Assembly: GCF_014224355.1 (NCBI RefSeq)
Contig: NZ_VNWP01000003.1
Location: 124,001 to 188,000, forward strand
DNA length: 64,000 nt
Origin: Synechococcus sp. BSA11S
GTDB taxonomy: Bacteria > Cyanobacteriota > Cyanobacteriia > PCC-6307 > Cyanobiaceae
Direction of reading: 5' to 3'
The notes beneath the pieces were generated by a model, which had not been told where the DNA came from, did no database searches, and was given only the letters and a program-made list of their open reading frames with translations. The position numbers and the translations under genes are program-made. Shown piece after piece: positions 1 through 64,000 of the stretch. Position 1 is the stretch's first letter. Each line of letters opens with the position of its first letter.

Positions 1-241
1 GAAGTGTGAGCCCGAATGGCTCGGCGAGGCGCTCGAGCTGCTGGGCCAGCCGGCGGTGTTCCTGCTCCGGCCAGTCGGCTTCCGGCAGCCAGGCCACCAG
101 TTGGTGGTCACTGGGTTGATCGGGGCTGAACTGGATGGCCACCCGACGGATGCCGAGGGATGGCAGCTTCCAGAGCAGGGATTCCTCCAGCTCTGGGGGC
201 GCCTCCATCTCCAGACGCCACCAGCGGGGAGTCGTGGGCAT
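1..241 (-). CDS. prmA: Ribosomal protein L11 methyltransferase, N-terminal part (cut by window edge)
   Basis: The first 80 codons are inside the window; the rest lies beyond position 1. The protein begins MPTTPRWWRLEMEAPPELEE and continues with an LGIRRVAIQF segment, which resembles the N-terminal substrate-recognition domain of PrmA, the enzyme that trimethylates ribosomal protein L11 using S-adenosylmethionine. The methyltransferase domain is not visible. It starts 10 bases after the serA stop on the same strand, so the two are probably co-transcribed; serA-prmA is a common order in Synechococcus and Cyanobium. The identification rests on the N-terminal segment plus context, so it is good but not decisive. 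Confidence 0.75.
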   Translation of the reverse strand, partial: MPTTPRWWRLEMEAPPELEESLLWKLPSLGIRRVAIQFSPDQPSDHQLVAWLPEADWPEQEHRRLAQQLERLAEPFGLTL

Positions 242-251
242 GGCGGGTGGG

Positions 252-1838
252 TCAGAGCGTGACGGGATGAGCTTCCTGGATCCCGTTGATCCCATGGATC
301 GAGGCCAGCAGGCTGGGGGGGATCGGATCGTCGAGGCTGAGCACCATCACCGCGTCGCCACGAACAATGCGGCGCCCCACCTGCATCGAGGCGATGTTGA
401 CGTTGTGCTCGCCCAGCAGCGAGCCGATGTTGCCGATGATACCGGGCATGTCGCGGTGGCGGGTGATCAGCATGTGCCGGGTCGGCATCACATTGACGGG
501 AAACTCATCAATGGTGGTGATGCGCAGATCGCCATCGGCGAAGACTGCCCCGGTCACGCTGTGGCTGCCCTGGCCGCCGCGGCAGGTGAGCTGGAGGGAG
601 CCGCCCGCGAAGTCGCGGCTGGCGTCGTCCTTGACCTCCAGCACGTGGATGCCGCGGCTACGGGCTTCGATGGCGGCGTTCACATAGTTGATGCGATCAC
701 CGAGGGCACTGGAGAGCAGACCCTTGAGGGCGGCCACCACCAGCGGCTGCGAGGGATGATTGGCGAATTCGCCCTGAAGCCTCACCTCGAGATCCTGGAT
801 CGAACCACCGGCCAGCTGACTGAGCAGCAGGCCGAGGGTTTCCGCCAGCTGAAGGTGGGGCTTGAGCCGCTCCATCACCTCCGGGGTCAGGCCGGGGATG
901 TTCACGGCACTGCGGGCGGGGAGCCCGAGCAGCACGTCGCGGATCTGCTCAGCCACATCGACCGAGACGTTCTCCTGGGCTTCCTCCGTGGAGGCACCGA
1001 GATGGGGCGTGAGGATCAGCCGGTCGTCCACCTGGCGCAGTGGGGAGCCGGCCTCAAGGGGTTCGTTGCCGTAGACGTCGAGGGCGGCACCGGCGATGGT
1101 GCCGGAGCTCACGGCCTCGGCCAGGGCTTTCTCATCGACAATGCCGCCCCGGGCGCAGTTCACCAGACGAGCCGTGGGCTTCATCGTGGCCAGCAACTCC
1201 GCATTGACCAGGTTTTCGGTGTCGGGAGTGCGCGGCAGGTGCAGGCTGACGAAGTCAGCTTCGGCGAAGAGGGGACCGATCGCCATCAGACGCACCTGAA
1301 GCAGCTGGGCGCGCTCGGCGGAGATGTAGGGGTCATAGGCCAGCACCTCCATGCCCATGGCCTTGGCGACGCGGGCCACGTGAGAGCCGATCTTGCCCAG
1401 TCCGACCACCCCCAGCTTCTTCTTGTAGAGCTCGTTACCGACGTATTTCTTGCGGTCCCAGCCACCGGCCATGGTGCTGACATGGGCCTGGGGCACATGG
1501 CGGGAGAGAGCCAGCATCATCGCCAGGGCATGCTCGGCGGCGGCGATCGTGTTGCCCTCCGGAGAGTTCACCACAAGCACCCCCCGCTGGGTGGCGGCTT
1601 CCACATCGACGTTGTCGACGCCGACGCCGGCACGCCCGATGATCTTCAGCCGACCGGCGGCCTCGATGATGGCTGCTGTCACCTGAGTGCCTGAGCGGAT
1701 CATCAGGGCGTCGTAGTCGCCGATGATCTGCTGCAACTGTTCCGGTGGCAAGCCAGTGCGAACATCCACCTGGGCCACCTGGGAGAGGATGTCGATCCCC
1801 GTCTGGTCGATGGGATCGGAAACCAGAACCTTTGTCAT
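252..1838 (-). CDS. serA: D-3-phosphoglycerate dehydrogenase
   Basis: 528 residues, the usual length of the long bacterial SerA. It oxidises 3-phosphoglycerate to 3-phosphohydroxypyruvate with NAD, the first step of phosphorylated serine synthesis in the cytosol. The start MTKVLVSDPIDQTG is typical. The NAD-binding loop reads GLGKIGSHVA at about residue 150, the catalytic histidine sits in TPHLGAST near residue 285, an intervening ASB-like domain follows, and an ACT domain (MPGIIGNIGSLLGEHNVNIA) occupies the last 75 residues. The ATG at 1838 is preferred to the much longer open frame upstream, because homology begins exactly there. A likely bidirectional promoter lies in the 147 bases before the divergent gene at 1986. 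Confidence 0.96.
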   Translation of the reverse strand: MTKVLVSDPIDQTGIDILSQVAQVDVRTGLPPEQLQQIIGDYDALMIRSGTQVTAAIIEAAGRLKIIGRAGVGVDNVDVEAATQRGVLVVNSPEGNTIAAAEHALAMMLALSRHVPQAHVSTMAGGWDRKKYVGNELYKKKLGVVGLGKIGSHVARVAKAMGMEVLAYDPYISAERAQLLQVRLMAIGPLFAEADFVSLHLPRTPDTENLVNAELLATMKPTARLVNCARGGIVDEKALAEAVSSGTIAGAALDVYGNEPLEAGSPLRQVDDRLILTPHLGASTEEAQENVSVDVAEQIRDVLLGLPARSAVNIPGLTPEVMERLKPHLQLAETLGLLLSQLAGGSIQDLEVRLQGEFANHPSQPLVVAALKGLLSSALGDRINYVNAAIEARSRGIHVLEVKDDASRDFAGGSLQLTCRGGQGSHSVTGAVFADGDLRITTIDEFPVNVMPTRHMLITRHRDMPGIIGNIGSLLGEHNVNIASMQVGRRIVRGDAVMVLSLDDPIPPSLLASIHGINGIQEAHPVTL

Positions 1839-1985
1839 GACCAGGGGAGAAGAACGTGGGGGGCCTGGAGAACGCCAGACACTACCGGGGGTGAAGTGTA
1901 GTGAGCGGTGGCCACGGCACCCTTCGCCAACGCCGAGAATCGGGCCTTTGGGTGCACGGTCTTGGGACTGTCGGTGGTGGTGGTG

Positions 1986-2465
1986 ATGAAGGACCGGCGC
2001 AGGCTGCACCGGTTGCGCGATCAGCTCGCTGAACTCCGGCCCGCACCACGGCAACTGGTGGCCCTGGGGGAAGGGGAAGCCAGCATCGATGGCGTGGAGC
2101 TGCTCAACCCCTCCCTGGCCCGGCAGCGGCGGCAGCGCAGCATGGTGCGCTGGCTGATGCCCTTCGGCTTCTTCGCCGGCATGATGTTCACCTTCATCAC
2201 CGACCTTCACACCTTTTCCTTTGCAGGCACTTACGGCGAACCCCTGATCGGCGGTCTCCTGGGCATGGGTTCGGGCTGGATGGGCAGCTACGCCGCCGCT
2301 GCCAGCGTCCGCTCGGAGGCCGATGACCGGATCCGCGGCCTGCGCAACCGCCTCGAGGAAGGCAGCTGGCTGCTGGTGGTGGAGAGCAGCCCTGGGCAGG
2401 ACATCCCCTGGCTGTTGATCCAGCAGGCCGGACCCCAGGCGGTGGTGCGTCTGGGGGAAGGATGA
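1986..2465 (+). CDS. Conserved cyanobacterial membrane protein, function unknown
   Basis: 159 residues from the ATG beginning MKDRRRLHRLRDQ. The N-terminal 50 residues are charged and probably helical. Two hydrophobic segments follow, at about 56-72 (WLMPFGFFAGMMFTFI) and about 84-105 (GLLGMGSGWMGSYAAAA), and then a soluble tail with a WLLVVESSPGQDIPW segment. I do not recognise a named family. It overlaps the next gene by four bases (ATGA), so it is translationally coupled to the photosystem II S4 protein. The open frame continues upstream to 1908, but the ATG at 1986 gives a more natural polar start. Confidence 0.7.
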   Translation: MKDRRRLHRLRDQLAELRPAPRQLVALGEGEASIDGVELLNPSLARQRRQRSMVRWLMPFGFFAGMMFTFITDLHTFSFAGTYGEPLIGGLLGMGSGWMGSYAAAASVRSEADDRIRGLRNRLEEGSWLLVVESSPGQDIPWLLIQQAGPQAVVRLGEG

Positions 2466-3280
2466 GCCCGACCCCCACCAACTCCGCGCTGCCGAGGCTG
2501 CCCAGGTCCGACCTGCTGCTCGGCAGCCGCGATCCCGCTGCACTCGAGCTCCTGATCACCCTGGCCGAGCAGGCCTTGGGCCACTGGCAGCCGCTCTGGT
2601 CGGGGTTCCTCTCCGCCACGGCCCGGGAGGAGGCGATGGAGCGACTGGGCAGCCTCAGCGAACTGCATCTCAGAGCCGAGGGTGGCAGGCAGCAGGCCGA
2701 ACGCTGCCGTCTGCTGCTCCAACGCCGTGACCTCTCCGCTGGGGAGAGCCCGGCCCCGGCGCCCCTGGCCGGTCTTGAGATCAGCGGCAACTTCCTGTTC
2801 GATCCAGCCGTGCCGGGCGATGTCAGAGCCGCGCTGCTGCAGGCCGGCGCCCTCGAGAGCGAGCTGGGCGATCTCTGGATGCGGGGAGACCGGGGTGCCC
2901 AGGCCATCGTCTGCCCCGAGCTGGCCGGGCGCCTGGAGGGCACCACGGCAAGGGTGCGCAGCGTTGACGTGGAACTGGAGGCGCGAACCGTCGATCAGCT
3001 GCAGCCTCCCACCAGGCCCCTCCCGCGCCAGCTGGCCACCGTGGAAGCCTCCCTGCGCCTCGATGCAGTGGCCTCGGCGGGGTTCGGGATCTCCCGCAGT
3101 CGCATGGCCGAGCTGGTGCGCCGTGGCGCCACCCGCGTGAACTGGCTGCCAGCGGGCAGCCCCAGCCACGGTCTCAAAGCCGGTGACCGCATCCAGCTGG
3201 AGAACCGTGGAGAACTGACCGTGCTCTCGATCCAGCCCACCAAGCGGCAGCGCTGGCGCATCGAACTTCAGCGCAGCTGA
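2462..3280 (+). CDS. Photosystem II S4 domain protein (RNA-binding)
   Basis: 272 residues. The C-terminal part, about residues 195-262, is an S4 RNA-binding domain (RLDAVASAGFGISRSRM...LVRRGATRVNW). The N-terminal half resembles the cyanobacterial/plastid family annotated as photosystem II S4 domain protein (TIGR03069 type), with ELHLRAEGGRQQAERCRLLL and a FDPAVPGDVRAALLQAG segment. The family is conserved in oxygenic phototrophs; a role in RNA binding linked to PSII is inferred from the family name, not shown here. The ATG overlaps the stop of the preceding gene by four bases, indicating an operon. A tRNA-Val gene follows about 100 bases downstream. Confidence 0.85.
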   Translation: MSPTPTNSALPRLPRSDLLLGSRDPAALELLITLAEQALGHWQPLWSGFLSATAREEAMERLGSLSELHLRAEGGRQQAERCRLLLQRRDLSAGESPAPAPLAGLEISGNFLFDPAVPGDVRAALLQAGALESELGDLWMRGDRGAQAIVCPELAGRLEGTTARVRSVDVELEARTVDQLQPPTRPLPRQLATVEASLRLDAVASAGFGISRSRMAELVRRGATRVNWLPAGSPSHGLKAGDRIQLENRGELTVLSIQPTKRQRWRIELQRS

Positions 3281-3383
3281 GCGGCGGCAGGCCGACTGCT
3301 AGGTTTCCTGCTCGATCCAGGTGGCGCCGTTGAGGAGCCGTGAATCCCGGGTCGTACCGACGGGGACTTCAGTTCCCGAACCC

Positions 3384-3455
3384 GGGCGATTAGCTCAGAG
3401 GTAGAGCACTACCTTGACACGGTAGGAGTCACTGGTTCGATTCCAGTATCGCCCA
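3384..3455 (+). tRNA. tRNA-Val (anticodon GAC)
   Basis: A full cloverleaf can be drawn. The acceptor stem GGGCGAT (3384-3390) pairs with ATCGCCC (3448-3454), discriminator A at 3455. The D arm is GCTCAGAGGTAGAGC. The anticodon stem CTACC/GGTAG encloses TTGACAC with anticodon GAC at 3416-3418, and the T arm is ACTGG-TTCGATT-CCAGT. No CCA is encoded, as is usual in cyanobacteria. It lies between the S4 protein gene and murD on the same strand. Confidence 0.97.
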
Positions 3456-3481
3456 CTGAATCCTCTGCACCAGGAGTCAGG

Positions 3482-4873
3482 ATGCCCAGTACGTCACACC
3501 CCCTGGCGGTGGTGATCGGCCTGGGACGATCCGGCGCCGGTGCCGCCCGGCTGTTGCGAAACTCCGGCCAGCGGGTGCTGGTGATGGAGAGCCGCCGCAC
3601 TCCCCAGCTGGAGCAGCAGGCCGAAGCCCTGCGGGTTCAGGGAGTGGAGGTCGCACTGGGTCAGCCCCTGGACTCCGAGCACTTCGCCCAGCTCGAAGCC
3701 GGCGACGACCGTGTGGTGGTCAGCCCCGGCATCCGCTGGGATCATCCGGTGCTGGTCGCCCTCAGGGAGCGGGGTGTGAGGGTCTGCGGCGAGATGTCTG
3801 TGGCGTGGGACGCCAGTGACGGCATCCCCTGGATCGGCATCACCGGCACCAACGGCAAGACCACCGTCACCCATCTGCTCAGCCACATCCTCAGCCAGGC
3901 TGGGCTGGATGCGCCGATGGTGGGCAATGTGGGGCTTTCGGCCACCGAGTTGCTGCTCGAGCGGCGCAGGGCGGGGGCAAGCCGCCCCGACTGGCTGGTG
4001 GTGGAGCTGAGCAGCTACCAGATCGAAGCGTCGCCGGAGCTGGCCCCCCAGCTCGGCCTCTGGACCACGCTCACCCCTGACCATCTCGAGCGTCACGGAA
4101 CCCTCGATCAGTACCGGGCGATCAAGCGCACCCTGCTGGAGAACTCCACCGAGCGTCTGCTGAACGCCGATGATGCCGATCTGCGTGCCCATGCCAGCAG
4201 CTGGGACCGGGCCGACTGGGTGACTGCAGGCCCCCATCAGGAGCTGGATGCCGGTCTGCTGCCCAGCCTCTGGATCGATCAGGGGATGGTGATCGCCGCC
4301 GAGGGGCCGCTCTTTCCGGCCACCGCCCTCGCCCTGCCTGGAGCCCACAACCGTCAGAACATGCTGCTGGCTGCCGGCGCGGCGCTGAAACTGGGGCTGG
4401 CGCCAGCCTCGATCGAAGCCGCCCTGCGCAGTTTTCCCGGGGTGCCCCATCGCCTGGAGCAGATCCGGATGCTGGATGGGGTGCGCTGGTTCAACGACAG
4501 CAAAGCCACCAACTACGACGCCGCTGAGGTGGGGATCACGGCCGTGGAAGGGCCGATGGTGGTGCTGGCGGGGGGTGAGATCAAACAGGGTGATCCCCGG
4601 GCCTGGCTCGAGGCCCTCGGGCGACAGGCGGCCGCTGTGGTCCTGTTCGGCGCCGCCCGGGAAGCCTTCGCAGACCTGCTGGAGGGCAGCGGCTATGCCG
4701 GTACGGTTTGTCAGGTGGTGGGCCAGGCCGAGGCGGTGCCCCTGGCCCGGCAGCTGTCCCGGAGCCTGGGCTGTGCCACGGTTCTGCTCTCGCCGGCCTG
4801 CGCCAGCTTCGATCAGTACAGGGATTTCGAAGCACGGGGCGAACACTTCCGCGCCCTGGTGAGCGCCCTCTGA
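3482..4873 (+). CDS. murD: UDP-N-acetylmuramoylalanine--D-glutamate ligase
   Basis: 463 residues, normal for MurD. It adds D-glutamate to UDP-MurNAc-L-Ala in the cytosolic phase of peptidoglycan synthesis, using ATP. The N-terminal Rossmann-like domain starts AVVIGLGRSGAGAARLL. The ATP loop GITGTNGKTTVTHLL lies near residue 120, the central-domain signature ELSSYQIE near 178 and the HNRQNMLLA motif near 288. The C-terminal domain contains WFNDSKATNYDA and LLSPACASFDQY. The start ATG at 3482 is 26 bases after the tRNA gene. The next gene is convergent, its stop 25 bases away. Confidence 0.96.
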   Translation: MPSTSHPLAVVIGLGRSGAGAARLLRNSGQRVLVMESRRTPQLEQQAEALRVQGVEVALGQPLDSEHFAQLEAGDDRVVVSPGIRWDHPVLVALRERGVRVCGEMSVAWDASDGIPWIGITGTNGKTTVTHLLSHILSQAGLDAPMVGNVGLSATELLLERRRAGASRPDWLVVELSSYQIEASPELAPQLGLWTTLTPDHLERHGTLDQYRAIKRTLLENSTERLLNADDADLRAHASSWDRADWVTAGPHQELDAGLLPSLWIDQGMVIAAEGPLFPATALALPGAHNRQNMLLAAGAALKLGLAPASIEAALRSFPGVPHRLEQIRMLDGVRWFNDSKATNYDAAEVGITAVEGPMVVLAGGEIKQGDPRAWLEALGRQAAAVVLFGAAREAFADLLEGSGYAGTVCQVVGQAEAVPLARQLSRSLGCATVLLSPACASFDQYRDFEARGEHFRALVSAL

Positions 4874-4898
4874 GTAGCCGTACGGATTGCCGCAGCCT

Positions 4899-5630
4899 TC
4901 AAACCGGCGCGGCGGAAACCGCTTCCGACGGAGGCTCGCCGATCTGCCAGGCGGCCAGGTACTGCTGAATGAAGATCGCAGCCAGGGGCACGGTCACCAG
5001 CAGCGGCACCAGGCAGAACAGGGCGGAGATGGCGATCAGCAGCAGCGAGAGCAGCTCATAGCCGACCAGCCCCCAGCTGTGAGGGCTGGAGAAAAGATCC
5101 CTGAAACAGTTCAGGAAGGCCGGCCAGATCGGTTCGTCGGTGGTGAAGACCCGCCGCACGTAGATGGGGGTGAGCGCCATCACGATCAGGCCGGGAATCA
5201 GACAGAGCAGGATGCCGAAGCCACCAGCCAGGGAGGCCAGCAGTCCGGCCAGGAGATAGCGGCGGGGATCAGAGCGAAGCAGGGCCAGACCCTCCCGGTA
5301 GAGCGGATGGTGGCCCGTGGCGAACCAGAGCGCCGGCAAAGCGGAGATCAGCACGCCCACCAGGCCGGCCAGCATCTGGTACAGGAGGGAGAAGGGCAGG
5401 TTCAGCACCGACGACACCAGCTGGGTCACGCCTTCCCTGAGATCCGGAGAGACACCGGCGGTCACCGCCACGGCGATGAAGGTGATGAGCAGGCTGATCA
5501 GGACCGAGACCAGCGCCAGGGCCAGGAGCGTGAGCTGCAGAGCCAGGTAGGTGCGCCAGTGGGCCACGTAGAGATTCCAGGCCGACTGGAGGGTGGGCCT
5601 GGGGGCTGGTGGCGAACCCATCACCATCAT
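4899..5630 (-). CDS. Multi-pass membrane protein, function unknown
   Basis: 243 residues, mostly hydrophobic, with about six predicted transmembrane segments. An N-terminal amphipathic stretch (SAWNLYVAHWRTYLALQ) precedes the first long helix, and the C-terminal part has repeated LLLIAISALFCLVPLLV-type segments. The layout, an interfacial W/Y-rich segment followed by paired helices with GLIVMALTPIY, resembles the DUF975 or glycerophosphodiester-phosphodiesterase membrane-domain type of protein, but I cannot assign it firmly. The start offers several closely spaced Met codons (MMVMGS). It is convergent with murD and divergent from the EVE gene; a similarly built membrane protein lies on the other side of that gene. 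Confidence 0.65.
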   Translation of the reverse strand: MMVMGSPPAPRPTLQSAWNLYVAHWRTYLALQLTLLALALVSVLISLLITFIAVAVTAGVSPDLREGVTQLVSSVLNLPFSLLYQMLAGLVGVLISALPALWFATGHHPLYREGLALLRSDPRRYLLAGLLASLAGGFGILLCLIPGLIVMALTPIYVRRVFTTDEPIWPAFLNCFRDLFSSPHSWGLVGYELLSLLLIAISALFCLVPLLVTVPLAAIFIQQYLAAWQIGEPPSEAVSAAPV

Positions 5631-5759
5631 TTCCTGCGCTTCGTGCTGGCGCTGTCTAAGTCAGGGAAGGCACCGCAGCCAACCCAACCGTCACAAACCA
5701 GCTCGATACAATCCGATCTCCCCGACCCATCGGGGCCCCACGGGGCCTCACCAAGCACG

Positions 5760-6224
5760 ATGGCTTACTGGTTGATGAAAAGTGAGCCGGATGTGTATGG
5801 CATCAGCCACCTCGAGCGCGAGGGCAGCACTCTCTGGGACGGCATCCGCAATTACCAGGCCCGCAACTTCATGCGCTCGATGGCCGTTGGTGATCAGGCC
5901 TTTTTCTACCACTCCAACGCCAAGCCCCCCGGCATCATCGGCCTGATGGAGGTGATCGAAACCGGGCTGATCGATCCGACCCAGTTCGATCCAGATTCGA
6001 AGTACTTCGATCCAGCATCAACAGCTCAGGCCCCCCGCTGGGACTGCGTCCGCCTGGCCCACCGCCGCACCTATCCACGGCTGCTCAGCCTTGAGGAACT
6101 GCGCAGCAGCTTCAATGAGCAGGAGCTGGCCGTGGTGCGCCGGGGAAACCGCCTGTCCATCCTGCCGGTGCCCGAGGCCACGGCCCGGCGGCTGCTCGAG
6201 CGGCTGGACCCTTCTGCCGTATGA
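5760..6224 (+). CDS. EVE domain protein (thymocyte nuclear protein 1-like)
   Basis: 154 residues spanning one EVE domain. The diagnostic start MAYWLMKSEPDVYGI is followed by LWDGIRNYQARNFMRSM, GDQAFFYHSN and PGIIGLMEV, which line the PUA-like pocket. EVE domains bind modified bases in DNA or RNA; the ligand here is unknown. The ATG at 5760 is chosen because the family begins with this sequence, although the frame is open further upstream. Its stop overlaps the next gene's ATG (ATGA at 6221-6224), so it is co-translated with a membrane protein. Confidence 0.9.
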   Translation: MAYWLMKSEPDVYGISHLEREGSTLWDGIRNYQARNFMRSMAVGDQAFFYHSNAKPPGIIGLMEVIETGLIDPTQFDPDSKYFDPASTAQAPRWDCVRLAHRRTYPRLLSLEELRSSFNEQELAVVRRGNRLSILPVPEATARRLLERLDPSAV

Positions 6225-7042
6225 CCCCTGAGCCCCTGGGGCGCGGGGACCGTCTGGCGGCAAGCGCCCGGGAGGGAGCGGCCGCCATCGCGGCGGTCGG
6301 CGGCTGGCTGAAGCAGGGGAGGGCGGCCTACCGGCGAGCCCCGTGGCTGTTCAGCGGGTTCACCCTGCTGGGCGGCAGCACTCAACTGATCGGCCAGCTG
6401 CTGCAGAACCGGGCCAGTGATGCCCTCGCCCTGGGCGAGGGACCTGTGGCGGTCTCCATGACGATGGTGCTGGTGGGGCTGATGCTGAGCGTGGTGAGCC
6501 TTCTCTGGCTGAACGTGGGGCTGCTGCGGGGCGCCTGGATCGCCCTGGAAGGCCGCCAGCCTCGGCTGGCTGACCTGGCCAGCTGGCAGATGGCCGCCAT
6601 GGGGCGTCTGCTGGGCGTGGCGCTGCTGCTGCTGCTGCTCAACCTGTTGATCCTGGCCACCTCAGGGCTGGCGGCCGGTCTGCTGAGTCTGATCCATCCC
6701 TGGCTGGCCCTGATGCCGCTGCTGGCCGGCGCCGCTCTGCTGATGGCCCTGATGGTGGCGCAGATCTTTCACCTGCCCCTGGCGGTGGTGGGAGGGCTGC
6801 CTCCGGTTGCGACCTTCCGCCGCGGCCAGGCCCAGGTGGCCTCCCATGGCTGGCACCAGCTGGCCCTGAGCATCAGCCTGGCCCTGATCGTGCTGCTGCC
6901 CCTCGGGCTGGCCCTGCTGATCGCCTGGCCCCTGGCTCTGGGGTTGCTCGCCAGCTGGCCGCTGGCCCTCTGCACCCTGACCGCCGGCTACAGGGGACTG
7001 TTTGGAGCCGAGGACCGGGCCGGTCGGGCCGGTGCTGCCTGA
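6221..7042 (+). CDS. Multi-pass membrane protein, function unknown
   Basis: 273 residues, very hydrophobic, with about five to six transmembrane segments rich in Leu, Ala and Val, including a run of leucines in RLLGVALLLLLLNLL and LALLIAWPLALGLLASWPLA near the C terminus. A charged N terminus precedes an AYRRAPWLFSGFTLLGG segment. No catalytic motif is visible. It overlaps the EVE gene by four bases. The last 55 bases overlap the 3' end of the DUF2811 gene on the opposite strand. Its size and arrangement resemble the membrane protein at 4899-5630, but sequence similarity by eye is weak. Confidence 0.65.
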   Translation: MTPEPLGRGDRLAASAREGAAAIAAVGGWLKQGRAAYRRAPWLFSGFTLLGGSTQLIGQLLQNRASDALALGEGPVAVSMTMVLVGLMLSVVSLLWLNVGLLRGAWIALEGRQPRLADLASWQMAAMGRLLGVALLLLLLNLLILATSGLAAGLLSLIHPWLALMPLLAGAALLMALMVAQIFHLPLAVVGGLPPVATFRRGQAQVASHGWHQLALSISLALIVLLPLGLALLIAWPLALGLLASWPLALCTLTAGYRGLFGAEDRAGRAGAA

Positions 7043-7320
7043 GCCGGCAGCACCTCTCCTCCCCTCTGGAACATGTTGGCCACGTAACACCGGGTGACGG
7101 CCCGGCTCTGAACCCCGTTCTGAACCAGGAAGCCCGCCAGAGCGGCCTGGAACAGGCGGTACTGATCCCAGTTCGGGTGGGCGTCGATGAACTGGGCCAT
7201 CGAGGTGAGCAGAGCCTCGGGGACCATGGCCCGAAAACTCACCACCCCGACATCCGACTCGCCTTCAACAGCCTGGGTGGCCGAAGTGGCGGAGGCGGTC
7301 ATGACCGGGGCAATGTCCAT
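6988..7320 (-). CDS. DUF2811 family protein
   Basis: 110 residues from the ATG at 7320 (MDIAPVMTASATS). The central block VSFRAMVPEALLTSMAQFIDAHPNWDQYRLFQAALAGFL, continuing into VQNGVQSRAVTRCYVANMF, matches my memory of DUF2811, a short helical family restricted to cyanobacteria and of unknown function. The N-terminal 35 residues and the Ala/Pro-rich tail (AQAAPARPARSS) look disordered. A GTG at 7359 would add 13 residues; neither start has a clear ribosome binding site. The 3' end overlaps the convergent membrane-protein gene by 55 bases. Confidence 0.8.
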   Translation of the reverse strand: MDIAPVMTASATSATQAVEGESDVGVVSFRAMVPEALLTSMAQFIDAHPNWDQYRLFQAALAGFLVQNGVQSRAVTRCYVANMFQRGGEVLPAQAAPARPARSSAPNSPL

Positions 7321-7666
7321 GGACGGAGGGTCTGCTGGTGGGTTCACCCAGTTCTCCACAGCGCCGGGGCCGCGTCAAATCGGGTCCCCGGCGGAGCGTC
7401 AGCACCCTTCCAACCCTGAGACTCCCTGCCCCGCAGGGTCGAGGCCCACTCGAAGCTTCAGCGAACGGCGCCATTGAACTTGCACGGGGCGCCTGTCAAG
7501 GGGAGACGGCTGCGCCCCGGATTTCTCCCCAGCGACCAGCCGCCATCCCTGTCGCGGGGCCTGAACCTGTGGAAAACCTGTGAAAAAGACAGGTCCAACA
7601 GAGCCTGGGCTGGGGAGGACCACGCCGATCAGCAGTGCTGATCGGCGCCCAATCCAATGGGCCGTC
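7321..7666. other. Intergenic region upstream of the DUF2811 gene
   Basis: About 345 bases without a convincing gene. It is GC-rich and short-frame noise on both strands has no recognisable homology. It contains one DnaA-box-like word (TGTGGAAAA, about 7568) followed by ACCTGTGAAAAAG, a hairpin at 7623-7647 just past the DUF1818 stop, and several short GC-rich inverted repeats. It may carry the DUF2811 promoter or a small RNA, but no known RNA family can be identified by eye. Confidence 0.4.
7623..7647 (-). terminator. Perfect hairpin after the DUF1818 gene
   Basis: cgccgatcagca and tgctgatcggcg form a perfect 12-base inverted repeat around a single G. It lies 19 bases beyond the DUF1818 stop on the minus strand, a position expected for transcription termination or 3'-end stabilisation. 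No U-tract follows on that strand, so it is not a classical rho-independent terminator. Confidence 0.45.
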
Positions 7667-8044
7667 TCACAGGGGCAGACAGATCAGAGCCCTCGCCAGC
7701 TCAGAGCCAGCCCCCGGCGCCCAGCGGCCTTCCAGGCCCCTCAGGCCAGGGGCGGGAGCGAGGATGCAGCGCAACTCCCAGAACTCCGGATTCCCATCGA
7801 GTCCAAGCCACCATCCACCGCGTTCCAGCTCCAGGCTGATCAATTCCTCCGCCATCAGCTGATCAGCGATGGCGCCGAGCTGCTCCAGCAGGCTGCCGAG
7901 GCCATCGCGCAGGACTCTGGCTTCAGGCTGGGTGAGTTCGACAGCCCACTCGGCACCTCCGATGAGCACTGAAAATGGGGCCTTGGACGGGTCCCAGGCC
8001 AGCCTCCAACCGTCTCCCTCGGCGCTGTAACCGCCAGCTGTCAA
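7667..8044 (-). CDS. DUF1818 family protein
   Basis: 125 residues. The sequence GDGWRLAWDPSKAPFSVLIG, then WAVELTQPEA near residue 33, a helical middle (LLEQLGAIADQLMAEELISLELE) and WWLGLDGNPEFWELRCIL match the cyanobacterial/plant DUF1818 family, which adopts a Whirly-like fold in its structural homologues as I recall. The function is unknown. It starts three bases after the rpoZ stop, so the two genes form an operon, a neighbourhood common in marine Synechococcus. A perfect hairpin follows its stop. Confidence 0.8.
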   Translation of the reverse strand: MTAGGYSAEGDGWRLAWDPSKAPFSVLIGGAEWAVELTQPEARVLRDGLGSLLEQLGAIADQLMAEELISLELERGGWWLGLDGNPEFWELRCILAPAPGLRGLEGRWAPGAGSELARALICLPL

Positions 8045-8047
8045 GGA

Positions 8048-8278
8048 TCAGCCGGGCAACAGATCGGGTTGGTCCTGCTCGTCGCTGAGCTCAACGATCG
8101 CCCGCTGCACGGGCTTGACCATCGAGTCTTCGAGCAGCCCATCGAAATCATCGAAGCGCCGTTGCTTGGCGCGGAAAGCGATGCGGACGGTGGTGAGGTA
8201 ACGGTTGCTCGACTGACCGATCAGACTTTCAGCCCGCTGGGCCAGCTCCTTGGGATGAACAGTCGGTCCGGTGTACAT
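8048..8278 (-). CDS. rpoZ: DNA-directed RNA polymerase omega subunit
   Basis: 76 residues, the usual cyanobacterial size. The core [29 protein letters not shown] is followed by [25 protein letters not shown], the conserved helix and tail of cyanobacterial omega. The subunit stabilises assembly of the beta' subunit into RNA polymerase. The start [15 protein letters not shown] is typical. The gene diverges from the Hsp70-like gene at 8346 across 67 bases. Confidence 0.93.
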
Positions 8279-8345
8279 CGAAATGGACTCGTTTTGTGAA
8301 GTCTAGTTCAGCTTCCGATCAAGCCCTCAGGAGCACCCCCCATCC

Positions 8346-9929
8346 ATGGCCGTGACCGGCACGCTGGCGATCGACCTGGGCAGCAGCACCACGGTGCTGG
8401 CCTTTCAACCCAGCAGTGGCGGGGCACCACAACTGCTGGCCCTTCCACCCTTCAGCAGCGACGACCCCTGTGTCGTCCCGAGCCTGATCTGGCTCTCCAG
8501 CCCCCAGAGCGCCCAACCCCTGATCGGCCGTCAGGTGCTGGACGCCGGCCTGAGCGCTTGCGATGAAACAGGCCTCTGCCGCGACTTCAAGCGCAGGATC
8601 GGTGCCCTGCAGGCGGAGCCCCCAGAGGCGGCGACCACCGCCAGCCCCTCACGGGAACCGCTCACACCCGAGCAGGCCGGGAGCCTGCTGATCACCCGGC
8701 TCTGGCAGGCCCTGCCCCCTGCGGTGGCGCCCACCCGCCTGGTGCTCACCGCCCCGATCGAGGGCTACCGGGGCTATCGCCAGTGGCTGCAGCAACTCAG
8801 CCGGCAGATCCCGGTCGAGGAGGTGGCCCTGGTGGATGAACCCACCGCAGCCGCCATCGGGGCGGGATTGCCGGCGGGCAGCCGGGTGCTGGTGGTGGAC
8901 CTGGGCGGGGGAACGATCGACCTCTCGCTCGTTGCCCTCCAGGGCGGGGAGGGCCGTGCGGCACCGATCGCCCAGTTGCTGCGTTTCGGCGGACGGGATC
9001 TCGACGGCGGGCGCCAGGCCCTGCGCTGTGCCGAAGTGATCGGAAAAGCCGGTGCCTCCATCGGTGGACGCGACATCGACCACTGGATCGCCGCGATGCT
9101 CGCTCCCGACCTGGGGGCAGATCCATCGCTGCTGGAGGCCAGCGAGCGACTCAAGTGCAGTCTCAGCAACGCCGAGGAGGTGACGGGTGTCTGGAGCTCA
9201 GCGGAGGCAGGCAGCCGCCCCCTGCGCCTGGATCGCCCCCAGCTCGATCGGCTCCTGCGCGAGAGGGGACTGCTGGAGCTGCTCGACGAGCTGCTGGAGC
9301 GGGTGCTGGCGTCGGCGCGGGCGAAGGGAATCGACCCCGAGCAGATCGATGCCGTGCTCCCGGTGGGGGGCACCAGTCGTCTGCCCAGCATTCGCCACTG
9401 GCTTCAGGAGCGCTGCGGTGCCATTCCCCTGCGCGACCAGCGGCCGGTGGAGGCGGTGGCCCTCGGGGCCCTCGCCCTCACCCCGGGGGTGAGGCTGAAG
9501 GACGTGCTGGCCAGGGGTGTGTCCCTGCGCTGCTGGGATCAACGCGCTGGAGAACACCGCTGGCACCCGCTGTTTCTCGCTGGCCAGAGCTGGCCCACCG
9601 ACCAGCCCCTGGAGCTGGTGCTGAGCTGCAGCCGCGACGGTCAGACCACTCTGGAGCTGGTGCTCGGTGAGCCGATCGAAGAGGAACGCAGTGAGGTGGT
9701 GTTCATCGACGGGCTTCCCCAGGTGCGACGGCGGCCCGCCGGGGAAGCCCGCACTGAGCCCTGGAGCCACCAGCCTGCCCCCCTGGCCCTCGAGCCTCCG
9801 GGCCGCTGCGGAATCGACCGGCTGAAGCTCAGCTTCAGCATTGATGATCAGGGCCAGTTGCTGCTCGAAAGTGAGGATCTGCTGAGTGGCACCATGGCGG
9901 CAGCGCGGGTGCTCGGTCCTGTGCGCTGA
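8346..9929 (+). CDS. Hsp70-family (DnaK-like) ATPase with shortened C terminus
   Basis: 527 residues. The actin-fold ATPase motifs are present in order: phosphate-1 LAIDLGSSTTVLAF (residues 7-20), DEPTAAAIGAG near 163, phosphate-2 VVDLGGGTIDLSLV near 181, and the adenosine motif PVGGTSRLPSI near 338. About 150 residues follow, covering a reduced beta-type substrate domain (VLARGVSLRCW, ELVLSCSRDGQTTLELVLGE). The helical lid of true DnaK and a C-terminal EEVD-like tail are missing. It is therefore a divergent Hsp70 of unknown client range, not the housekeeping chaperone. The next gene, a single-pass membrane protein, starts 82 bases downstream on the same strand. Confidence 0.88.
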   Translation: MAVTGTLAIDLGSSTTVLAFQPSSGGAPQLLALPPFSSDDPCVVPSLIWLSSPQSAQPLIGRQVLDAGLSACDETGLCRDFKRRIGALQAEPPEAATTASPSREPLTPEQAGSLLITRLWQALPPAVAPTRLVLTAPIEGYRGYRQWLQQLSRQIPVEEVALVDEPTAAAIGAGLPAGSRVLVVDLGGGTIDLSLVALQGGEGRAAPIAQLLRFGGRDLDGGRQALRCAEVIGKAGASIGGRDIDHWIAAMLAPDLGADPSLLEASERLKCSLSNAEEVTGVWSSAEAGSRPLRLDRPQLDRLLRERGLLELLDELLERVLASARAKGIDPEQIDAVLPVGGTSRLPSIRHWLQERCGAIPLRDQRPVEAVALGALALTPGVRLKDVLARGVSLRCWDQRAGEHRWHPLFLAGQSWPTDQPLELVLSCSRDGQTTLELVLGEPIEEERSEVVFIDGLPQVRRRPAGEARTEPWSHQPAPLALEPPGRCGIDRLKLSFSIDDQGQLLLESEDLLSGTMAAARVLGPVR

Positions 9930-10011
9930 GGTCCCGCTACAGCCGCGGCAGGCCGGCCAGAGCCAGTGGACGACACGCCGGCTGCCCCCTGACCGTGTTC
10001 CGCAGTCCCTG

Positions 10012-10881
10012 ATGTCCATAGAACTGGAACATCCATTCACACCTTCCCTCTTGGCCATCCGCCGCCACAGGCTTCCGCGCTTCTGGCTGGCTCTCACCCT
10101 CGGCCTGGTGGCCGCCGCAGTGGGAGGTGCCTGGTGGTGGGAATCCCAGTTGCCAAGGCGCCTGGAGCGGGCCGCCAACGAAGGCCGCTTCGACGATTGC
10201 CTGCGCTACAGCGACCAGCTCGAGTCCCTGCGCTGGTTGAGCGGCCGGGCACCGGCGGAACAGGGACGCTGCCGCCGGCAGAGGGCGGAGCAGCTCTGGG
10301 GGGAGCAGAAGCCCGAGGAGGCGCTGAAGCTTCAACTGCTGCTGGCCAATTCAGCGGCGGGCACCGAGGCCGACCGCCAGCAACTGCGGGCCTGGCAGCA
10401 GGAGCTCAAAGACCGGGCCCTGGCCCTTTTCGAGCAGGGCGACCTCGAGGGCGCCCTCGCCCTGCTCAAGCCGATGGGAGAACATCACCGGCCCGACGGA
10501 TCCGCCCTCGGCGACAACCTGCGCGAGTTCTGGGCCCGCAATCAACTGCAGCAGAAGCGTGCCGTGAAGCTGGTGGATGAGAAACGCTGGTGGGAGGCCC
10601 TGGACGCCCTCAACCGGATCGACCACCCCTGGTGGAAAACGGCCTCAGCCCCCCTGCGCGAGCAGGTGGATGAGGCGATCGCCGGGCTCAAGACCAAGGA
10701 ACAGGAGCACCACAGCCACGGGGGTCAGCTGATCGACAGTGTGCCGATCGCCAGCCTTGATGCCGCCGTCCAGCGCCACCTGGCTGAGGGTGTCGACGAG
10801 TGGACCGCCTTCACCAAGGCCTGCGACGAGCTGGGCGGACGGGTGGTCGAAGCGGGTCCGGAAACCACCTGCCGCCGCTGA
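10012..10881 (+). CDS. Single-pass membrane protein with helical repeat region
   Basis: 289 residues. A charged N terminus (residues 1-23) precedes one transmembrane helix at about 24-43 (FWLALTLGLVAAAVGGAWWW). The rest is soluble and helix-rich, with TPR-like units such as AANEGRFDDCLRYSDQLESL, AEQLWGEQKPEEALKLQLLL, LFEQGDLEGALALLKPM and VDEKRWWEALDALNRI. These suggest a scaffold facing one side of the membrane. The C terminus (VDEWTAFTKACDELGG) recalls short cyanobacterial tails of unknown role. No enzymatic motif is seen. It lies directly after the Hsp70-like gene, and a chaperone-partner relationship is an inference from that. Confidence 0.65.
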   Translation: MSIELEHPFTPSLLAIRRHRLPRFWLALTLGLVAAAVGGAWWWESQLPRRLERAANEGRFDDCLRYSDQLESLRWLSGRAPAEQGRCRRQRAEQLWGEQKPEEALKLQLLLANSAAGTEADRQQLRAWQQELKDRALALFEQGDLEGALALLKPMGEHHRPDGSALGDNLREFWARNQLQQKRAVKLVDEKRWWEALDALNRIDHPWWKTASAPLREQVDEAIAGLKTKEQEHHSHGGQLIDSVPIASLDAAVQRHLAEGVDEWTAFTKACDELGGRVVEAGPETTCRR

Positions 10882-10957
10882 AGCCACCGATCAGGAGCAA
10901 CGACCGATCCTCACTCCAGCCCATGACAGGATTGGCCCTTCCAGTGGGTCACAGCGC

Positions 10958-11179
10958 ATGAAGCCCGGAGAACAGGTCAAGGTCTGCCAGAGCGTGGTTG
11001 TGTACACCCACCCGGAACACCGCGGCAAGGCCTTCGATCTTCTGGGTCAGCAGGGTGAAGTGCTGCAGGTGCTCGACGACTGGAAGGGCAAGCCGATCAG
11101 CCCCACCCTGCCGGTGATCGTGGTCTTCGGCCGGTTCCGCGCCCACTTCCGGGCCGACGAACTCGAAACCGTGGGCTGA
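10958..11179 (+). CDS. ftrV: Ferredoxin-thioredoxin reductase, variable chain
   Basis: 73 residues, the normal size of FtrV. MKPGEQVKVCQSVVVYTHPEHRGKA, then FDLLGQQGEV, SPTLPVIVVFGRFRAHFRADELE match the SH3-like variable subunit. It shields the catalytic FtrC chain, which passes electrons from photosynthetic ferredoxin through a 4Fe-4S cluster to thioredoxins, linking light to enzyme activation. The ATG at 10958 is the family start. It is convergent with pyrR; the stops are 39 bases apart. Confidence 0.92.
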   Translation: MKPGEQVKVCQSVVVYTHPEHRGKAFDLLGQQGEVLQVLDDWKGKPISPTLPVIVVFGRFRAHFRADELETVG

Positions 11180-11218
11180 ACTCCCGAACCCGTGCCGGCT
11201 GCCGTGGAGCCGACAGGG

Positions 11219-11782
11219 TCAGCTGGAGCGGATCAGGAACACGCCATCTTCGCCATCGGTCTGGCGCAGGCAGAGCTGGATCGACTCCTGGCGGCTGGTG
11301 GGCACCAGGCGACCACAGAAATCGGGCTGGATCGGCAACTCCCGGTGACCGCGATCGACCATCACCAGCAACCGCACCAGATCGGGGCGGCCCCAGGTGT
11401 GCAGAGCTTCCAGGGCCGCCCGCACGGTGCGTCCGGTGAAGATCACGTCATCCACCAGAACCAGGTGTCGCCCCTCGATCTCGGAGGGCAGCTGGGTGGC
11501 TTCCGCCAGGCGGGTGCCGACCCGCTCGAGATCATCTCGGTGGAAGGTGGGATCGAGACTTCCGTGGTCGATCGGGTGACCGCAGAGCTCCTCCAGCTGC
11601 TGGGCCAGCACCCGGGCCAGAGCGACACCACGGGTCGGTATGCCGAGCAGCAGCAGCTGCCTGCTGTCGACGACACCCTCAAGCACCTGGGAGGCAAGCC
11701 GTCGCACCGTGCGGGCGAGATCATCGGAGGAGAGGATCTCCACCCGCCGCGGATCAGACGTCGGCCCGGTCGGAATGTTCAC
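11219..11782 (-). CDS. pyrR: PyrR-type uracil phosphoribosyltransferase / pyr regulator
   Basis: 187 residues from the GTG at 11782 (VNIPTGPTSDPRRVEIL). The PRPP-binding loop LVLVDDVIFTGRTVRAALEAL is intact (about residues 98-118), and VDSRQLLLLGIPTRGV and VMVDRGHRELPIQPDFCG are characteristic of PyrR. In Gram-positive bacteria the protein binds pyr mRNA and attenuates transcription; in cyanobacteria it may act mainly as an enzyme salvaging uracil to UMP. The open frame extends upstream, but that part lacks homology. It diverges from gpmI. Confidence 0.9.
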   Translation of the reverse strand: MNIPTGPTSDPRRVEILSSDDLARTVRRLASQVLEGVVDSRQLLLLGIPTRGVALARVLAQQLEELCGHPIDHGSLDPTFHRDDLERVGTRLAEATQLPSEIEGRHLVLVDDVIFTGRTVRAALEALHTWGRPDLVRLLVMVDRGHRELPIQPDFCGRLVPTSRQESIQLCLRQTDGEDGVFLIRSS

Positions 11783-11925
11783 TGAGAACCGAATCTGGTT
11801 TCTCCATCGTATGGACGTTCGTATGTCCCCAAAAGCTGACGCCCTGCGGCGCCTGCAAGGTTGACCACCCTTCGGGAGTAAGTTGAAGCAGGAGCACGCT
11901 TGTACGACCATTTGGGCAGTCAGGG

Positions 11926-13590
11926 GTGAGCGCAATTCCTACTTTCGGATCTCCAATTCCTTCCTCCCGCAAGGAGTCAGTTTCACGGTCGGGCAACGAT
12001 CAAGGCGTGGCTCCCGTGGTCCTGGCCATCCTTGATGGATGGGGCTTCCGCGACGACGAAAGCCATAACGCGATCCTCCGTGCCAGCACTCCCGTGATGG
12101 ACGCTCTCTGGGAGGCCTATCCCCACACCCTGATCCAGGCCAGCGGTGGGGATGTGGGACTTCCCGACGGCCAGATGGGCAATTCCGAAGTGGGACATCT
12201 CACGATCGGCTCCGGCAGGATCATCCGCCAGGAGCTGGTGCGGATCGGCAAGGCCGTGCGCGACGGCAGCCTGGCCGCCAACCCCGCCCTCAACACCCTG
12301 GCCGACCGGCTGCTGCGTGATGGCGGCACCCTCCATCTACTGGGCCTCTGCTCCGATGGCGGGGTGCACAGCCATATCGACCACCTCGGAGGCCTGCTGC
12401 GCTGGGCCGCCGGCCGCGGGCTGCGTGACGTCTGCATCCACGCCATCACCGACGGCCGCGACACACCTCCCCAGAACGCGATCACCTACCTGGAGTGCAT
12501 TGAAGACCAGGTGGCGGAGGCCGGAGTCGGACGGATCAGCACCATCTGTGGCCGGTACTGGGCCATGGACCGGGACAACCGCTGGGATCGCACCGAAAAG
12601 GCCTACCGCCTGCTGAGCGAGGAGGGAGAGATCAGCCCCCTCTCTTTCCAGGACGCCATCGAGGCGGCCTATGCCGAGGGGATCAACGATGAATTCCTCG
12701 AACCCCTCCGCCTCGCTGGCGGCTCCCTGAATCCAGGCGACGGGCTGATCTGCTTCAACTTCCGGCCCGACCGGGTTCGCCAGCTGATCCGCGCCTTGGT
12801 GCTCGACGACTTCGATGGCTTCGAGCGCGAGCGCATCACCCCCCTGCACGTGGTCACCTTCACCCAGTACGAGCTCTCGCTGCCGGTGGCGGTGGCTTTC
12901 CCCCCTGAGTCTCTCGATGGCTTGCTGGGGCAGGTGGTTTCCGAGCATGGGCTGCGCCAGCTGCGCACGGCGGAAACCGAGAAGTATCCCCATGTCACCT
13001 ACTTTCTCAACGGAGGCATCGAGCAGCCGTTTCCCGGTGAAGACCGCCACCTGGTTCCATCACCTCGGGTGGCCACCTACGACCAGGCCCCGGCGATGTC
13101 GGCCGAACAACTCACCGACAGCTGCATCGCGGCCCTGAACACGGGTGCGTACTCCCTGGTGGTGATCAACTACGCCAATCCCGACATGGTGGGGCACACC
13201 GGCAGGATGGACGCCACCCAGCAGGCGATCATCACGGTGGACCGCTGCGTCGGACGGCTGGTGGAAGCCGCCAACCGCCTGGGCGGGACCGTGCTGATCA
13301 CCGCTGATCACGGCAATGCCGAGCTGATGCAAACGGAGGATGGCCGCCCCTGGACCGCCCACACCACCAACCCGGTGCCGGTGATCCTGGTGGAGGGGGA
13401 AAAGCGCAAGCTCGTGGGCCATGGGGCCGCTCCACACCTGCGACAGGGTGGTGGCCTCGCCGACGTCGCCCCCACCCTCCTGCAGATCCTGGGCCTGCCT
13501 CAGCCCGAGAGCATGTCCGGCACCTCCTTGGTGCAACCGGTCAACCTGGCCAGCCCCGCGACCGCCTTGGCCGAGGCCGTCCAGGTCTGA
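11926..13590 (+). CDS. gpmI: 2,3-bisphosphoglycerate-independent phosphoglycerate mutase
   Basis: 554 residues from a GTG at 11926; an alternative GTG at 12007 would give 527. The enzyme interconverts 3- and 2-phosphoglycerate with two manganese ions. The metal motif LDGWGFRDD, the phosphoserine motif GNSEVGHL, the Mn-binding DMVGHTG and TADHGNAE, and substrate-site GRYWAMDRD are all present. The earlier start gives a length close to that of picocyanobacterial orthologues as I recall them. secG follows 21 bases later, so the two are likely co-transcribed. The gene diverges from pyrR. Confidence 0.95.
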
Positions 13591-13611
13591 TCGGTTGGTT
13601 AGGTTGAAACC

Positions 13612-13842
13612 ATGATCACTACCGTTCTCACCTGGATCTGGTCCGCCGTCGGGGTGCTGCTGATCGGCAGCGTGTTGCTGCACAGCCCCAAAGGAGACGG
13701 CATGGGAGGCCTGGCCAGCAGCGGTGGCTCGATGTTCAGCAGCGCCCGCAGCGCCGAAGCCACCCTCAACCGGATCAGCTGGACCCTCCTGGGCCTGTTT
13801 CTTGGTCTGGCGATCGTGCTCAGCGCAGGCTGGTTGCGCTGA
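13612..13842 (+). CDS. secG: Preprotein translocase subunit SecG
   Basis: 76 residues with two transmembrane helices (about 3-20 and 55-73), separated by a loop containing LLHSPKGDGMGGLASSGG and MFSSARSAEATLNR, the classic SecG cytoplasmic loop. SecG is the small accessory subunit of the SecYEG channel in the plasma and thylakoid membranes. The gene follows gpmI by 21 bases. Confidence 0.95.
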   Translation: MITTVLTWIWSAVGVLLIGSVLLHSPKGDGMGGLASSGGSMFSSARSAEATLNRISWTLLGLFLGLAIVLSAGWLR

Positions 13843-13847
13843 GGTTC

Positions 13848-13873
13848 CCCCTCAGGCCAGCCCCTCAGGCCAG
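13848..13873. repeat. 13-base tandem duplication between secG and msrB
   Basis: cccctcaggccag occurs twice head to tail with no mismatch, starting six bases after the secG stop. It looks like a recent slippage duplication in the spacer. It has no obvious regulatory meaning. Confidence 0.8.
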
Positions 13874-13898
13874 CGTCCCTTCACCACCAACCCGTCCT

Positions 13899-14387
13899 GT
13901 GGATCCGATCAAACGCCGTGGGCTGCTGGCCTCCTTCGCCGTCATGTTCAGTGCACTCTGGGGTGGCGCCAAGGCCGAGGCTGCCTCGAAGGCTTCGGAT
14001 CCCAGCTGGCGGCTGAGCGACAGTGAATGGCGCCAGCGCCTGAGCCCGGCCGCCTACGACGTGCTCCGGCGTGAGGGAACCGAACGCCCCTTCACCAGTC
14101 CGCTCAATAACGAGAAACGTCAGGGAACGTACCTCTGCGCGGGCTGCCGCCTGCCCCTGTTCAGCTCTTCGGCGAAGTACGACAGCGGCACCGGCTGGCC
14201 CAGTTTCTGGCAGCCACTGCCGCAGGCCATCGCCACCAAAAGCGACTTCAAACTGCTGATCCCCCGCACCGAGTACCACTGCAGCCGCTGCGGCGGCCAC
14301 CAGGGTCACGTCTTCAATGACGGCCCCCGGCCCACCGGCAAGCGCTACTGCAACAACGGGGTGGCGCTGGAATTCAAGGCGGGCTGA
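13899..14387 (+). CDS. msrB: Peptide-methionine (R)-S-oxide reductase, likely exported
   Basis: 162 residues. The catalytic cysteine lies in RYCNNGVALEF near the C terminus. Zinc-binding pairs CAGC (near 79) and CSRC (near 129), and YDSGTGWPSFW, are typical of MsrB. The first 30 residues (MDPIKRRGLLASFAVMFSAL, then an AKAEA-like cleavage site) look like a signal peptide. A twin arginine precedes the hydrophobic stretch, so Tat export is possible. The enzyme would then repair oxidised methionine in the periplasm or thylakoid lumen. The start is a GTG at 13899, 56 bases after secG. Confidence 0.92.
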   Translation: MDPIKRRGLLASFAVMFSALWGGAKAEAASKASDPSWRLSDSEWRQRLSPAAYDVLRREGTERPFTSPLNNEKRQGTYLCAGCRLPLFSSSAKYDSGTGWPSFWQPLPQAIATKSDFKLLIPRTEYHCSRCGGHQGHVFNDGPRPTGKRYCNNGVALEFKAG

Positions 14388-14419
14388 AGCCTTCACTCCG
14401 AGAGGGCTCAGTTGCGCCG

Positions 14420-15901
14420 ATGGCAGCGAAGCCCCAAAGCCTTGAAGCCCTCATCGAGGCGGGCCCGGTTTCGAGGATGCAGTGGCTGCTGTGGTCCCTG
14501 GCCAGTGCCGGCAAATTGTTCGAAGGGCTGATCGTCTTCAGCGGGGGCATCACCCTCCCGCTGATGGCGGAAACTTTCACACTCAGCCCCAGGGCGCAGG
14601 GACTCGTGAGCGCGGCCACCCTGCTGGGCATTCTGCTGGGAGCCCTGCTGCTGGGGCCCCTGGCCGATCGGTTCGGCCGAAAATCGCTGTTCGTGGGGGA
14701 GATGCTGGTCCTGGTCGCAGCCCTGCTGCTGGTGGGGCTCAGCCCCGGCCCTGGCTGGCTGCTGGCGGGGCTGGTGCTGGCCGGTGTGGCCCTCGGTGCC
14801 GACTACCCCACGGCCCATCTGGTGCTCTCGGAGAGCTTCCCGTCGGTCCTGCGTGGCCGGCTGGTGCTGGCAGCCTTCAGCTTCCAGGCCCTGGGCGCCC
14901 TGCTGGGGACAGCTATGGCGGCCAGCGCCCTGCAGCGCTGGCCGGCGGCTGAGACCTGGCGGGTGCTTTACCTGATGCCGGCAGGTGCGGTGCTGCTGCT
15001 GGCCCTGGCCCGGTTGCTGCTGCCTGAGAGCACTCCCTGGCTGCTCAGCCAGGGGCGCCACCAGGAGGCGGAACTCCAGCTGCGCCGCCTGCTCAATCGC
15101 CAGGACCTGGACCTGAGGCCCATCCCGGCGACTGACCGTTCACCCCCAAGGGAGAGGATCTCCGGCCCTGGCTCCGGGCCGATGGACGACCGACTCTGGT
15201 GGAGGCCCCTTGGATCAGGGCAGCAACGGGCCCTGATTCTCAGCGCCATCCCCTGGTTCCTGCAGGACATCACCACCTACGGGGTGGGGATCTTCACGCC
15301 GCTGCTGCTGGCCCCGGCCAGCGACCTGGGCAGCCGGCTGTTCGCTGCCCGAGGGGCCGTGCTGGTGAATGGGGCGTTCCTACTGGGCATCGCTGCTGCG
15401 ATCCTGCTGACCGACCGCCTGGGTCGCATCCGCCTGCAGATGGCCGGCTTCCTCGGCTGCGCGGGCAGCCTTCTGCTGGCAGCCAGCGGAAGCCATCCAA
15501 CCCCAGGATCACCCCTGGGTCACTGGTCACTGCTGCTGGGCGGACTGGCTCTGTTCCAGTTCATGACCAACCTTGGTCCCAATTCCCAGACCTATCTCCT
15601 TGCTGGAGAAGTCTTTCCCACGGCCATCCGGGGGCAGGGTGCCGGGCTTGCCGCCGCCGCCGGCAAGGTGGGGGCCGTGCTCACGGCTTTTGGCTTTCCA
15701 TTGCTGCTCAACACCTGGGGCAGTGAGCAGCTCCTGATGCTGCTCACCATCCCTTGCCTGGCGGGGGCTCTGATCACCTGGTTGTTCCGGATCGAAACGG
15801 CCGGCCACGGGCCAGCAGGATGCAGCCGGTCCGGGCATGAAAAAAGGAGAGGGGCACAGCCCCCCTCCCAACCAGAGGATTCAGATGACGGGACGTCGTG
15901 A
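14420..15901 (+). CDS. Major facilitator superfamily transporter (sugar/phosphate porter type)
   Basis: 493 residues with about twelve transmembrane segments in two halves. Motif A between helices 2 and 3 is LADRFGRKSLF. The second half has the related TDRLGRIRLQ, PESTPWLL corresponds to the PESPRWL sugar-porter motif, and GEVFPTAIRGQGAGLAAAAGKVG is typical of the sugar/phosphate:proton symporter families. The substrate cannot be told from sequence alone. The last 30 residues are hydrophilic (HEKRRGAQPPSQPEDSDDG). The gene is convergent with groL; the coding end overlaps the groL terminator hairpin. Confidence 0.85.
   Translation: MAAKPQSLEALIEAGPVSRMQWLLWSLASAGKLFEGLIVFSGGITLPLMAETFTLSPRAQGLVSAATLLGILLGALLLGPLADRFGRKSLFVGEMLVLVAALLLVGLSPGPGWLLAGLVLAGVALGADYPTAHLVLSESFPSVLRGRLVLAAFSFQALGALLGTAMAASALQRWPAAETWRVLYLMPAGAVLLLALARLLLPESTPWLLSQGRHQEAELQLRRLLNRQDLDLRPIPATDRSPPRERISGPGSGPMDDRLWWRPLGSGQQRALILSAIPWFLQDITTYGVGIFTPLLLAPASDLGSRLFAARGAVLVNGAFLLGIAAAILLTDRLGRIRLQMAGFLGCAGSLLLAASGSHPTPGSPLGHWSLLLGGLALFQFMTNLGPNSQTYLLAGEVFPTAIRGQGAGLAAAAGKVGAVLTAFGFPLLLNTWGSEQLLMLLTIPCLAGALITWLFRIETAGHGPAGCSRSGHEKRRGAQPPSQPEDSDDGTS
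15840..15868 (-). terminator. Rho-independent terminator of groL
   Basis: Read on the minus strand, ggagggggg-ctgtg-cccctctcc forms a nine-pair stem with one G-U pair, followed directly by six U. It begins about 50 bases after the groL stop. Unusually, it lies inside the last codons of the convergent MFS transporter gene. Confidence 0.8.
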
Positions 15902-15920
15902 TCGGCCGCGAAGCGACGGA

Positions 15921-17573
<1,653 letters not shown>

Positions 17574-17653
17574 CTAAGAGATTGAGATCAAATGATTGGG
17601 AAAGTCGAACCTGAACCTTCAGTTCGGGAAGCTTCCCTGAACACGACGAGCGA

Positions 17654-17965
17654 TCAGTTGACGATGGCGAGGATGTCCTTCTCGGAGAGAAGCACGAACT
17701 CGTTTCCACCAAGCTTGATGTCGGTGCCGGCGTACTTGCTGTAGAGGACCTTGTCGCCCACGCTCACTTCAGGAGCCTGACGGGATCCGTCATCACTGCG
17801 CTTGCCGGGGCCGACCTGAACCACCTCACCCACCTGGGGCTTTTCCTGGGCGGTGTCGGGCAGAAGGATGCCGCCAGCCGTTTTTTCGTCCGAATCGGAC
17901 ACCTTGATGAACACGCGGTCTCCAAGCGGTTTGACCGTGGAAACACTCAGAGAAACAGCAGCCAT
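17654..17965 (-). CDS. groS: Co-chaperonin GroES (10 kDa)
   Basis: 103 residues. [32 protein letters not shown], continuing with [15 protein letters not shown] and the [22 protein letters not shown] tail, includes the mobile loop that contacts GroEL. Its heptamer caps the chaperonin chamber. It is the first gene of the groS-groL operon. The ATG at 17965 lies about 54 bases from a CIRCE operator. Confidence 0.97.
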
Positions 17966-18018
17966 GAATCCATGCAAAAGCGACAGGGTGACGCCTTCGG
18001 CGCCACGGCAACGGGGAG

Positions 18019-18045
18019 TTGGCACTCGAGCCCGTTGAGCGCCAA
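18019..18045. promoter_or_regulatory. CIRCE operator (HrcA binding site) upstream of groS
   Basis: TTGGCACTC, nine spacer bases and GAGCGCCAA match the CIRCE consensus TTAGCACTC-N9-GAGTGCTAA with substitutions that keep the dyad: the arms are complementary except for one position. It sits 54 bases upstream of the groS start. HrcA bound here represses groESL until heat or other folding stress. Confidence 0.85.
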
Positions 18046-18050
18046 CCTAG

Positions 18051-19697
<1,647 letters not shown>

Positions 19698-19735
19698 GTC
19701 CCACCACCCCATCCGCTTCCTGAGCACTCGCCCCC

Positions 19736-20143
19736 ATGACTCTCAACCTGCGTGTTCTGGCCCCCGACCAGAGCGTCTTTGACGGGACAGCCGACGAGGT
19801 GATCCTCCCCAGCACCTCCGGTCAGGTGGGGATCCTCACCGGCCACGTGTCCATGCTCACGGCCTTGGATGTGGGCGTGATGCGCCTGCGGGCCGGCAAG
19901 GACTGGACCAGCATCGCCCTGATGGGTGGATTTGCCGAAGTGGAGGCCAATGAAGTCACGGTGCTGGTGAACGGCGCCGAACTCGGCTCCGGCATTGATG
20001 CCGGCAAGGCCGAGCAGGAGGTCGAGAAGGCCGAGCAGAAAGCGGCAGGATTCGAAGGTCAACCCCCCAGCACCGAGAAGGTGAAGGCCATGCAGGACCT
20101 GGCACGCTCCCGCGCCAGGCTGCAGGCCACCCGCGTCAGTTGA
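19736..20143 (+). CDS. atpC: ATP synthase F1 subunit epsilon
   Basis: 135 residues (atpE in cyanobacterial naming). MTLNLRVLAPDQSVFDGTAD, VILPSTSGQVGILTGHVSML and GGFAEVEANEVTVLVNGAE form the N-terminal beta sandwich. A helical hairpin follows from about residue 88. The subunit couples gamma rotation to c-ring attachment and inhibits ATP hydrolysis. It is 38 bases downstream of the beta gene, together forming the beta-epsilon operon. Confidence 0.96.
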   Translation: MTLNLRVLAPDQSVFDGTADEVILPSTSGQVGILTGHVSMLTALDVGVMRLRAGKDWTSIALMGGFAEVEANEVTVLVNGAELGSGIDAGKAEQEVEKAEQKAAGFEGQPPSTEKVKAMQDLARSRARLQATRVS

Positions 20144-20159
20144 GGTCGGTGGGCTCTGC

Positions 20160-20855
20160 ATGAGCCTTCGTTTCTTCCTCGACTCGGCTGATCCCGAGGA
20201 CTGGGCCACCTGGATGCCCTGTGGCCTGTTCCACGGGATCACCACCAATCCCACCCTGCTCCGCCAGGCAGGGCAGCCCTGCAGGATCGACGCCCTGGCT
20301 TCCCTCAGCCGGCGTGCCCTTGATCTTGGATGCCAGGAGCTGCATCTCCAGGCCTGGGGGCGTGAGTCCAGCGCGCTGAGCGATTGCGCACAGGCCCTGG
20401 CTGAGCTCGACCCTGGACGGATCACGGTCAAGGTTCCCGTGACCAGAGTCGGCGCCAGAGCGGCGGTGACCCTGATCGGCCAGGGCATTCCCCTCACATT
20501 CACCGCCTGCTACGAGGCGCCCCAGGTGCTGGTGGCGGCAGCCCTCGGTGCCCGCTACATCGCCCCCTACCTCGGTCGGATCAATGACCTGGGGCGGGAT
20601 GGCCACCAGGAACTGATCACAATGCAGAAATGCGTCGATCGCACTGGATCGAGTCTGAGGCTGTTGGTGGCCAGCCTGCGGTCCCCGGGTGATCTCAGCC
20701 GCCTGGCGGCAGCAGGCCTGACCACCTTCACCATTTCGCCGAAGCTGGCTGAGGAGCTGTTCAGCTGCCAAGCCACCGAAGCGGCGGCGGCACGCTTCGA
20801 AGCGGAAGCCAGCCACAAGCCAGTCGACAGCGGCCTGGCCTCCAGGGATCGATAG
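20160..20855 (+). CDS. Transaldolase-family (fructose-6-phosphate aldolase-like) protein
   Basis: 231 residues of a TIM-barrel aldolase. FFLDSADPEDW and GITTNPTLL at the N terminus, ITVKVPVT near residue 82 with the probable Schiff-base lysine, FTACYEAPQVLVAAALGARY near 120 and YLGRINDLGRDG match the short transaldolase/FSA family (class I aldolases of the pentose phosphate pathway). The C-terminal 25 residues are variable. It follows the epsilon gene by 16 bases on the same strand. The exact sugar substrate is unknown; a full-length transaldolase would be expected elsewhere in the genome. Confidence 0.85.
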   Translation: MSLRFFLDSADPEDWATWMPCGLFHGITTNPTLLRQAGQPCRIDALASLSRRALDLGCQELHLQAWGRESSALSDCAQALAELDPGRITVKVPVTRVGARAAVTLIGQGIPLTFTACYEAPQVLVAAALGARYIAPYLGRINDLGRDGHQELITMQKCVDRTGSSLRLLVASLRSPGDLSRLAAAGLTTFTISPKLAEELFSCQATEAAAARFEAEASHKPVDSGLASRDR

Positions 20856-20903
20856 ATTCGCGCCCATGGGTACAGCAGTGAACACAGCACTCCCGGTGGG
20901 CCG

Positions 20904-22034
20904 GTGAAGGGCCAAGGGCGTGAACTCGGACTGCAGCTCCGGGCCTGGCATGAGGCCGACACACCGGGGCTCACCAACGGAAAGGTCATGGCCAACCGGC
21001 TCGTCGACCTGCTCGGGGCCGAGGAGGGCCTCAAGGGCCCCGTGCGCGATCTGGCTGGCCAGCCGCTTTTCCTGCGCGCACTCAGGGACAGCGGGGCGGG
21101 CCGCGAAACCTCCGTGCGGCTGCTGGCCCAGCAGCTCGGAAGCACCTACGCCCCGGCGGTGCTGGTGGAGCTTCTCGACCTCCTCGAAGCGGCCACAGGT
21201 GTGGCGGTCTCCCTGGCGCCGGACCCCAAGACCAACGCACCGGGCTCAACTCCCGGAGTCGCGCATGGTCCCTGGGGCCTGGCCCTGCGGGAGTCGCTGC
21301 AGGCCATGGGTCCCGGCCTGGCCGTGGCGGCCGGGGCTGCTCTGGTGCTGCGCTGGCTCAGCGGCGAACTCGACCACTGGCTGTTCAAGTCGTGGGACTG
21401 GCAGGGCTGGCTGGTGCTGGCACTGACCCTGGCCCTGCTGCAGGCCCTCAGCCTTGGCCCCCTGAAGTGCGCGCGACGCCAGTGGCCCCTGGAGCAGGCC
21501 GACGCCACCGAACCCCACCAGGCCTGGCGCTGGATCAGCGCCCCCTGGATCCACCACAGCCATGGCGAAGCGGTGGTGAATGTGCTGCTGCTGCTGCTGA
21601 TCCTGCGGGCTCCGTCGCCACTGCCCCTGCCCGATGTGGTGCTGCGTTACATGCTCACCAGCCTGGCCACCACGGCTCTGGCACTGCTGGTGGCGATGCG
21701 GCGCACCTCAGAGCGCCGCTGGGATGGGGCCGCAGGGGCGGTCAGTGCCCTGATCGGCCTGGCGGCCGCCTCAAGCCTGGTCCACTGGCGTTCCCTGGCC
21801 TTCAGCCTCGGTCCGATCGAGATTCCTGCCTGGGTGTTGCTGCTGGTGTACGGCGCCCTGCAGCTGGGCTGGCAGCTGCCCCGCCAGAGCGAGCACGACG
21901 AGAGCAGGCCCCTCGATCGGTTGCTCAGCAGCCAGTGGTGGTGGGGGCTGGTCCTGGGAGTGGGCTGGGCGGTGTACAGCCGGCTGGAAACCCTGCTGCA
22001 GCTGGCTCTGCGCGCCAGGGACAGCGGCGGCTGA
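20904..22034 (+). CDS. Rhomboid-like membrane protein, probably protease-inactive
   Basis: 376 residues. An all-helical soluble N-terminal domain (about 1-100) is followed by six or seven transmembrane segments from about residue 135. The pattern WRWISAPWIHHSHGEAVVNVL (208-228) resembles rhomboid helix L1/TM2 (W..P.lH.s..H...N), and RRWDGAAGAVSALIGLAAA (271-289) aligns with the GASGAxxxL motif in which Ser is the nucleophile. Here the position is Ala277, and no catalytic His is evident in the last helix, so proteolysis seems lost. The assignment to the rhomboid fold is by pattern only. The following gene, the FHA-PBP, is convergent with stops 26 bases apart. Confidence 0.6.
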   Translation: MKGQGRELGLQLRAWHEADTPGLTNGKVMANRLVDLLGAEEGLKGPVRDLAGQPLFLRALRDSGAGRETSVRLLAQQLGSTYAPAVLVELLDLLEAATGVAVSLAPDPKTNAPGSTPGVAHGPWGLALRESLQAMGPGLAVAAGAALVLRWLSGELDHWLFKSWDWQGWLVLALTLALLQALSLGPLKCARRQWPLEQADATEPHQAWRWISAPWIHHSHGEAVVNVLLLLLILRAPSPLPLPDVVLRYMLTSLATTALALLVAMRRTSERRWDGAAGAVSALIGLAAASSLVHWRSLAFSLGPIEIPAWVLLLVYGALQLGWQLPRQSEHDESRPLDRLLSSQWWWGLVLGVGWAVYSRLETLLQLALRARDSGG

Positions 22035-22060
22035 GTGGAGCGGACCCATCAGGGCAGGCC

Positions 22061-24361
22061 TCAGCTCCGGCCCAGGCCAGATCCGACCGCCGCCATGTAG
22101 CGCCCCCAGAGTTCGGCCGCCAGAGCACCGCTGGCCGCTTCGGCCGGTCGGTTGTCGTCGTTGCCCATCCAGATGGCAGTGAGGATCTCCAGGGTCGGGG
22201 AGTAACCGATGAACAGCACGTCCACGCCCCTGTCGGTGGTGCCGGTCTTTCCTCGGGCATCGGCCACCACGGCAGCCGCCTGCCCCGTCCCACTGCGCAC
22301 CACCCGTTCCAGCAGATCATCCATCACCGCAGCGTCCTCCCCGCGCAGCAGCTGACGCGGCTGCTCACCGATGGGGGTGGTCACGCCGCGATCCGGACAG
22401 GAGGGGAGGCTGTAGATCGAGCGGCAGATGCCCAGGTCGTAGATGCGGGTCACGCCGTGCATGGGCACGCTGCGGCCGCCGTTGGCCACCACGGCATAGG
22501 CCCGGGCCATCTCATAGAGGAGGGTTTCACGGCCGCCCAGCATGGTGTTGAAGTCGGCGTCGAGGGGGGTGCTGATCCCCAGCTGACGGGCCTTGCGCAC
22601 CACCTCCTTCAGGCCGGCCTTCTCGGCCAGGCGCAGGGCCACCACGTTCTCGGAATCGGCGAAGCCGCTGGCCATGGTGATGCTGCCGCCGCCCTGGCGA
22701 CAGCCCGCCACGTAGGCCAGGGGAGCACACGAGACGGGCTGATCGGGGCTGGCGCCGGCCTCGAGCGCCGCCAGGTAGGGGAAGAGCTTGAAGGTGGAGC
22801 CGGGCTGGCGCATGGCCTGCACCCGGTCAAAGCTGGAACGGGAATAGTCACCGCCACCCACATAGGCCAGGATCTCGCCGCTGCGGAAATTGAGGGAGAT
22901 CAGAGCCCCCTGGGTCAGTCCGACACGGGCTGCCGGCCCCTCGAGGAAGCGCTGCAACTGCTGCTGGGCCAGCTGCTGCAGCTTGGGATCGATCGTGCTC
23001 ACCACGTGGTAGTTGCCGCCTGAAGTCTTCTCCGAGAGGTTGAGCGCAAAGCGGGTGCCCTCCAGTTCCCCGAGCACGTAGTCGCTGAAGAAGGGATAGC
23101 TGGAGAAACCGGAGTCGCGGCAGGCCGAGGGATCGATGTTCAGGGGCCGCCTCTGGGCGTCGATCAGCGGCTGATCGCCCAGGTAGCCCTGTTCGTGCAT
23201 CAGCTTGAGCACCAGGTCGCGGCGCTCCCTCCCGGCGGTGGGGTCCTTGGCATTGCACGGGCTGTAACCGTTGGGGCTGGGCAGCAGCCCCACCAGGAAA
23301 GCCGCCTGATCCACATCCAGATCACTGGCCGACGTGCGGAAGTAGAGACGGGAGGCCTGCTCGAAGCCATCGGTGCCGAGGCCGAGATGGGCCCGGTCCA
23401 GATACATCTTGAGAATCTGATTCTTGCTGTAGCCCACCTCCAGCTGCAGGGCCACCCACAGCTCCCGCAGCTTGCGGCTGAGGCTGTAGTCGATGCCCAC
23501 CTCCGGGTAATAGATGCGGGCCACCTGCTGGGTGAGCCCACTGCCGCCACCGCTGCCCAGCAGGGCCGAGCGCAGGGTGCCGAACAGATCCACCCCGCTG
23601 TTCCAGCCGAAGCGTGCCTCTTCCGAGGCCATCAGGGCCTGGCGCAGGTGGAGCGGATAGGCCTGCAGGGACGGCAGAGCCGTGGCCGAGCCCTCCCTGG
23701 CGTCGATCTGCTGACCCGATGCCGAGACGATCTTGACCGGACCGGAGATCAGGCGAATGCGGGAGCCGCCACCGACCGAAGAGACCAGCAGCAGACCGCC
23801 CACCAGCAGGCCCGACCCCAGCAGGCTGGCCAGGCCGAGCAGGTGAACCGCCTGCTCCAGCGGACTGCGGGGGTTCAGGTAGCGCAGGCGAGGGGCAGCG
23901 CCCTTGAGGGGAGAGCCGAGCTGCACCTGGTCGCCGTGGCGCAGGCGGATGGCCCGGATGCGGCGGTCGCGGTGGAAAAGGCCGTTGGCGGAGTTGAAAT
24001 CCTCAAGGGCAAAGTCGCGCTCATCGGGGCGCGGCTTCTCCAGGATGGCGTGCACCCGGCTGAGGCTCTCCGCCTCCAGCGGCAGTTCGCAGGCGGGATC
24101 GCGGCCGATGCGGTAGCGGCCCTCCCCCAGCACGGTGCGACTGAGCCGCCGCTCCCCCAGCCACAGCTCGGCCACGGCCTGGCGCACCAGCAGCGGGCGC
24201 CAGGCCGAACGGACGGCGCCAGGGCGGCTTTCCAGCGGCCCCTGGCTCAAGGAAGCGAGGAAACGGCGCCAGGCGGCGCGGTGGCCATTGGTCGGCGGCT
24301 CCTCGGAGATGCGGCCCGAGCCCTGCGCAACGTCGCTCTCAGGAACGGACGGGTCGACCAT
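22061..24361 (-). CDS. Bifunctional penicillin-binding protein (GT51 + transpeptidase) with N-terminal FHA domain
   Basis: 766 residues. An FHA domain spans about 66-150 (YRIGRDP 83-89, SRVHA 101-105, NSANG 123-127). A transmembrane helix covers about 173-197. The GT51 glycosyltransferase domain has ASEEARFGWNSGVD near 245-258 and GGSGLTQQVAR at 272-282. The penicillin-binding transpeptidase has STFK at 522-525, SEN at 570-572 and KTGTT at 705-709. It polymerises and cross-links peptidoglycan outside the membrane, while the FHA domain sits in the cytosol and should bind a phosphothreonine protein. It diverges by 58 bases from the kinase/phosphatase operon at 24420, a likely source of that signal. 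Confidence 0.93.
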   Translation of the reverse strand: MVDPSVPESDVAQGSGRISEEPPTNGHRAAWRRFLASLSQGPLESRPGAVRSAWRPLLVRQAVAELWLGERRLSRTVLGEGRYRIGRDPACELPLEAESLSRVHAILEKPRPDERDFALEDFNSANGLFHRDRRIRAIRLRHGDQVQLGSPLKGAAPRLRYLNPRSPLEQAVHLLGLASLLGSGLLVGGLLLVSSVGGGSRIRLISGPVKIVSASGQQIDAREGSATALPSLQAYPLHLRQALMASEEARFGWNSGVDLFGTLRSALLGSGGGSGLTQQVARIYYPEVGIDYSLSRKLRELWVALQLEVGYSKNQILKMYLDRAHLGLGTDGFEQASRLYFRTSASDLDVDQAAFLVGLLPSPNGYSPCNAKDPTAGRERRDLVLKLMHEQGYLGDQPLIDAQRRPLNIDPSACRDSGFSSYPFFSDYVLGELEGTRFALNLSEKTSGGNYHVVSTIDPKLQQLAQQQLQRFLEGPAARVGLTQGALISLNFRSGEILAYVGGGDYSRSSFDRVQAMRQPGSTFKLFPYLAALEAGASPDQPVSCAPLAYVAGCRQGGGSITMASGFADSENVVALRLAEKAGLKEVVRKARQLGISTPLDADFNTMLGGRETLLYEMARAYAVVANGGRSVPMHGVTRIYDLGICRSIYSLPSCPDRGVTTPIGEQPRQLLRGEDAAVMDDLLERVVRSGTGQAAAVVADARGKTGTTDRGVDVLFIGYSPTLEILTAIWMGNDDNRPAEAASGALAAELWGRYMAAVGSGLGRS

Positions 24362-24419
24362 GCGGGGGGTGAACAGGCGTGGCCCGGGGATACGCTAAAC
24401 GCATCGATCTCCTCTCCCC

Positions 24420-24695
24420 GTGCTGCGCCAGCGCGATCCCTGGGAGCCCTTCCGGCTCTGGCTGGCCATCACGATCGGGCTTTATGCCGTGCGGGCCAGC
24501 TTCGCCGCCACCTGGGTGGGGGCGATCCCGGGCTGGGTGCTCCTGGTGATGGTGCTGGTGGCCCTGCTTCTGGCCAGCAAGGCCCTGCTCTTTCCTGGCC
24601 GGGTCACGCCCTTCCGCTCAGGCGATGGCGGCTGGTGGAGTGACATCCAGGACGACTGGCACCTCTGGTGGCGCCGCCGCCGTGGAGGGCCATGA
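24420..24695 (+). CDS. Small two-helix membrane protein at head of phospho-signalling operon
   Basis: 91 residues from a GTG. Two hydrophobic segments, about 12-30 (RLWLAITIGLYAVRASFAA) and 36-58, are followed by a Trp- and Arg-rich tail (GGWWSDIQDDWHLWWRRRR). No family is recognised. Its stop overlaps the ATG of the FHA gene by four bases, so it belongs to the same operon. It faces the FHA-PBP gene with only 58 bases between the starts, enough for a shared promoter region. Confidence 0.65.
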   Translation: MLRQRDPWEPFRLWLAITIGLYAVRASFAATWVGAIPGWVLLVMVLVALLLASKALLFPGRVTPFRSGDGGWWSDIQDDWHLWWRRRRGGP

Positions 24696-25432
24696 CCCCG
24701 CCTCAGGCCCGGCTGCGGCTGCGGGATCAACCCGGGAAGGTGGCCCGGCTCGATCCGTCCCGGCCTCTCACCATCGGGCGCGAGGGCAACAACCGCCTCT
24801 GCATGCCCGATCAGCCCGGGCTCTCTCCCCACCACGCCGTGGTCCGCCACTCCAGCAGCCAGCGCAGCTGGGTGGTGTGCGACTGGCAGAGCGCCGATGG
24901 CACCTTTCTCAGAGGGGAACGCCTCCAGCAGTGCAGGCCCCTGGCCCATGGCGACGAGATCCGGCTGGGAGTCAACGGTCCGGCGCTGATCTTCGAGCTG
25001 GCTGCACCTGCGGGAGCGGCCAGCGAGCCAGCGGCGGAGGGGAATGCTCAGCGAGCCCACACTCCCCGCAGGGAGTCGGCACGGGGTTCGGCTCCGGTGG
25101 TGACGAGCCTCGACATCGGCGGCCAGCAGATCGCCCTGGATCAGATCCGATCGGCCACGGTGCAGAGCCTGCCCCGCCATCCGCACATCTTCAGCTGGTG
25201 GCTGCTGGTCTGCCTGGGGGGCCTGCTGCTGTTGCCATTCCCGCTCCTGTTCTGGCCCCTGGAGGTGGCGGCCCTGGTCGGCTGGATCCTGCTGGGCTCC
25301 CGCAAGGACCACACCCTGACGGTGGTGCTTCGCGACGGCCGCGCCCAGCGCCGCAGCTTCGCCAACCGACTGACGGCCCTCTCCCACCGCAATGGGATCC
25401 GCAAGGCCATCGGCCAGAGTCTGGAGGCCTGA
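24692..25432 (+). CDS. FHA-domain membrane protein
   Basis: 246 residues. The N-terminal FHA domain (about 1-105) has LTIGREGNN at 27-34, SPHHAVV at 45-51 and SADGTFLRG at 68-75, the phosphothreonine-binding loops. A low-complexity linker to residue 140 is followed by a segment (SLDIGGQQIALDQIRSATVQ) and a hydrophobic hairpin (about 163-200: WWLLVCLGGLLLLPF and LEVAALVGWILLG). The C terminus is basic (HRNGIRKAIGQ). It probably docks kinase-modified partners at the membrane. The start ATG overlaps the upstream gene; the kinase follows 18 bases later. Confidence 0.85.
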   Translation: MTPPQARLRLRDQPGKVARLDPSRPLTIGREGNNRLCMPDQPGLSPHHAVVRHSSSQRSWVVCDWQSADGTFLRGERLQQCRPLAHGDEIRLGVNGPALIFELAAPAGAASEPAAEGNAQRAHTPRRESARGSAPVVTSLDIGGQQIALDQIRSATVQSLPRHPHIFSWWLLVCLGGLLLLPFPLLFWPLEVAALVGWILLGSRKDHTLTVVLRDGRAQRRSFANRLTALSHRNGIRKAIGQSLEA

Positions 25433-25450
25433 GCCCCCAGACAACCCACC

Positions 25451-26785
25451 GTGACCTGGATCCTGCCGGAAGGCGCCTGCCTCGATCTGGAGGGAATCCC
25501 CGGCCCGGTGCATGTGCTTCACGGGCTGGGGGGCGGCACCCAGGGCCAGGTGTTCGAGGTGGAGGTGGCCAGCGAGCGTCTGGCCCTGAAGTGGTACCTG
25601 CCGGCGTGCATCGCCCGCGATCCCCATCTGGAGCGGCGCCTGGGCGAAAGCATCCGGGCCACTACCCCCAGCGACGCCTTCCTCTGGCCGCTGGCCCTGG
25701 TGAAGCCCGGCCCCGGAACGGTGCCGTTGCTTCGCAGCAGGGATCCCGGCTTCGGCTACCTGATGGAGCTGCGCCCGCCGGGCTTCGTGGGAGCCCATGA
25801 GCACGTCGGCGGGCATCTGGCCATCAGCCTGCTGCAGGTGCTGCGGGCCAGCTTCTTCCTGGCCGAGGCCTTTCACGCCCTGCACCTCAAGGGCCTCTGT
25901 TACAAGGACATCTCCCTGGGCAACCTGTTCCTGGAGCCCTCCAGCGGCCGCATCCTGATCTGCGACAACGACAACGTGGATGTCGATGGGCGGGATCTGG
26001 GCGCCGTGCTGGGCACCCCTGGATTCATGGCACCGGAGATCCTGATGGGCCTGGCCCGACCGGGGGCCAACAGTGATCTGTTCTCTCTGGCCGTGCTGAT
26101 CTTCCGGCTGCTCACACGCCACGACCCGCTGCGGGGTCGCAGGGAACTGGCGATCCGTTGCCTGGATGAGCCCGCCCGCCGCCGGCTCTACGGAGAAGAC
26201 CCGCTGTTCATCTTCGACCCGGTCGATCCGAGCAACAGGCCCGATCCGATCGAGCACGCCGCCGCCCTGATCACCTGGCCGATCTACCCCGAGCCGATCA
26301 AGCAGTTGTTCGAGCAGACCTTCGGGGCCGGCCTGCAGGCTCCCCAGCGACGGGCGCTCACCGGCCAGTGGATGACGGCCCTGGCCGCGGCCCTCGACCA
26401 GCGTCAGCTGTGCGCCCACTGCGGTCAGGAAACGTTCCCTGCCCCCAGCGATCCTGGCCCCCTGTGCTGGAGCTGCGGCTGCCCATTGCCGCACCCGGCC
26501 AGGCTGAAACTGCCCCATGGCCTGGTGACGGCGGCGGCCGGCAACGCTCTGTATCCCCACCATTTCGACCGGCTGCTTCCCCTGCAGCTGAAAGCACCGC
26601 TGGCACAGGTGGAGGCCCATCCCAGCCAGGCCACTCTGCTGGGACTGCGCAACCTGAGCGGCCAGACCTGGCGGGCCGAGCTCAGCAATGGCAACCGGAT
26701 GGCGGTGGAACCGGGACAAACCTGTAATCTCTCGCCACTGGTGCGGCTCACCACACCGGCCGGGGCGGTCGAGCTGCAGTCCTGA
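25451..26785 (+). CDS. TerY-P-triad type protein kinase with zinc ribbon
   Basis: 444 residues. A protein kinase-like domain covers about 20-315: glycine loop GLGGGTQGQVF (25-35), ATP-binding Lys47 in LALKWY, catalytic loop YKDISLGNLFL (Asp153, Asn158) and APE-like GTPGFMAPE (188-196). The usual HRD is YKD and DFG is DND (172-174). A four-cysteine zinc ribbon follows (CAHC 321-324, CWSC 339-342), then about 90 residues of beta-rich tail. This architecture matches kinases of the TerY-P triad described by the Aravind group: kinase, PP2C phosphatase and TerY-like vWA. The other two partners follow directly downstream. Confidence 0.87.
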   Translation: MTWILPEGACLDLEGIPGPVHVLHGLGGGTQGQVFEVEVASERLALKWYLPACIARDPHLERRLGESIRATTPSDAFLWPLALVKPGPGTVPLLRSRDPGFGYLMELRPPGFVGAHEHVGGHLAISLLQVLRASFFLAEAFHALHLKGLCYKDISLGNLFLEPSSGRILICDNDNVDVDGRDLGAVLGTPGFMAPEILMGLARPGANSDLFSLAVLIFRLLTRHDPLRGRRELAIRCLDEPARRRLYGEDPLFIFDPVDPSNRPDPIEHAAALITWPIYPEPIKQLFEQTFGAGLQAPQRRALTGQWMTALAAALDQRQLCAHCGQETFPAPSDPGPLCWSCGCPLPHPARLKLPHGLVTAAAGNALYPHHFDRLLPLQLKAPLAQVEAHPSQATLLGLRNLSGQTWRAELSNGNRMAVEPGQTCNLSPLVRLTTPAGAVELQS

Positions 26786-26808
26786 GCCTCCCGCGGAGCC
26801 CAGATCCG

Positions 26809-27591
26809 ATGCCCTTTCCGAACGTCAGGCTCACCAACAGGCCGCTGCACTTCATCTACATCTGTGATTGCTCCGGCTCGATGGCGGCCCAGGGCAAGAT
26901 CCAGGCACTCAACCAGGCGATTCGTCAGTCGCTCCCGGGGATGGCCGAGGTGGCTCGCCAGAACCCAGAAGCGCGTGTTCTGGTCAGGGCTGTGAGCTTT
27001 GCCGACCGGGCCTGCTGGCACCTGGAGAAGCCCACTGCCGTGCAGCAGCTGCAGTGGCTGGACCTGCAGGCCGGAGGCATCACAGCCATGGGTGAGGCCC
27101 TGGAGCTGGTGGCCGGGGTACTGCAGTCGCCCCCGATGGAGGAGCGGGCCCTGCCACCGGTGCTGGTGCTGATCTCCGACGGCCAGCCCACCGACGACTT
27201 CGACGCGGGCCTGGCCAGCCTGATGCGCCAGCCCTGGGCCCAGAAGGCGGTGCGCCTGGCGATCGCCATGGGGCACGACGCCGACACCGAGGTGCTGCAG
27301 CAGTTCATCGGCACCGAGCCCGGCGGTGGCCTGCCCTCCGGAGAAATCCCCGGTGCCAGCGGGCAGACGCCCCTGCACCGCTCGGGCCGCTCACCTCGCC
27401 GCCCTCTTCAGGCCAGCAACGCCACCTCCCTGGCCCAGTACATCCAGTGGGCCTCCACAGCCGTGGTGGGTGCCGCCTCGATGCCCATCAGCCGCATGAC
27501 AGGCTCGGAGCACCAGGCCAACATCCCCCTACCGGATCTGCCTCCCACCCTGATGGATCCCATCGACGACGTCGGTCCCCTGGTGTGGTGA
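26809..27591 (+). CDS. TerY-like von Willebrand factor A domain protein
   Basis: 260 residues. A vWA domain begins almost at the N terminus (RPLHFIYICDCSGSM). The MIDAS metal site DCSGS is at residues 20-24, the threonine in GGITAMGEAL and the aspartate in LISDGQPTDD. TerY proteins are metal-dependent adaptors that pair with a kinase and a PP2C phosphatase. The C-terminal 80 residues are Ser/Pro-rich and end DDVGPLVW, perhaps a phosphorylation target. It lies 23 bases after the kinase and overlaps the phosphatase start (GTGA). Confidence 0.9.
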   Translation: MPFPNVRLTNRPLHFIYICDCSGSMAAQGKIQALNQAIRQSLPGMAEVARQNPEARVLVRAVSFADRACWHLEKPTAVQQLQWLDLQAGGITAMGEALELVAGVLQSPPMEERALPPVLVLISDGQPTDDFDAGLASLMRQPWAQKAVRLAIAMGHDADTEVLQQFIGTEPGGGLPSGEIPGASGQTPLHRSGRSPRRPLQASNATSLAQYIQWASTAVVGAASMPISRMTGSEHQANIPLPDLPPTLMDPIDDVGPLVW

Positions 27592-28967
27592 CTGGCTGGA
27601 GGCCACCACTGCGGGCAAGGCACATCGGTGCCGCCCACCAACGCCAGGGCCGCCCCTGCCAGGACGCGGTGGCCTCAGCCCAGTGCCACAGCCGTGACCA
27701 CCAGCCGGTGCAGGTGATGGCATTGGCCGATGGCCATGGCGGTGAACGCTACCCCTACAGCGATGTGGGGAGCACCCTGGCCTGCGAACAGGCTCTGCTG
27801 GCCGTGGAGGAGCATCTGCGCGAATGCGCGCTGCTGGGCGCCCAGGCACCGGGGGCCAACGAGTGGGCCAGGTGGCTGGAAGCCGAACTCCCCCAACGGA
27901 TTCACAGCCGCTGGCTGGCTGAGGTGCTCGACCACTGGCAGCGGCAGACGGCTCTGGCCCCCGCCCAGGCTGTCGCTGCTGAAGCCCCAGGGTCCGAGGA
28001 CCAGGTGCCACTGCGCTACGGCACCACCCTGGGGCTGGTGGTGATGGCGCCGGGGTGGTGGGGCTACACCGGTCTGGGCGACTGGGACCTGGTGCAGGTG
28101 GGGCCCGGGGGGGAGGCCGTGCTTCTGAGCGAGGAGGCCCCTCAGCAGGGAGGTGGCGAGGCCACCGGCAGCCTCTGTCTGGAGCAGGCTCCCAGGATGT
28201 TCCGCAGCGGACTGAAGCCGATCGAGCACCGGGGGGCAGCCTTCGGACTGCTGCTGAGCACCGATGGCATCCGCAAGTCCTGTGCCACCGACACGGATTT
28301 TCTGGCGCTGGCCGCCCATCTGATCGCCACCCCAGGCACCGGAGCCAGCGACGCGCTGGCCGCGAACCTCAAGCAGATCACCAGCGAGGGCAGCGGCGAC
28401 GATGTGTCGGTGGCGATGGCCCTGCACGGCACGCTGGGGTCAACCCAGCCGGGGCCAGCCCAGGTCGCAGCCCTCCACAGGAAGGCTGGCGACGATCAAC
28501 CTCGCGGAGCAGCCGCTCACTCCGGCGCCACTGCGCGGCTGGAGGCCCTGCGGAGCCATCCCGGCCCCGCCCTGGCAGCTGTGGCCCTGCTGGTGGTCGC
28601 CGCGGGACTGGGCGCCCGCTGGTTGTGGGTGAAGCCACGGAGCCATGCCCCGCAGCCGGTGGCCACGGCCGTGCGCCGCCAGATCAACCAGCTTTGCCGG
28701 GGCCCCAGCGTCGCCATCGCCGGTACCCTCAGCAGCCGTCGCAGCCAGTTCACCGGTCTGCGCGAGGGCCGCCTGCGGGCGCTGTCGTTGCTGGACGCCT
28801 CCAACCAGGACCCCCTCGGGGCCCTGATCGCCAGCAGCTTCGATCCCGCCACGGGTGGACTGGTGCAGGGGGAGGCCCTCAGGGCCCTCAACCTCTGCCC
28901 ACCCCTCGAGGCCACCCTGCAGCTGCAGTGGCAACCCAAGACCATCCCTGCCCTCCCCGCGCGATGA
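27588..28967 (+). CDS. PP2C-family protein phosphatase with C-terminal membrane anchor
   Basis: 459 residues from the GTG at 27588, which overlaps the vWA stop by four bases. PP2C metal-binding motifs are present: QGRPCQDAVA near 20-29, ALADGHGGERY at 45-55, GLGDWDLV near 165, LSTDGI and GSGDDVSVAMA near 275. A transmembrane helix follows at about 325-345 (ALAAVALLVVAAGLGARWLW), then a 110-residue domain with SRRSQFTGLREGR. This is the phosphatase partner of the upstream kinase; the anchor places the reaction at a membrane. Its stop overlaps the next gene by four bases. Confidence 0.9.
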   Translation: MTGWRPPLRARHIGAAHQRQGRPCQDAVASAQCHSRDHQPVQVMALADGHGGERYPYSDVGSTLACEQALLAVEEHLRECALLGAQAPGANEWARWLEAELPQRIHSRWLAEVLDHWQRQTALAPAQAVAAEAPGSEDQVPLRYGTTLGLVVMAPGWWGYTGLGDWDLVQVGPGGEAVLLSEEAPQQGGGEATGSLCLEQAPRMFRSGLKPIEHRGAAFGLLLSTDGIRKSCATDTDFLALAAHLIATPGTGASDALAANLKQITSEGSGDDVSVAMALHGTLGSTQPGPAQVAALHRKAGDDQPRGAAAHSGATARLEALRSHPGPALAAVALLVVAAGLGARWLWVKPRSHAPQPVATAVRRQINQLCRGPSVAIAGTLSSRRSQFTGLREGRLRALSLLDASNQDPLGALIASSFDPATGGLVQGEALRALNLCPPLEATLQLQWQPKTIPALPAR

Positions 28968-29917
28968 ACGACCACCAGCTCGGAGCCGCCCTCAGGCAGC
29001 AGGTGCTCAGCGACCTCCGGCGTGGTCGAGGCACTGAGGGCCGTCGCCTGCAGGCGGTCGCGGGCGACCTCTGCGGCGAGGGACAGAACAACCTGCTTCC
29101 GGCCCTGCGCCATCTGGTGATGTCGGCCGCCTTCGCCAGCGCCGCCAGCCAGAACCCACCCCTCTCCGAGGCGCGGCTGCAGCAACGGCTGATGCAGGAA
29201 GTCGAGGAGGTGTTCACCCCTGCCATCTGCCGGCGCATGGAGAGCGTGGTGGGAGGGCTGCTCGATCTGCCAGCCAAGGGCACCTCAACCCCAACAGCAA
29301 CCAAGCCAGCAGCCCCTGCTCCTGCCCCTGCAGCCGCAACACCAGTCCCGGCGCCGGCCAGCCGAGGCGGCAACAGCGTCCTGCTGGGCTTCCTCGCCTT
29401 CCTCACGGGCGGCCTGGCGGTCGCCCTGGTGGGGGCCGTGATGCTGTTGCGCTATTCCCCCCAGGGCTCCGTTGAGAACCCTTCCGCGACCAGACCCAGC
29501 ACACCGCCGCCGCCGGTGGCCCGACCAACCACGCCGCCCGAGGAACCAAGCCTGCCCACGCCGGAGCCCCCCACCACGCCACTGCCTTCGGCCGACACCG
29601 ACCTGGCCATCGCCAGCATCCGGGGGCTCTACGACGCCCTGAACACCAGGGCCTATGACCAGGCCCGGCAGTTCTTCGCCGGCGCCGCAGGCGATCAGTT
29701 CGATCCTGCCTTCTTCAACCAGTTCGAGCGGGTGAGCGTGGAGGATCTGCGCGAAACCGCTCAGGAAGGATCAACCGTCACCTTGCAGGGCCTGGTGACG
29801 TTCGTCTATCCCGATGGCTCCTCCCAGACCGAGAGCCGCAGTTTCACCGTCGACACCGCCACAATTCCAGCCCTGATCACCGCCAGCGAATTCGCAGGGG
29901 TGATCAGGGCCCGCTAG
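28964..29917 (+). CDS. Membrane-anchored protein of unknown function, last gene of the kinase operon
   Basis: 317 residues in four parts. An all-helical N-terminal domain (1-102) is followed by an Ala/Pro linker (103-135), one transmembrane helix (about 138-162, LLGFLAFLTGGLAVALVGAVM) and a long Pro/Thr-rich stretch (170-210). The C-terminal domain (about 211-317) resembles NTF2/SnoaL-like folds by pattern (IRGLYDALNTRAYDQARQFF, then beta strands LQGLVTFVYPDG). No enzymatic motif is seen. The outward-facing C-terminal domain could sense something outside while the N-terminal domain meets the kinase system; that is inference. The ATG overlaps the phosphatase stop. Confidence 0.75.
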   Translation: MNDHQLGAALRQQVLSDLRRGRGTEGRRLQAVAGDLCGEGQNNLLPALRHLVMSAAFASAASQNPPLSEARLQQRLMQEVEEVFTPAICRRMESVVGGLLDLPAKGTSTPTATKPAAPAPAPAAATPVPAPASRGGNSVLLGFLAFLTGGLAVALVGAVMLLRYSPQGSVENPSATRPSTPPPPVARPTTPPEEPSLPTPEPPTTPLPSADTDLAIASIRGLYDALNTRAYDQARQFFAGAAGDQFDPAFFNQFERVSVEDLRETAQEGSTVTLQGLVTFVYPDGSSQTESRSFTVDTATIPALITASEFAGVIRAR

Positions 29918-29947
29918 TTCAACCAAGGCCAGGCGCCTGTGAGGCGA

Positions 29948-31272
<1,325 letters not shown>

Positions 31273-31301
<29 letters not shown>

Positions 31302-32592
31302 GGGCGGCAGCCGTGAGCACCTCATGGCCCTCCACGGTCACGGCCACATCGTCTTCGATGCGGATGCCGATGCCCTTCCAGCGCTCCTCGATCTCCGGCT
31401 GTCCTTCGGGCACCGCCAGGCGATCGCTCACATAGAGCCCTGGCTCCACCGTGAGGACCATGCCCGGCTGCAGCGGCTGGGGGTGCTCGCCGAGGCGGTA
31501 GGCCCCCACGTCATGGACATCGAGACCCAGCCAGTGGCCGGTGCGGTGCATGTAGAGGTGGCGGTAGGCCCCCTGCTCGATCAGGTCCTCCACCGTCCCC
31601 CTGAGCAGACCGAGGTCGAGCAACCCTTCAACCAGGACCCGCAGGGCCGCGGCGTGAACCTGCTCGGCGTCGGCGCCGGGTGCCACCGTGGCGATCGCCG
31701 CCAGCTGGGCCTCGAGCACGAGCTCGTAGAGGGCCCGCTGCTCGCCACTGAAACGGCCGTTGACCGGGAATGTGCGGGTGATGTCACCGTTGTAGTAGTC
31801 CGACACGCTGCAGCCGGCATCGATCAGGAGCAGATCCCCATCCAGCAGCGGGGCATCATTGCGGGTGTAGTGGAGGACACAGGCATTGTCGCCACCGGCC
31901 ACGATCGAGCCGTAGGCCGGCCCACGGGCCCCCTGCTCCAGAAAATGCTGCTCGATCACCGCCTGGATCTGGCGCTCGCTCAGCCCGGGACGGGCCACCT
32001 CCCTGGCCCGTTCATGGGCTTCGGCGGAAATACGCGCAGCCTCCCGCAGCCGCTCAAGCTCGCCCGGGCTCTTGCGCAGACGCATCTCCTGCAGGATCGG
32101 GCAGGGGGCCACCAGTCCCAGGGCGGCGCGACCCGTGCGCGGCGAGCGATCGAGTTGCTGGGCCCAGGCCTGCAGCACCAGGGATTCCACGGCGGTGTCG
32201 CGGCCCACCCGGAAGGCGATCCCTTCGGCGTCATGGAGGTAGTCGCCGAGCCTGGACGCCAGCTCGGCGCGGGGGTGGGCCAGATCCGCCCCGAACACCT
32301 CAACGGCCCCCTCGCAACCCCAGCGGAAGCCGTTCCAGACCTCTGCGGAGGGATCCCGAGGCTCCACGAACAGCACGAAGGGGTTGTCGCTCTGATGGGG
32401 CAGGAACAGGGCGACGGCTCCCGGCTCATCGAAGCCAGTGAGATACCAGAAGTCGCTCTGCTGGCGGAAGGGATACTCCACATCGGCGTGGTGCCGCACA
32501 AGGGGAGCCGCCGGAATCACCGCGGCCACCCCCCCCAGAGCTTCCAGGAAACGCACACGACGCTGGTGGAACTCGGCCTGGGGGATCACCAT
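31273..32592 (-). CDS. pepP: Xaa-Pro aminopeptidase (M24B)
   Basis: 439 residues. An N-terminal creatinase-like domain (FRQQSDFWYLTGFDEPGA) precedes the pita-bread catalytic domain. The metal ligands are visible: Asp in LLLIDAGCSV and NGDITRTFP, His in RTGHWLGLDVHD, and Glu in LTVEPGLYV and GIRIEDDVAV. It removes N-terminal residues preceding proline in the cytosol with two manganese ions. The ATG at 32592 (MVIPQAEFHQRR) matches the family start. It diverges from the CNNM gene across 84 bases. Confidence 0.95.
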
Positions 32593-32676
32593 GGAATGGA
32601 CGCCTCTAGCGAGAAGATGGCATACCCCATTGAATGAGCGTGTTCCCATGCCGCGAACGGCCGCGCAGACTGCCCG

Positions 32677-33690
32677 ATGAATGAGCTCCTGGGTCTGGCG
32701 GCCCTGGTGGTGGTGATCCTGATCGGGTCGGCGGCCTGCTCCGGTGTGGAGGCGGCCATGCTCACGGTCAACCCCCTGCGGGTCCATGAAGTGGCCAGCA
32801 GGCCGAGGCGGGTTCGTGGGGCCAAAGCTCTGCTCGGCCTCAAGAACCGCATGGGCCGTGCCCTGGCCGTGCTGGTGATCATCAACAACGGCTTCAACAT
32901 CTTCGGCAGCCTGATGCTGGGCAGCTACGCCGGTTGGGTCTTCTCCCGCATCGGTGTCGACCGGGTGGCCCTGCCCCTGTTCTCGGTAGGGCTCACGGTG
33001 CTGGTGATCATGCTGGGGGAGATCCTGCCCAAGGCCCTGGGCAGCCGCCTGGCCCTGCCTGTGGCGCTGGCCAGCGCGCCACCGGTGAGTCTGCTGCTGC
33101 GACTGATGCTGCCCCTGGTGCTGCTGCTGGAGCGGATGATGCCGGCGATCACCGCCGAGAGCGAACTCACCACCGATGAAGAGGAGATCCGTCTGCTGGC
33201 TCGCCTCGGGTCCCAGAAGGGCCAGATCGAGGCTGATGAGGCGGCGATGATCGCCAAGGTGTTTCAGCTCAACGACCTCACGGCCCGCGACCTGATGGTG
33301 CCCCGGGTCGCGGCACCGACAGTCTCGGGCCATGCGCCCCTGGAGAGCGTGCGCGATCTGCTGCTCACCAATGCCGCAGGCTGGTGGGTGGTGCTCGGTG
33401 AGGAGGTGGATGAGGTGCTGGGGGTGGCCAGCCGCGAGAGCCTGCTGGTGGCCCTGGTGGAGGGCCGCGGTCAGGACAGCGCCCTGAGCCTCACCGAACC
33501 GGTGGAGTTCGTGCCCGAGATGATCCGCGCCGATCGACTGCTCACGGCCTTCCGTCGCAGCAGTCATTCGGTGCGGGTGGTGGTGGATGAATTCGGCGGA
33601 TTCGTGGGGGTGATCGGTGCCGACGCCGTGCTGGCGGTGCTCGCCGGCTGGTGGCGACGACCCCAGCCCCCCGCGGAGGCGCAGGGATGA
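32677..33690 (+). CDS. CNNM/CorC-type transmembrane protein (DUF21 + CBS)
   Basis: 337 residues. The DUF21/CNNM membrane domain (about 1-140) has ACSGVEAAMLTVN and LGEILPKALGSRLAL, both diagnostic. An acidic helix bundle and a CBS pair follow (TARDLMVPRVAAPTV, VGVIGADAVLA). Such proteins are implicated in magnesium or cobalt efflux. The C-terminal CorC_HlyC domain is missing, so it is a short form. It is the head of a chain of genes with overlapping stops and starts: this gene, a GTPase, nadD and nadE. Confidence 0.87.
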   Translation: MNELLGLAALVVVILIGSAACSGVEAAMLTVNPLRVHEVASRPRRVRGAKALLGLKNRMGRALAVLVIINNGFNIFGSLMLGSYAGWVFSRIGVDRVALPLFSVGLTVLVIMLGEILPKALGSRLALPVALASAPPVSLLLRLMLPLVLLLERMMPAITAESELTTDEEEIRLLARLGSQKGQIEADEAAMIAKVFQLNDLTARDLMVPRVAAPTVSGHAPLESVRDLLLTNAAGWWVVLGEEVDEVLGVASRESLLVALVEGRGQDSALSLTEPVEFVPEMIRADRLLTAFRRSSHSVRVVVDEFGGFVGVIGADAVLAVLAGWWRRPQPPAEAQG

Positions 33691-35015
33691 GCCGAGCGGC
33701 CGTCAACCCTCCCCCGATCCTTGAGCGCTGTGAACCGTTGCTGCAGCGCTGGCGAAGGCAGTTGCAGCTGAGCGCCCGTGAGCGAGCGTCTCTGGGGCCG
33801 GAACTGGCCGCTTTCGATCGCCAGCTCGTGCGGCTGCAACGCCGGGAATTGCATGTGGCAGTGCTCGGACGGGTGGGGGTGGGCAAATCGAGTCTGCTCA
33901 ATGCCCTGCTCGGCGAACCTCGCTTCGCCACCGACCTGGCCCACGGCTGCACCCGGCAGCAGCAGCGGCAATCCTGGCCCGGAGCCCTGGCCGGGCAGCT
34001 GCAGGTTCAGCTGGTCGACACCCCCGGCATCGATGAAGTGGCGGCCATGGCCCGCCATCGCCTGGCCGCCCGGGTGGCCCTGGGGGCGGATCTGGTGCTG
34101 GTGGTTCTCGATGGCGACCTCAGTCGCGTGGAGGCCGACGCGGTGCAGCAGCTGCTGAGCTCGGGCAAACCCCTGCTGCTGGTGGTCAACCGCATCGATG
34201 GCTGGCCCGCGGCGGAGCGGCAGACCCTGCTGGCCAGCATCCGCCGCCGTCTTCCGGCGGCTGTGCGCCACCTGGAGCTGGTGGCGGTTGCCGCGGCCCC
34301 CAGGCGCGGGGTGCTGCGGGCGGACGGCAGGGTGCGCAGCGAGACACTGCCACCGGCAGTGGAGCCCTTGCGCGAACGCCTCACCAGCCTTCTCCAGGCC
34401 CATGGGGAGCTGCTGCTGGCCCTCAACACCCTGGCGGCCGGCGATCGCTTCAACCAGCGCCTCTCGCAATGGCGCCTGAGGCAGCACCGTCGCCAGGCCC
34501 AGACCCTGATCGGACGGTTCGCGGCCCTCAAGGCCACCGGTGTGGCGGCCAACCCCCTGATCCTGCTGGATCTGGCCGGTGGCCTGGCCCTGGACACGGC
34601 CCTGGTGGTGCAGCTGTGCGAGCTTTACGGTCTGCAGCTGAGCGGACCCCAGGCCAGGGAGCTGCTGGGCCGCCTCTCCGGCCACAGTGCCCTGCTCGGA
34701 GGTGCCCAGCTGGCCCTGCAACTGCTGCTGGGGACCGTGCGGCAGCTGCTGCTGCTGGCAGCGCCGGCAACCGCCGGGCTGTCCCTGGCTCCTGCGGCTC
34801 CGGTGGCCCTGGCCCAGGCGGCCCTGGCCGTGCAGACCACCCGTCAGACCGGGCGCCTGGCCGCCGCCGCCCTGCTGAGCGGGGCCCAGCGGGGCCAGGC
34901 CCGCCCGGGGGCCCTGCTGCGCCGCCTGGTGCGCCACGACCCCCAGGCGCGTCAGTGGCTGGAGGAGTGGCATCAGGAGGGCCGCCAGGCCGTGAACGCC
35001 ACCCTGCTGCCGTGA
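33687..35015 (+). CDS. Era/Der-like GTP-binding protein with C-terminal membrane-associated domain
   Basis: 442 residues. G1 is GRVGVGKSSLLNALLG near residue 60, G3 LVDTPGIDEV near 110, G4 VVNRIDGWP near 168. The C-terminal half from about 280 has long hydrophobic stretches (LILLDLAGGLALDTALVVQLCELYGL and ALQLLLGTVRQLLLL), matching the DUF697/YcjF-type domain that follows GTPase domains in many cyanobacterial proteins. Its role is unknown, possibly membrane-linked GTPase signalling. The ATG overlaps the CNNM stop; the nadD GTG overlaps its own stop. Confidence 0.85.
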   Translation: MSRAAVNPPPILERCEPLLQRWRRQLQLSARERASLGPELAAFDRQLVRLQRRELHVAVLGRVGVGKSSLLNALLGEPRFATDLAHGCTRQQQRQSWPGALAGQLQVQLVDTPGIDEVAAMARHRLAARVALGADLVLVVLDGDLSRVEADAVQQLLSSGKPLLLVVNRIDGWPAAERQTLLASIRRRLPAAVRHLELVAVAAAPRRGVLRADGRVRSETLPPAVEPLRERLTSLLQAHGELLLALNTLAAGDRFNQRLSQWRLRQHRRQAQTLIGRFAALKATGVAANPLILLDLAGGLALDTALVVQLCELYGLQLSGPQARELLGRLSGHSALLGGAQLALQLLLGTVRQLLLLAAPATAGLSLAPAAPVALAQAALAVQTTRQTGRLAAAALLSGAQRGQARPGALLRRLVRHDPQARQWLEEWHQEGRQAVNATLLP

Positions 35016-35626
35016 GCGAACCTGCCGGCCCAGCGGCCTCGGTGGCCCTGTTCGGCACCAGCGCCGATCCGCCCACCCTCGGCCACCGCACCCTGCTGGA
35101 GGGGCTCACCGATCACTACCCGCAGGTGAGGACCTGGGCGAGCGACAACCCCTTCAAGACCCATGGGGCACCGCTGGCGGTGCGAGCCTCCCTGCTTGAA
35201 GCGCTGGTGGAGGGCCTGGAGAAGCCCGGCCTGCGGCTGGACCAGAGCCTGAGCAGCCCCAGGGCGGTGGAGACCCTGGAGCGGGCGAGGCAGCAGTGGC
35301 CGGATGCGGAACTGGTGTTCGTGGTGGGCAGCGACCTGCTGCCCCAGATCCAGCGCTGGTATGCCGCCGATGAGATCCTGCACCGCTGCCGTCTGGCCGT
35401 GGTCCCGCGGCTGGGCTGGCCGCTCGACTCCCTGCAGATCGATCAGCTCAATCGTCGTGGCGGCCAGGTGGAGGTGCTCCCACTGGAGATCCCCGCCGCG
35501 GCCAGCTCCACCATCCGCCGCCACCCCGACCCCCAGCTGGTGCCGTCTGAACTCTGGCCTGTGCTCCTGGAGCAGAATCTCTATGGTCTGCGCTCCTGCC
35601 TGGCGAGCCGACCTCCCCTGCGCTGA
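35012..35626 (+). CDS. nadD: Nicotinate-nucleotide adenylyltransferase
   Basis: 204 residues from a GTG that overlaps the GTPase stop by four bases. The nucleotidyltransferase motif ALFGTSADPPTLGH (a GxFDPxHxGH variant) is near residue 12 and the ISTxxR-like motif ASSTIRRH near 163. FVVGSDLLPQIQRWY fits NadD. The enzyme transfers AMP to nicotinate mononucleotide to form deamido-NAD, the substrate of the adjacent nadE product, so two consecutive steps of NAD synthesis are encoded side by side. Confidence 0.92.
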   Translation: MSEPAGPAASVALFGTSADPPTLGHRTLLEGLTDHYPQVRTWASDNPFKTHGAPLAVRASLLEALVEGLEKPGLRLDQSLSSPRAVETLERARQQWPDAELVFVVGSDLLPQIQRWYAADEILHRCRLAVVPRLGWPLDSLQIDQLNRRGGQVEVLPLEIPAAASSTIRRHPDPQLVPSELWPVLLEQNLYGLRSCLASRPPLR

Positions 35627-37350
35627 TGCGTCTTGCCCTGGCTCAGACCAATCCTCTCGTGGGGGATCTGGGCGGCAACGCCGCCCAGCTGCTGATGCAC
35701 AGCCAACGGGCCGCAGCAGCGGGAGCCGATCTGGTGGTGACCCCCGAGCTCTCGCTCTGGGGCTACCCCCCAAGGGATCTGCTGCTGCGCCCCGCCTTGC
35801 TTCAGGAGCAAACCCGGGTGCTGGATGCCCTCGCCGCCGACCTGCCGCCGGGGCTGGGGCTGCTGGTGGGCCTGGTGAATCCGATCGCAGGAGCCGAGCT
35901 GCCGGCCCTTTACAACGCCGCGGCCCTTGTTCATCAGGGTGTCTGGCGGGTGGTGGCCCACAAACGGCTCTTGCCGAGCTACGACGTCTTCGACGAACGG
36001 CGCTACTTCCAGCCGGGAAATCAGGCCTGCCTGCTGGAGTGGCCAGGGGCTGAGCGGGTCTGGCGCCTGGGTCTCACCATCTGCGAAGACCTCTGGGTGG
36101 AGGAACGGGTCCAAGGCCGCCGACTGGCCGGTGCCGACCCGATCGCGGAACTCGGGCCCCAGCGCCCTGACCTGCTGCTGAACCTCTCAGCCTCCCCCTT
36201 CTCCCAGGGCAAACCGGAACTGCGCCAACGGCTGGCGGCGGCGGCGGCGGCCCGGCTGGGCTGTCCTGTGGTCTACGTGAACCAGGTGGGGGGCAACGAC
36301 GAGCTGGTCTTCGACGGTTGCAGCTTCGTGATCGATCCCGAGGCCCGGGTGTTGCAGCAGCTGCCCTGCGCCACAGTGGCTCTCGACCTCTGGGAGGCCA
36401 TACCCCAACAGACAGCGCCGGCTCCGTGGCCCCCAGCCTCACCGGCACCGACCCCGCTGCCGGCGCCCCTCGACCAACTGTTCCGGGTGCTGGTGCTTGG
36501 GGTGCGCGATTACGCCCGCAAGTGCGGCTTCGAGCGGGTAGTGCTCGGCCTCAGCGGTGGGATCGATTCAGCCCTGGTGGCCGTCATCGCCGCGGCGGCT
36601 TTCGGGCCTGAGCAGGTCCTGGCCCTGCTGATGCCTTCCCCCTACAGCTCCGCCGGATCGCGCCTCGATGCGAGCAACCTCGCCGACCGGCTGGGAATCC
36701 CCCACCAGACCCTGGCGATCGAGCCCCTGATGGCAGCTTTTGACGAGGGCCTGGAAGCCGTTCTGCAGGGGGTGCCCCAGGGACTGACCGCCGAGAATCT
36801 GCAGTCGCGCATCCGCGGCACCCTGCTGATGGCCGTGGCCAACCAGCAGGGCCGGCTGCTGCTCTCCACCGGCAACAAGTCGGAGCTGGCCGTGGGGTAC
36901 TGCACCCTCTACGGCGACATGAACGGCGGACTCTCGGTGATCGGCGATCTCTACAAGACCACGGTGTTCCGCCTCTGCCGGTGGCTCGACAGCGACGAAG
37001 CCGCCTGCTGCCGTAAGGCCTGTGGCCTCCCCGCCAGCGGTGAACTGATCGGTGACGCCATCCGCTCCAAGCCCCCGAGCGCCGAACTGCGGCCCGACCA
37101 GCGCGACAGCGATTCCCTGCCGGACTACGACCAGCTGGATCCCCTGCTCAAGGCCTACATCGAGGAGCTGCGCTCGCCGGAGGAGCTGTTCACCCTGGGG
37201 CAGGTGGACCGGGAGCTGGCACGCCGGGTGTATCGGCTGCTGCGCACAGCGGAATTCAAGCGTCGCCAGGCGGCGCCGCTGCTGAAGGTGAGCGGCCGCG
37301 CCTTCGGCGGAGGCTGGCGGATGCCCATCGCCGCGGGACCGATCGCGTGA
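35626..37350 (+). CDS. nadE: NAD+ synthetase (glutamine-hydrolysing)
   Basis: 574 residues, two domains. The N-terminal nitrilase-like glutaminase (1-260) has TPELSLWGYPPRD (Glu), VAHKRLLPSYDVFDERRYF (Lys) and LGLTICEDLW (Cys). The C-terminal synthetase (285-574) has the PP-loop LSGGIDSALVAVI and STGNKSELAVGYCTLYGDM. It makes NAD from deamido-NAD using ATP and glutamine. The ATG shares one base with the nadD stop (TGATG). Confidence 0.96.
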   Translation: MRLALAQTNPLVGDLGGNAAQLLMHSQRAAAAGADLVVTPELSLWGYPPRDLLLRPALLQEQTRVLDALAADLPPGLGLLVGLVNPIAGAELPALYNAAALVHQGVWRVVAHKRLLPSYDVFDERRYFQPGNQACLLEWPGAERVWRLGLTICEDLWVEERVQGRRLAGADPIAELGPQRPDLLLNLSASPFSQGKPELRQRLAAAAAARLGCPVVYVNQVGGNDELVFDGCSFVIDPEARVLQQLPCATVALDLWEAIPQQTAPAPWPPASPAPTPLPAPLDQLFRVLVLGVRDYARKCGFERVVLGLSGGIDSALVAVIAAAAFGPEQVLALLMPSPYSSAGSRLDASNLADRLGIPHQTLAIEPLMAAFDEGLEAVLQGVPQGLTAENLQSRIRGTLLMAVANQQGRLLLSTGNKSELAVGYCTLYGDMNGGLSVIGDLYKTTVFRLCRWLDSDEAACCRKACGLPASGELIGDAIRSKPPSAELRPDQRDSDSLPDYDQLDPLLKAYIEELRSPEELFTLGQVDRELARRVYRLLRTAEFKRRQAAPLLKVSGRAFGGGWRMPIAAGPIA

Positions 37351-37428
37351 GGGATCACTGCTGAATACGCCTGGAAAGCTGGCGATCGGGCGGCCAGCCC
37401 GCCAACCTGGAAGGAGCTTCTCAATGGC

Positions 37429-38568
37429 ATGGCCAGCATGGGCCCGGCGGCACCGATCGCGAGCATCGGTGTTCCCAGGGAGATCAAACGGGACGAACAG
37501 CGGGTGGCCCTCAGCCCCGATGGGGTCAGGGAGCTGGTCTCCCAGGGACTTGAGGTGCGCGTCGAGGCCGGAGCGGGCAACGGTGCGGGCATGGAGGATG
37601 AAAGCTACGCCGAGGCTGGAGCACGGCTGGTCGACCGCGAGGAGGCCTGGGGCGCCCACCTGGTGGTGAAGGTGAAGGAACCTCAGCCGGAGGAGTTCCC
37701 CTTCCTGCGCAGCGATCAGGTGCTGTTCACGTACCTCCACCTGGCCGCCTATCCCGAGGTGGGCCAGGCCCTGCTGGACGCGGGCACCACCGGTGTGGCC
37801 TACGAAACTGTTCAGCTCGACAACGGCAACCTGCCGCTGCTGGCGCCGATGAGCGAGATCGCCGGACGGCTGGCCGCCCAGGTGGGCGCCCACCTGCTCG
37901 AGAAGCCCCACGGCGGCCGGGGGGTGCTGATGGGCGGCTGCGCTGGAGTGCGGCCGGCACGGGTGATCGTGCTCGGGGCCGGCACCGTGGGCTGGCATGC
38001 CGCCAGGGTGGCCGCGGCCATGGATGCGGAGGTGTTCCTGCTGGACCACACGCCCCAGCGCCTGCGCATGCTCGAGCCCCAGCGGATCGGTCGGATGGTC
38101 AGCCTGGTGAGCAACAACAGCCTGATCGAGCGGCTGGCGCCCAGTGCCGACCTGGTGGTGGGGGCCGTGCTCACTCCGGGCAGCCGGGCCCCGACCCTGG
38201 TGAATGAGGATGTGGTGAAGCGGATGAAACCGGGTTCGGTGATCGTCGACGTGGCCATCGACCAGGGGGGCTGCATCGCCACGAGCCGCGAGACCACCCA
38301 CACCGAGCCTGTGGTGACCATCCATGGCGTGCAGCACTACGCCGTGGGCAACATGCCCGGGGCCGTGCCCTTCACCTCCACCGAGGCCCTGGTGAGTGTC
38401 ACCTTGCCCTACATCATGGGCATCGCCGGGCGGGGACTGGTGGAGGCGGTCACCGAGCGGCCCGAGCTGCTCTCCGGACTCAACACGGTGGATGGGGCCG
38501 TGTGCCATCCCGGAGTGGCCAAGGCCCTGGGGATGCCGACCCGCCATCCGATGGCCTGTCTGCGCTGA
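37429..38568 (+). CDS. ald: Alanine dehydrogenase
   Basis: 379 residues. IASIGVPREIKRDEQRVAL and VRVEAGAGNGAGMEDESY are the substrate-domain signatures, the Lys in VVKVKEPQPEE is catalytic, and NAD binds at VLGAGTVGWHAARVA near 182. It interconverts alanine with pyruvate and ammonia. The ribosome binding site AAGGAG at 37411-37416 supports the ATG at 37429. The last 89 bases overlap the convergent DUF3326 gene, an unusually long antisense overlap. Confidence 0.95.
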   Translation: MASMGPAAPIASIGVPREIKRDEQRVALSPDGVRELVSQGLEVRVEAGAGNGAGMEDESYAEAGARLVDREEAWGAHLVVKVKEPQPEEFPFLRSDQVLFTYLHLAAYPEVGQALLDAGTTGVAYETVQLDNGNLPLLAPMSEIAGRLAAQVGAHLLEKPHGGRGVLMGGCAGVRPARVIVLGAGTVGWHAARVAAAMDAEVFLLDHTPQRLRMLEPQRIGRMVSLVSNNSLIERLAPSADLVVGAVLTPGSRAPTLVNEDVVKRMKPGSVIVDVAIDQGGCIATSRETTHTEPVVTIHGVQHYAVGNMPGAVPFTSTEALVSVTLPYIMGIAGRGLVEAVTERPELLSGLNTVDGAVCHPGVAKALGMPTRHPMACLR

Positions 38569-39658
38569 GCTGCTCCAGAGACGGCAGGGGCCGCCGCAGA
38601 GCATCGGGCTGCAGCCCTTCGCGCAGGGCCAGCACCATGCCGGCGGCCTCGGCATAGCTGGCTGCGGCGATCGCGCGCAGGCCAAGGTCCTCGGCGCTCA
38701 CCTTCAGCACCGACTGATTGCCCTCGACGGCGATCAGCGGGATGCTTCGCTCCGCGCAGGCCAGAACGGCCTCACCGCCAAGGGCGCCGGCAGGGGCCAC
38801 CACGGCACCGATCCGGCTGGGGTGGATCAGCGACTCACCAAGGTGGTCCATCAGGGGCTGCGGCCCGACGGGGAACAGCTGGCTTGCGAGCGGACCCAGG
38901 GGAATCAGGTCGGGGGCCCGACTCAGGCCCACCAGAACGCAGGGCAGAAAGGTGTGGCCCAGTTCTTCAGCCGCAGCCAGGGGATCCAGCCGCGGATCCA
39001 GAGGCAGGGAGGCCAGGGCCGGAGCATGGGCGCAGGGGAGCCCCAGCTGGTGACTGAGCAGATGACTGATCACCGCTTCTGCACCGGCCAGGGCATCCAC
39101 GCCGCTGCCCTGGCGGTAGGAGGCCAGCGCAGCACTGCCGGGATCATCCGGGAAGCGGGCCACCACGGCGATGGCGGTGGCACCGGCCCGCTTCAGACGT
39201 TCCCCGGCTCTGATCAGGGCATCCGGTCGGCCGAGTCCACCACTGCTCGCCCCGCTGGCCGCCAGCGAAAGGGTCACATCCAGGGGAACGTCGGTGCTGA
39301 GAACAGGGCCGATCGACAGGCCCAGACTGGCGCGGCAGGCCTCAGCGGCCTGCAGGTGGCGCAGCCTCAGGTCCTGCTCGATGCCCGCATCCAGCAGCAG
39401 TCCCACCCGCTGCGCCGCCACCGGGGCCAGGGCCAGATCACCCGCTGCGAAACGATTCAGTCCCCAACCCTCCACGTAATGAATCCGCGGGTCACTCCAG
39501 TAGAGGGCCGCCGCGTTGAGGGCATTGGGATGGGTGATCAGGCAGCCTGAGGCCGCTGCCAGCAGCCTGGCGGCGGGCAGGGCATCGCCGGCATAGCCCC
39601 CGATGGCGCAGCCGATCCCGGTGGGGATCACCAGCAGGGTGGGCAGAGGCCGGCTCAA
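38480..39658 (-). CDS. DUF3326 family protein
   Basis: 392 residues. LLVIPTGIGCAIGGYAGDALPAARLLA, CLITHPNALNAAALYWSDPRI, YVEGWGLNRFA, and GALGGEAVLACAERSIPLIAVEGN match the DUF3326 family, found in cyanobacteria and some other bacteria. The function is unknown. The N-terminal Rossmann-like GTGIG pattern suggests a nucleotide or phosphate ligand. It overlaps the preceding small gene by four bases and the 3' end of ald by 89 bases on the other strand. The last 30 residues are Pro/Gly-rich and may be non-conserved. Confidence 0.85.
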   Translation of the reverse strand: MSRPLPTLLVIPTGIGCAIGGYAGDALPAARLLAAASGCLITHPNALNAAALYWSDPRIHYVEGWGLNRFAAGDLALAPVAAQRVGLLLDAGIEQDLRLRHLQAAEACRASLGLSIGPVLSTDVPLDVTLSLAASGASSGGLGRPDALIRAGERLKRAGATAIAVVARFPDDPGSAALASYRQGSGVDALAGAEAVISHLLSHQLGLPCAHAPALASLPLDPRLDPLAAAEELGHTFLPCVLVGLSRAPDLIPLGPLASQLFPVGPQPLMDHLGESLIHPSRIGAVVAPAGALGGEAVLACAERSIPLIAVEGNQSVLKVSAEDLGLRAIAAASYAEAAGMVLALREGLQPDALRRPLPSLEQLSADRPSDGGSASPGPWPLRDGTRPHPPC

Positions 39659-39879
39659 GGGAACTGAAGCAGCACCGCTTCGATCCGCAGCCGCCGCGAT
39701 CCATCTTCGGAGGGCCGCACGGTGGTGATGGCCCAGCGCAGGGGCTCCCCCCGCTCAGCCAGAGCCGCGCGCAACTGGGGCAGCAAGGGACCGGGCGCCG
39801 CCAGCAACCAGAAATCGACCGGCTCAAGCCGGGGCCATGAGCTGAAATCAGGGCTCGTCGGGATCTCCGGGTCTGGCAC
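39655..39879 (-). CDS. Small conserved-looking protein, unknown
   Basis: 74 residues, MPDPEIPTSPDFSSWPRLEP, DFWLLAAPGPLLPQLRAALA, WAITTVRPSEDGSRRLRIEA, ending VLLQFP. It looks like a compact alpha/beta domain. I do not recognise a family. Its stop overlaps the ATG of the DUF3326 gene and its start lies 11 bases after the ferredoxin stop, so these three genes are one unit. Confidence 0.72.
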   Translation of the reverse strand: MPDPEIPTSPDFSSWPRLEPVDFWLLAAPGPLLPQLRAALAERGEPLRWAITTVRPSEDGSRRLRIEAVLLQFP

Positions 39880-39890
39880 TGGAAGAGGGT

Positions 39891-40214
39891 TCAGCGCTGG
39901 TACTGGCCGAACTGGGCCTCATAGAGCGCATCCTCCTGGCCCGCCACCAGGATCAGATCGCTGCGGGGATAGGACACACAGAGCAGGGCGAAGCCCTCGG
40001 CCTGGAGGTCAGCCTTGACTCCCATCGCATCGGGTTGATGCACCTCACCCTGACGGAGGCGGGCCGCACAGGTGGTGCAGACCCCTGAGCAGCAGGAGCT
40101 GGGCAAGGGAACACCCGCCGCCTCCGCGGCGGCCAGCACGGTCTGATCAGGCTGGCAGGGGAAGGTGTGAGTCACGCCGTCGAGCTCGGCGGTCACGGTG
40201 AAGCTGTCACTCAT
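39891..40214 (-). CDS. 2Fe-2S plant-type ferredoxin
   Basis: 107 residues. The cluster ligands are in PSSCCSGVCTTCAARL (Cys spacing CxxxxCxxC) and the fourth Cys in FALLCVSYPRSDL. FPCQPDQTVLAAAEAAG is the fold's helix. It carries single electrons in the cytosol. The C-terminal extension (GQEDALYEAQFGQYQR) is typical of the FdxC-like/second ferredoxins of picocyanobacteria rather than of the main photosynthetic PetF; which partner it serves is unknown. It lies ahead of the small gene and DUF3326. Confidence 0.9.
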   Translation of the reverse strand: MSDSFTVTAELDGVTHTFPCQPDQTVLAAAEAAGVPLPSSCCSGVCTTCAARLRQGEVHQPDAMGVKADLQAEGFALLCVSYPRSDLILVAGQEDALYEAQFGQYQR

Positions 40215-40289
40215 GGCGTGGTGGAATCGCGGCAGAAAAGCTGTCGCGGTGCGGGGCGGTTGCGTGGGGGTGACCGCCGATCCAGCGGT

Positions 40290-41054
40290 TCACTGCACCA
40301 TCTTCCCGGACCGTGGGGCCCCGTCGGGGAGAAGCTCCAACCACTGGCTGGGATGGGGCGCAAGGTATTCGGGCGGCTGGGGCCGGTCGGGCCCGCTGGC
40401 CGGCGCCGTCAAGACAAGATCGAAACTGATCGAGAGGCGCAGATCATCGTCGTCTTCACTGGCGAGCACGGCATGGTCCACCCTGGCAGGGAAGAGCACC
40501 AGCAGGCCCGCCCGCGGGGCCAGGTCGTGCCAGCCGGCATTGAGGGGATGACCCATGGTGATCGGCCCGTCATGGCCCACGGCGAGTCCGGGAACCAGCT
40601 CATTGCTTCGGCCTCCATCGAACAGCCGCAGGCAGCCGCTGCGGCCGCTGCCATCGCCATTGAGGTAGTAGACGGCACTGAGGTGGGCGTTGGGATGGTG
40701 GTGACGGCCAACCCCCTGGCCCGGCTCGGCCACGACGGGCCAGCAGCGCTGCAGGTGCAGCCTGACCCGCTCCAGGTCGAACCCGAGAGCGAAAAGATAG
40801 TGCTGCGCCTCAAGGCTCACCTGCGACAGCAACCAGGCGAACTCAGGCCGCTGATGGACCTGCCAGACACCATGAAGGTCCCCGGTCCAGGCACAGCCCG
40901 GATCCGGGTTGGAGTGATGCCCGCCCCGCAGGGCCAGCACCTGTTGAAGCATCAGGGCTGAGTCGATCGGATCCGGACGCAGTTGCACCTGGGCGACCGC
41001 CAGGGGGAACAGGCTGTGGATCTCGCGATCCGGCTCAGGCCATGGCTGTGGCAC
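40290..41054 (-). CDS. 2OG-Fe(II) oxygenase-like protein (TIGR02466 type)
   Basis: 254 residues from a GTG at 41054; an adjacent GTG at 41057 is equally possible, and the frame is open to 41114. [14 protein letters not shown] near the start, [19 protein letters not shown] and [17 protein letters not shown] follow the pattern of TIGR02466 double-stranded beta-helix oxygenases, with HxH-like and distal His candidates for iron. The substrate is unknown; some related proteins hydroxylate amino acids or proteins. It overlaps the atpG 3' end by about 20 bases on the same strand, so it is probably co-transcribed at the tail of the atp operon. Confidence 0.65.
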
Positions 41055-41988
41055 CACCCACCACTTCGAGGATTTCCTGGGTGATGGCCGCCTGACGGGC
41101 CTTGTTGTAGTCAAGGGTCAGGCTCTTGGCCAGGGCCTTGGCGTTGTCGCTGGCGTTGTTCATGGCCGTCATTCGGCTGGCCAGCTCACTGGCCGCCGAC
41201 TCCTGCAGGGAACGCAGCAGCTGGTTCTCCAGGTAGAGCGGCAGCAGGGCGTTGAGCAGCTGATCCGGGCTCTGCTCGAAGACAAAGTCCGACTGAAGCG
41301 CGGGCTCCTGGTTCGGAGCGGTGCCGCGCTCCACGGCCAGGCGACCCTCACGGGTGGTCAGGCGGAAGATCTCGTCGTCGGGACTGGCGACACCCTGGGG
41401 ATCGAGGGGCAGCAGGGTCTGGGAGACAGGGGCGCTGTTCACCAGGTTGATGAACTTGGTGTACACCATCTCGACACGATCCGTGGAGCCGGAGAGGAAC
41501 TCGGCGAGCACCTGATCGGCGATGTCACGGGCCTCCTCGGCATTGGGCACCTGGTCGAGCCCGGTGAAGGTGGCCGTGATCGGATACGAACGGTTCTGGA
41601 AGTAAGCGATGGCCTTGCGTCCGATCAGCACCAGGGAGATCTCGTAGCCCTTGCCCTTCAATTCAGCGAACCGCTGCTCGGTGCGCTTGATGATGTTGGC
41701 GTTGTAGCCACCACACAGACCCCGATCGGCACTGACGGCCAGCAGGGTGATGTGGTGAAGCGGACGCTCCTGCTCGAGCAGGGGGGTGTTGACCACATCT
41801 TCGAAGCGCATGCGCGACTGAAGATTCTCGAGCACCCGGGCCAGACGGTCGGCGAAAGGTCTGGATCGGAGCACCTGCTCCTGGGCACGCCGCACCTTGG
41901 CGGCTGCCACCAGGCGCATCGCCTCGGTGATCTTGCGCGTGTTCTTGACCGAACTGATCCGGTCGCGGATTTCCTTGAGATTGGCCAT
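41035..41988 (-). CDS. atpG: ATP synthase F1 subunit gamma
   Basis: 317 residues (atpC in cyanobacterial naming). It starts [20 protein letters not shown] and ends with the helix [20 protein letters not shown] and [12 protein letters not shown], the two coiled helices of the rotor stalk. The extra segment around residues 195-235 is the photosynthetic gamma insert, without the two redox cysteines seen in plant chloroplasts. It is the last F1 gene of the operon, 12 bases after atpA. Confidence 0.96.
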
Positions 41989-42000
41989 GGTGGAGGGACC

Positions 42001-44128
<2,128 letters not shown>

Positions 44129-44129
<1 letters not shown>

Positions 44130-44659
44130 CAGGCTTGCCCGAGGCTGTTGATGGATTGATCGATGAACCGAGCCTGAGCTTCGGCATCGAGCTTGCCGGG
44201 AAGGGAGGCCAGAGCCTTGTCAACGGCCCGGCGGGCAGCCTCGAGGCGCAGCTGTTCGCTGACGCGGCGAGCCTCCGACTGGAGGTCGGCGACGGCTCCA
44301 TGCTTGAGGCGGGCCATCTCCTCGACGGTGCGGCGCTCGCTCTCCAGCCGAAGGGCATCGGCACGGGCCTTGGCATCGCTGCGGATCAGCTCGGCCTTCT
44401 TCTGAGCCTCGGCCAGGTCTTTCCTGGCCGAGGCCAGTGCAGCAGTGGTGTCCTGAAGGCGTTGCTCGGCATCCTGAAGATCAGAGAGGATCGCCGCCCG
44501 CCGTGACTCAAGGATTCCACCGAGCACCTTGGGCAGAAACCAGACCAACGCGGCGATCACGATCGCCAGGTTGATGATGTTGGTTTCGAAGAGATCGAGG
44601 TTGAGGCCGAGACCTCCCTCGCTGGCCAGCAAGGCCGGGATCGTGAGGAAGAAACTCAT
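44129..44659 (-). CDS. atpF: ATP synthase Fo subunit b
   Basis: 176 residues. A transmembrane helix near residues 25-48 ([22 protein letters not shown]) is followed by a long charged coiled coil ([22 protein letters not shown]) forming the peripheral stalk. It heterodimerises with b' encoded just upstream, the arrangement of photosynthetic ATP synthases. It overlaps b' by four bases. Confidence 0.95.
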
Positions 44660-45126
44660 TGAACAGCAAGCAAACGGGTGACGATCAGATCGCCGAGCCG
44701 GTCGGCTTCGCCATTGAGGGTGTCTTCAGCCTGCTGGCGCTGGCTGTCGATCTCCCGCCGTGCGGACTCACGGCTGGCGTTGGCTTCAGCCTGGGCCTCG
44801 GCCAGGGCGCTGCGGTATAGACGATCCATCTCCTGCTCCGCGTCGACGATCAGGGTCTGGGCCTGCTGACGGGCTTCGCGCAACTGATGGCGCAGATCGG
44901 CTTCCAGTCGCTCGGTCTGGGCCAGCTGCTGCTTGGCTTCGGCCCGGCTGGTGGAGATGTAGCTCTCACGCTCCTCGACGGTCTTGCCGACAGGGCGGAA
45001 AAAGAGAGCGTTGAGAATGAAGGTGAGGATGACCACCTGGACCGCCATCAGCGGCAGGGTGGCGTCGAGGTCGAACAGACCTCCCTCGGGAGCACCTGCT
45101 GCGGCAAGCAGTAGCCAGCTGGTCAT
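44656..45126 (-). CDS. ATP synthase Fo subunit b' (atpF-type, cyanobacterial atpG)
   Basis: 156 residues from the ATG at 45126 ([24 protein letters not shown]). A single membrane helix ([20 protein letters not shown]) and a coiled coil ([23 protein letters not shown]) define the divergent second b subunit. It pairs with b to form the peripheral stalk. The frame is open 12 codons further upstream, but those lack homology. Confidence 0.94.
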
Positions 45127-45257
45127 GGGGCGGGGTCGCTGGAGGGATCGGGTGGTCCGCACCGGCCTGAGGCCGGAGGGGACGAAATGGAGCGGAAGGC
45201 CGAGGGATCGGGGACCGTGGGTTCAGCCTCGGTGCCCCGGTCCTGCCGGGAGGACGA

Positions 45258-45665
<408 letters not shown>

Positions 45666-45669
45666 TTAG

Positions 45670-46398
45670 TCAGTGATGTTCTTCGTGCACCGCTTCACCG
45701 ATGTAATACGCGGCAAGGGTGGCGAAGATGAGCGCCTGGATGGCACTGGTGAACAGGCCCAGGAACATGGCCGGCAAAGGCACGATCAGTGGCACCAGGA
45801 ACGCCAGCACGGCCACCACCAGTTCATCGGCAAGGATGTTGCCGAACAGACGGAAGGAGAGCGAGAGAGGTTTGGTGAAATCCTCGACGATCTTGAAAGG
45901 AAGCATGATCGGGGTGGGTTCCACGTAGTACTCGAAGTACCGGAAGCCCTTACGGCTCAGTCCTGCATAGAAGTAGGCAAGCGACACCAGCAGAGCCAGG
46001 GCGATGGTGGTGTTGATGTCGGCGGTGGGTGCTCCGAGCTCCCCGCTGGGGAGATGGATCAGCTTCCAGGGCACCAGAGCACCACCCCAGTTGCTCACGA
46101 AAATGAACAGGAAGAGTGTGCCGATGAAGGGGAGCCAGTCGCGGTAGGCCTTCTCACCGATCTGCTCACGGGACAGGTCACGCAGATAGCCCCAGATGAA
46201 CTCCAAAAGGTTCTGAACACCCCGAGGATCCCGCTCGAGCTTGCGGGTGCCGGCCACCACAAGGGCGAGCAGCGCACCGATGACCAGCCAGGAACTCAGG
46301 AAGACCTGGCCATGAATCTGATAACCACCGACCTGCCAGTAGAGGTGCTGACCCACCTCGAGTTCGGCGAAAGGAAGAAAAAAAGGCAACGGAACCAT
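45670..46398 (-). CDS. atpB: ATP synthase Fo subunit a
   Basis: 242 residues (atpI in cyanobacterial naming), five or six membrane helices. [18 protein letters not shown] carries the essential arginine facing the c-ring glutamate, and [15 protein letters not shown] and [18 protein letters not shown] are typical. It forms the proton half-channels. The N terminus is [17 protein letters not shown]. It is 63 bases after the atp1 gene. Confidence 0.97.
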
Positions 46399-46461
46399 CG
46401 AGGGGTACAGAGGGGCCGCTGAAGCGACGGATGGATTGATCTGGGGACTGGGGATCCTTGA

Positions 46462-47004
46462 TCAGGGGCGGACGAATGCCTGAAGCAGGAGAGCCGGCTT
46501 GTAGAGCAGGAATCCGATCAGAGCGGGAAGGATCTCCAGCTGGGGGATGCGCGAGCAGCCCAGCACGAGCACCACCGGAACGAGCAGCTGACCCTTGCCC
46601 ACCTGCTTGGAGTCGGGACCGATACGCTCAACTCCGCGTGCAAGAAGCCGCAGATAGAGCATGCCTGACACCGCTCCTGCCGAAAGGCTCAGGGCTGTGG
46701 TCCGATCGAACAGAAGCGCCGTCACGGGAACAGCGACTACCGAGACGAGCAGCGTGGACAGCAACAGACGCCGTTGAAGGCGGATGTAATCGTCCATGCC
46801 GTTGTCCGGCACGTCCACGTCCACCACGGAGGCGGACTCGGCGGTTGGGGCCGGTGGCACCAGAGCAGGAACCACCAGTTCTCTTCCGGCCAGGCCACGC
46901 AGCAGGGACGCCCGCAGATCAGAAGCCTCCTGAGGGGACACCTCAGGGGAATCAGGGCCGGCTGGGGTGCCGGATGCGGGAGTGGCCTGCAAGCGCGTCA
47001 GCAC
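46462..47004 (-). CDS. ATP synthase-associated protein I (Atp1)
   Basis: 180 residues. From about residue 70, MDDYIRLQRRLLLSTLLVSVVAVPVT begins the conserved cyanobacterial Atp1 domain with four hydrophobic segments. AGAVSGMLYLRLLARGVERI and LEILPALIGFLLYKPALLL follow. This non-structural protein helps assemble the c ring. The N-terminal 69 residues are variable and rich in Ala, Pro and Ser, so the real start could be the internal ATG of MDDYIRLQ; the longer form is given. It is the first gene of the main atp operon. Confidence 0.85.
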   Translation of the reverse strand: MLTRLQATPASGTPAGPDSPEVSPQEASDLRASLLRGLAGRELVVPALVPPAPTAESASVVDVDVPDNGMDDYIRLQRRLLLSTLLVSVVAVPVTALLFDRTTALSLSAGAVSGMLYLRLLARGVERIGPDSKQVGKGQLLVPVVLVLGCSRIPQLEILPALIGFLLYKPALLLQAFVRP

Positions 47005-47039
47005 ATTGGAAAAGGCGCGCGGAATCTATCACAAACCTG

Positions 47040-48263
47040 TTACATCCCAGCCCCAGCGGACGTCCCGGCAGGTGCCAGCAACAACAGGCGACGGCGCCAG
47101 AGAGTCCGCGCCACCGTCGCCAGCTGGGTGAGCGACCAGCCCAGGGGCAGCAGACGGATCGGGGTTGACTCGGGCGCCGCCTCCAGGGCCTTCAGCAGCG
47201 CCAGCTCCTGATCGTCGAGCTCGATCGGCCGCAGGTCGGGGTCCAGCAATGTGGCCCCCGGCCACCCCCACAGGCAGGGGTTGCGGCGGCCGCTGGCCTC
47301 CAGCAGCGACTCCTCCTGCTCCCAGTCGCTGAAGGCAAGGGGGCCACGGCTGAGAAAGAACTCGAAGTGGCTGATGTCGGGGTCGAGGCTTTCCACCAGG
47401 GCCCAGCGCTCACGATCGGGAAGGGCCCTGGCTCGCTCAAGCAGCTCTCCCTGCAACAGGCGGGCCGGATCCCAGACCTCGGGATTGGAGAAGCCGGCGA
47501 ATTCAAGACCGGCACTGGCCACGAAACGGAACAGGCTCTCCAGGTCGTAGCTGGTCTCCTGGGGATGGAGGTACATGTCGGCGAAATTGGCATCCGCCGC
47601 GGTGTCGAGGGCCCAGCGCTGTTCGTGGTGGCGCCGCAGGCGGTTGGTCTCGGGCAGTTGCTCGAAGAGTGCACGTCCCAGTCGCAGCCCCTCGCCATCC
47701 CCCACCACCTCCAGGGCGGTGAGGGCGCGCTGCACCCGGTGGATCTCCCAGCGACCGCCATCGGCATACAGAAACAGGTGAAGGAGCCCACCCGGCCTGA
47801 GCAGCGTGGCCAGCGACCGCAGTCCGGCCTCGGGCTGGCGCAGGTGGTGCAGCACCCCCACCGAATTGATCAGATCGAAGGGGCCTTCCCCATCGAGATC
47901 CAGCAGACTTCTGTTCTCCAGGCGCAGCGAGGAGCAGTGCCGGGCGCCGCCGGAGCGGCGCAACCGCTCGCGGGCCAGCTCCAGGGCACCGGGGCTGATG
48001 TCGACCGCCAGGATCTCCGCTCCGGGGTTGAGGTGAGCGAGGTAATCGGTGCTCACCCCTGTGCCGCAGCCCGCATCGAGCAGCCGTGGCGGCGGGCCGG
48101 GCTCAGGCAGGCGGCCTGTGCAGGCGCTGCTGACGCATGGGTAACACCATCGCCAGTTGTAACCAGGTGGTGGGCCGTCCTGCAGAGGATCCCCGGGGTA
48201 GGGGAAGCGGTCGTAGAAGGCGCTCACCGCCGGCGTGGCGGCATCGGCGGGGCCTGGGCTCAT
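47040..48263 (-). CDS. Class I SAM-dependent methyltransferase
   Basis: 407 residues from the ATG at 48263 (MSPGPADAATPAVSAFYDRF); an ATG at 48299 would add 12. The SAM-binding motif I is LLDAGCGTGVSTDYLA near 65, followed by ILAVDISPGALELARERL and motif IV FDLINSVGVLHHLRQPEAG. The N-terminal FYDRFPYPGDPL and the 170-residue C-terminal part (DMYLHPQETSYDLESLFRF) are typical of a tetratricopeptide-free cyanobacterial methyltransferase family seen beside apcE. The substrate is unknown. It diverges from apcE across 149 bases. Confidence 0.85.
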   Translation of the reverse strand: MSPGPADAATPAVSAFYDRFPYPGDPLQDGPPPGYNWRWCYPCVSSACTGRLPEPGPPPRLLDAGCGTGVSTDYLAHLNPGAEILAVDISPGALELARERLRRSGGARHCSSLRLENRSLLDLDGEGPFDLINSVGVLHHLRQPEAGLRSLATLLRPGGLLHLFLYADGGRWEIHRVQRALTALEVVGDGEGLRLGRALFEQLPETNRLRRHHEQRWALDTAADANFADMYLHPQETSYDLESLFRFVASAGLEFAGFSNPEVWDPARLLQGELLERARALPDRERWALVESLDPDISHFEFFLSRGPLAFSDWEQEESLLEASGRRNPCLWGWPGATLLDPDLRPIELDDQELALLKALEAAPESTPIRLLPLGWSLTQLATVARTLWRRRLLLLAPAGTSAGAGM

Positions 48264-48412
48264 CGGCGAATGGATGCGATCCAAGGGGGAGCTTTTCATG
48301 GGCCGGGCCCCGGGATGGCGGCAGGCGACGGTCCGCTGCAAACATTTGTTCATGCGAAGCGGGAGGGCAGGAGCTCAGCCGTAACGTGACTTCGCCCGGT
48401 ACACGCCCGTTC

Positions 48413-51400
48413 ATGACCGTGACCGCCAGCAGCGGCAGCACCAGGGTCAGCCCCCAGCTCTACGACACCCTGCCGCTCTCGAGCGTCCGTCAGGCGGAGC
48501 AACAGGATCGTTTTCCTGAGAAGGGTGAGCTTGAGACCCTCCTCACCTTCTATCGGAGCGGCACGGCCCGCGTTGAGGCGGCCCGGCTGATCTCCGCCAA
48601 TGCCGACGTAATCGTTGCCAAGGCCGCCAACCGCATCTTCGCCGGAGGCACCCCGCTCTCCTACCTCGATGCGCCCCTGACCCCGTTCAACGTGGGTGCT
48701 CTGGAGAGCGAAATCCTGGCCAGCGACCAGGTGGCTGCGGCCACCTCCGTGCGCACCTTTGCCCAGGGCAGTGGTGGCACGGGTCTGCTCGGCCGAATTC
48801 TGGAAGGCGTGCAGGCCGATGCCGATGTGCGGGTGGTGCTCCCCCCCGGTTTCACCCCGATCAGCGTGGCGCGCTACGGCACCGAGCGCATGCGCAAGTC
48901 GCTGCGGGACATGGGCTGGTTCCTTCGCTACGTGGGCTACGCCCTGGTGGCCGGTGATCCCAGCATTCTTGCGGTGAACACCAGGGGGCTTCGGGATGTG
49001 CTCGAGAAGGCCTGTTCCCTGGCCGCCACCAACGTGGCCCTTCAGGAAATGCGCGCCGCCGCCGCCAACCTCTTCAGCAAGGAATCGGAGTCGCGTCAGC
49101 TCGTCATCGACTGCTTCAACGTGCTGCTCAAGGAGCTGGCGGTTCCCACCCCCTCCGCCCGCCAGCGCCTGGGCAGCCCTGAAAACCAGGGTCTGCAACT
49201 CCCTGCCATTTATGCCCTGGCCGCCGAATCCCGCCAGCGCTTCGTGATGAAGCCCGGCCTCTCCGGACGGGAGAAAGCCGAGGTGATCCGCGCCGCCTAT
49301 CGACAGGTTTTCGAGCGCGACATCGTCAAGGGCTATTCCCAGGTGGTGGCCCCCGTGGAAGCCACCCAGGTGGCCCAGGGCCAACTGCCGATGCGGGAAT
49401 TCATCCGTGCCCTGGGGCGCAGCAAGGAATACCGGCGCCAGTTCTACGGCCGCTTCTCCAACAGCCGTGTGGTGGAGCTGGCCTTCCGCCATTTCCTTGG
49501 CCGAGGCGTGAGCACGATTGAGGAGTTCCGTCGCTACTTCGCCATCGTCAGCCAGCAGGGCTTGCCCGGCCTGGTCGACTCCCTGATCAACACCCAGGAG
49601 TATGCCCAGACGTTCGGGGAAGAAACCGTTCCTTACCTGCGCGATCTCGGCGAAGAGGCTCAGGAAAGCGCAGGCTGGGGATCCAATCGCAAACTGTTCC
49701 GCTTCAGCGCTCCTTTCGAAGGCGCCCCGCAGTACATCACGCTCTATGCCTCCTACGGCCAACCACTGCCTGACCAGCACGCCTACGGCGGCGGCAACGA
49801 TCCCCTGGGCCTGACCTACGGAGCCATCTTCCCGTCAGGAACGGCCTCGGTGGCCACCCGGCCGGCCCCCTTCAATTACGACACCCGCAGGATTCTGGTG
49901 GGCAACGGCATGGCCGAACCCGGTCAGATGGACAGTCCCCAGTTCCGGGCCTCCGCGCCCCGGCGGGTCGGTCCCAAGGTCGTGAGGTTGCAGCAGATCG
50001 CCACAGGTGGTGCCTCGGTGCCCCGCCGCGGCGGCCAGCCCAGCATCCGCGGCACGGAATCCAGCACCCAGGCGGTGATCAGGGCCGTCTACGTGCAGGT
50101 GCTCGGGACCACCGGCTACGCGGGTGAGCAGCTGAAGGTGGAAGAGATCAAACTCGAGAACGGCGACATCAGCCTGCGCGAGTTCATTCGCCAGGTGGCT
50201 CGTTCTGCCGCCTTCCGCCGCCGTTACTGGTCGAATCTCTACATCACGAAGGCGATCGAAGTGATGCACCGTCGCCTGCTCGGGCGACCCACCTTCGGCC
50301 GGCGTGAAATCAACGGCTACTTCGACACGGCAGCTCGCCTGGGTTTCTACGGCGTTGTCGACGCCATCCTCGAGAGCCCCGAGTATCTGGCGGCCTTCGG
50401 CGAGGACACCGTCCCCTACGAACGTTTCGTCACCCCCGCCGACCTCAATGCCCGAAGGGTCCCCGCTCTGCGGCGCAGACTCGACCCTTCGGCCATTCCC
50501 GACCTCACTCCGGTGACCCGTCCGCAGGTGGCCTCGGGCAGCAGTTTCCGCGGCAGTGGTGACCTCACGCCGCGCAACCTGCCGGACCGCCGTCTGCGCC
50601 AGGTGGTCGGGGGCTGGACGGCCCGTTTCGCCGAGGGTGAAGAAGGACCGGCAAAGCCTCAGGGCAGCACACCCCAGAGCCTGCGTCAGCCTCCTGAGCC
50701 CAGCCGCCGCTGGAGCGTCTCCCCAACGAAACCCGCCGGCACCCCTTCCAGGGGCTGGAGCGCCAATGTGGGCGACTCAACCGGCGTGACGGCCACCTCC
50801 TCCCGCGGAAGGATCGTTGGGGGCTGGAGCGCTCAGGTCAGCGCCAATGGCTTCAGCGCAGCCGTGGCTCCCCAGCCTGGAGCGGCCATGGCCAAGGCCC
50901 TTGATGGGGCTCGTCCCCAGGGCTTCAGCCGCCGCCGCAGCCTTGGTCAGCCGGTCATGCTGATGCCCGAAGCCGATGAGGCCTCGCTGCAGCAGGTGAT
51001 CGAAGCCACCTACCGGCAGCTGCTGAACCGTGTCCCCCTCGCTGCTGAACGCCTCAGCGATGCCGAATCGCAACTGCGTGACGGCCGCTTAGCGGTTTCG
51101 GAATTCGTGGCGGTGATCGCCGGGTCCGATCTCTTCCAGCAACGGCTCAACCGGATGGCCCCGCTTCGGGCCGCTTCGGCGGCCTACCTGGCCCTGCTGG
51201 GCAGAGCCGCCCAACCCAAGGAAGTCAGCCTCTATCTGGCCACCCGGGGCAAAAAAGGGCAACAGGCCGCCCTCGACGACCTGCTCTCCGGCAAGGAGTA
51301 CGCCAACCGCTTCGGGCGGGACACCGTGCCCTACCTCAGGGGCATGGGCACCGAAGATGGCATTCCCCTGGCCACGGTGAATCGCACCGCTCTCCTCTAT

Positions 51401-51445
51401 GCCGGGAACGCCGGACTGACGCCTCCCCCACGCGGAGCCATCTGA
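48413..51445 (+). CDS. apcE: Phycobilisome core-membrane linker (LCM)
   Basis: 1010 residues. The N-terminal phycobilin-binding domain (about 1-240) carries the bilin Cys201 in EKACSLAATNVALQEMR and the PB-loop insertion. Three linker (REP) domains follow, beginning near residues 282 (REKAEVIRAAYRQVFER), 550 (TQAVIRAVYVQVLG) and 854 (LQQVIEATYRQLLNR). Three REPs are normally found with tricylindrical cores. The protein organises the core and passes energy to photosystem II. The region between REP2 and REP3 is Pro/Ser-rich with several GWS motifs. It heads the cluster apcE-apcA-apcB-apcC. Confidence 0.98.
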   Translation: MTVTASSGSTRVSPQLYDTLPLSSVRQAEQQDRFPEKGELETLLTFYRSGTARVEAARLISANADVIVAKAANRIFAGGTPLSYLDAPLTPFNVGALESEILASDQVAAATSVRTFAQGSGGTGLLGRILEGVQADADVRVVLPPGFTPISVARYGTERMRKSLRDMGWFLRYVGYALVAGDPSILAVNTRGLRDVLEKACSLAATNVALQEMRAAAANLFSKESESRQLVIDCFNVLLKELAVPTPSARQRLGSPENQGLQLPAIYALAAESRQRFVMKPGLSGREKAEVIRAAYRQVFERDIVKGYSQVVAPVEATQVAQGQLPMREFIRALGRSKEYRRQFYGRFSNSRVVELAFRHFLGRGVSTIEEFRRYFAIVSQQGLPGLVDSLINTQEYAQTFGEETVPYLRDLGEEAQESAGWGSNRKLFRFSAPFEGAPQYITLYASYGQPLPDQHAYGGGNDPLGLTYGAIFPSGTASVATRPAPFNYDTRRILVGNGMAEPGQMDSPQFRASAPRRVGPKVVRLQQIATGGASVPRRGGQPSIRGTESSTQAVIRAVYVQVLGTTGYAGEQLKVEEIKLENGDISLREFIRQVARSAAFRRRYWSNLYITKAIEVMHRRLLGRPTFGRREINGYFDTAARLGFYGVVDAILESPEYLAAFGEDTVPYERFVTPADLNARRVPALRRRLDPSAIPDLTPVTRPQVASGSSFRGSGDLTPRNLPDRRLRQVVGGWTARFAEGEEGPAKPQGSTPQSLRQPPEPSRRWSVSPTKPAGTPSRGWSANVGDSTGVTATSSRGRIVGGWSAQVSANGFSAAVAPQPGAAMAKALDGARPQGFSRRRSLGQPVMLMPEADEASLQQVIEATYRQLLNRVPLAAERLSDAESQLRDGRLAVSEFVAVIAGSDLFQQRLNRMAPLRAASAAYLALLGRAAQPKEVSLYLATRGKKGQQAALDDLLSGKEYANRFGRDTVPYLRGMGTEDGIPLATVNRTALLYAGNAGLTPPPRGAI

Positions 51446-51450
51446 TTGCC

Positions 51451-51480
51451 TGGTGGATGGATCCACCAGGAGGTGGATCC
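51451..51480 (+). other. Pair of mutually exclusive hairpins after apcE
   Basis: The segment ggatccacc (51459-51467) can pair with the preceding tggtggat (51451-51458) in an eight-pair hairpin, or with the following ggtggatcc (51472-51480) in a perfect nine-pair hairpin with an AGGA loop. Both sit between the apcE stop and a terminator, in the layout of an attenuator switch. Function is inference. Confidence 0.5.
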
Positions 51481-51496
51481 CCGGATTGTCTTGATC

Positions 51497-51527
51497 AACC
51501 CCGGGCAAAAAAGTCCGGGGATTTTTT
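51497..51527 (+). terminator. Rho-independent terminator after apcE
   Basis: ccccgg (51499-51504) pairs with ccgggg (51515-51520) around a loop containing aaaaaa, followed by ATTTTTTAA. It would end or attenuate apcE transcripts ahead of the highly expressed apcA-apcB-apcC. Confidence 0.85.
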
Positions 51528-51886
51528 AATCAGAACATGATTTCCAAGAACGCATCCTGAATGACGAATTAACCTGGGAAGCCACAGGAAGGCTGCAAAG
51601 CGTTAACAAACTACGCAGGCTTCCCTTAGCCGCACGCTCCTCCAGAGTCATTGCCAGCCAAGGGGTTTGGCAAAATCCGACCGCCGTGAAGAACTGTTAC
51701 CGGCCCCGGGAGGGGTGGCCCCCTCTGCCGCAGAATGACTCGGCGGTCGGCAAGCCTGATCGCCAGCCCACTCTCCCCAGCGAACCGTTGGCGTTCACGT
51801 CAACGAAGTGAAGGAGCGAGGGGCATCCCTTACCCACCGGATATCGGTCTCCATTACGGCGACCGCTTGCTTCGAGGCAGAACTGC
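51528..51886 (+). promoter_or_regulatory. apcA upstream leader region
   Basis: About 360 bases with no plausible gene. The first part (51528-51620) is distinctly AT-rich for this genome, with aattaacc and gttaacaaac words, and probably contains the apcABC promoter. The remainder would form a long 5' leader. No single promoter or known RNA motif is firm enough to place. Confidence 0.5.
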
Positions 51887-52372
51887 ATGAGCATCGTCTC
51901 CAACTCGATCATCAACGCGGACGCCGAAGCCCGCTACCTCAGCCCTGGCGAACTCGACCAGATCAAGTCCTTCGTAGCCGGCGGTCAACGCCGTCTGCGG
52001 GTGGCTCAGGTCCTGGGAGAGAGCCGCGAGCGCATCGTGAAGCAGGCCGGCGGCGCCCTCTTTCAGAAGCGACCCGACCTGATCTCTCCCGGAGGCAATG
52101 CCTACGGCGAGGAAATGACGGCCACCTGTCTCCGTGACGTCGACTACTACCTGCGCCTGGTGACCTACGGCGTCGTAGCCGGTGACGTCACCCCGATCGA
52201 AGAAATCGGCATCATCGGCGCCCGCGAGATGTATCGCGCACTCGGCACTCCCCTGGAGGCCATGGCCGAGGTCGTCCGTGAGCTCAAGAACGCCTCCATG
52301 GGGCTGCTCACCGGAGCCGACGCCGAAGAGGCAGGCTTCTACTTCGACTACGTCATCGGCGCCCTCTCCTGA
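51887..52372 (+). CDS. apcA: Allophycocyanin alpha subunit
   Basis: 161 residues. [20 protein letters not shown] is the canonical start. The bilin-binding cysteine lies in [20 protein letters not shown] near residue 81. [20 protein letters not shown] closes the globin-like fold. With ApcB it forms the trimers of the phycobilisome core. The apcB gene follows 40 bases later. Confidence 0.98.
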
Positions 52373-52412
52373 GGCTTCGCCTCTCCTTGCCCCCCGCCTC
52401 TTCACAGGACAC

Positions 52413-52901
52413 ATGCAAGACGCGATCACCAACGTCATCAACCAGTCCGACGTTCAGGGTCTCTACCTGGACGACTCTTCGATCGGACGGCTGGAGCAGT
52501 ACTTCTCCAGCGGCGAGCTCCGTGTCCGCGCTGCGGCCACCGTCGGTGCCAACTCGGCAGCGATCATCAAGGAAGCCGTCGCCAAGACCCTGCTCTACTC
52601 GGACATCACCCGTCCGGGCGGCAACATGTACACCACTCGTCGCTATGCCGCCTGCATCCGCGACCTGGACTACTACCTTCGCTATGCCACCTACGCCATG
52701 CTGGCCGGTGACACTTCGATTCTCGATGAGCGGGTGCTGAACGGGCTCAAGGAGACCTACAACTCCCTGGGTGTGCCCATCGGCGCCACTGTCCAGTCGA
52801 TCCAGGCCATCAAGGAAGCTGCAGCTTCGCTGGTGGGTCCAGACGCTGGTCGTGAACTCGGCACCTACCTCGACTACATCAGCTCCGGCCTGGGCAACTG
52901 A
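52413..52901 (+). CDS. apcB: Allophycocyanin beta subunit
   Basis: 162 residues. [20 protein letters not shown] starts the protein; bilin attaches at Cys in [20 protein letters not shown] near residue 82, and the methylated Asn region reads [12 protein letters not shown]. It partners ApcA in core discs. apcC follows 35 bases later on the same transcript. Confidence 0.98.
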
Positions 52902-52936
52902 TCCCAACCCAACGCCCCACCCGCGAGGATCACCAC

Positions 52937-53137
52937 ATGCGCCTGTTCAAGATCACGGCCTGCATTCCCTGCCCTGAAAAGGTCAGGAGTCAGCGGGAAC
53001 TGCAGAACACCTTCTTCACCAAGTGGGTGCCCTACGAGAGCTGGTTCGCTGAACAGCAGCGGATCATGAAGCAGGGGGGCAAGATTCTCAAGGTTGAGCT
53101 CGCCACGGGTCGTCGTCAGATCAACGTCGGCAACTGA
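52937..53137 (+). CDS. apcC: Phycobilisome small core linker (LC, 7.8 kDa)
   Basis: 66 residues. MRLFKITACIPCPEKVRSQR and ITACIPC are typical, with the CpcD-like fold continuing in GGKILKVELATGRRQINVGN. It fits inside allophycocyanin trimers and stabilises the core cylinder ends. A strong terminator follows 72 bases after its stop. Confidence 0.97.
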   Translation: MRLFKITACIPCPEKVRSQRELQNTFFTKWVPYESWFAEQQRIMKQGGKILKVELATGRRQINVGN

Positions 53138-53208
53138 AGGCTGAACGGGCTCCGGTGAAGTCCAACACGATCGCCTTGATCCATGGCCTTCACGTCCCAA
53201 TCCAGCTG

Positions 53209-53235
53209 AGCCCGGCCCTGGCCGGGCTTTTTTTT
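53209..53235 (+). terminator. Rho-independent terminator of apcC
   Basis: agcccggc (53209-53216) pairs perfectly with gccgggct (53221-53228), followed by a run of T to 53235. It ends the apcABC transcript before ftsW. Confidence 0.92.
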
Positions 53236-53315
53236 GTCCCACCCCCCTTTCCCCAAGCCTGCGTCCACGGCTGAATGGGGAACGGCACGCCCTGCGCCAG
53301 TTTTTGCCGGCCACC

Positions 53316-54572
53316 ATGAACCGTCGCTCCAGGAGCCCAGCCAGTCCACGTGCCGGAAACCCGGGAGCAGCAGCGGAGGCGGCCCAGGGGCCGCTGCACC
53401 TGGCCTGGGCCCAGTGGCCAGCCGAAGCCAGGTTGCTGCTGGTGATGGTGGCGATCTGGTGCCTGGCTGGGCTGCTGATCCTGGGGTCAGCCAGCTGGTG
53501 GGTGGCGGCCCGCGAGAACGGGGATCCCGCCTTCTACATCAAACGCCAGGCGATCTGGTTGATGGCCAGCTGGGGGCTGCTGTGGCTGGCGATGCGCACC
53601 TCCCTGCGGCGCTGGCTGCGGTTGGCAGGACCGGCCGTGCTGATCGGCGGCGTGCTGATCGCCGCCACCCTGGTGGCGGGCAGCACGGTCAATGGAGCCA
53701 GCCGCTGGCTGGTGCTCGGACCGATCCAGATTCAGCCCTCCGAATTGGTCAAACCCTTCGTGGTGCTGCAGGGGGCCTCCCTCTTCGCCCACTGGAAGCG
53801 CATCGGCCTCGATCAGAAAATGCTCTGGCTGGGCACCTTTGCAACCCTGCTGCTGTTGATTCTCAAGCAGCCGAACCTGAGTACGGCCGCCCTGACGGGC
53901 CTGCTGCTCTGGTTCATGGCCCTGGCGGCCGGTTTGCCCCTGGTCTCATTGCTGGGCACCGCAGCGGCAGGAGGGGCCCTGGGTTCCGCCAGCATTCTGG
54001 TGAATGAATACCAGCGCCTCCGGGTCGTCTCTTTCCTCAACCCCTGGCGGGATCCCCAGGGGGACGGGTATCAGCTGGTGCAGAGCCTGCTGGCGATCGG
54101 CTCAGGAGGGGTCCTGGGGGAGGGATTCGGCCTCTCGACCCAGAAGCTGCAATACCTGCCGATCCAGTCGACTGATTTCATCTTCGCGGTCTTCGCCGAG
54201 GAGTTCGGCTTCGTGGGCTCGATGGTGGTGGTGCTGTTCCTGATGTTGTTCGGCTTTGTGGGCCTGCGGGTGGCCCTGGGCTGCCGCAGCAATCAGCAGC
54301 GCCTCGTGGCCATCGGTGCCACCACCCTGCTGGTGGGCCAGTCGATCCTCAACATCGCTGTGGCCAGCGGATCCATGCCCACCACTGGCCTGCCGCTGCC
54401 CATGATCAGCTACGGCGGCAACTCACTGCTCGCCAGCCTGCTCACCGCCGGCCTGCTCATCCGCTGCTCGCTGGAATCCCGCGGCTTAGAGAGTCGGCCG
54501 AGCCGCAGCCGCCGCCAACGGGGCGGTGAGGCCCGCGCTGGGGCCGGCCCCGACCCTGCCCCGATAGGCTGA
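53316..54572 (+). CDS. ftsW: FtsW/RodA/SpoVE family peptidoglycan glycosyltransferase
   Basis: 418 residues with about nine or ten membrane helices. The SEDS signatures GASRWLVLGPIQIQPSELVKP, NPWRDPQGDGYQLVQSLLAIGSGG, LPIQSTDFIFAVFAEEFGF and GLPLPMISYGGNSLLAS are intact. FtsW polymerises glycan strands at the division septum. The C-terminal tail is hydrophilic and Arg-rich. The ATG at 53316 is preferred to an upstream TTG. Whether it is FtsW rather than RodA is judged by overall sequence; I favour FtsW. Confidence 0.93.
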   Translation: MNRRSRSPASPRAGNPGAAAEAAQGPLHLAWAQWPAEARLLLVMVAIWCLAGLLILGSASWWVAARENGDPAFYIKRQAIWLMASWGLLWLAMRTSLRRWLRLAGPAVLIGGVLIAATLVAGSTVNGASRWLVLGPIQIQPSELVKPFVVLQGASLFAHWKRIGLDQKMLWLGTFATLLLLILKQPNLSTAALTGLLLWFMALAAGLPLVSLLGTAAAGGALGSASILVNEYQRLRVVSFLNPWRDPQGDGYQLVQSLLAIGSGGVLGEGFGLSTQKLQYLPIQSTDFIFAVFAEEFGFVGSMVVVLFLMLFGFVGLRVALGCRSNQQRLVAIGATTLLVGQSILNIAVASGSMPTTGLPLPMISYGGNSLLASLLTAGLLIRCSLESRGLESRPSRSRRQRGGEARAGAGPDPAPIG

Positions 54573-54624
54573 ATCTCCCTCCCGAGCGACGGGCCCGCCG
54601 CCGTCCGGGACCATCAGGACAAGG

Positions 54625-55353
54625 ATGAACGGCTTCGGCCTGCCCCTTTCGGATTTGGCCCTCTGGAGCGAGCAGCTGCTTCAGAACTCCCTCTCGGCAC
54701 CCGGTCCTCTCACGGTCACCATGGTGTTCGGTGCCGGCTTGCTCACCAGCCTGGGGCCCTGTTCGCTCTCGCTGCTGCCGATCACGGTGGCGTACATGGC
54801 CGGCTTCTCAAGACCGGAAGCGCCGGGGCGGCCCTGGCAGCGCAGCTTCAGTTTCGCGGCGGGAATCGTGGCCGCCCTGGTGGTGCTTGGTGGCACCACC
54901 TCCCTGCTTGGGCGGCTCTATGGCCAGGTGCCCGGCTTCATTCCCACCGTGGTGGCCCTGCTGGCGGTGCTGATGGGCCTCAACCTGCTCGGACTGGTGC
55001 CCCTCTCCCTGCCGGCGGGTCCTGATCCCGAGCTATGGCGCCAGCGGGTGCCCGCTCCCCTCGCCCCGCTGGCAGCGGGGGCCGCCTTCGGCCTGGCGGC
55101 CAGCCCTTGCACCACACCGGTTCTGGCCGTTCTGCTGGCCTGGATTGCCCAGCAGGGTCGCCCGCTGCTGGGCATGCTGCTGCTCACCTGCTTTGGGGCT
55201 GGTCAGGTCATTCCCCTGGTGCTGGCGGGGTCAGCCGCGGCCACGATGCCCCGGCTGCTTGCCCTGCGTGAACGCAGCCGCTGGATCCCCCCGATCAGCG
55301 GCGCGATTCTGCTCGCCAGCGGTGGTCTCACCCTTCTGGCCCGGCTGCCATGA
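54625..55353 (+). CDS. ccdA: Cytochrome c biogenesis protein CcdA
   Basis: 242 residues with six membrane helices. Two conserved cysteines lie in [20 protein letters not shown] and [16 protein letters not shown], which carry reductant across the membrane to keep apocytochrome c thiols reduced in the thylakoid lumen. The N-terminal 30 residues are soluble. Its stop overlaps the ccs1 ATG by four bases: the two System II cytochrome c assembly genes form an operon. Confidence 0.95.
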
Positions 55354-56672
55354 AGACCCTCAGCCGTCTGGCTGGCTGGATCTCGGATCTGCGCCTGGCC
55401 ATCGGCCTGCTGCTGGTGATCGCCCTGGCTAGCGGCCTGGGCACGGTCATTCCCCAGCAGGAGGCCGCCGAGGTGTACCACCAGGCTTACGACAGCAAGC
55501 CCTGGCTCGGGCTGCTCGATGGCGCCGGGATCCTCAACCTGGAGCTGGATCATGTCTACGCCAGCCGGTGGTTCCTGGCTCTGCTGGCCTGGCTGGGCCT
55601 GTCGCTGGTGCTGTGCAGCTGGCGACGCCAGTGGCCCGCCCTGCAGGCTGCCCTGCGTTGGATCGACTACCGCTCTCCCCGCCAGCTGAGCAAGTTGAGC
55701 CTGGCCGAATCCCTGCCCAGTGCCCAGCCCATCGCCGACCTCGACGCCCTTGCTCAGCTGCTGGAAAGCCAGCGCTGGCAGCTGAAGACCCAGGGTGATC
55801 GGCTGGCGGCCCGACGCGGGATTCTGGGCAGAGTTGGGCCCCTGCTGGTCCATGCCGGTCTGGTGGTGCTGATGGTGGGAGCCTCATGGGGGGCGCTGGC
55901 CGGCCAGCGCCTGGAGCGTTTCCTCGCCCCGGGCCACGACCTTCAGCTCCTCAACCAGCGTGGTCAGACCCAGATGACCCTGGCGGTCGACGCGTTCCGG
56001 ATCGAGCGGGATCCTGCCGGGCGGCCCGAGCAGTTCCGTTCCGAGCTGCGCCTGCTCGATCCCGACGGTGAACCGCTGCAGCACAGCCAGATCAGCGTGA
56101 ACCATCCCCTGCGCTTCCGGGGAATGACCGTGTACCAAGCCGACTGGTCACTGGCGGCGATCACCGTGCAACTGGGGCGCAGCCCCTTGCTGCAGCTTCC
56201 CTTGCGCAGCCTCCCCGAGCTGGGGGAGCAGGTGTGGGGCCTGGCCCTGCCGACCAGGCCGGACGGCTCAGAGCCCGTGCTGCTGGCCCTCAACAGCGAG
56301 ATGGGACCGGTTGATGTGTACTCGGCCCAGGCCCAGCTGATCGGCCAGATCACCCCTGGGGGCGAGGCCCTGGAGATCGCTGGTCTCCCCCTGAAGGTGG
56401 TGGAAGTCATGCCCGCCAGTGGCCTTCTGCTCAAACGGGATCCGGGAGTCCCCCTGGTCTATGGCGGTTTTGCCATTGCGCTGCTGGGCGGCGGCCTGAG
56501 CCTGATCGCCACCCGACAGCTCTGGGCCATTGCCGACAGTGATCAAGGCCAGCTGCACGTGGGAGGCCTCTGCAACCGCAACCTCACGGCCCTGGCCAAC
56601 GAACTGCCACTGTTGCTCGAGCACCTGCGTTCAGGCGCGGGCCTCAGCAGTCCTGCCGCTGGCCGTGGCTGA
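55350..56672 (+). CDS. ccs1: Cytochrome c biogenesis protein Ccs1 (ResB-like)
   Basis: 440 residues. Three N-terminal membrane helices ([64 protein letters not shown]), a large lumenal domain and a fourth helix near the end ([22 protein letters not shown]) define ResB/Ccs1. With CcsA it delivers haem to apocytochromes c and f. Its 3' end overlaps queF by 29 bases on the opposite strand. Confidence 0.95.
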
Positions 56673-57132
56673 CCCTGATCACGGTGTGCACGTTGCCACG
56701 GGGATTGAAATCGGCTTCCAGCTGCATCCAGACCGGCTTGGCGGCGGCCACCAGTTCATCAAGGATTCGGTTGGCCACCTCTTCATGGGAGATGCTGCGG
56801 TCGCGCCAGCTGTTGACATAGAGCTTGAGGGCCTTGAGTTCGAGCACGCTCGGTCCTGGCTGATAGATCAGCCGCAGCACAGCGAAATCGGGGTAGCCGG
56901 AGAACGGGCACTTGCAGGTGAACTCCGGCAGCTCGATCGACACCTCGTAGGCGCGGCCCCGGCGGGGGTTGTCGAAGCAGATCAGCGGTGCCTCCTCGCT
57001 GATCAGTCGCTCTCCGTAGCGCGGGCTGATGGTGCCCTCCTGGGAATCCATGCCGGCTGCGGCGCGACCTGTGGCCGTAGCGGTGGCGGCGGCAGTGGCA
57101 GTGGCGGTGCTGGAACTGGAAGGGGATGGCAT
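56644..57132 (-). CDS. queF: 7-cyano-7-deazaguanine reductase (QueF)
   Basis: 162 residues from 57132. The core starting near residue 28 ([17 protein letters not shown]) includes the QueF motif [18 protein letters not shown] with the catalytic Cys, and [24 protein letters not shown], the NADPH/substrate region. It reduces preQ0 to preQ1 in queuosine synthesis. The first 27 residues are a Ser/Thr/Ala low-complexity run, so an internal start at 57051 (135 residues) is as likely. The 3' end overlaps ccs1. Confidence 0.9.
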
Positions 57133-57223
57133 CGGTGGTGGAAGGAGGAGAGAGGACGTGGCATCGATCGTAGGAACGCTTAATTCGTGAAGATTGCCGA
57201 AGGAAGCCCGTTTTTGTTCTCAA

Positions 57224-57252
57224 TGGACAGCTGGACTGGCTAGAAGTAACTT
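57224..57252 (+). promoter_or_regulatory. Candidate promoter of the riboswitch-DUF4278 transcript
   Basis: TGGACA (57224-57229) resembles the -35 consensus with one mismatch. Exactly 17 bases follow, then TAACTT (57247-57252), an acceptable -10 hexamer. Transcription would start near 57259, just five bases ahead of the riboswitch-like structure. No good NtcA site is found above it. Confidence 0.55.
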
Positions 57253-57263
57253 GAAGGACAAAA

Positions 57264-57331
57264 CGTTGGACACCTTTCGGAGAGGTCCCTGGCCCTCCTG
57301 TCGGAAGTAGCCCCCGCGAGGCGAAGCAACG
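57264..57331 (+). ncRNA. Glutamine-riboswitch-like RNA (glnA / Downstream-peptide type)
   Basis: The conserved glnA-RNA words occur in the right order: CGTTG (57264-57268), CGGAAGTAGC (57302-57311) and CGAAGCAACGC (57322-57332). CGTTG pairs with CAACG (57327-57331) as P1, GACA (57269-57272) with TGTC (57299-57302) as P2, and GCC with GGC as P3 around 57310-57322, giving the expected three-way junction. This family binds L-glutamine, and its Downstream-peptide form lies ahead of short ORFs in picocyanobacteria. The DUF4278 start is 66 bases further on. The assignment is from remembered consensus, not a covariance search. Confidence 0.72.
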
Positions 57332-57397
57332 CTCCTTCCCACGAAGCGACACCGAGCCCATTGGGCCAGTGAACTCCATCCCTTCGAGGACCCAGTC

Positions 57398-57625
57398 ATG
57401 TCCACAGACCAACTTGTCTACCGCGGCGTCCACTACGCCATGCCCCAGCATCAGCAGTTCCCCAGCGTCGAACCGGTGGAGCACGTGTACCGCGGTGTTC
57501 ACTACCGCGTGCCGCTGAAGCATGAACCCCAGCCGGTCGATGAAACCCTCGATCTTCACTACCGCGGGCACATTTATCACCACCACCACCACCAGCAGGC
57601 CCAGCGCGATCTGCAGGAAGGCTGA
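57398..57625 (+). CDS. Small DUF4278 protein (possible PII-pathway regulator)
   Basis: 75 residues with three copies of a YRGxxY motif: VYRGVHYAMP (7-16), VYRGVHYRVP and HYRGHIYHHHH, the last running into five natural histidines. DUF4278 is a cyanobacterial domain of this YRG type. I recall PirA, a small PII-interacting regulator of arginine synthesis in Synechocystis, as being linked to this domain. This gene follows a glutamine-riboswitch-like leader and stands two genes before glnB, which fits that role, but the function is inferred from context. Confidence 0.83.
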   Translation: MSTDQLVYRGVHYAMPQHQQFPSVEPVEHVYRGVHYRVPLKHEPQPVDETLDLHYRGHIYHHHHHQQAQRDLQEG

Positions 57626-57640
57626 GGCCCGCCAGCCTGA

Positions 57641-58315
<675 letters not shown>

Positions 58316-58347
58316 GTTCGGCGGCCAACCACCGCTTCTGCATCGTC

Positions 58348-58379
58348 AACCGGAGATCCAAACGGGTCTCCGGTTTTTT
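58348..58379 (+). terminator. Rho-independent terminator of glnB
   Basis: aaccggaga (58348-58356) pairs with tctccggtt (58367-58375), followed by six T. It lies between glnB and the convergent tlyA gene. Confidence 0.9.
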
Positions 58380-58402
58380 GTGCTCAGCCAGCTTGGTTGT
58401 TC

Positions 58403-59257
58403 TCAGCCACCCAGGAGGGTGCGGCTCACCAGGTCACTGATCGATTCCGGTGTCAACGGGTTTCCAGCCTTCAGGTTGCCTGCCAGCGGAGCCTCACCAC
58501 CTGACTCAGGCATCGAGCACAGCCAGAGCAGGTATTCGTGATTGCCGGCGGGGCCGGTGATCGGGGAAGCGATCAGGCCGCAGGGACGCCAGCCAAGCGC
58601 TTCGGCGGCGCTGATCACGGCCGTGATGGCATCAGCATGGGCGACGGGATCGCGCACCACCCCGCCTTTGCCAACCCGCTCGCGACCCACCTCGAACTGG
58701 GGTTTCACCAGCAGCACGGCTTCGGCGCCCCTGGGCTGCAGCAGGGCCCGCAGGGCCGGCAGCACCAGGGCCAGGGAGATGAACGAGACGTCGGCCACGG
58801 CCAGATCCGGCCAGACATCATCGGGGCCGTAAAGCTGCTCGGGGGTGAGGCGGCGCAGATTGGTGCGCTCGCGCAGCACCACCCGCGGGTCGGTGCGCAG
58901 GCTCCAGGCGGTCTGGCCGTAGCCCACATCGATGCCGTAGACCCGCGCGGCGCCGTGCTGGAGAAGGCAGTCGCTGAAGCCGCCGGTGGAGATCCCGCCA
59001 TCGAGGCAGACGCGGCCCTGAACCTCCAGGGGGAAGGCCTCCAGGGCCGCCACCAGTTTCTCGCCACCGCGGGAGACGAAGCGAGGCGGATGGCTCACCT
59101 CGGGCCTCAGCTCCGCCGGCACCTCCTGACCGGGCTTGTCGAGTACCCGGTCGCCGCTGCGCACCCGCCCGGCACGGATCAACTGCTGCGCCTGCTGACG
59201 GCTGGCGGCCAGGCCCAGCGCCACCAGATGCTGATCGAGCCGCTGCTTGCCTGCCAT
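58403..59257 (-). CDS. tlyA: TlyA-family RNA methyltransferase
   Basis: 284 residues from the ATG at 59257 (MAGKQRLDQHLVALG). An N-terminal S4 RNA-binding domain (about 5-65, LAASRQQAQQLIRAGRVR) is followed by an RrmJ/FtsJ-like methyltransferase: motif I is CLDGGISTGGFSDCLLQ, then GIDVGYGQTAW, and the catalytic region VSFISLALVLPAL and LLVKPQFEVGRE. TlyA proteins methylate 2'-OH of rRNA cytidines; family members were once called hemolysins. The open frame upstream does not show homology. Confidence 0.9.
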   Translation of the reverse strand: MAGKQRLDQHLVALGLAASRQQAQQLIRAGRVRSGDRVLDKPGQEVPAELRPEVSHPPRFVSRGGEKLVAALEAFPLEVQGRVCLDGGISTGGFSDCLLQHGAARVYGIDVGYGQTAWSLRTDPRVVLRERTNLRRLTPEQLYGPDDVWPDLAVADVSFISLALVLPALRALLQPRGAEAVLLVKPQFEVGRERVGKGGVVRDPVAHADAITAVISAAEALGWRPCGLIASPITGPAGNHEYLLWLCSMPESGGEAPLAGNLKAGNPLTPESISDLVSRTLLGG

Positions 59258-59314
59258 CGGGATCCCGTTGGGGTCGACCCATAGATTGACCAGGACGTTG
59301 CCACGCGCTGGCCC

Positions 59315-60610
59315 TTGATCGAGCGTTACACCCTGCCCGAGATGGGCAGCCTCTGGAGCGAAGAGGCGAAGTTCCAGAGCTGGCTGGAGGTGGAGATCGC
59401 CGCCTGCGAGGCCAATGCTCAGCTGGGTCGCGTCCCCCAGGAAGCCATGGCCGCCATCCGGGAGCGGGCGCGCTTCGAGGTGCCGCGAATTCTGGAGATC
59501 GAGGCGGAAGTGCGCCACGACGTGATCGCCTTCCTCACCAACGTCAATGAACACGTTGGTGAGGCGGGCCGCTACATCCACGTGGGCATGACCAGCTCGG
59601 ATGTGCTCGACACCGGCCTTGCCCTGCAGCTGAAGGCGTCGGTGGCTGTCCTGCGGCAGGAACTCGATCAGCTGGGGGCCGCCCTGCGCACCCTGGCGGC
59701 GGAGCACAAGGACACGGTGATGATCGGACGCTCCCATGCGATCCATGGCGAGCCGATCACCTTCGGCTTCAAGGTGGCGGGCTGGCTGGCGGAAACGGAG
59801 CGCAACCGGGAGCGGCTGAAGCGGCTGGCCCAGGTGGTGGCGGTGGGTCAGGTGAGCGGGGCCATGGGCACCTATGCCAACACCGATCCCCGGGTGGAGG
59901 CCCTCACCTGCACCAGCCTCGGCCTGGAGCCCGACACCGCCAGCACCCAGGTGATCGCTCGCGATCGCCATGCCGAATACGTGCAGACCCTGGCGCTGGT
60001 GGGCACCTCGCTGGAGCGGTTCTCCACCGAGATCCGCAACCTGCAGCGCACCGATGTGCTGGAGGTGGAGGAGAACTTCGCCAAGGGACAGAAGGGAAGC
60101 TCGGCGATGCCCCACAAGCGCAATCCGATCCGCAGCGAGCGGATCAGTGGCCTGGCACGGGTGCTGCGCAGCTATACGATCGCGGCCCTGGAGAACGTGG
60201 CCCTCTGGCACGAGCGCGACATCAGCCACAGCTCGGTGGAGCGGATGATGCTGCCCGACTGCTCCTGCACGCTGCACTTCATGCTCCGGGAGATGACGGA
60301 GGTGGTGAAGGGTCTCGGGGTGTATCCCGAGAACATGAGCCGCAATCTGAACGTGTATGGCGGGGTGGTGTTCAGCCAGCGGGTGCTGCTGGCCCTGGTG
60401 GAGAGCGGCCTCAGCCGGGAGGAGGCCTACCGGATCGTGCAGCGCCACGCCCACGACGCCTGGAACCGCGAGGGGGGCGACTTCCGCGCCAACCTGGCCG
60501 CCGATCCCGAGGTGAGCGCACGCCTGAGCGAGCCCCAGATGGAGTCCTGCTTCTCCACCGATCTGCACCGCGCCCAGCTGGATGTGATCTGGGAGCGGCT
60601 GGGGATCTGA
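59315..60610 (+). CDS. purB: Adenylosuccinate lyase
   Basis: 431 residues. It begins IERYTLPEMGSLW, the exact family start, at a TTG codon (59315), so translation uses a rare start. The lyase signature GSSAMPHKRNPIRSERIS lies near residue 262 and HVGMTSSDVLDTGLALQL near 88; the catalytic His lies in GRSHAIHGEPITFGFK. It acts twice in purine synthesis, splitting SAICAR and adenylosuccinate. It diverges from tlyA by 57 bases and is convergent with the helicase. Confidence 0.96.
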   Translation: MIERYTLPEMGSLWSEEAKFQSWLEVEIAACEANAQLGRVPQEAMAAIRERARFEVPRILEIEAEVRHDVIAFLTNVNEHVGEAGRYIHVGMTSSDVLDTGLALQLKASVAVLRQELDQLGAALRTLAAEHKDTVMIGRSHAIHGEPITFGFKVAGWLAETERNRERLKRLAQVVAVGQVSGAMGTYANTDPRVEALTCTSLGLEPDTASTQVIARDRHAEYVQTLALVGTSLERFSTEIRNLQRTDVLEVEENFAKGQKGSSAMPHKRNPIRSERISGLARVLRSYTIAALENVALWHERDISHSSVERMMLPDCSCTLHFMLREMTEVVKGLGVYPENMSRNLNVYGGVVFSQRVLLALVESGLSREEAYRIVQRHAHDAWNREGGDFRANLAADPEVSARLSEPQMESCFSTDLHRAQLDVIWERLGI

Positions 60611-60656
60611 GACTGCCGGGTTGGACCTCCACGGCCCCATCGGCAGGGCCCACCGA

Positions 60657-63479
60657 TCAGAGCGACTGACCAGCCGGGCGCTCCATGGCTGGGGTGGCTG
60701 AAGCCGAGGCCAGCAGATCGATCGACTCCGAAACCGGAAAACGGTTGATCGCCTGGAGTGCCTTGCGGGAGGTGGTACGCAGCTGCTCGCTGATCGCTTC
60801 GGCGTAGGGCACCTGCGCCAGCAGGTCGACGGTACGGCGCAGGATCCGAACCACATCGCCCTCATCAAGGGACGTGTTGGCGATCACGTCATTCCAGCTG
60901 CTGCCGCGGGCCCAGGCATGGACCAGTCCCATCAGCTCGGGCTCCCACCAGGCCGGCACCACCACCTGGGCCCGCTCCTGATGGCGCAGCAGCTCCCGGC
61001 GCAGGCCGCTCAGGTCGTGCAGGGCCTCCTCCGAGCGCGGCGGTGGAGGGAAGCCGCTCCAGAGATCAGGGCGGTTGACCTCGGTGCTGATGGCTTCAAA
61101 CACCGCCGCCAGCTCGGCCGGGTTGAGCTCATCGAGGTGACCGCTCATCAGGGCCAGGCCCAGCCAGAGCTCGTTGTCGCCCCGCAGGGCCGCCACGGTA
61201 CGGCCCACCTCGGTGGGCTCGAGGCCCTCAGGCCCGGCCAGGGCGCCGAAGGCGCGCAGGATCTCGATCAGGGCCAGGAAGGTGTCCCAGTGGCGATTGG
61301 CGCGGTGGTGCAGCAGGCGCTGGCGCTCCTCGATCTCGATGCCCAGTTCCTCCATGCGCCGTCGCTGCTTCTTGAGCTGGCGCCGGTCTCCCCAGCGATG
61401 GGCGGGATGCTGTTCCAGCTCCTCCTCCAGCTGCTGCACCAGCTCCGCCTGGCTGCGGACCTCTCCGGCCAGGTCGTACTGGGGGGTGTGCATGTCGTGG
61501 CGGCGGGCCATCGACGCCACCGCCAGAGCCAGGCCACCACTGGCGTTGTCGCCATGGCGAATCTCCCCGGCATGCTCCAGCCGGGGTGTCGCGATCGTCT
61601 CCACCTGCAGACAGCTGAGCTCGGCATGGAGGCTCACCACCGCATGGCAGGGGACCAGGATCCAGACGTTCTCGTCGGTGAGGCAGAGCAGCAGGGGGAA
61701 CTGGCCGGAGCCCTTCTGCTTGGCCACGATCACCGCCGGCGTGACCCGCCCCCGCAGCTGGGGGGCCTTGAGGCTGACCAGGGCACCCTCGCTGGCGAAC
61801 TGCAGCGCCAGGGTGAGCTCGTGGGCCAGGGTCTCCTCGGCCTGCTGCTGAAGGATGCGCTGGATGCGCCGCTCCTCCCGCAGCCGCTCCCGTTGCTTCT
61901 CGTAGACCTCGAAGTCCTCCCAGGGGATGTCGGCGGTGGGGCCCGCCAACTGGGCCAGCTGGGCGCGCAGGCCGGCGATCCTGGATTCGTCCTCGGCCAG
62001 ATCCAGGGTGGCGAGGTAGCGCCCGAAGCTGCGTTCCACCAGCTGCTGGGCCTTGGTGAGGTCGTAGCGCTGCAGCAGGTTCAGCACCATCCCGTAGCTG
62101 GGAGTGAACTGGCTCACCAGTGGGTCGGCGGGGCTGGTGGCCAGCGCACCGGCCTCACGCACCCCCTCGAAGCGGCTCTGCACCGTGACGACATAGCCCT
62201 GCACATCAAGCCCCCTACGGCCGGCCCGGCCTGCCATCTGCAGGAACTCGCTGCCCATCAGCGGACGATGGCCCCGCTCGGTGCGCTTGGAGAGCGCCGA
62301 GATCACCGTGGTGCGGGCCGGCATGTTGATGCCCGCCGCCAGGGTTTCGGTGGCGAAGACCACCTTGATCAGCCCCTGCTGGAACAGCTCCTCGATCAGT
62401 TCCTTCCAGGCCGGCAGGACACCGGCATGGTGGGCGGCGATGCCGCGGGTGAGGGCCTCGGCGTGGCCGCCATCGCGCACCGCTTCGGGGGTGGCGGCCA
62501 CGAAGGCATCAAGCCGCGCCACGATCCTGGCCTGCTCCTGCTCGCTCACCAGGCAGACCCGGCCCAGGTCACGCACCGCCTTGTCACAGCCGCGGCGGCT
62601 GAAGATGAAATAGATGGCGGGTAGCATGTCGCGCTCGGCCATCTGGGCCACCACGAAGGGGAGCGGAGCCGCCTCAGGCTGAGGGGGCCTGGGGCTCCGG
62701 CCCTTGCGACGTTCGCCCTTGGGGGCCCGCCACACCTTGCAGTTGGGGTGGAGGCCGGTGCCCTGCTCGTTGAGGAGGGGATGCAGGCCCTTGGCGCTGC
62801 AGAAACTGAAGGCCAGCGGCACCGGCCGGTGATCGCTGATCACCAGCGTGGTGGGCCCGTGCACCCGCTCGATCCAGTCGGTGAGCTGGCCGGCGTTGGC
62901 CACCGTGGCCGAGAGGGCCACCAGCTGCACGGGAGGCGGGCAGTGGATGATCGATTCCTCCCAGACGGTGCCCCGCTGGGAGTCATTCATGTAGTGGCAT
63001 TCATCGAGCACCACCGCCTCCACATCGGCAAGCGGATCGTCGCCGCGATCCACCTCCGCGTAGAGCATGTTGCGGAAGATCTCGGTGGTCATCACCACGA
63101 TCGGGGCGTCCCGATTCGTGCTCAGATCGCCGGTCATCAGGCCCACGCGATCGGCGCCGAACTGCTCACGGAAATCGCGCAGTTTCTGGTTGGAGAGAGC
63201 CTTGAGCGGAGTGGTGTAGAACACCTTCTGGCCGTGGGCGAGGGCCCGGTGGATGGCGTATTCGCCCACCAGCGTTTTGCCGGAGCCGGTGGGAGCACTC
63301 ACCACCACCGAATGGCCCTGGTTGAGAGCATCAATCGCCTCCAGCTGGAAGGGATCGAGGGGAAAGGGAAAAAGCTGATCCAGGGCCGGAACATCGACCG
63401 GAACCATGGCCCCAAACGCGGCTGGACGCCCCCGAGCCGCCGCCGGATCAGGTGGAGCGTCGGAACCGGCGGTTTGCAT
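60657..63479 (-). CDS. Ski2-like DEAD/DEAH-box RNA helicase
   Basis: 940 residues. Walker A is SAPTGSGKTLVGEYA near residue 62, motif Ib TTPLKALSNQKL, Walker B/DEVH-type LDECHYMND near 155, SAT in LVALSATVAN, and motif VI QMAGRAGRRGLD near 420. A long insertion and a C-terminal DSHCT-like helical domain (YDLTKAQQLVERSFGRYL; LVHAWARGSSWNDVIANTSLDEGDVVRILRR) match Ski2/Mtr4-type helicases such as plastid ISE2. It probably unwinds RNA for processing or decay. It diverges from bioF across about 68 bases. Confidence 0.93.
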   Translation of the reverse strand: MQTAGSDAPPDPAAARGRPAAFGAMVPVDVPALDQLFPFPLDPFQLEAIDALNQGHSVVVSAPTGSGKTLVGEYAIHRALAHGQKVFYTTPLKALSNQKLRDFREQFGADRVGLMTGDLSTNRDAPIVVMTTEIFRNMLYAEVDRGDDPLADVEAVVLDECHYMNDSQRGTVWEESIIHCPPPVQLVALSATVANAGQLTDWIERVHGPTTLVISDHRPVPLAFSFCSAKGLHPLLNEQGTGLHPNCKVWRAPKGERRKGRSPRPPQPEAAPLPFVVAQMAERDMLPAIYFIFSRRGCDKAVRDLGRVCLVSEQEQARIVARLDAFVAATPEAVRDGGHAEALTRGIAAHHAGVLPAWKELIEELFQQGLIKVVFATETLAAGINMPARTTVISALSKRTERGHRPLMGSEFLQMAGRAGRRGLDVQGYVVTVQSRFEGVREAGALATSPADPLVSQFTPSYGMVLNLLQRYDLTKAQQLVERSFGRYLATLDLAEDESRIAGLRAQLAQLAGPTADIPWEDFEVYEKQRERLREERRIQRILQQQAEETLAHELTLALQFASEGALVSLKAPQLRGRVTPAVIVAKQKGSGQFPLLLCLTDENVWILVPCHAVVSLHAELSCLQVETIATPRLEHAGEIRHGDNASGGLALAVASMARRHDMHTPQYDLAGEVRSQAELVQQLEEELEQHPAHRWGDRRQLKKQRRRMEELGIEIEERQRLLHHRANRHWDTFLALIEILRAFGALAGPEGLEPTEVGRTVAALRGDNELWLGLALMSGHLDELNPAELAAVFEAISTEVNRPDLWSGFPPPPRSEEALHDLSGLRRELLRHQERAQVVVPAWWEPELMGLVHAWARGSSWNDVIANTSLDEGDVVRILRRTVDLLAQVPYAEAISEQLRTTSRKALQAINRFPVSESIDLLASASATPAMERPAGQSL

Positions 63480-63547
63480 CCTCCAATCCTATGGGCTGCT
63501 CAGCAAGCAGAGTGGAGGTCTGCAACTGCCCCGGCGGTGCCGCCCGC

Positions 63548-64000
63548 GTGCCCCCTGATCCGCTCGATACGATCAAGCAGGCTCTGAGCCGGCTCCCCGC
63601 CGAGCGGAGACGCTCTCTGCGCACGTTTCGTCCCGGTCCCGAGGCCACCCTGTTGCCTGGCCAGGCTGGCCGACCAGTGGGCCCCCTGCTTGATCTGGCC
63701 AGCAACGACTATCTGGGGCTCAGCGCCCACCCCAGCCTGAAGACGGCGGCGATGGCCGCGATCAACGGCGAAGGGGTGGGCTGCGGGGGATCAAGGCTCG
63801 TGAGCGGCACGCGTCCTTGCCACGACTCCCTCGAGGCGGCCCTGGCCCACTGGCTGGGGCGTGAGCGGGTGCTGCTCTTCCCCAGCGGCTTTCAGGCCAA
63901 TCTGGCCGCGGTGCTGGCCCTGGCCGATCGCCGCAGCGACGTGATCGCCGACCGCCTGATCCACCACTCCCTGCTGGTGGGGATCCAGGCCAGCGGCGCC
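63548..64000 (+). CDS. bioF: 8-amino-7-oxononanoate synthase-like protein, N-terminal part (cut by window edge)
   Basis: 151 codons are visible; the frame is open to the window end. LLDLASNDYLGLSAHPSLK, GVGCGGSRLVSGTRPCHDSL, LGRERVLLFPSGFQANLAAV and ADRLIHHSLLVGIQASGA are typical of the alpha-oxoamine synthase family, in which BioF condenses pimeloyl thioester with alanine using PLP. The PLP lysine lies beyond the edge. The GTG at 63548 is chosen; in-frame starts at 63512 (GTG) and 63491 (ATG) are possible. BioF rather than another oxoamine synthase is likely but not proven. Confidence 0.85.
   Translation, partial: MPPDPLDTIKQALSRLPAERRRSLRTFRPGPEATLLPGQAGRPVGPLLDLASNDYLGLSAHPSLKTAAMAAINGEGVGCGGSRLVSGTRPCHDSLEAALAHWLGRERVLLFPSGFQANLAAVLALADRRSDVIADRLIHHSLLVGIQASGA

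Follow-up and report, generated by a model that had tools for sequence, protein, structure and literature searches.

A portable TerY-P cassette encoded opposite an FHA-bearing class A penicillin-binding protein in Synechococcus and its relatives

What does a TerY-P phosphorylation system act on? TerY-P triads, defined as a TerY-type vWA protein, a PP2C phosphatase and a kinase with a zinc ribbon (PMC11090510), are known by their neighbours (Ter proteins, restriction systems and secretion), and the excerpts of the literature used here and below name no demonstrated phosphorylation target for them. We analyzed such a triad in a window of 64,000 nucleotides from Synechococcus sp. BSA11S (contig NZ_VNWP01000003.1, positions 124,001 to 188,000). 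A neighbour of this cassette is an enzyme with its own reader domain, which makes the target question directly testable, with one synthase, one FHA domain and one candidate threonine. On balance, we consider it reasonably likely that the locus encodes a portable TerY-P phosphorylation module that acts through a dedicated class A penicillin-binding protein with an FHA domain (FHA-PBP) and thereby controls synthesis of the cell envelope. The cassette is not described among the literature matches listed on FHA or TerY with penicillin-binding proteins; the primary TerY-P papers may mention it earlier.

Gene content and boundaries of the cassette

Table 1. Features of the cassette and its upstream genes, in window positions
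Feature	Coordinates	Strand	Remarks
up1	20904..22034	+	N-terminal helical domain, then rhomboid-like membrane domain (PF01694)
FHA-bearing class A penicillin-binding protein (FHA-PBP)	22061..24361	-	FHA 83-149, TM 175-193, transglycosylase, transpeptidase; start codon uncertain
Divergent intergenic region between FHA-PBP and small membrane protein	24362..24419	.	58 bp
Small membrane protein (sm)	24420..24695	+	91 aa, without family
FHA adaptor	24692..25432	+	FHA domain and C-terminal membrane region; alternative start GTG 24668
Ser/Thr kinase	25451..26785	+	C-terminal zinc ribbon; catalytic motifs conserved
TerY-type vWA protein	26809..27591	+	Intact MIDAS; conserved tail PLPDLPPTxxDP
TerY codons 247-250 (T-L-M-D)	27547..27558	+	Candidate phosphothreonine/FHA-ligand motif
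PP2C phosphatase	27588..28967	+	TM 329-347, helical part C-terminal of TM; start GTG 27585 or 27588 (numbering from 27585)
Last gene of operon	28964..29917	+	Helical N-terminal domain, TM 144-162, NTF2-like C-terminal domain 205-317

The six genes from sm to the last gene (Table 1) lie where the preliminary description had put them and are closely packed: sm and the FHA adaptor overlap by ATGA (provided that the adaptor starts at ATG 24692), TerY and PP2C by GTGA, and PP2C and the last gene by ATGA, and the kinase is flanked by gaps of 18 nt and 23 nt. We infer that the six genes form an operon with a single transcript. Scans for promoters and terminators returned nothing exceeding shuffles, and no sigma-70-like match was found in the divergent region. 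The boundary drawn around six genes was too narrow, as the divergent FHA-PBP and the rhomboid-like up1 also belong to the unit.

By composition, the TerY-P core is genuine, and the earlier identification of a triad with an FHA adaptor stands: the three core proteins are adjacent with intact motifs, and Pfam matches were found for the kinase (Pkinase PF00069, E 1.9e-12), TerY (VWA PF00092, E 2.8e-7), PP2C (PP2C_2 PF13672, E 1e-25) and the adaptor (FHA PF00498, E 3.7e-14). Neither sm nor the last protein has a Pfam family, and no NCBIfam match over cut-offs was found for the six proteins, for which PADLOC yielded only the weak or generic matches given below. Alignments of 52, 52 and 49 rows show conservation of the motifs of the kinase, the MIDAS and PP2C, and also of CxxC...CWxC following the kinase domain. 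Invariant residues are K47, D153, N158, D172, C321, C324, C339 and C342 in the kinase (21 sequences), the MIDAS residues D20, S22, S24, T92 and D124 in TerY (19 sequences), and D49-G50, D227-G228 and D272-D273 in PP2C (24 sequences), the predicted fold of which resembles PP2Cs including tPphA and PstP (the structure matches track the catalytic domain). A kinase, a PP2C and an FHA reader encoded together are consistent with the write-erase-read logic proposed for the module.

Hydropathy places TM segments in sm, the FHA adaptor, PP2C and the last protein, so that four of the six are membrane proteins, rather than the two anchored members first counted; none was found in the kinase or TerY by the same measure. 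These segments agree with the suggested location of the module at a membrane.

A survey of 299 genomes in the order placed the kinase and TerY in an identical set of 52 (the genomes are related, so carrier counts are not independent). In all 52 named loci that extend 2 kb or more downstream, the kinase is followed on its strand by TerY and PP2C. Where a named locus reaches far enough upstream (56 loci), sm and the FHA adaptor are present in the same 55; scattering of the genes in relatives was looked for, and co-occurrence was found instead.

The gene up1 is present in 48 of the 52 carriers (away from the cassette in four of them: G183, G112, G030 and G283) and in 0 of the 247 other genomes, and its N-terminal helical domain recurs in the last protein of the operon. 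At its nucleophile position (GxSG), 44 aligned rows have Ser (30), Ala (11) or Thr (3). The window copy is probably a pseudoprotease, because it has Ala at this position and the alignment shows no conserved TM6 His (past column 294 of the same alignment, no column has His in more than half of the rows). Of all members, the last gene is the most variable in occurrence: its outer domain scores at least 99 bits in 26 of the 52 regions fetched, some of which are truncated at contig ends. That this domain may be NTF2-like, as suggested earlier, is supported by its AlphaFold2 model: predicted residues 205-317 resemble structures of the NTF2 fold, at best with Z 12.8 and an rmsd of 2.5 across 107 residues, with block pLDDT of 88-98 from residue 211. 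A particular relationship with the NTF2 domain of Enterococcus faecium PBP5 (Z 11.7) was rejected, and this likeness is given no weight because ketosteroid isomerase-like folds score up to 12.8.

The penicillin-binding protein and the TerY tail

Of the 56 named loci with 2.2 kb or more of upstream sequence, 55 have the FHA-PBP divergent from the kinase operon, and it adjoins the kinase in 50 of 51 genomes of the survey, the window's own excluded (largely the same organisms as the named loci). The cassette-type FHA-PBP, set off from a widespread paralogue by a score drop from 310 to 222 bits with the paralogue below, was found in 51 of the 299 genomes, all of them kinase carriers, and in 0 of 247 non-carriers (hand count). 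We rejected the idea that it is an ordinary FHA-PBP: the paralogue occurs separately, in carriers too (e.g. G000:C41), and a tree built from 50 cassette PBPs plus 20 paralogues separates the two types at a single split (supports of 0.60 for one side and 1.0 for the other, unsafe to read singly because the tree is midpoint-rooted). The sequence shows an intact kinase, vWA protein, PP2C, FHA adaptor and sm sharing one locus, with an FHA-PBP on the other strand that differs from the widespread paralogue. Distances between loci correlate at 0.81 for kinase and PBP and 0.87 for kinase and TerY (48 loci), and vertical descent could produce both.

Judging by residue conservation, the better conserved putative phosphothreonine reader is the FHA domain of the PBP, which keeps GRDP..SRVH..SANG in the aligned cassette PBPs, rather than the FHA adaptor; the adaptor was rejected as main reader because its key Arg is not conserved (K or C in 9 of the 46 rows having a letter there). 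A candidate ligand is found in the TerY tail, as PPT is present in all 56 cassette TerYs found at named loci and PPTxxD in 52 of them, with PPTxxD in none of 10 other TerY-like matches. Since its codons vary synonymously, the tail was ruled out as a DNA-level signal (the last residues VW*, which overlap the PP2C start, were left out). On sequence grounds, the PPTxxD tail looks like a phosphothreonine ligand, and its docking on an FHA domain is a testable guess.

We propose that the soluble kinase would phosphorylate a threonine partner, for which Thr247 of the conserved TerY tail is the most likely candidate, and that the PBP and the adaptor would dock on the phosphorylated site with their FHA domains, gathering the module at the membrane. 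Docking may switch or position the synthase, and the membrane-anchored PP2C would erase the phosphate mark. Candidate sensors of the envelope state are the presumed outer domains, in the PP2C C-terminus, the NTF2-like protein and the rhomboid-like protein. A wall output of the cassette is what we infer from this arrangement.

The tail may have a role independent of the PBP, as it is kept in MIT 0701 (L132), without PBP or FHA adaptor at the locus, and in AG-412-I05 (L133), where the contig is too short upstream to judge either. A possible though unlikely alternative is that the triad is a general controller of envelope or export functions, acting through any FHA-bearing envelope machine (the PBP here, an FHA-ABC exporter elsewhere), with peptidoglycan synthesis as just one of several outputs. 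In MIT 0701 the triad is adjoined by an FHA-FHA-ABC2 exporter, a helical-domain protein and trypsin-like proteases, and carrier G038 has an FHA-ABC/helical-domain/protease locus far from its cassette, without a kinase match. The mycobacterial kinase PknF and the FHA-ABC exporter Rv1747 (PMC3908365) form such a pair of a kinase and an FHA-carrying envelope machine, similar to the MIT 0701 locus; the cassette differs in having a TerY-P core and in that the PBP takes the exporter's place at 55 of the 56 named loci. Against this broader role, the PBP is the usual neighbour, and the ABC form has so far been met in two genomes only.

Also weighing against our main reading, four loci (L134, L137, L140 and L142) have the PBP and have lost the Asp at +3 of the tail, and no helical-domain protein was found near them. 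We note that L140 and L142 apparently correspond to G112 and G183, whose up1 sits elsewhere.

Distribution and other readings

The chromosomal site of the cassette, between an ATP-synthase-family gene and PSRP3, is empty in all 12 relatives tested, and in G018 and G143 this site is empty with the cassette located elsewhere. That the TerY-P module and the FHA-PBP form one portable unit is well supported. The set is also present in a cultured strain, Synechococcus sp. WH 5701 (L146). At L074 an integrase-like frame was seen by eye, without a Pfam match, and is given no weight.

Another reading, which we regard as improbable, is an anti-phage TerY-P defence system with membrane and wall proteins as effectors. 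TerY-P systems reportedly act against T7-like phages and are active in Pseudomonas aeruginosa (PMC7699616, PMC10889362), presence of the cassette is sporadic in g5 and g15, and the best PADLOC matches of the kinase are the defence kinases PD-T4-6 and mad6 (E about 1e-12; 2.6e-12 and 6.4e-12, respectively), with a weak match of TerY to PADLOC TerY (E 0.00079). However, the kinase matches cover the generic kinase core only, the cassette is surrounded by housekeeping genes in the window (ATP synthase family, PSRP3, aminopeptidase P and NAD synthase), the flank markers up3 and/or PSRP3 are found in 45 of 52 fetched regions (hand count), and the kinase (56-87% identity to the window protein) and TerY (67-93%) are well conserved, PP2C less so (42-69%). 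To our knowledge, class A PBPs do not commonly serve as defence effectors.

Slightly less probable still is that the PBP and the rhomboid-like gene are passengers, travelling jointly from a single insertion without functional coupling. The block at the ATP-synthase/PSRP3 site is one insertion, and linkage alone yields co-occurrence; however, cassettes at other addresses (L071, L072, L074 and L077) still carry the PBP, and up1 apart from the cassette was seen in carriers only. A PBP that is a mere syntenic neighbour was rejected on these relocated cassettes and on the absence of cassette-type PBPs from non-carriers. A Ter-type switch for metal or tellurite stress, suggested by the TerY relationship, the vWA MIDAS and the hypothesis that TerY-P triads are metal-sensing switches (PMC11090510), is very improbable, and Ter membership was rejected, as TerD (PF02342) was found in none of the 52 carriers, in line with its absence noted earlier, versus 2 of 14 control genomes. 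Two TerD genes were found at a TerY-P-type locus (L166) of another cyanobacterium.

Relation to known systems and meaning

The preferred reading, control of envelope synthesis through the dedicated FHA-PBP, can be set beside known systems. As in other TerY-P triads, the cassette has three adjacent core proteins with intact motifs and CxxC...CxxC at the kinase C-terminus; it differs in lacking TerD and in adding sm, the FHA adaptor, the FHA-PBP, a TM anchor in PP2C and the TerY tail PLPDLPPTxxD. Its gene order is KIN-TerY-PP2C, whereas four distant triads whose kinase is related to it (28-39% identity; L158, L160, L161 and L162, labelled Bacteroidetes, Verrucomicrobia, Bryobacterales and Methylacidiphilales) have TerY-PP2C-KIN. 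In phage-tested TerY-P kinases an OB-fold tail replaces the zinc ribbon (PMC11090510). The cassette kinase has the zinc ribbon cysteines in its sequence and may carry an OB-fold in addition. The mycobacterial pknA/pknB operon with RodA and PbpA likewise brings together a kinase, an FHA reader and a wall synthase (PMC3601408). The cassette differs from it in that the kinase has no PknB-type TM segment by hydropathy and carries a zinc ribbon, the core includes a vWA protein, and the class A PBP has an FHA domain of its own. The pknA/pknB operon also holds PP2C and FHA genes, and PppA of the T6SS threonine phosphorylation pathway is a PP2C. That pathway (PpkA-PppA-Fha) also has a kinase and an FHA reader as a set (PMC3953482); no T6SS genes were found among the window proteins given to Pfam.

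In its fullest form, which we put forward tentatively and at rather less than even confidence, the proposal is that of a horizontally portable cassette which would carry its own peptidoglycan synthase together with the controlling kinase, phosphatase, scaffold and reader, with the phosphorylated vWA tail as the ligand of the synthase FHA domain. TerY-P would then serve a further purpose besides Ter stress and phage defence, and the cassette would be an independently built cyanobacterial counterpart of the mycobacterial kinase-FHA-wall operon. If true, these cyanobacteria would have a dedicated Ser/Thr phospho-switch on wall synthesis, and such a switch would relocate between genomic places as a single unit.

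Composition of the cassette

All six reading frames of the operon were recovered with the domains given in the preliminary description. The FHA, Ser/Thr kinase, vWA (TerY) and PP2C proteins passed Pfam cut-offs, and the first (sm, a small membrane protein) and last proteins matched no Pfam family. The sm/FHA and PP2C/last-gene junctions are ATGA overlaps (the former provided that the FHA gene starts at 24692), TerY/PP2C is a GTGA overlap, and the kinase gene is flanked by gaps of 18 and 23 nt; the genes are presumably co-transcribed. Kinase orthologues retain Lys47, Asp153, Asn158, Asp172 and four zinc-ribbon cysteines (21 aligned sequences); the TerY MIDAS (19 sequences) and PP2C metal-site motifs (24 sequences) are also retained, and by composition the set is the TerY-P triad that had been proposed. 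Hydropathy places a TM segment in sm, the FHA adaptor, PP2C (329-347) and the last protein (144-162) and none in the kinase or TerY; we infer the membrane orientation of these proteins.

The six genes stand, but not as the limit of the unit, since a divergent class A penicillin-binding protein (PBP) and up1 also belong to it. The PBP gene lies 58 bp from the operon (transglycosylase E 6.6e-40, transpeptidase E 5.8e-24), and its product carries an FHA domain (E 2.6e-14) before its TM segment. Beyond it and convergent with it lies up1, whose product has a roughly 100-residue helical domain and, after it, a rhomboid-like one (PF01694, E 4e-7). The neighboring up2 is on the ATP-synthase side in the window; many loci of genus g8 have it on the side of PSRP3.

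Coordinates of features in the window and in other loci (L, fetched loci; G, genomes)
Feature	Location	Coordinates	Strand
ATP-synthase-family gene	window	18060-19697	
up2, no Pfam family	window	20136-20951	-
up1	window	20904-22034	+
Class A PBP with FHA domain	window	22061-24361	-
Six-gene operon	window	24420-29917	+
TerY end	window	27591	
PSRP3 gene	window	29948-30520	
FHA-PBP paralogue, window's own genome	G000:C41	71656-72783	
FHA-FHA-ABC2 exporter, helical-domain membrane protein, trypsin-like proteases	L132 (Prochlorococcus sp. MIT 0701)	2852-8872	
FHA-FHA-ABC2 exporter, helical-domain membrane protein, trypsin-like proteases	L207 (G038)	5472-10398	
Several trypsin-like protease genes flanking the cassette	L074 (G018)	1507-17859	
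Helical-domain protein, PLW C-terminus	L205	1477-2697	
Helical-domain protein, PLW C-terminus	L199	1483-2229	
TerY-P-type locus with TerD	L166	7594-13432	

Distribution and chromosomal position

A search of 299 genomes drawn from the order matched the kinase in 52, and exactly these 52 also have TerY. The cassette-type PBP was scored with a 400-residue N-terminal query; a hand count of the ranked matches of 310 bits or more gave 51 genomes, every one a kinase carrier, leaving G005 as the sole carrier without it. Below this cut the next matches drop to 222 bits (41-47% identity among the matches listed); this group is an FHA-PBP paralogue, present with or without the cassette. In the window's own genome the paralogue match runs through one TGA, probably upstream of the true start. 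up1 occurs in 48 of the 299 genomes, all carriers; it is missing from G005, G018, G143 and G282 (whose cassette is on an 8-kb contig). Because up1 is on a different contig from the cassette in G183, G112 and G283, and 1.2 Mb distant in G030, its confinement to carriers is not mere linkage. Fisher tests of co-occurrence gave tiny p values, which are not probabilities of independence because the genomes are related. Carriers and non-carriers are mixed within genera (1 vs 23 in g5, 3 vs 7 in g15, 24 vs 4 in g8; hand counts among genomes listed in the kinase and PBP searches). A draw of 386 genomes across the phylum gave nine strong kinase matches, all in Cyanobiaceae, and six weak ones (85-101 bits) in other families, five of them (L165-L169) with a TerY-like or PP2C-like match nearby. 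One cyanobacterial cassette with PSRP3 (L119) is on a contig labelled as a Bifidobacterium breve MAG, a mislabelled or contaminated bin.

In the window the block separates the ATP-synthase-family and PSRP3 genes by 10.25 kb; these markers are only 0.56-1.41 kb apart in all 12 tested genomes without the cassette at that site. Ten of the 12 lack the kinase, and the other two (G018 and G143) hold the cassette elsewhere, PBP included (L074, L077). L071 and L072 have the PBP and neither marker within the 19.9 kb fetched; in L069 the ATP-synthase marker is absent and the contig ends on the other side. Upstream sequence of 2.2 kb or more is available for 56 of the 59 named cassette-type loci, and all but one of them (L132) show the divergent PBP (55 of 56). 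The whole set, PBP included, is thus carried together at several chromosomal positions.

FHA domains, the TerY tail and accessory domains

The cassette PBP FHA domain retains the residues expected to bind phosphothreonine (GRDP, SRVH, SANG), which are largely retained in the paralogue too; in the adaptor, 37 of 46 lettered rows have R at the Arg position, 8 have K and 1 has C. The otherwise variable C-terminal tail of TerY contains PLPDLPPT in 55 of 56 named cassette TerYs (PLPELPPT in the remaining one), and the constraint is at the protein level because the eight codons vary synonymously. PPTxxD is found in 52 of the 56 (PPTVIG in L134, L137, L140 and L142) and in none of 10 other TerY-like matches (L158, L160, L161, L162, L166-L169); the G-genome regions, in large part the same organisms, have PPT in 51/51 and PPTxxD in 49. 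Phosphothreonine with Asp at +3 is a preferred ligand of some FHA domains. L132 TerY retains PPTxxD at a locus without PBP or FHA adaptor, and the four Asp-less loci still have the PBP; both count against a simple tail-FHA story. The neighbourhoods of these four loci gave no helical-domain protein, but for two (L140 and L142, which match G112 and G183) up1 lies elsewhere.

The AlphaFold2 model of the last protein (21 sequences) has an N-terminal helical domain, then a TM helix, then a predicted NTF2-like domain at 205-317 (best Z 12.8), as guessed earlier. This protein is the least constant member: its NTF2-like domain reaches 99 bits or more in 26 of the 52 regions that were fetched, not all of them complete because of contig ends. 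The PP2C model has a PP2C fold and a separate helical C-terminal part, and the structures it matches, cyanobacterial tPphA and PstP among them, are PP2Cs. An iterated profile finds the helical domain in both the up1 N-terminus and the start of the last protein (the two copies in the window are 20% identical). A profile of this domain matched 9/9 carriers tested vs 1/11 non-carriers tested, the single match being weak (E 5e-5, internal stop). L077 and L135, with the cassette at another place, have a third type of helical-domain protein behind the PBP, on its strand. At the GxSG position of up1, Ser is present in 30 of 44 rows and Ala in the window copy, and no column near TM6 has a conserved His in this alignment; window up1 is probably not a protease. 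Two other helical-domain proteins end in PLW (EVPLW, EEPLW), and many cassette TerYs in GPLVW or GPVVW, by coincidence or as a shared C-terminal signal.

Likely role and related systems

In MIT 0701 (L132), kinase-TerY-PP2C adjoins an ABC-2 exporter protein that carries two FHA domains, as well as a helical-domain protein and trypsin-like proteases. Carrier G038 has a protease/FHA-ABC exporter/helical-domain locus far from its cassette, with no kinase match within 19.9 kb. Such an exporter locus is possibly a second output of the same switch; these two loci and the distribution of the helical-domain profile suggest a shared core to which different FHA-bearing envelope machines can be fitted.

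TerD is absent from 52/52 carriers, in agreement with the earlier reading, so the cassette is not a Ter system. A useful contrast is L166, from a cyanobacterium outside Cyanobiaceae, with two TerD genes (E 2e-55, 1e-60) and two TerY-like genes. Defence against phage remains a viable alternative, because other TerY-P systems are reported to be active against phage (PMC7699616, PMC10889362) and the cassette kinase core resembles PADLOC defence kinases. What the sequences establish is the make-up, conservation and co-occurrence of the set and its presence at more than one site. In the most likely reading, which centres on the PBP, the kinase would phosphorylate TerY or another module member, FHA domains would dock on the phosphorylated partner, the module would control the PBP, and the outer domains may act as sensors. 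The cassette probably works like the mycobacterial kinase-FHA-wall arrangement (PMC3601408), but it is not a member, as its kinase lacks a TM segment. As far as a limited literature search shows, this is the known TerY-P triad with a new partner class.
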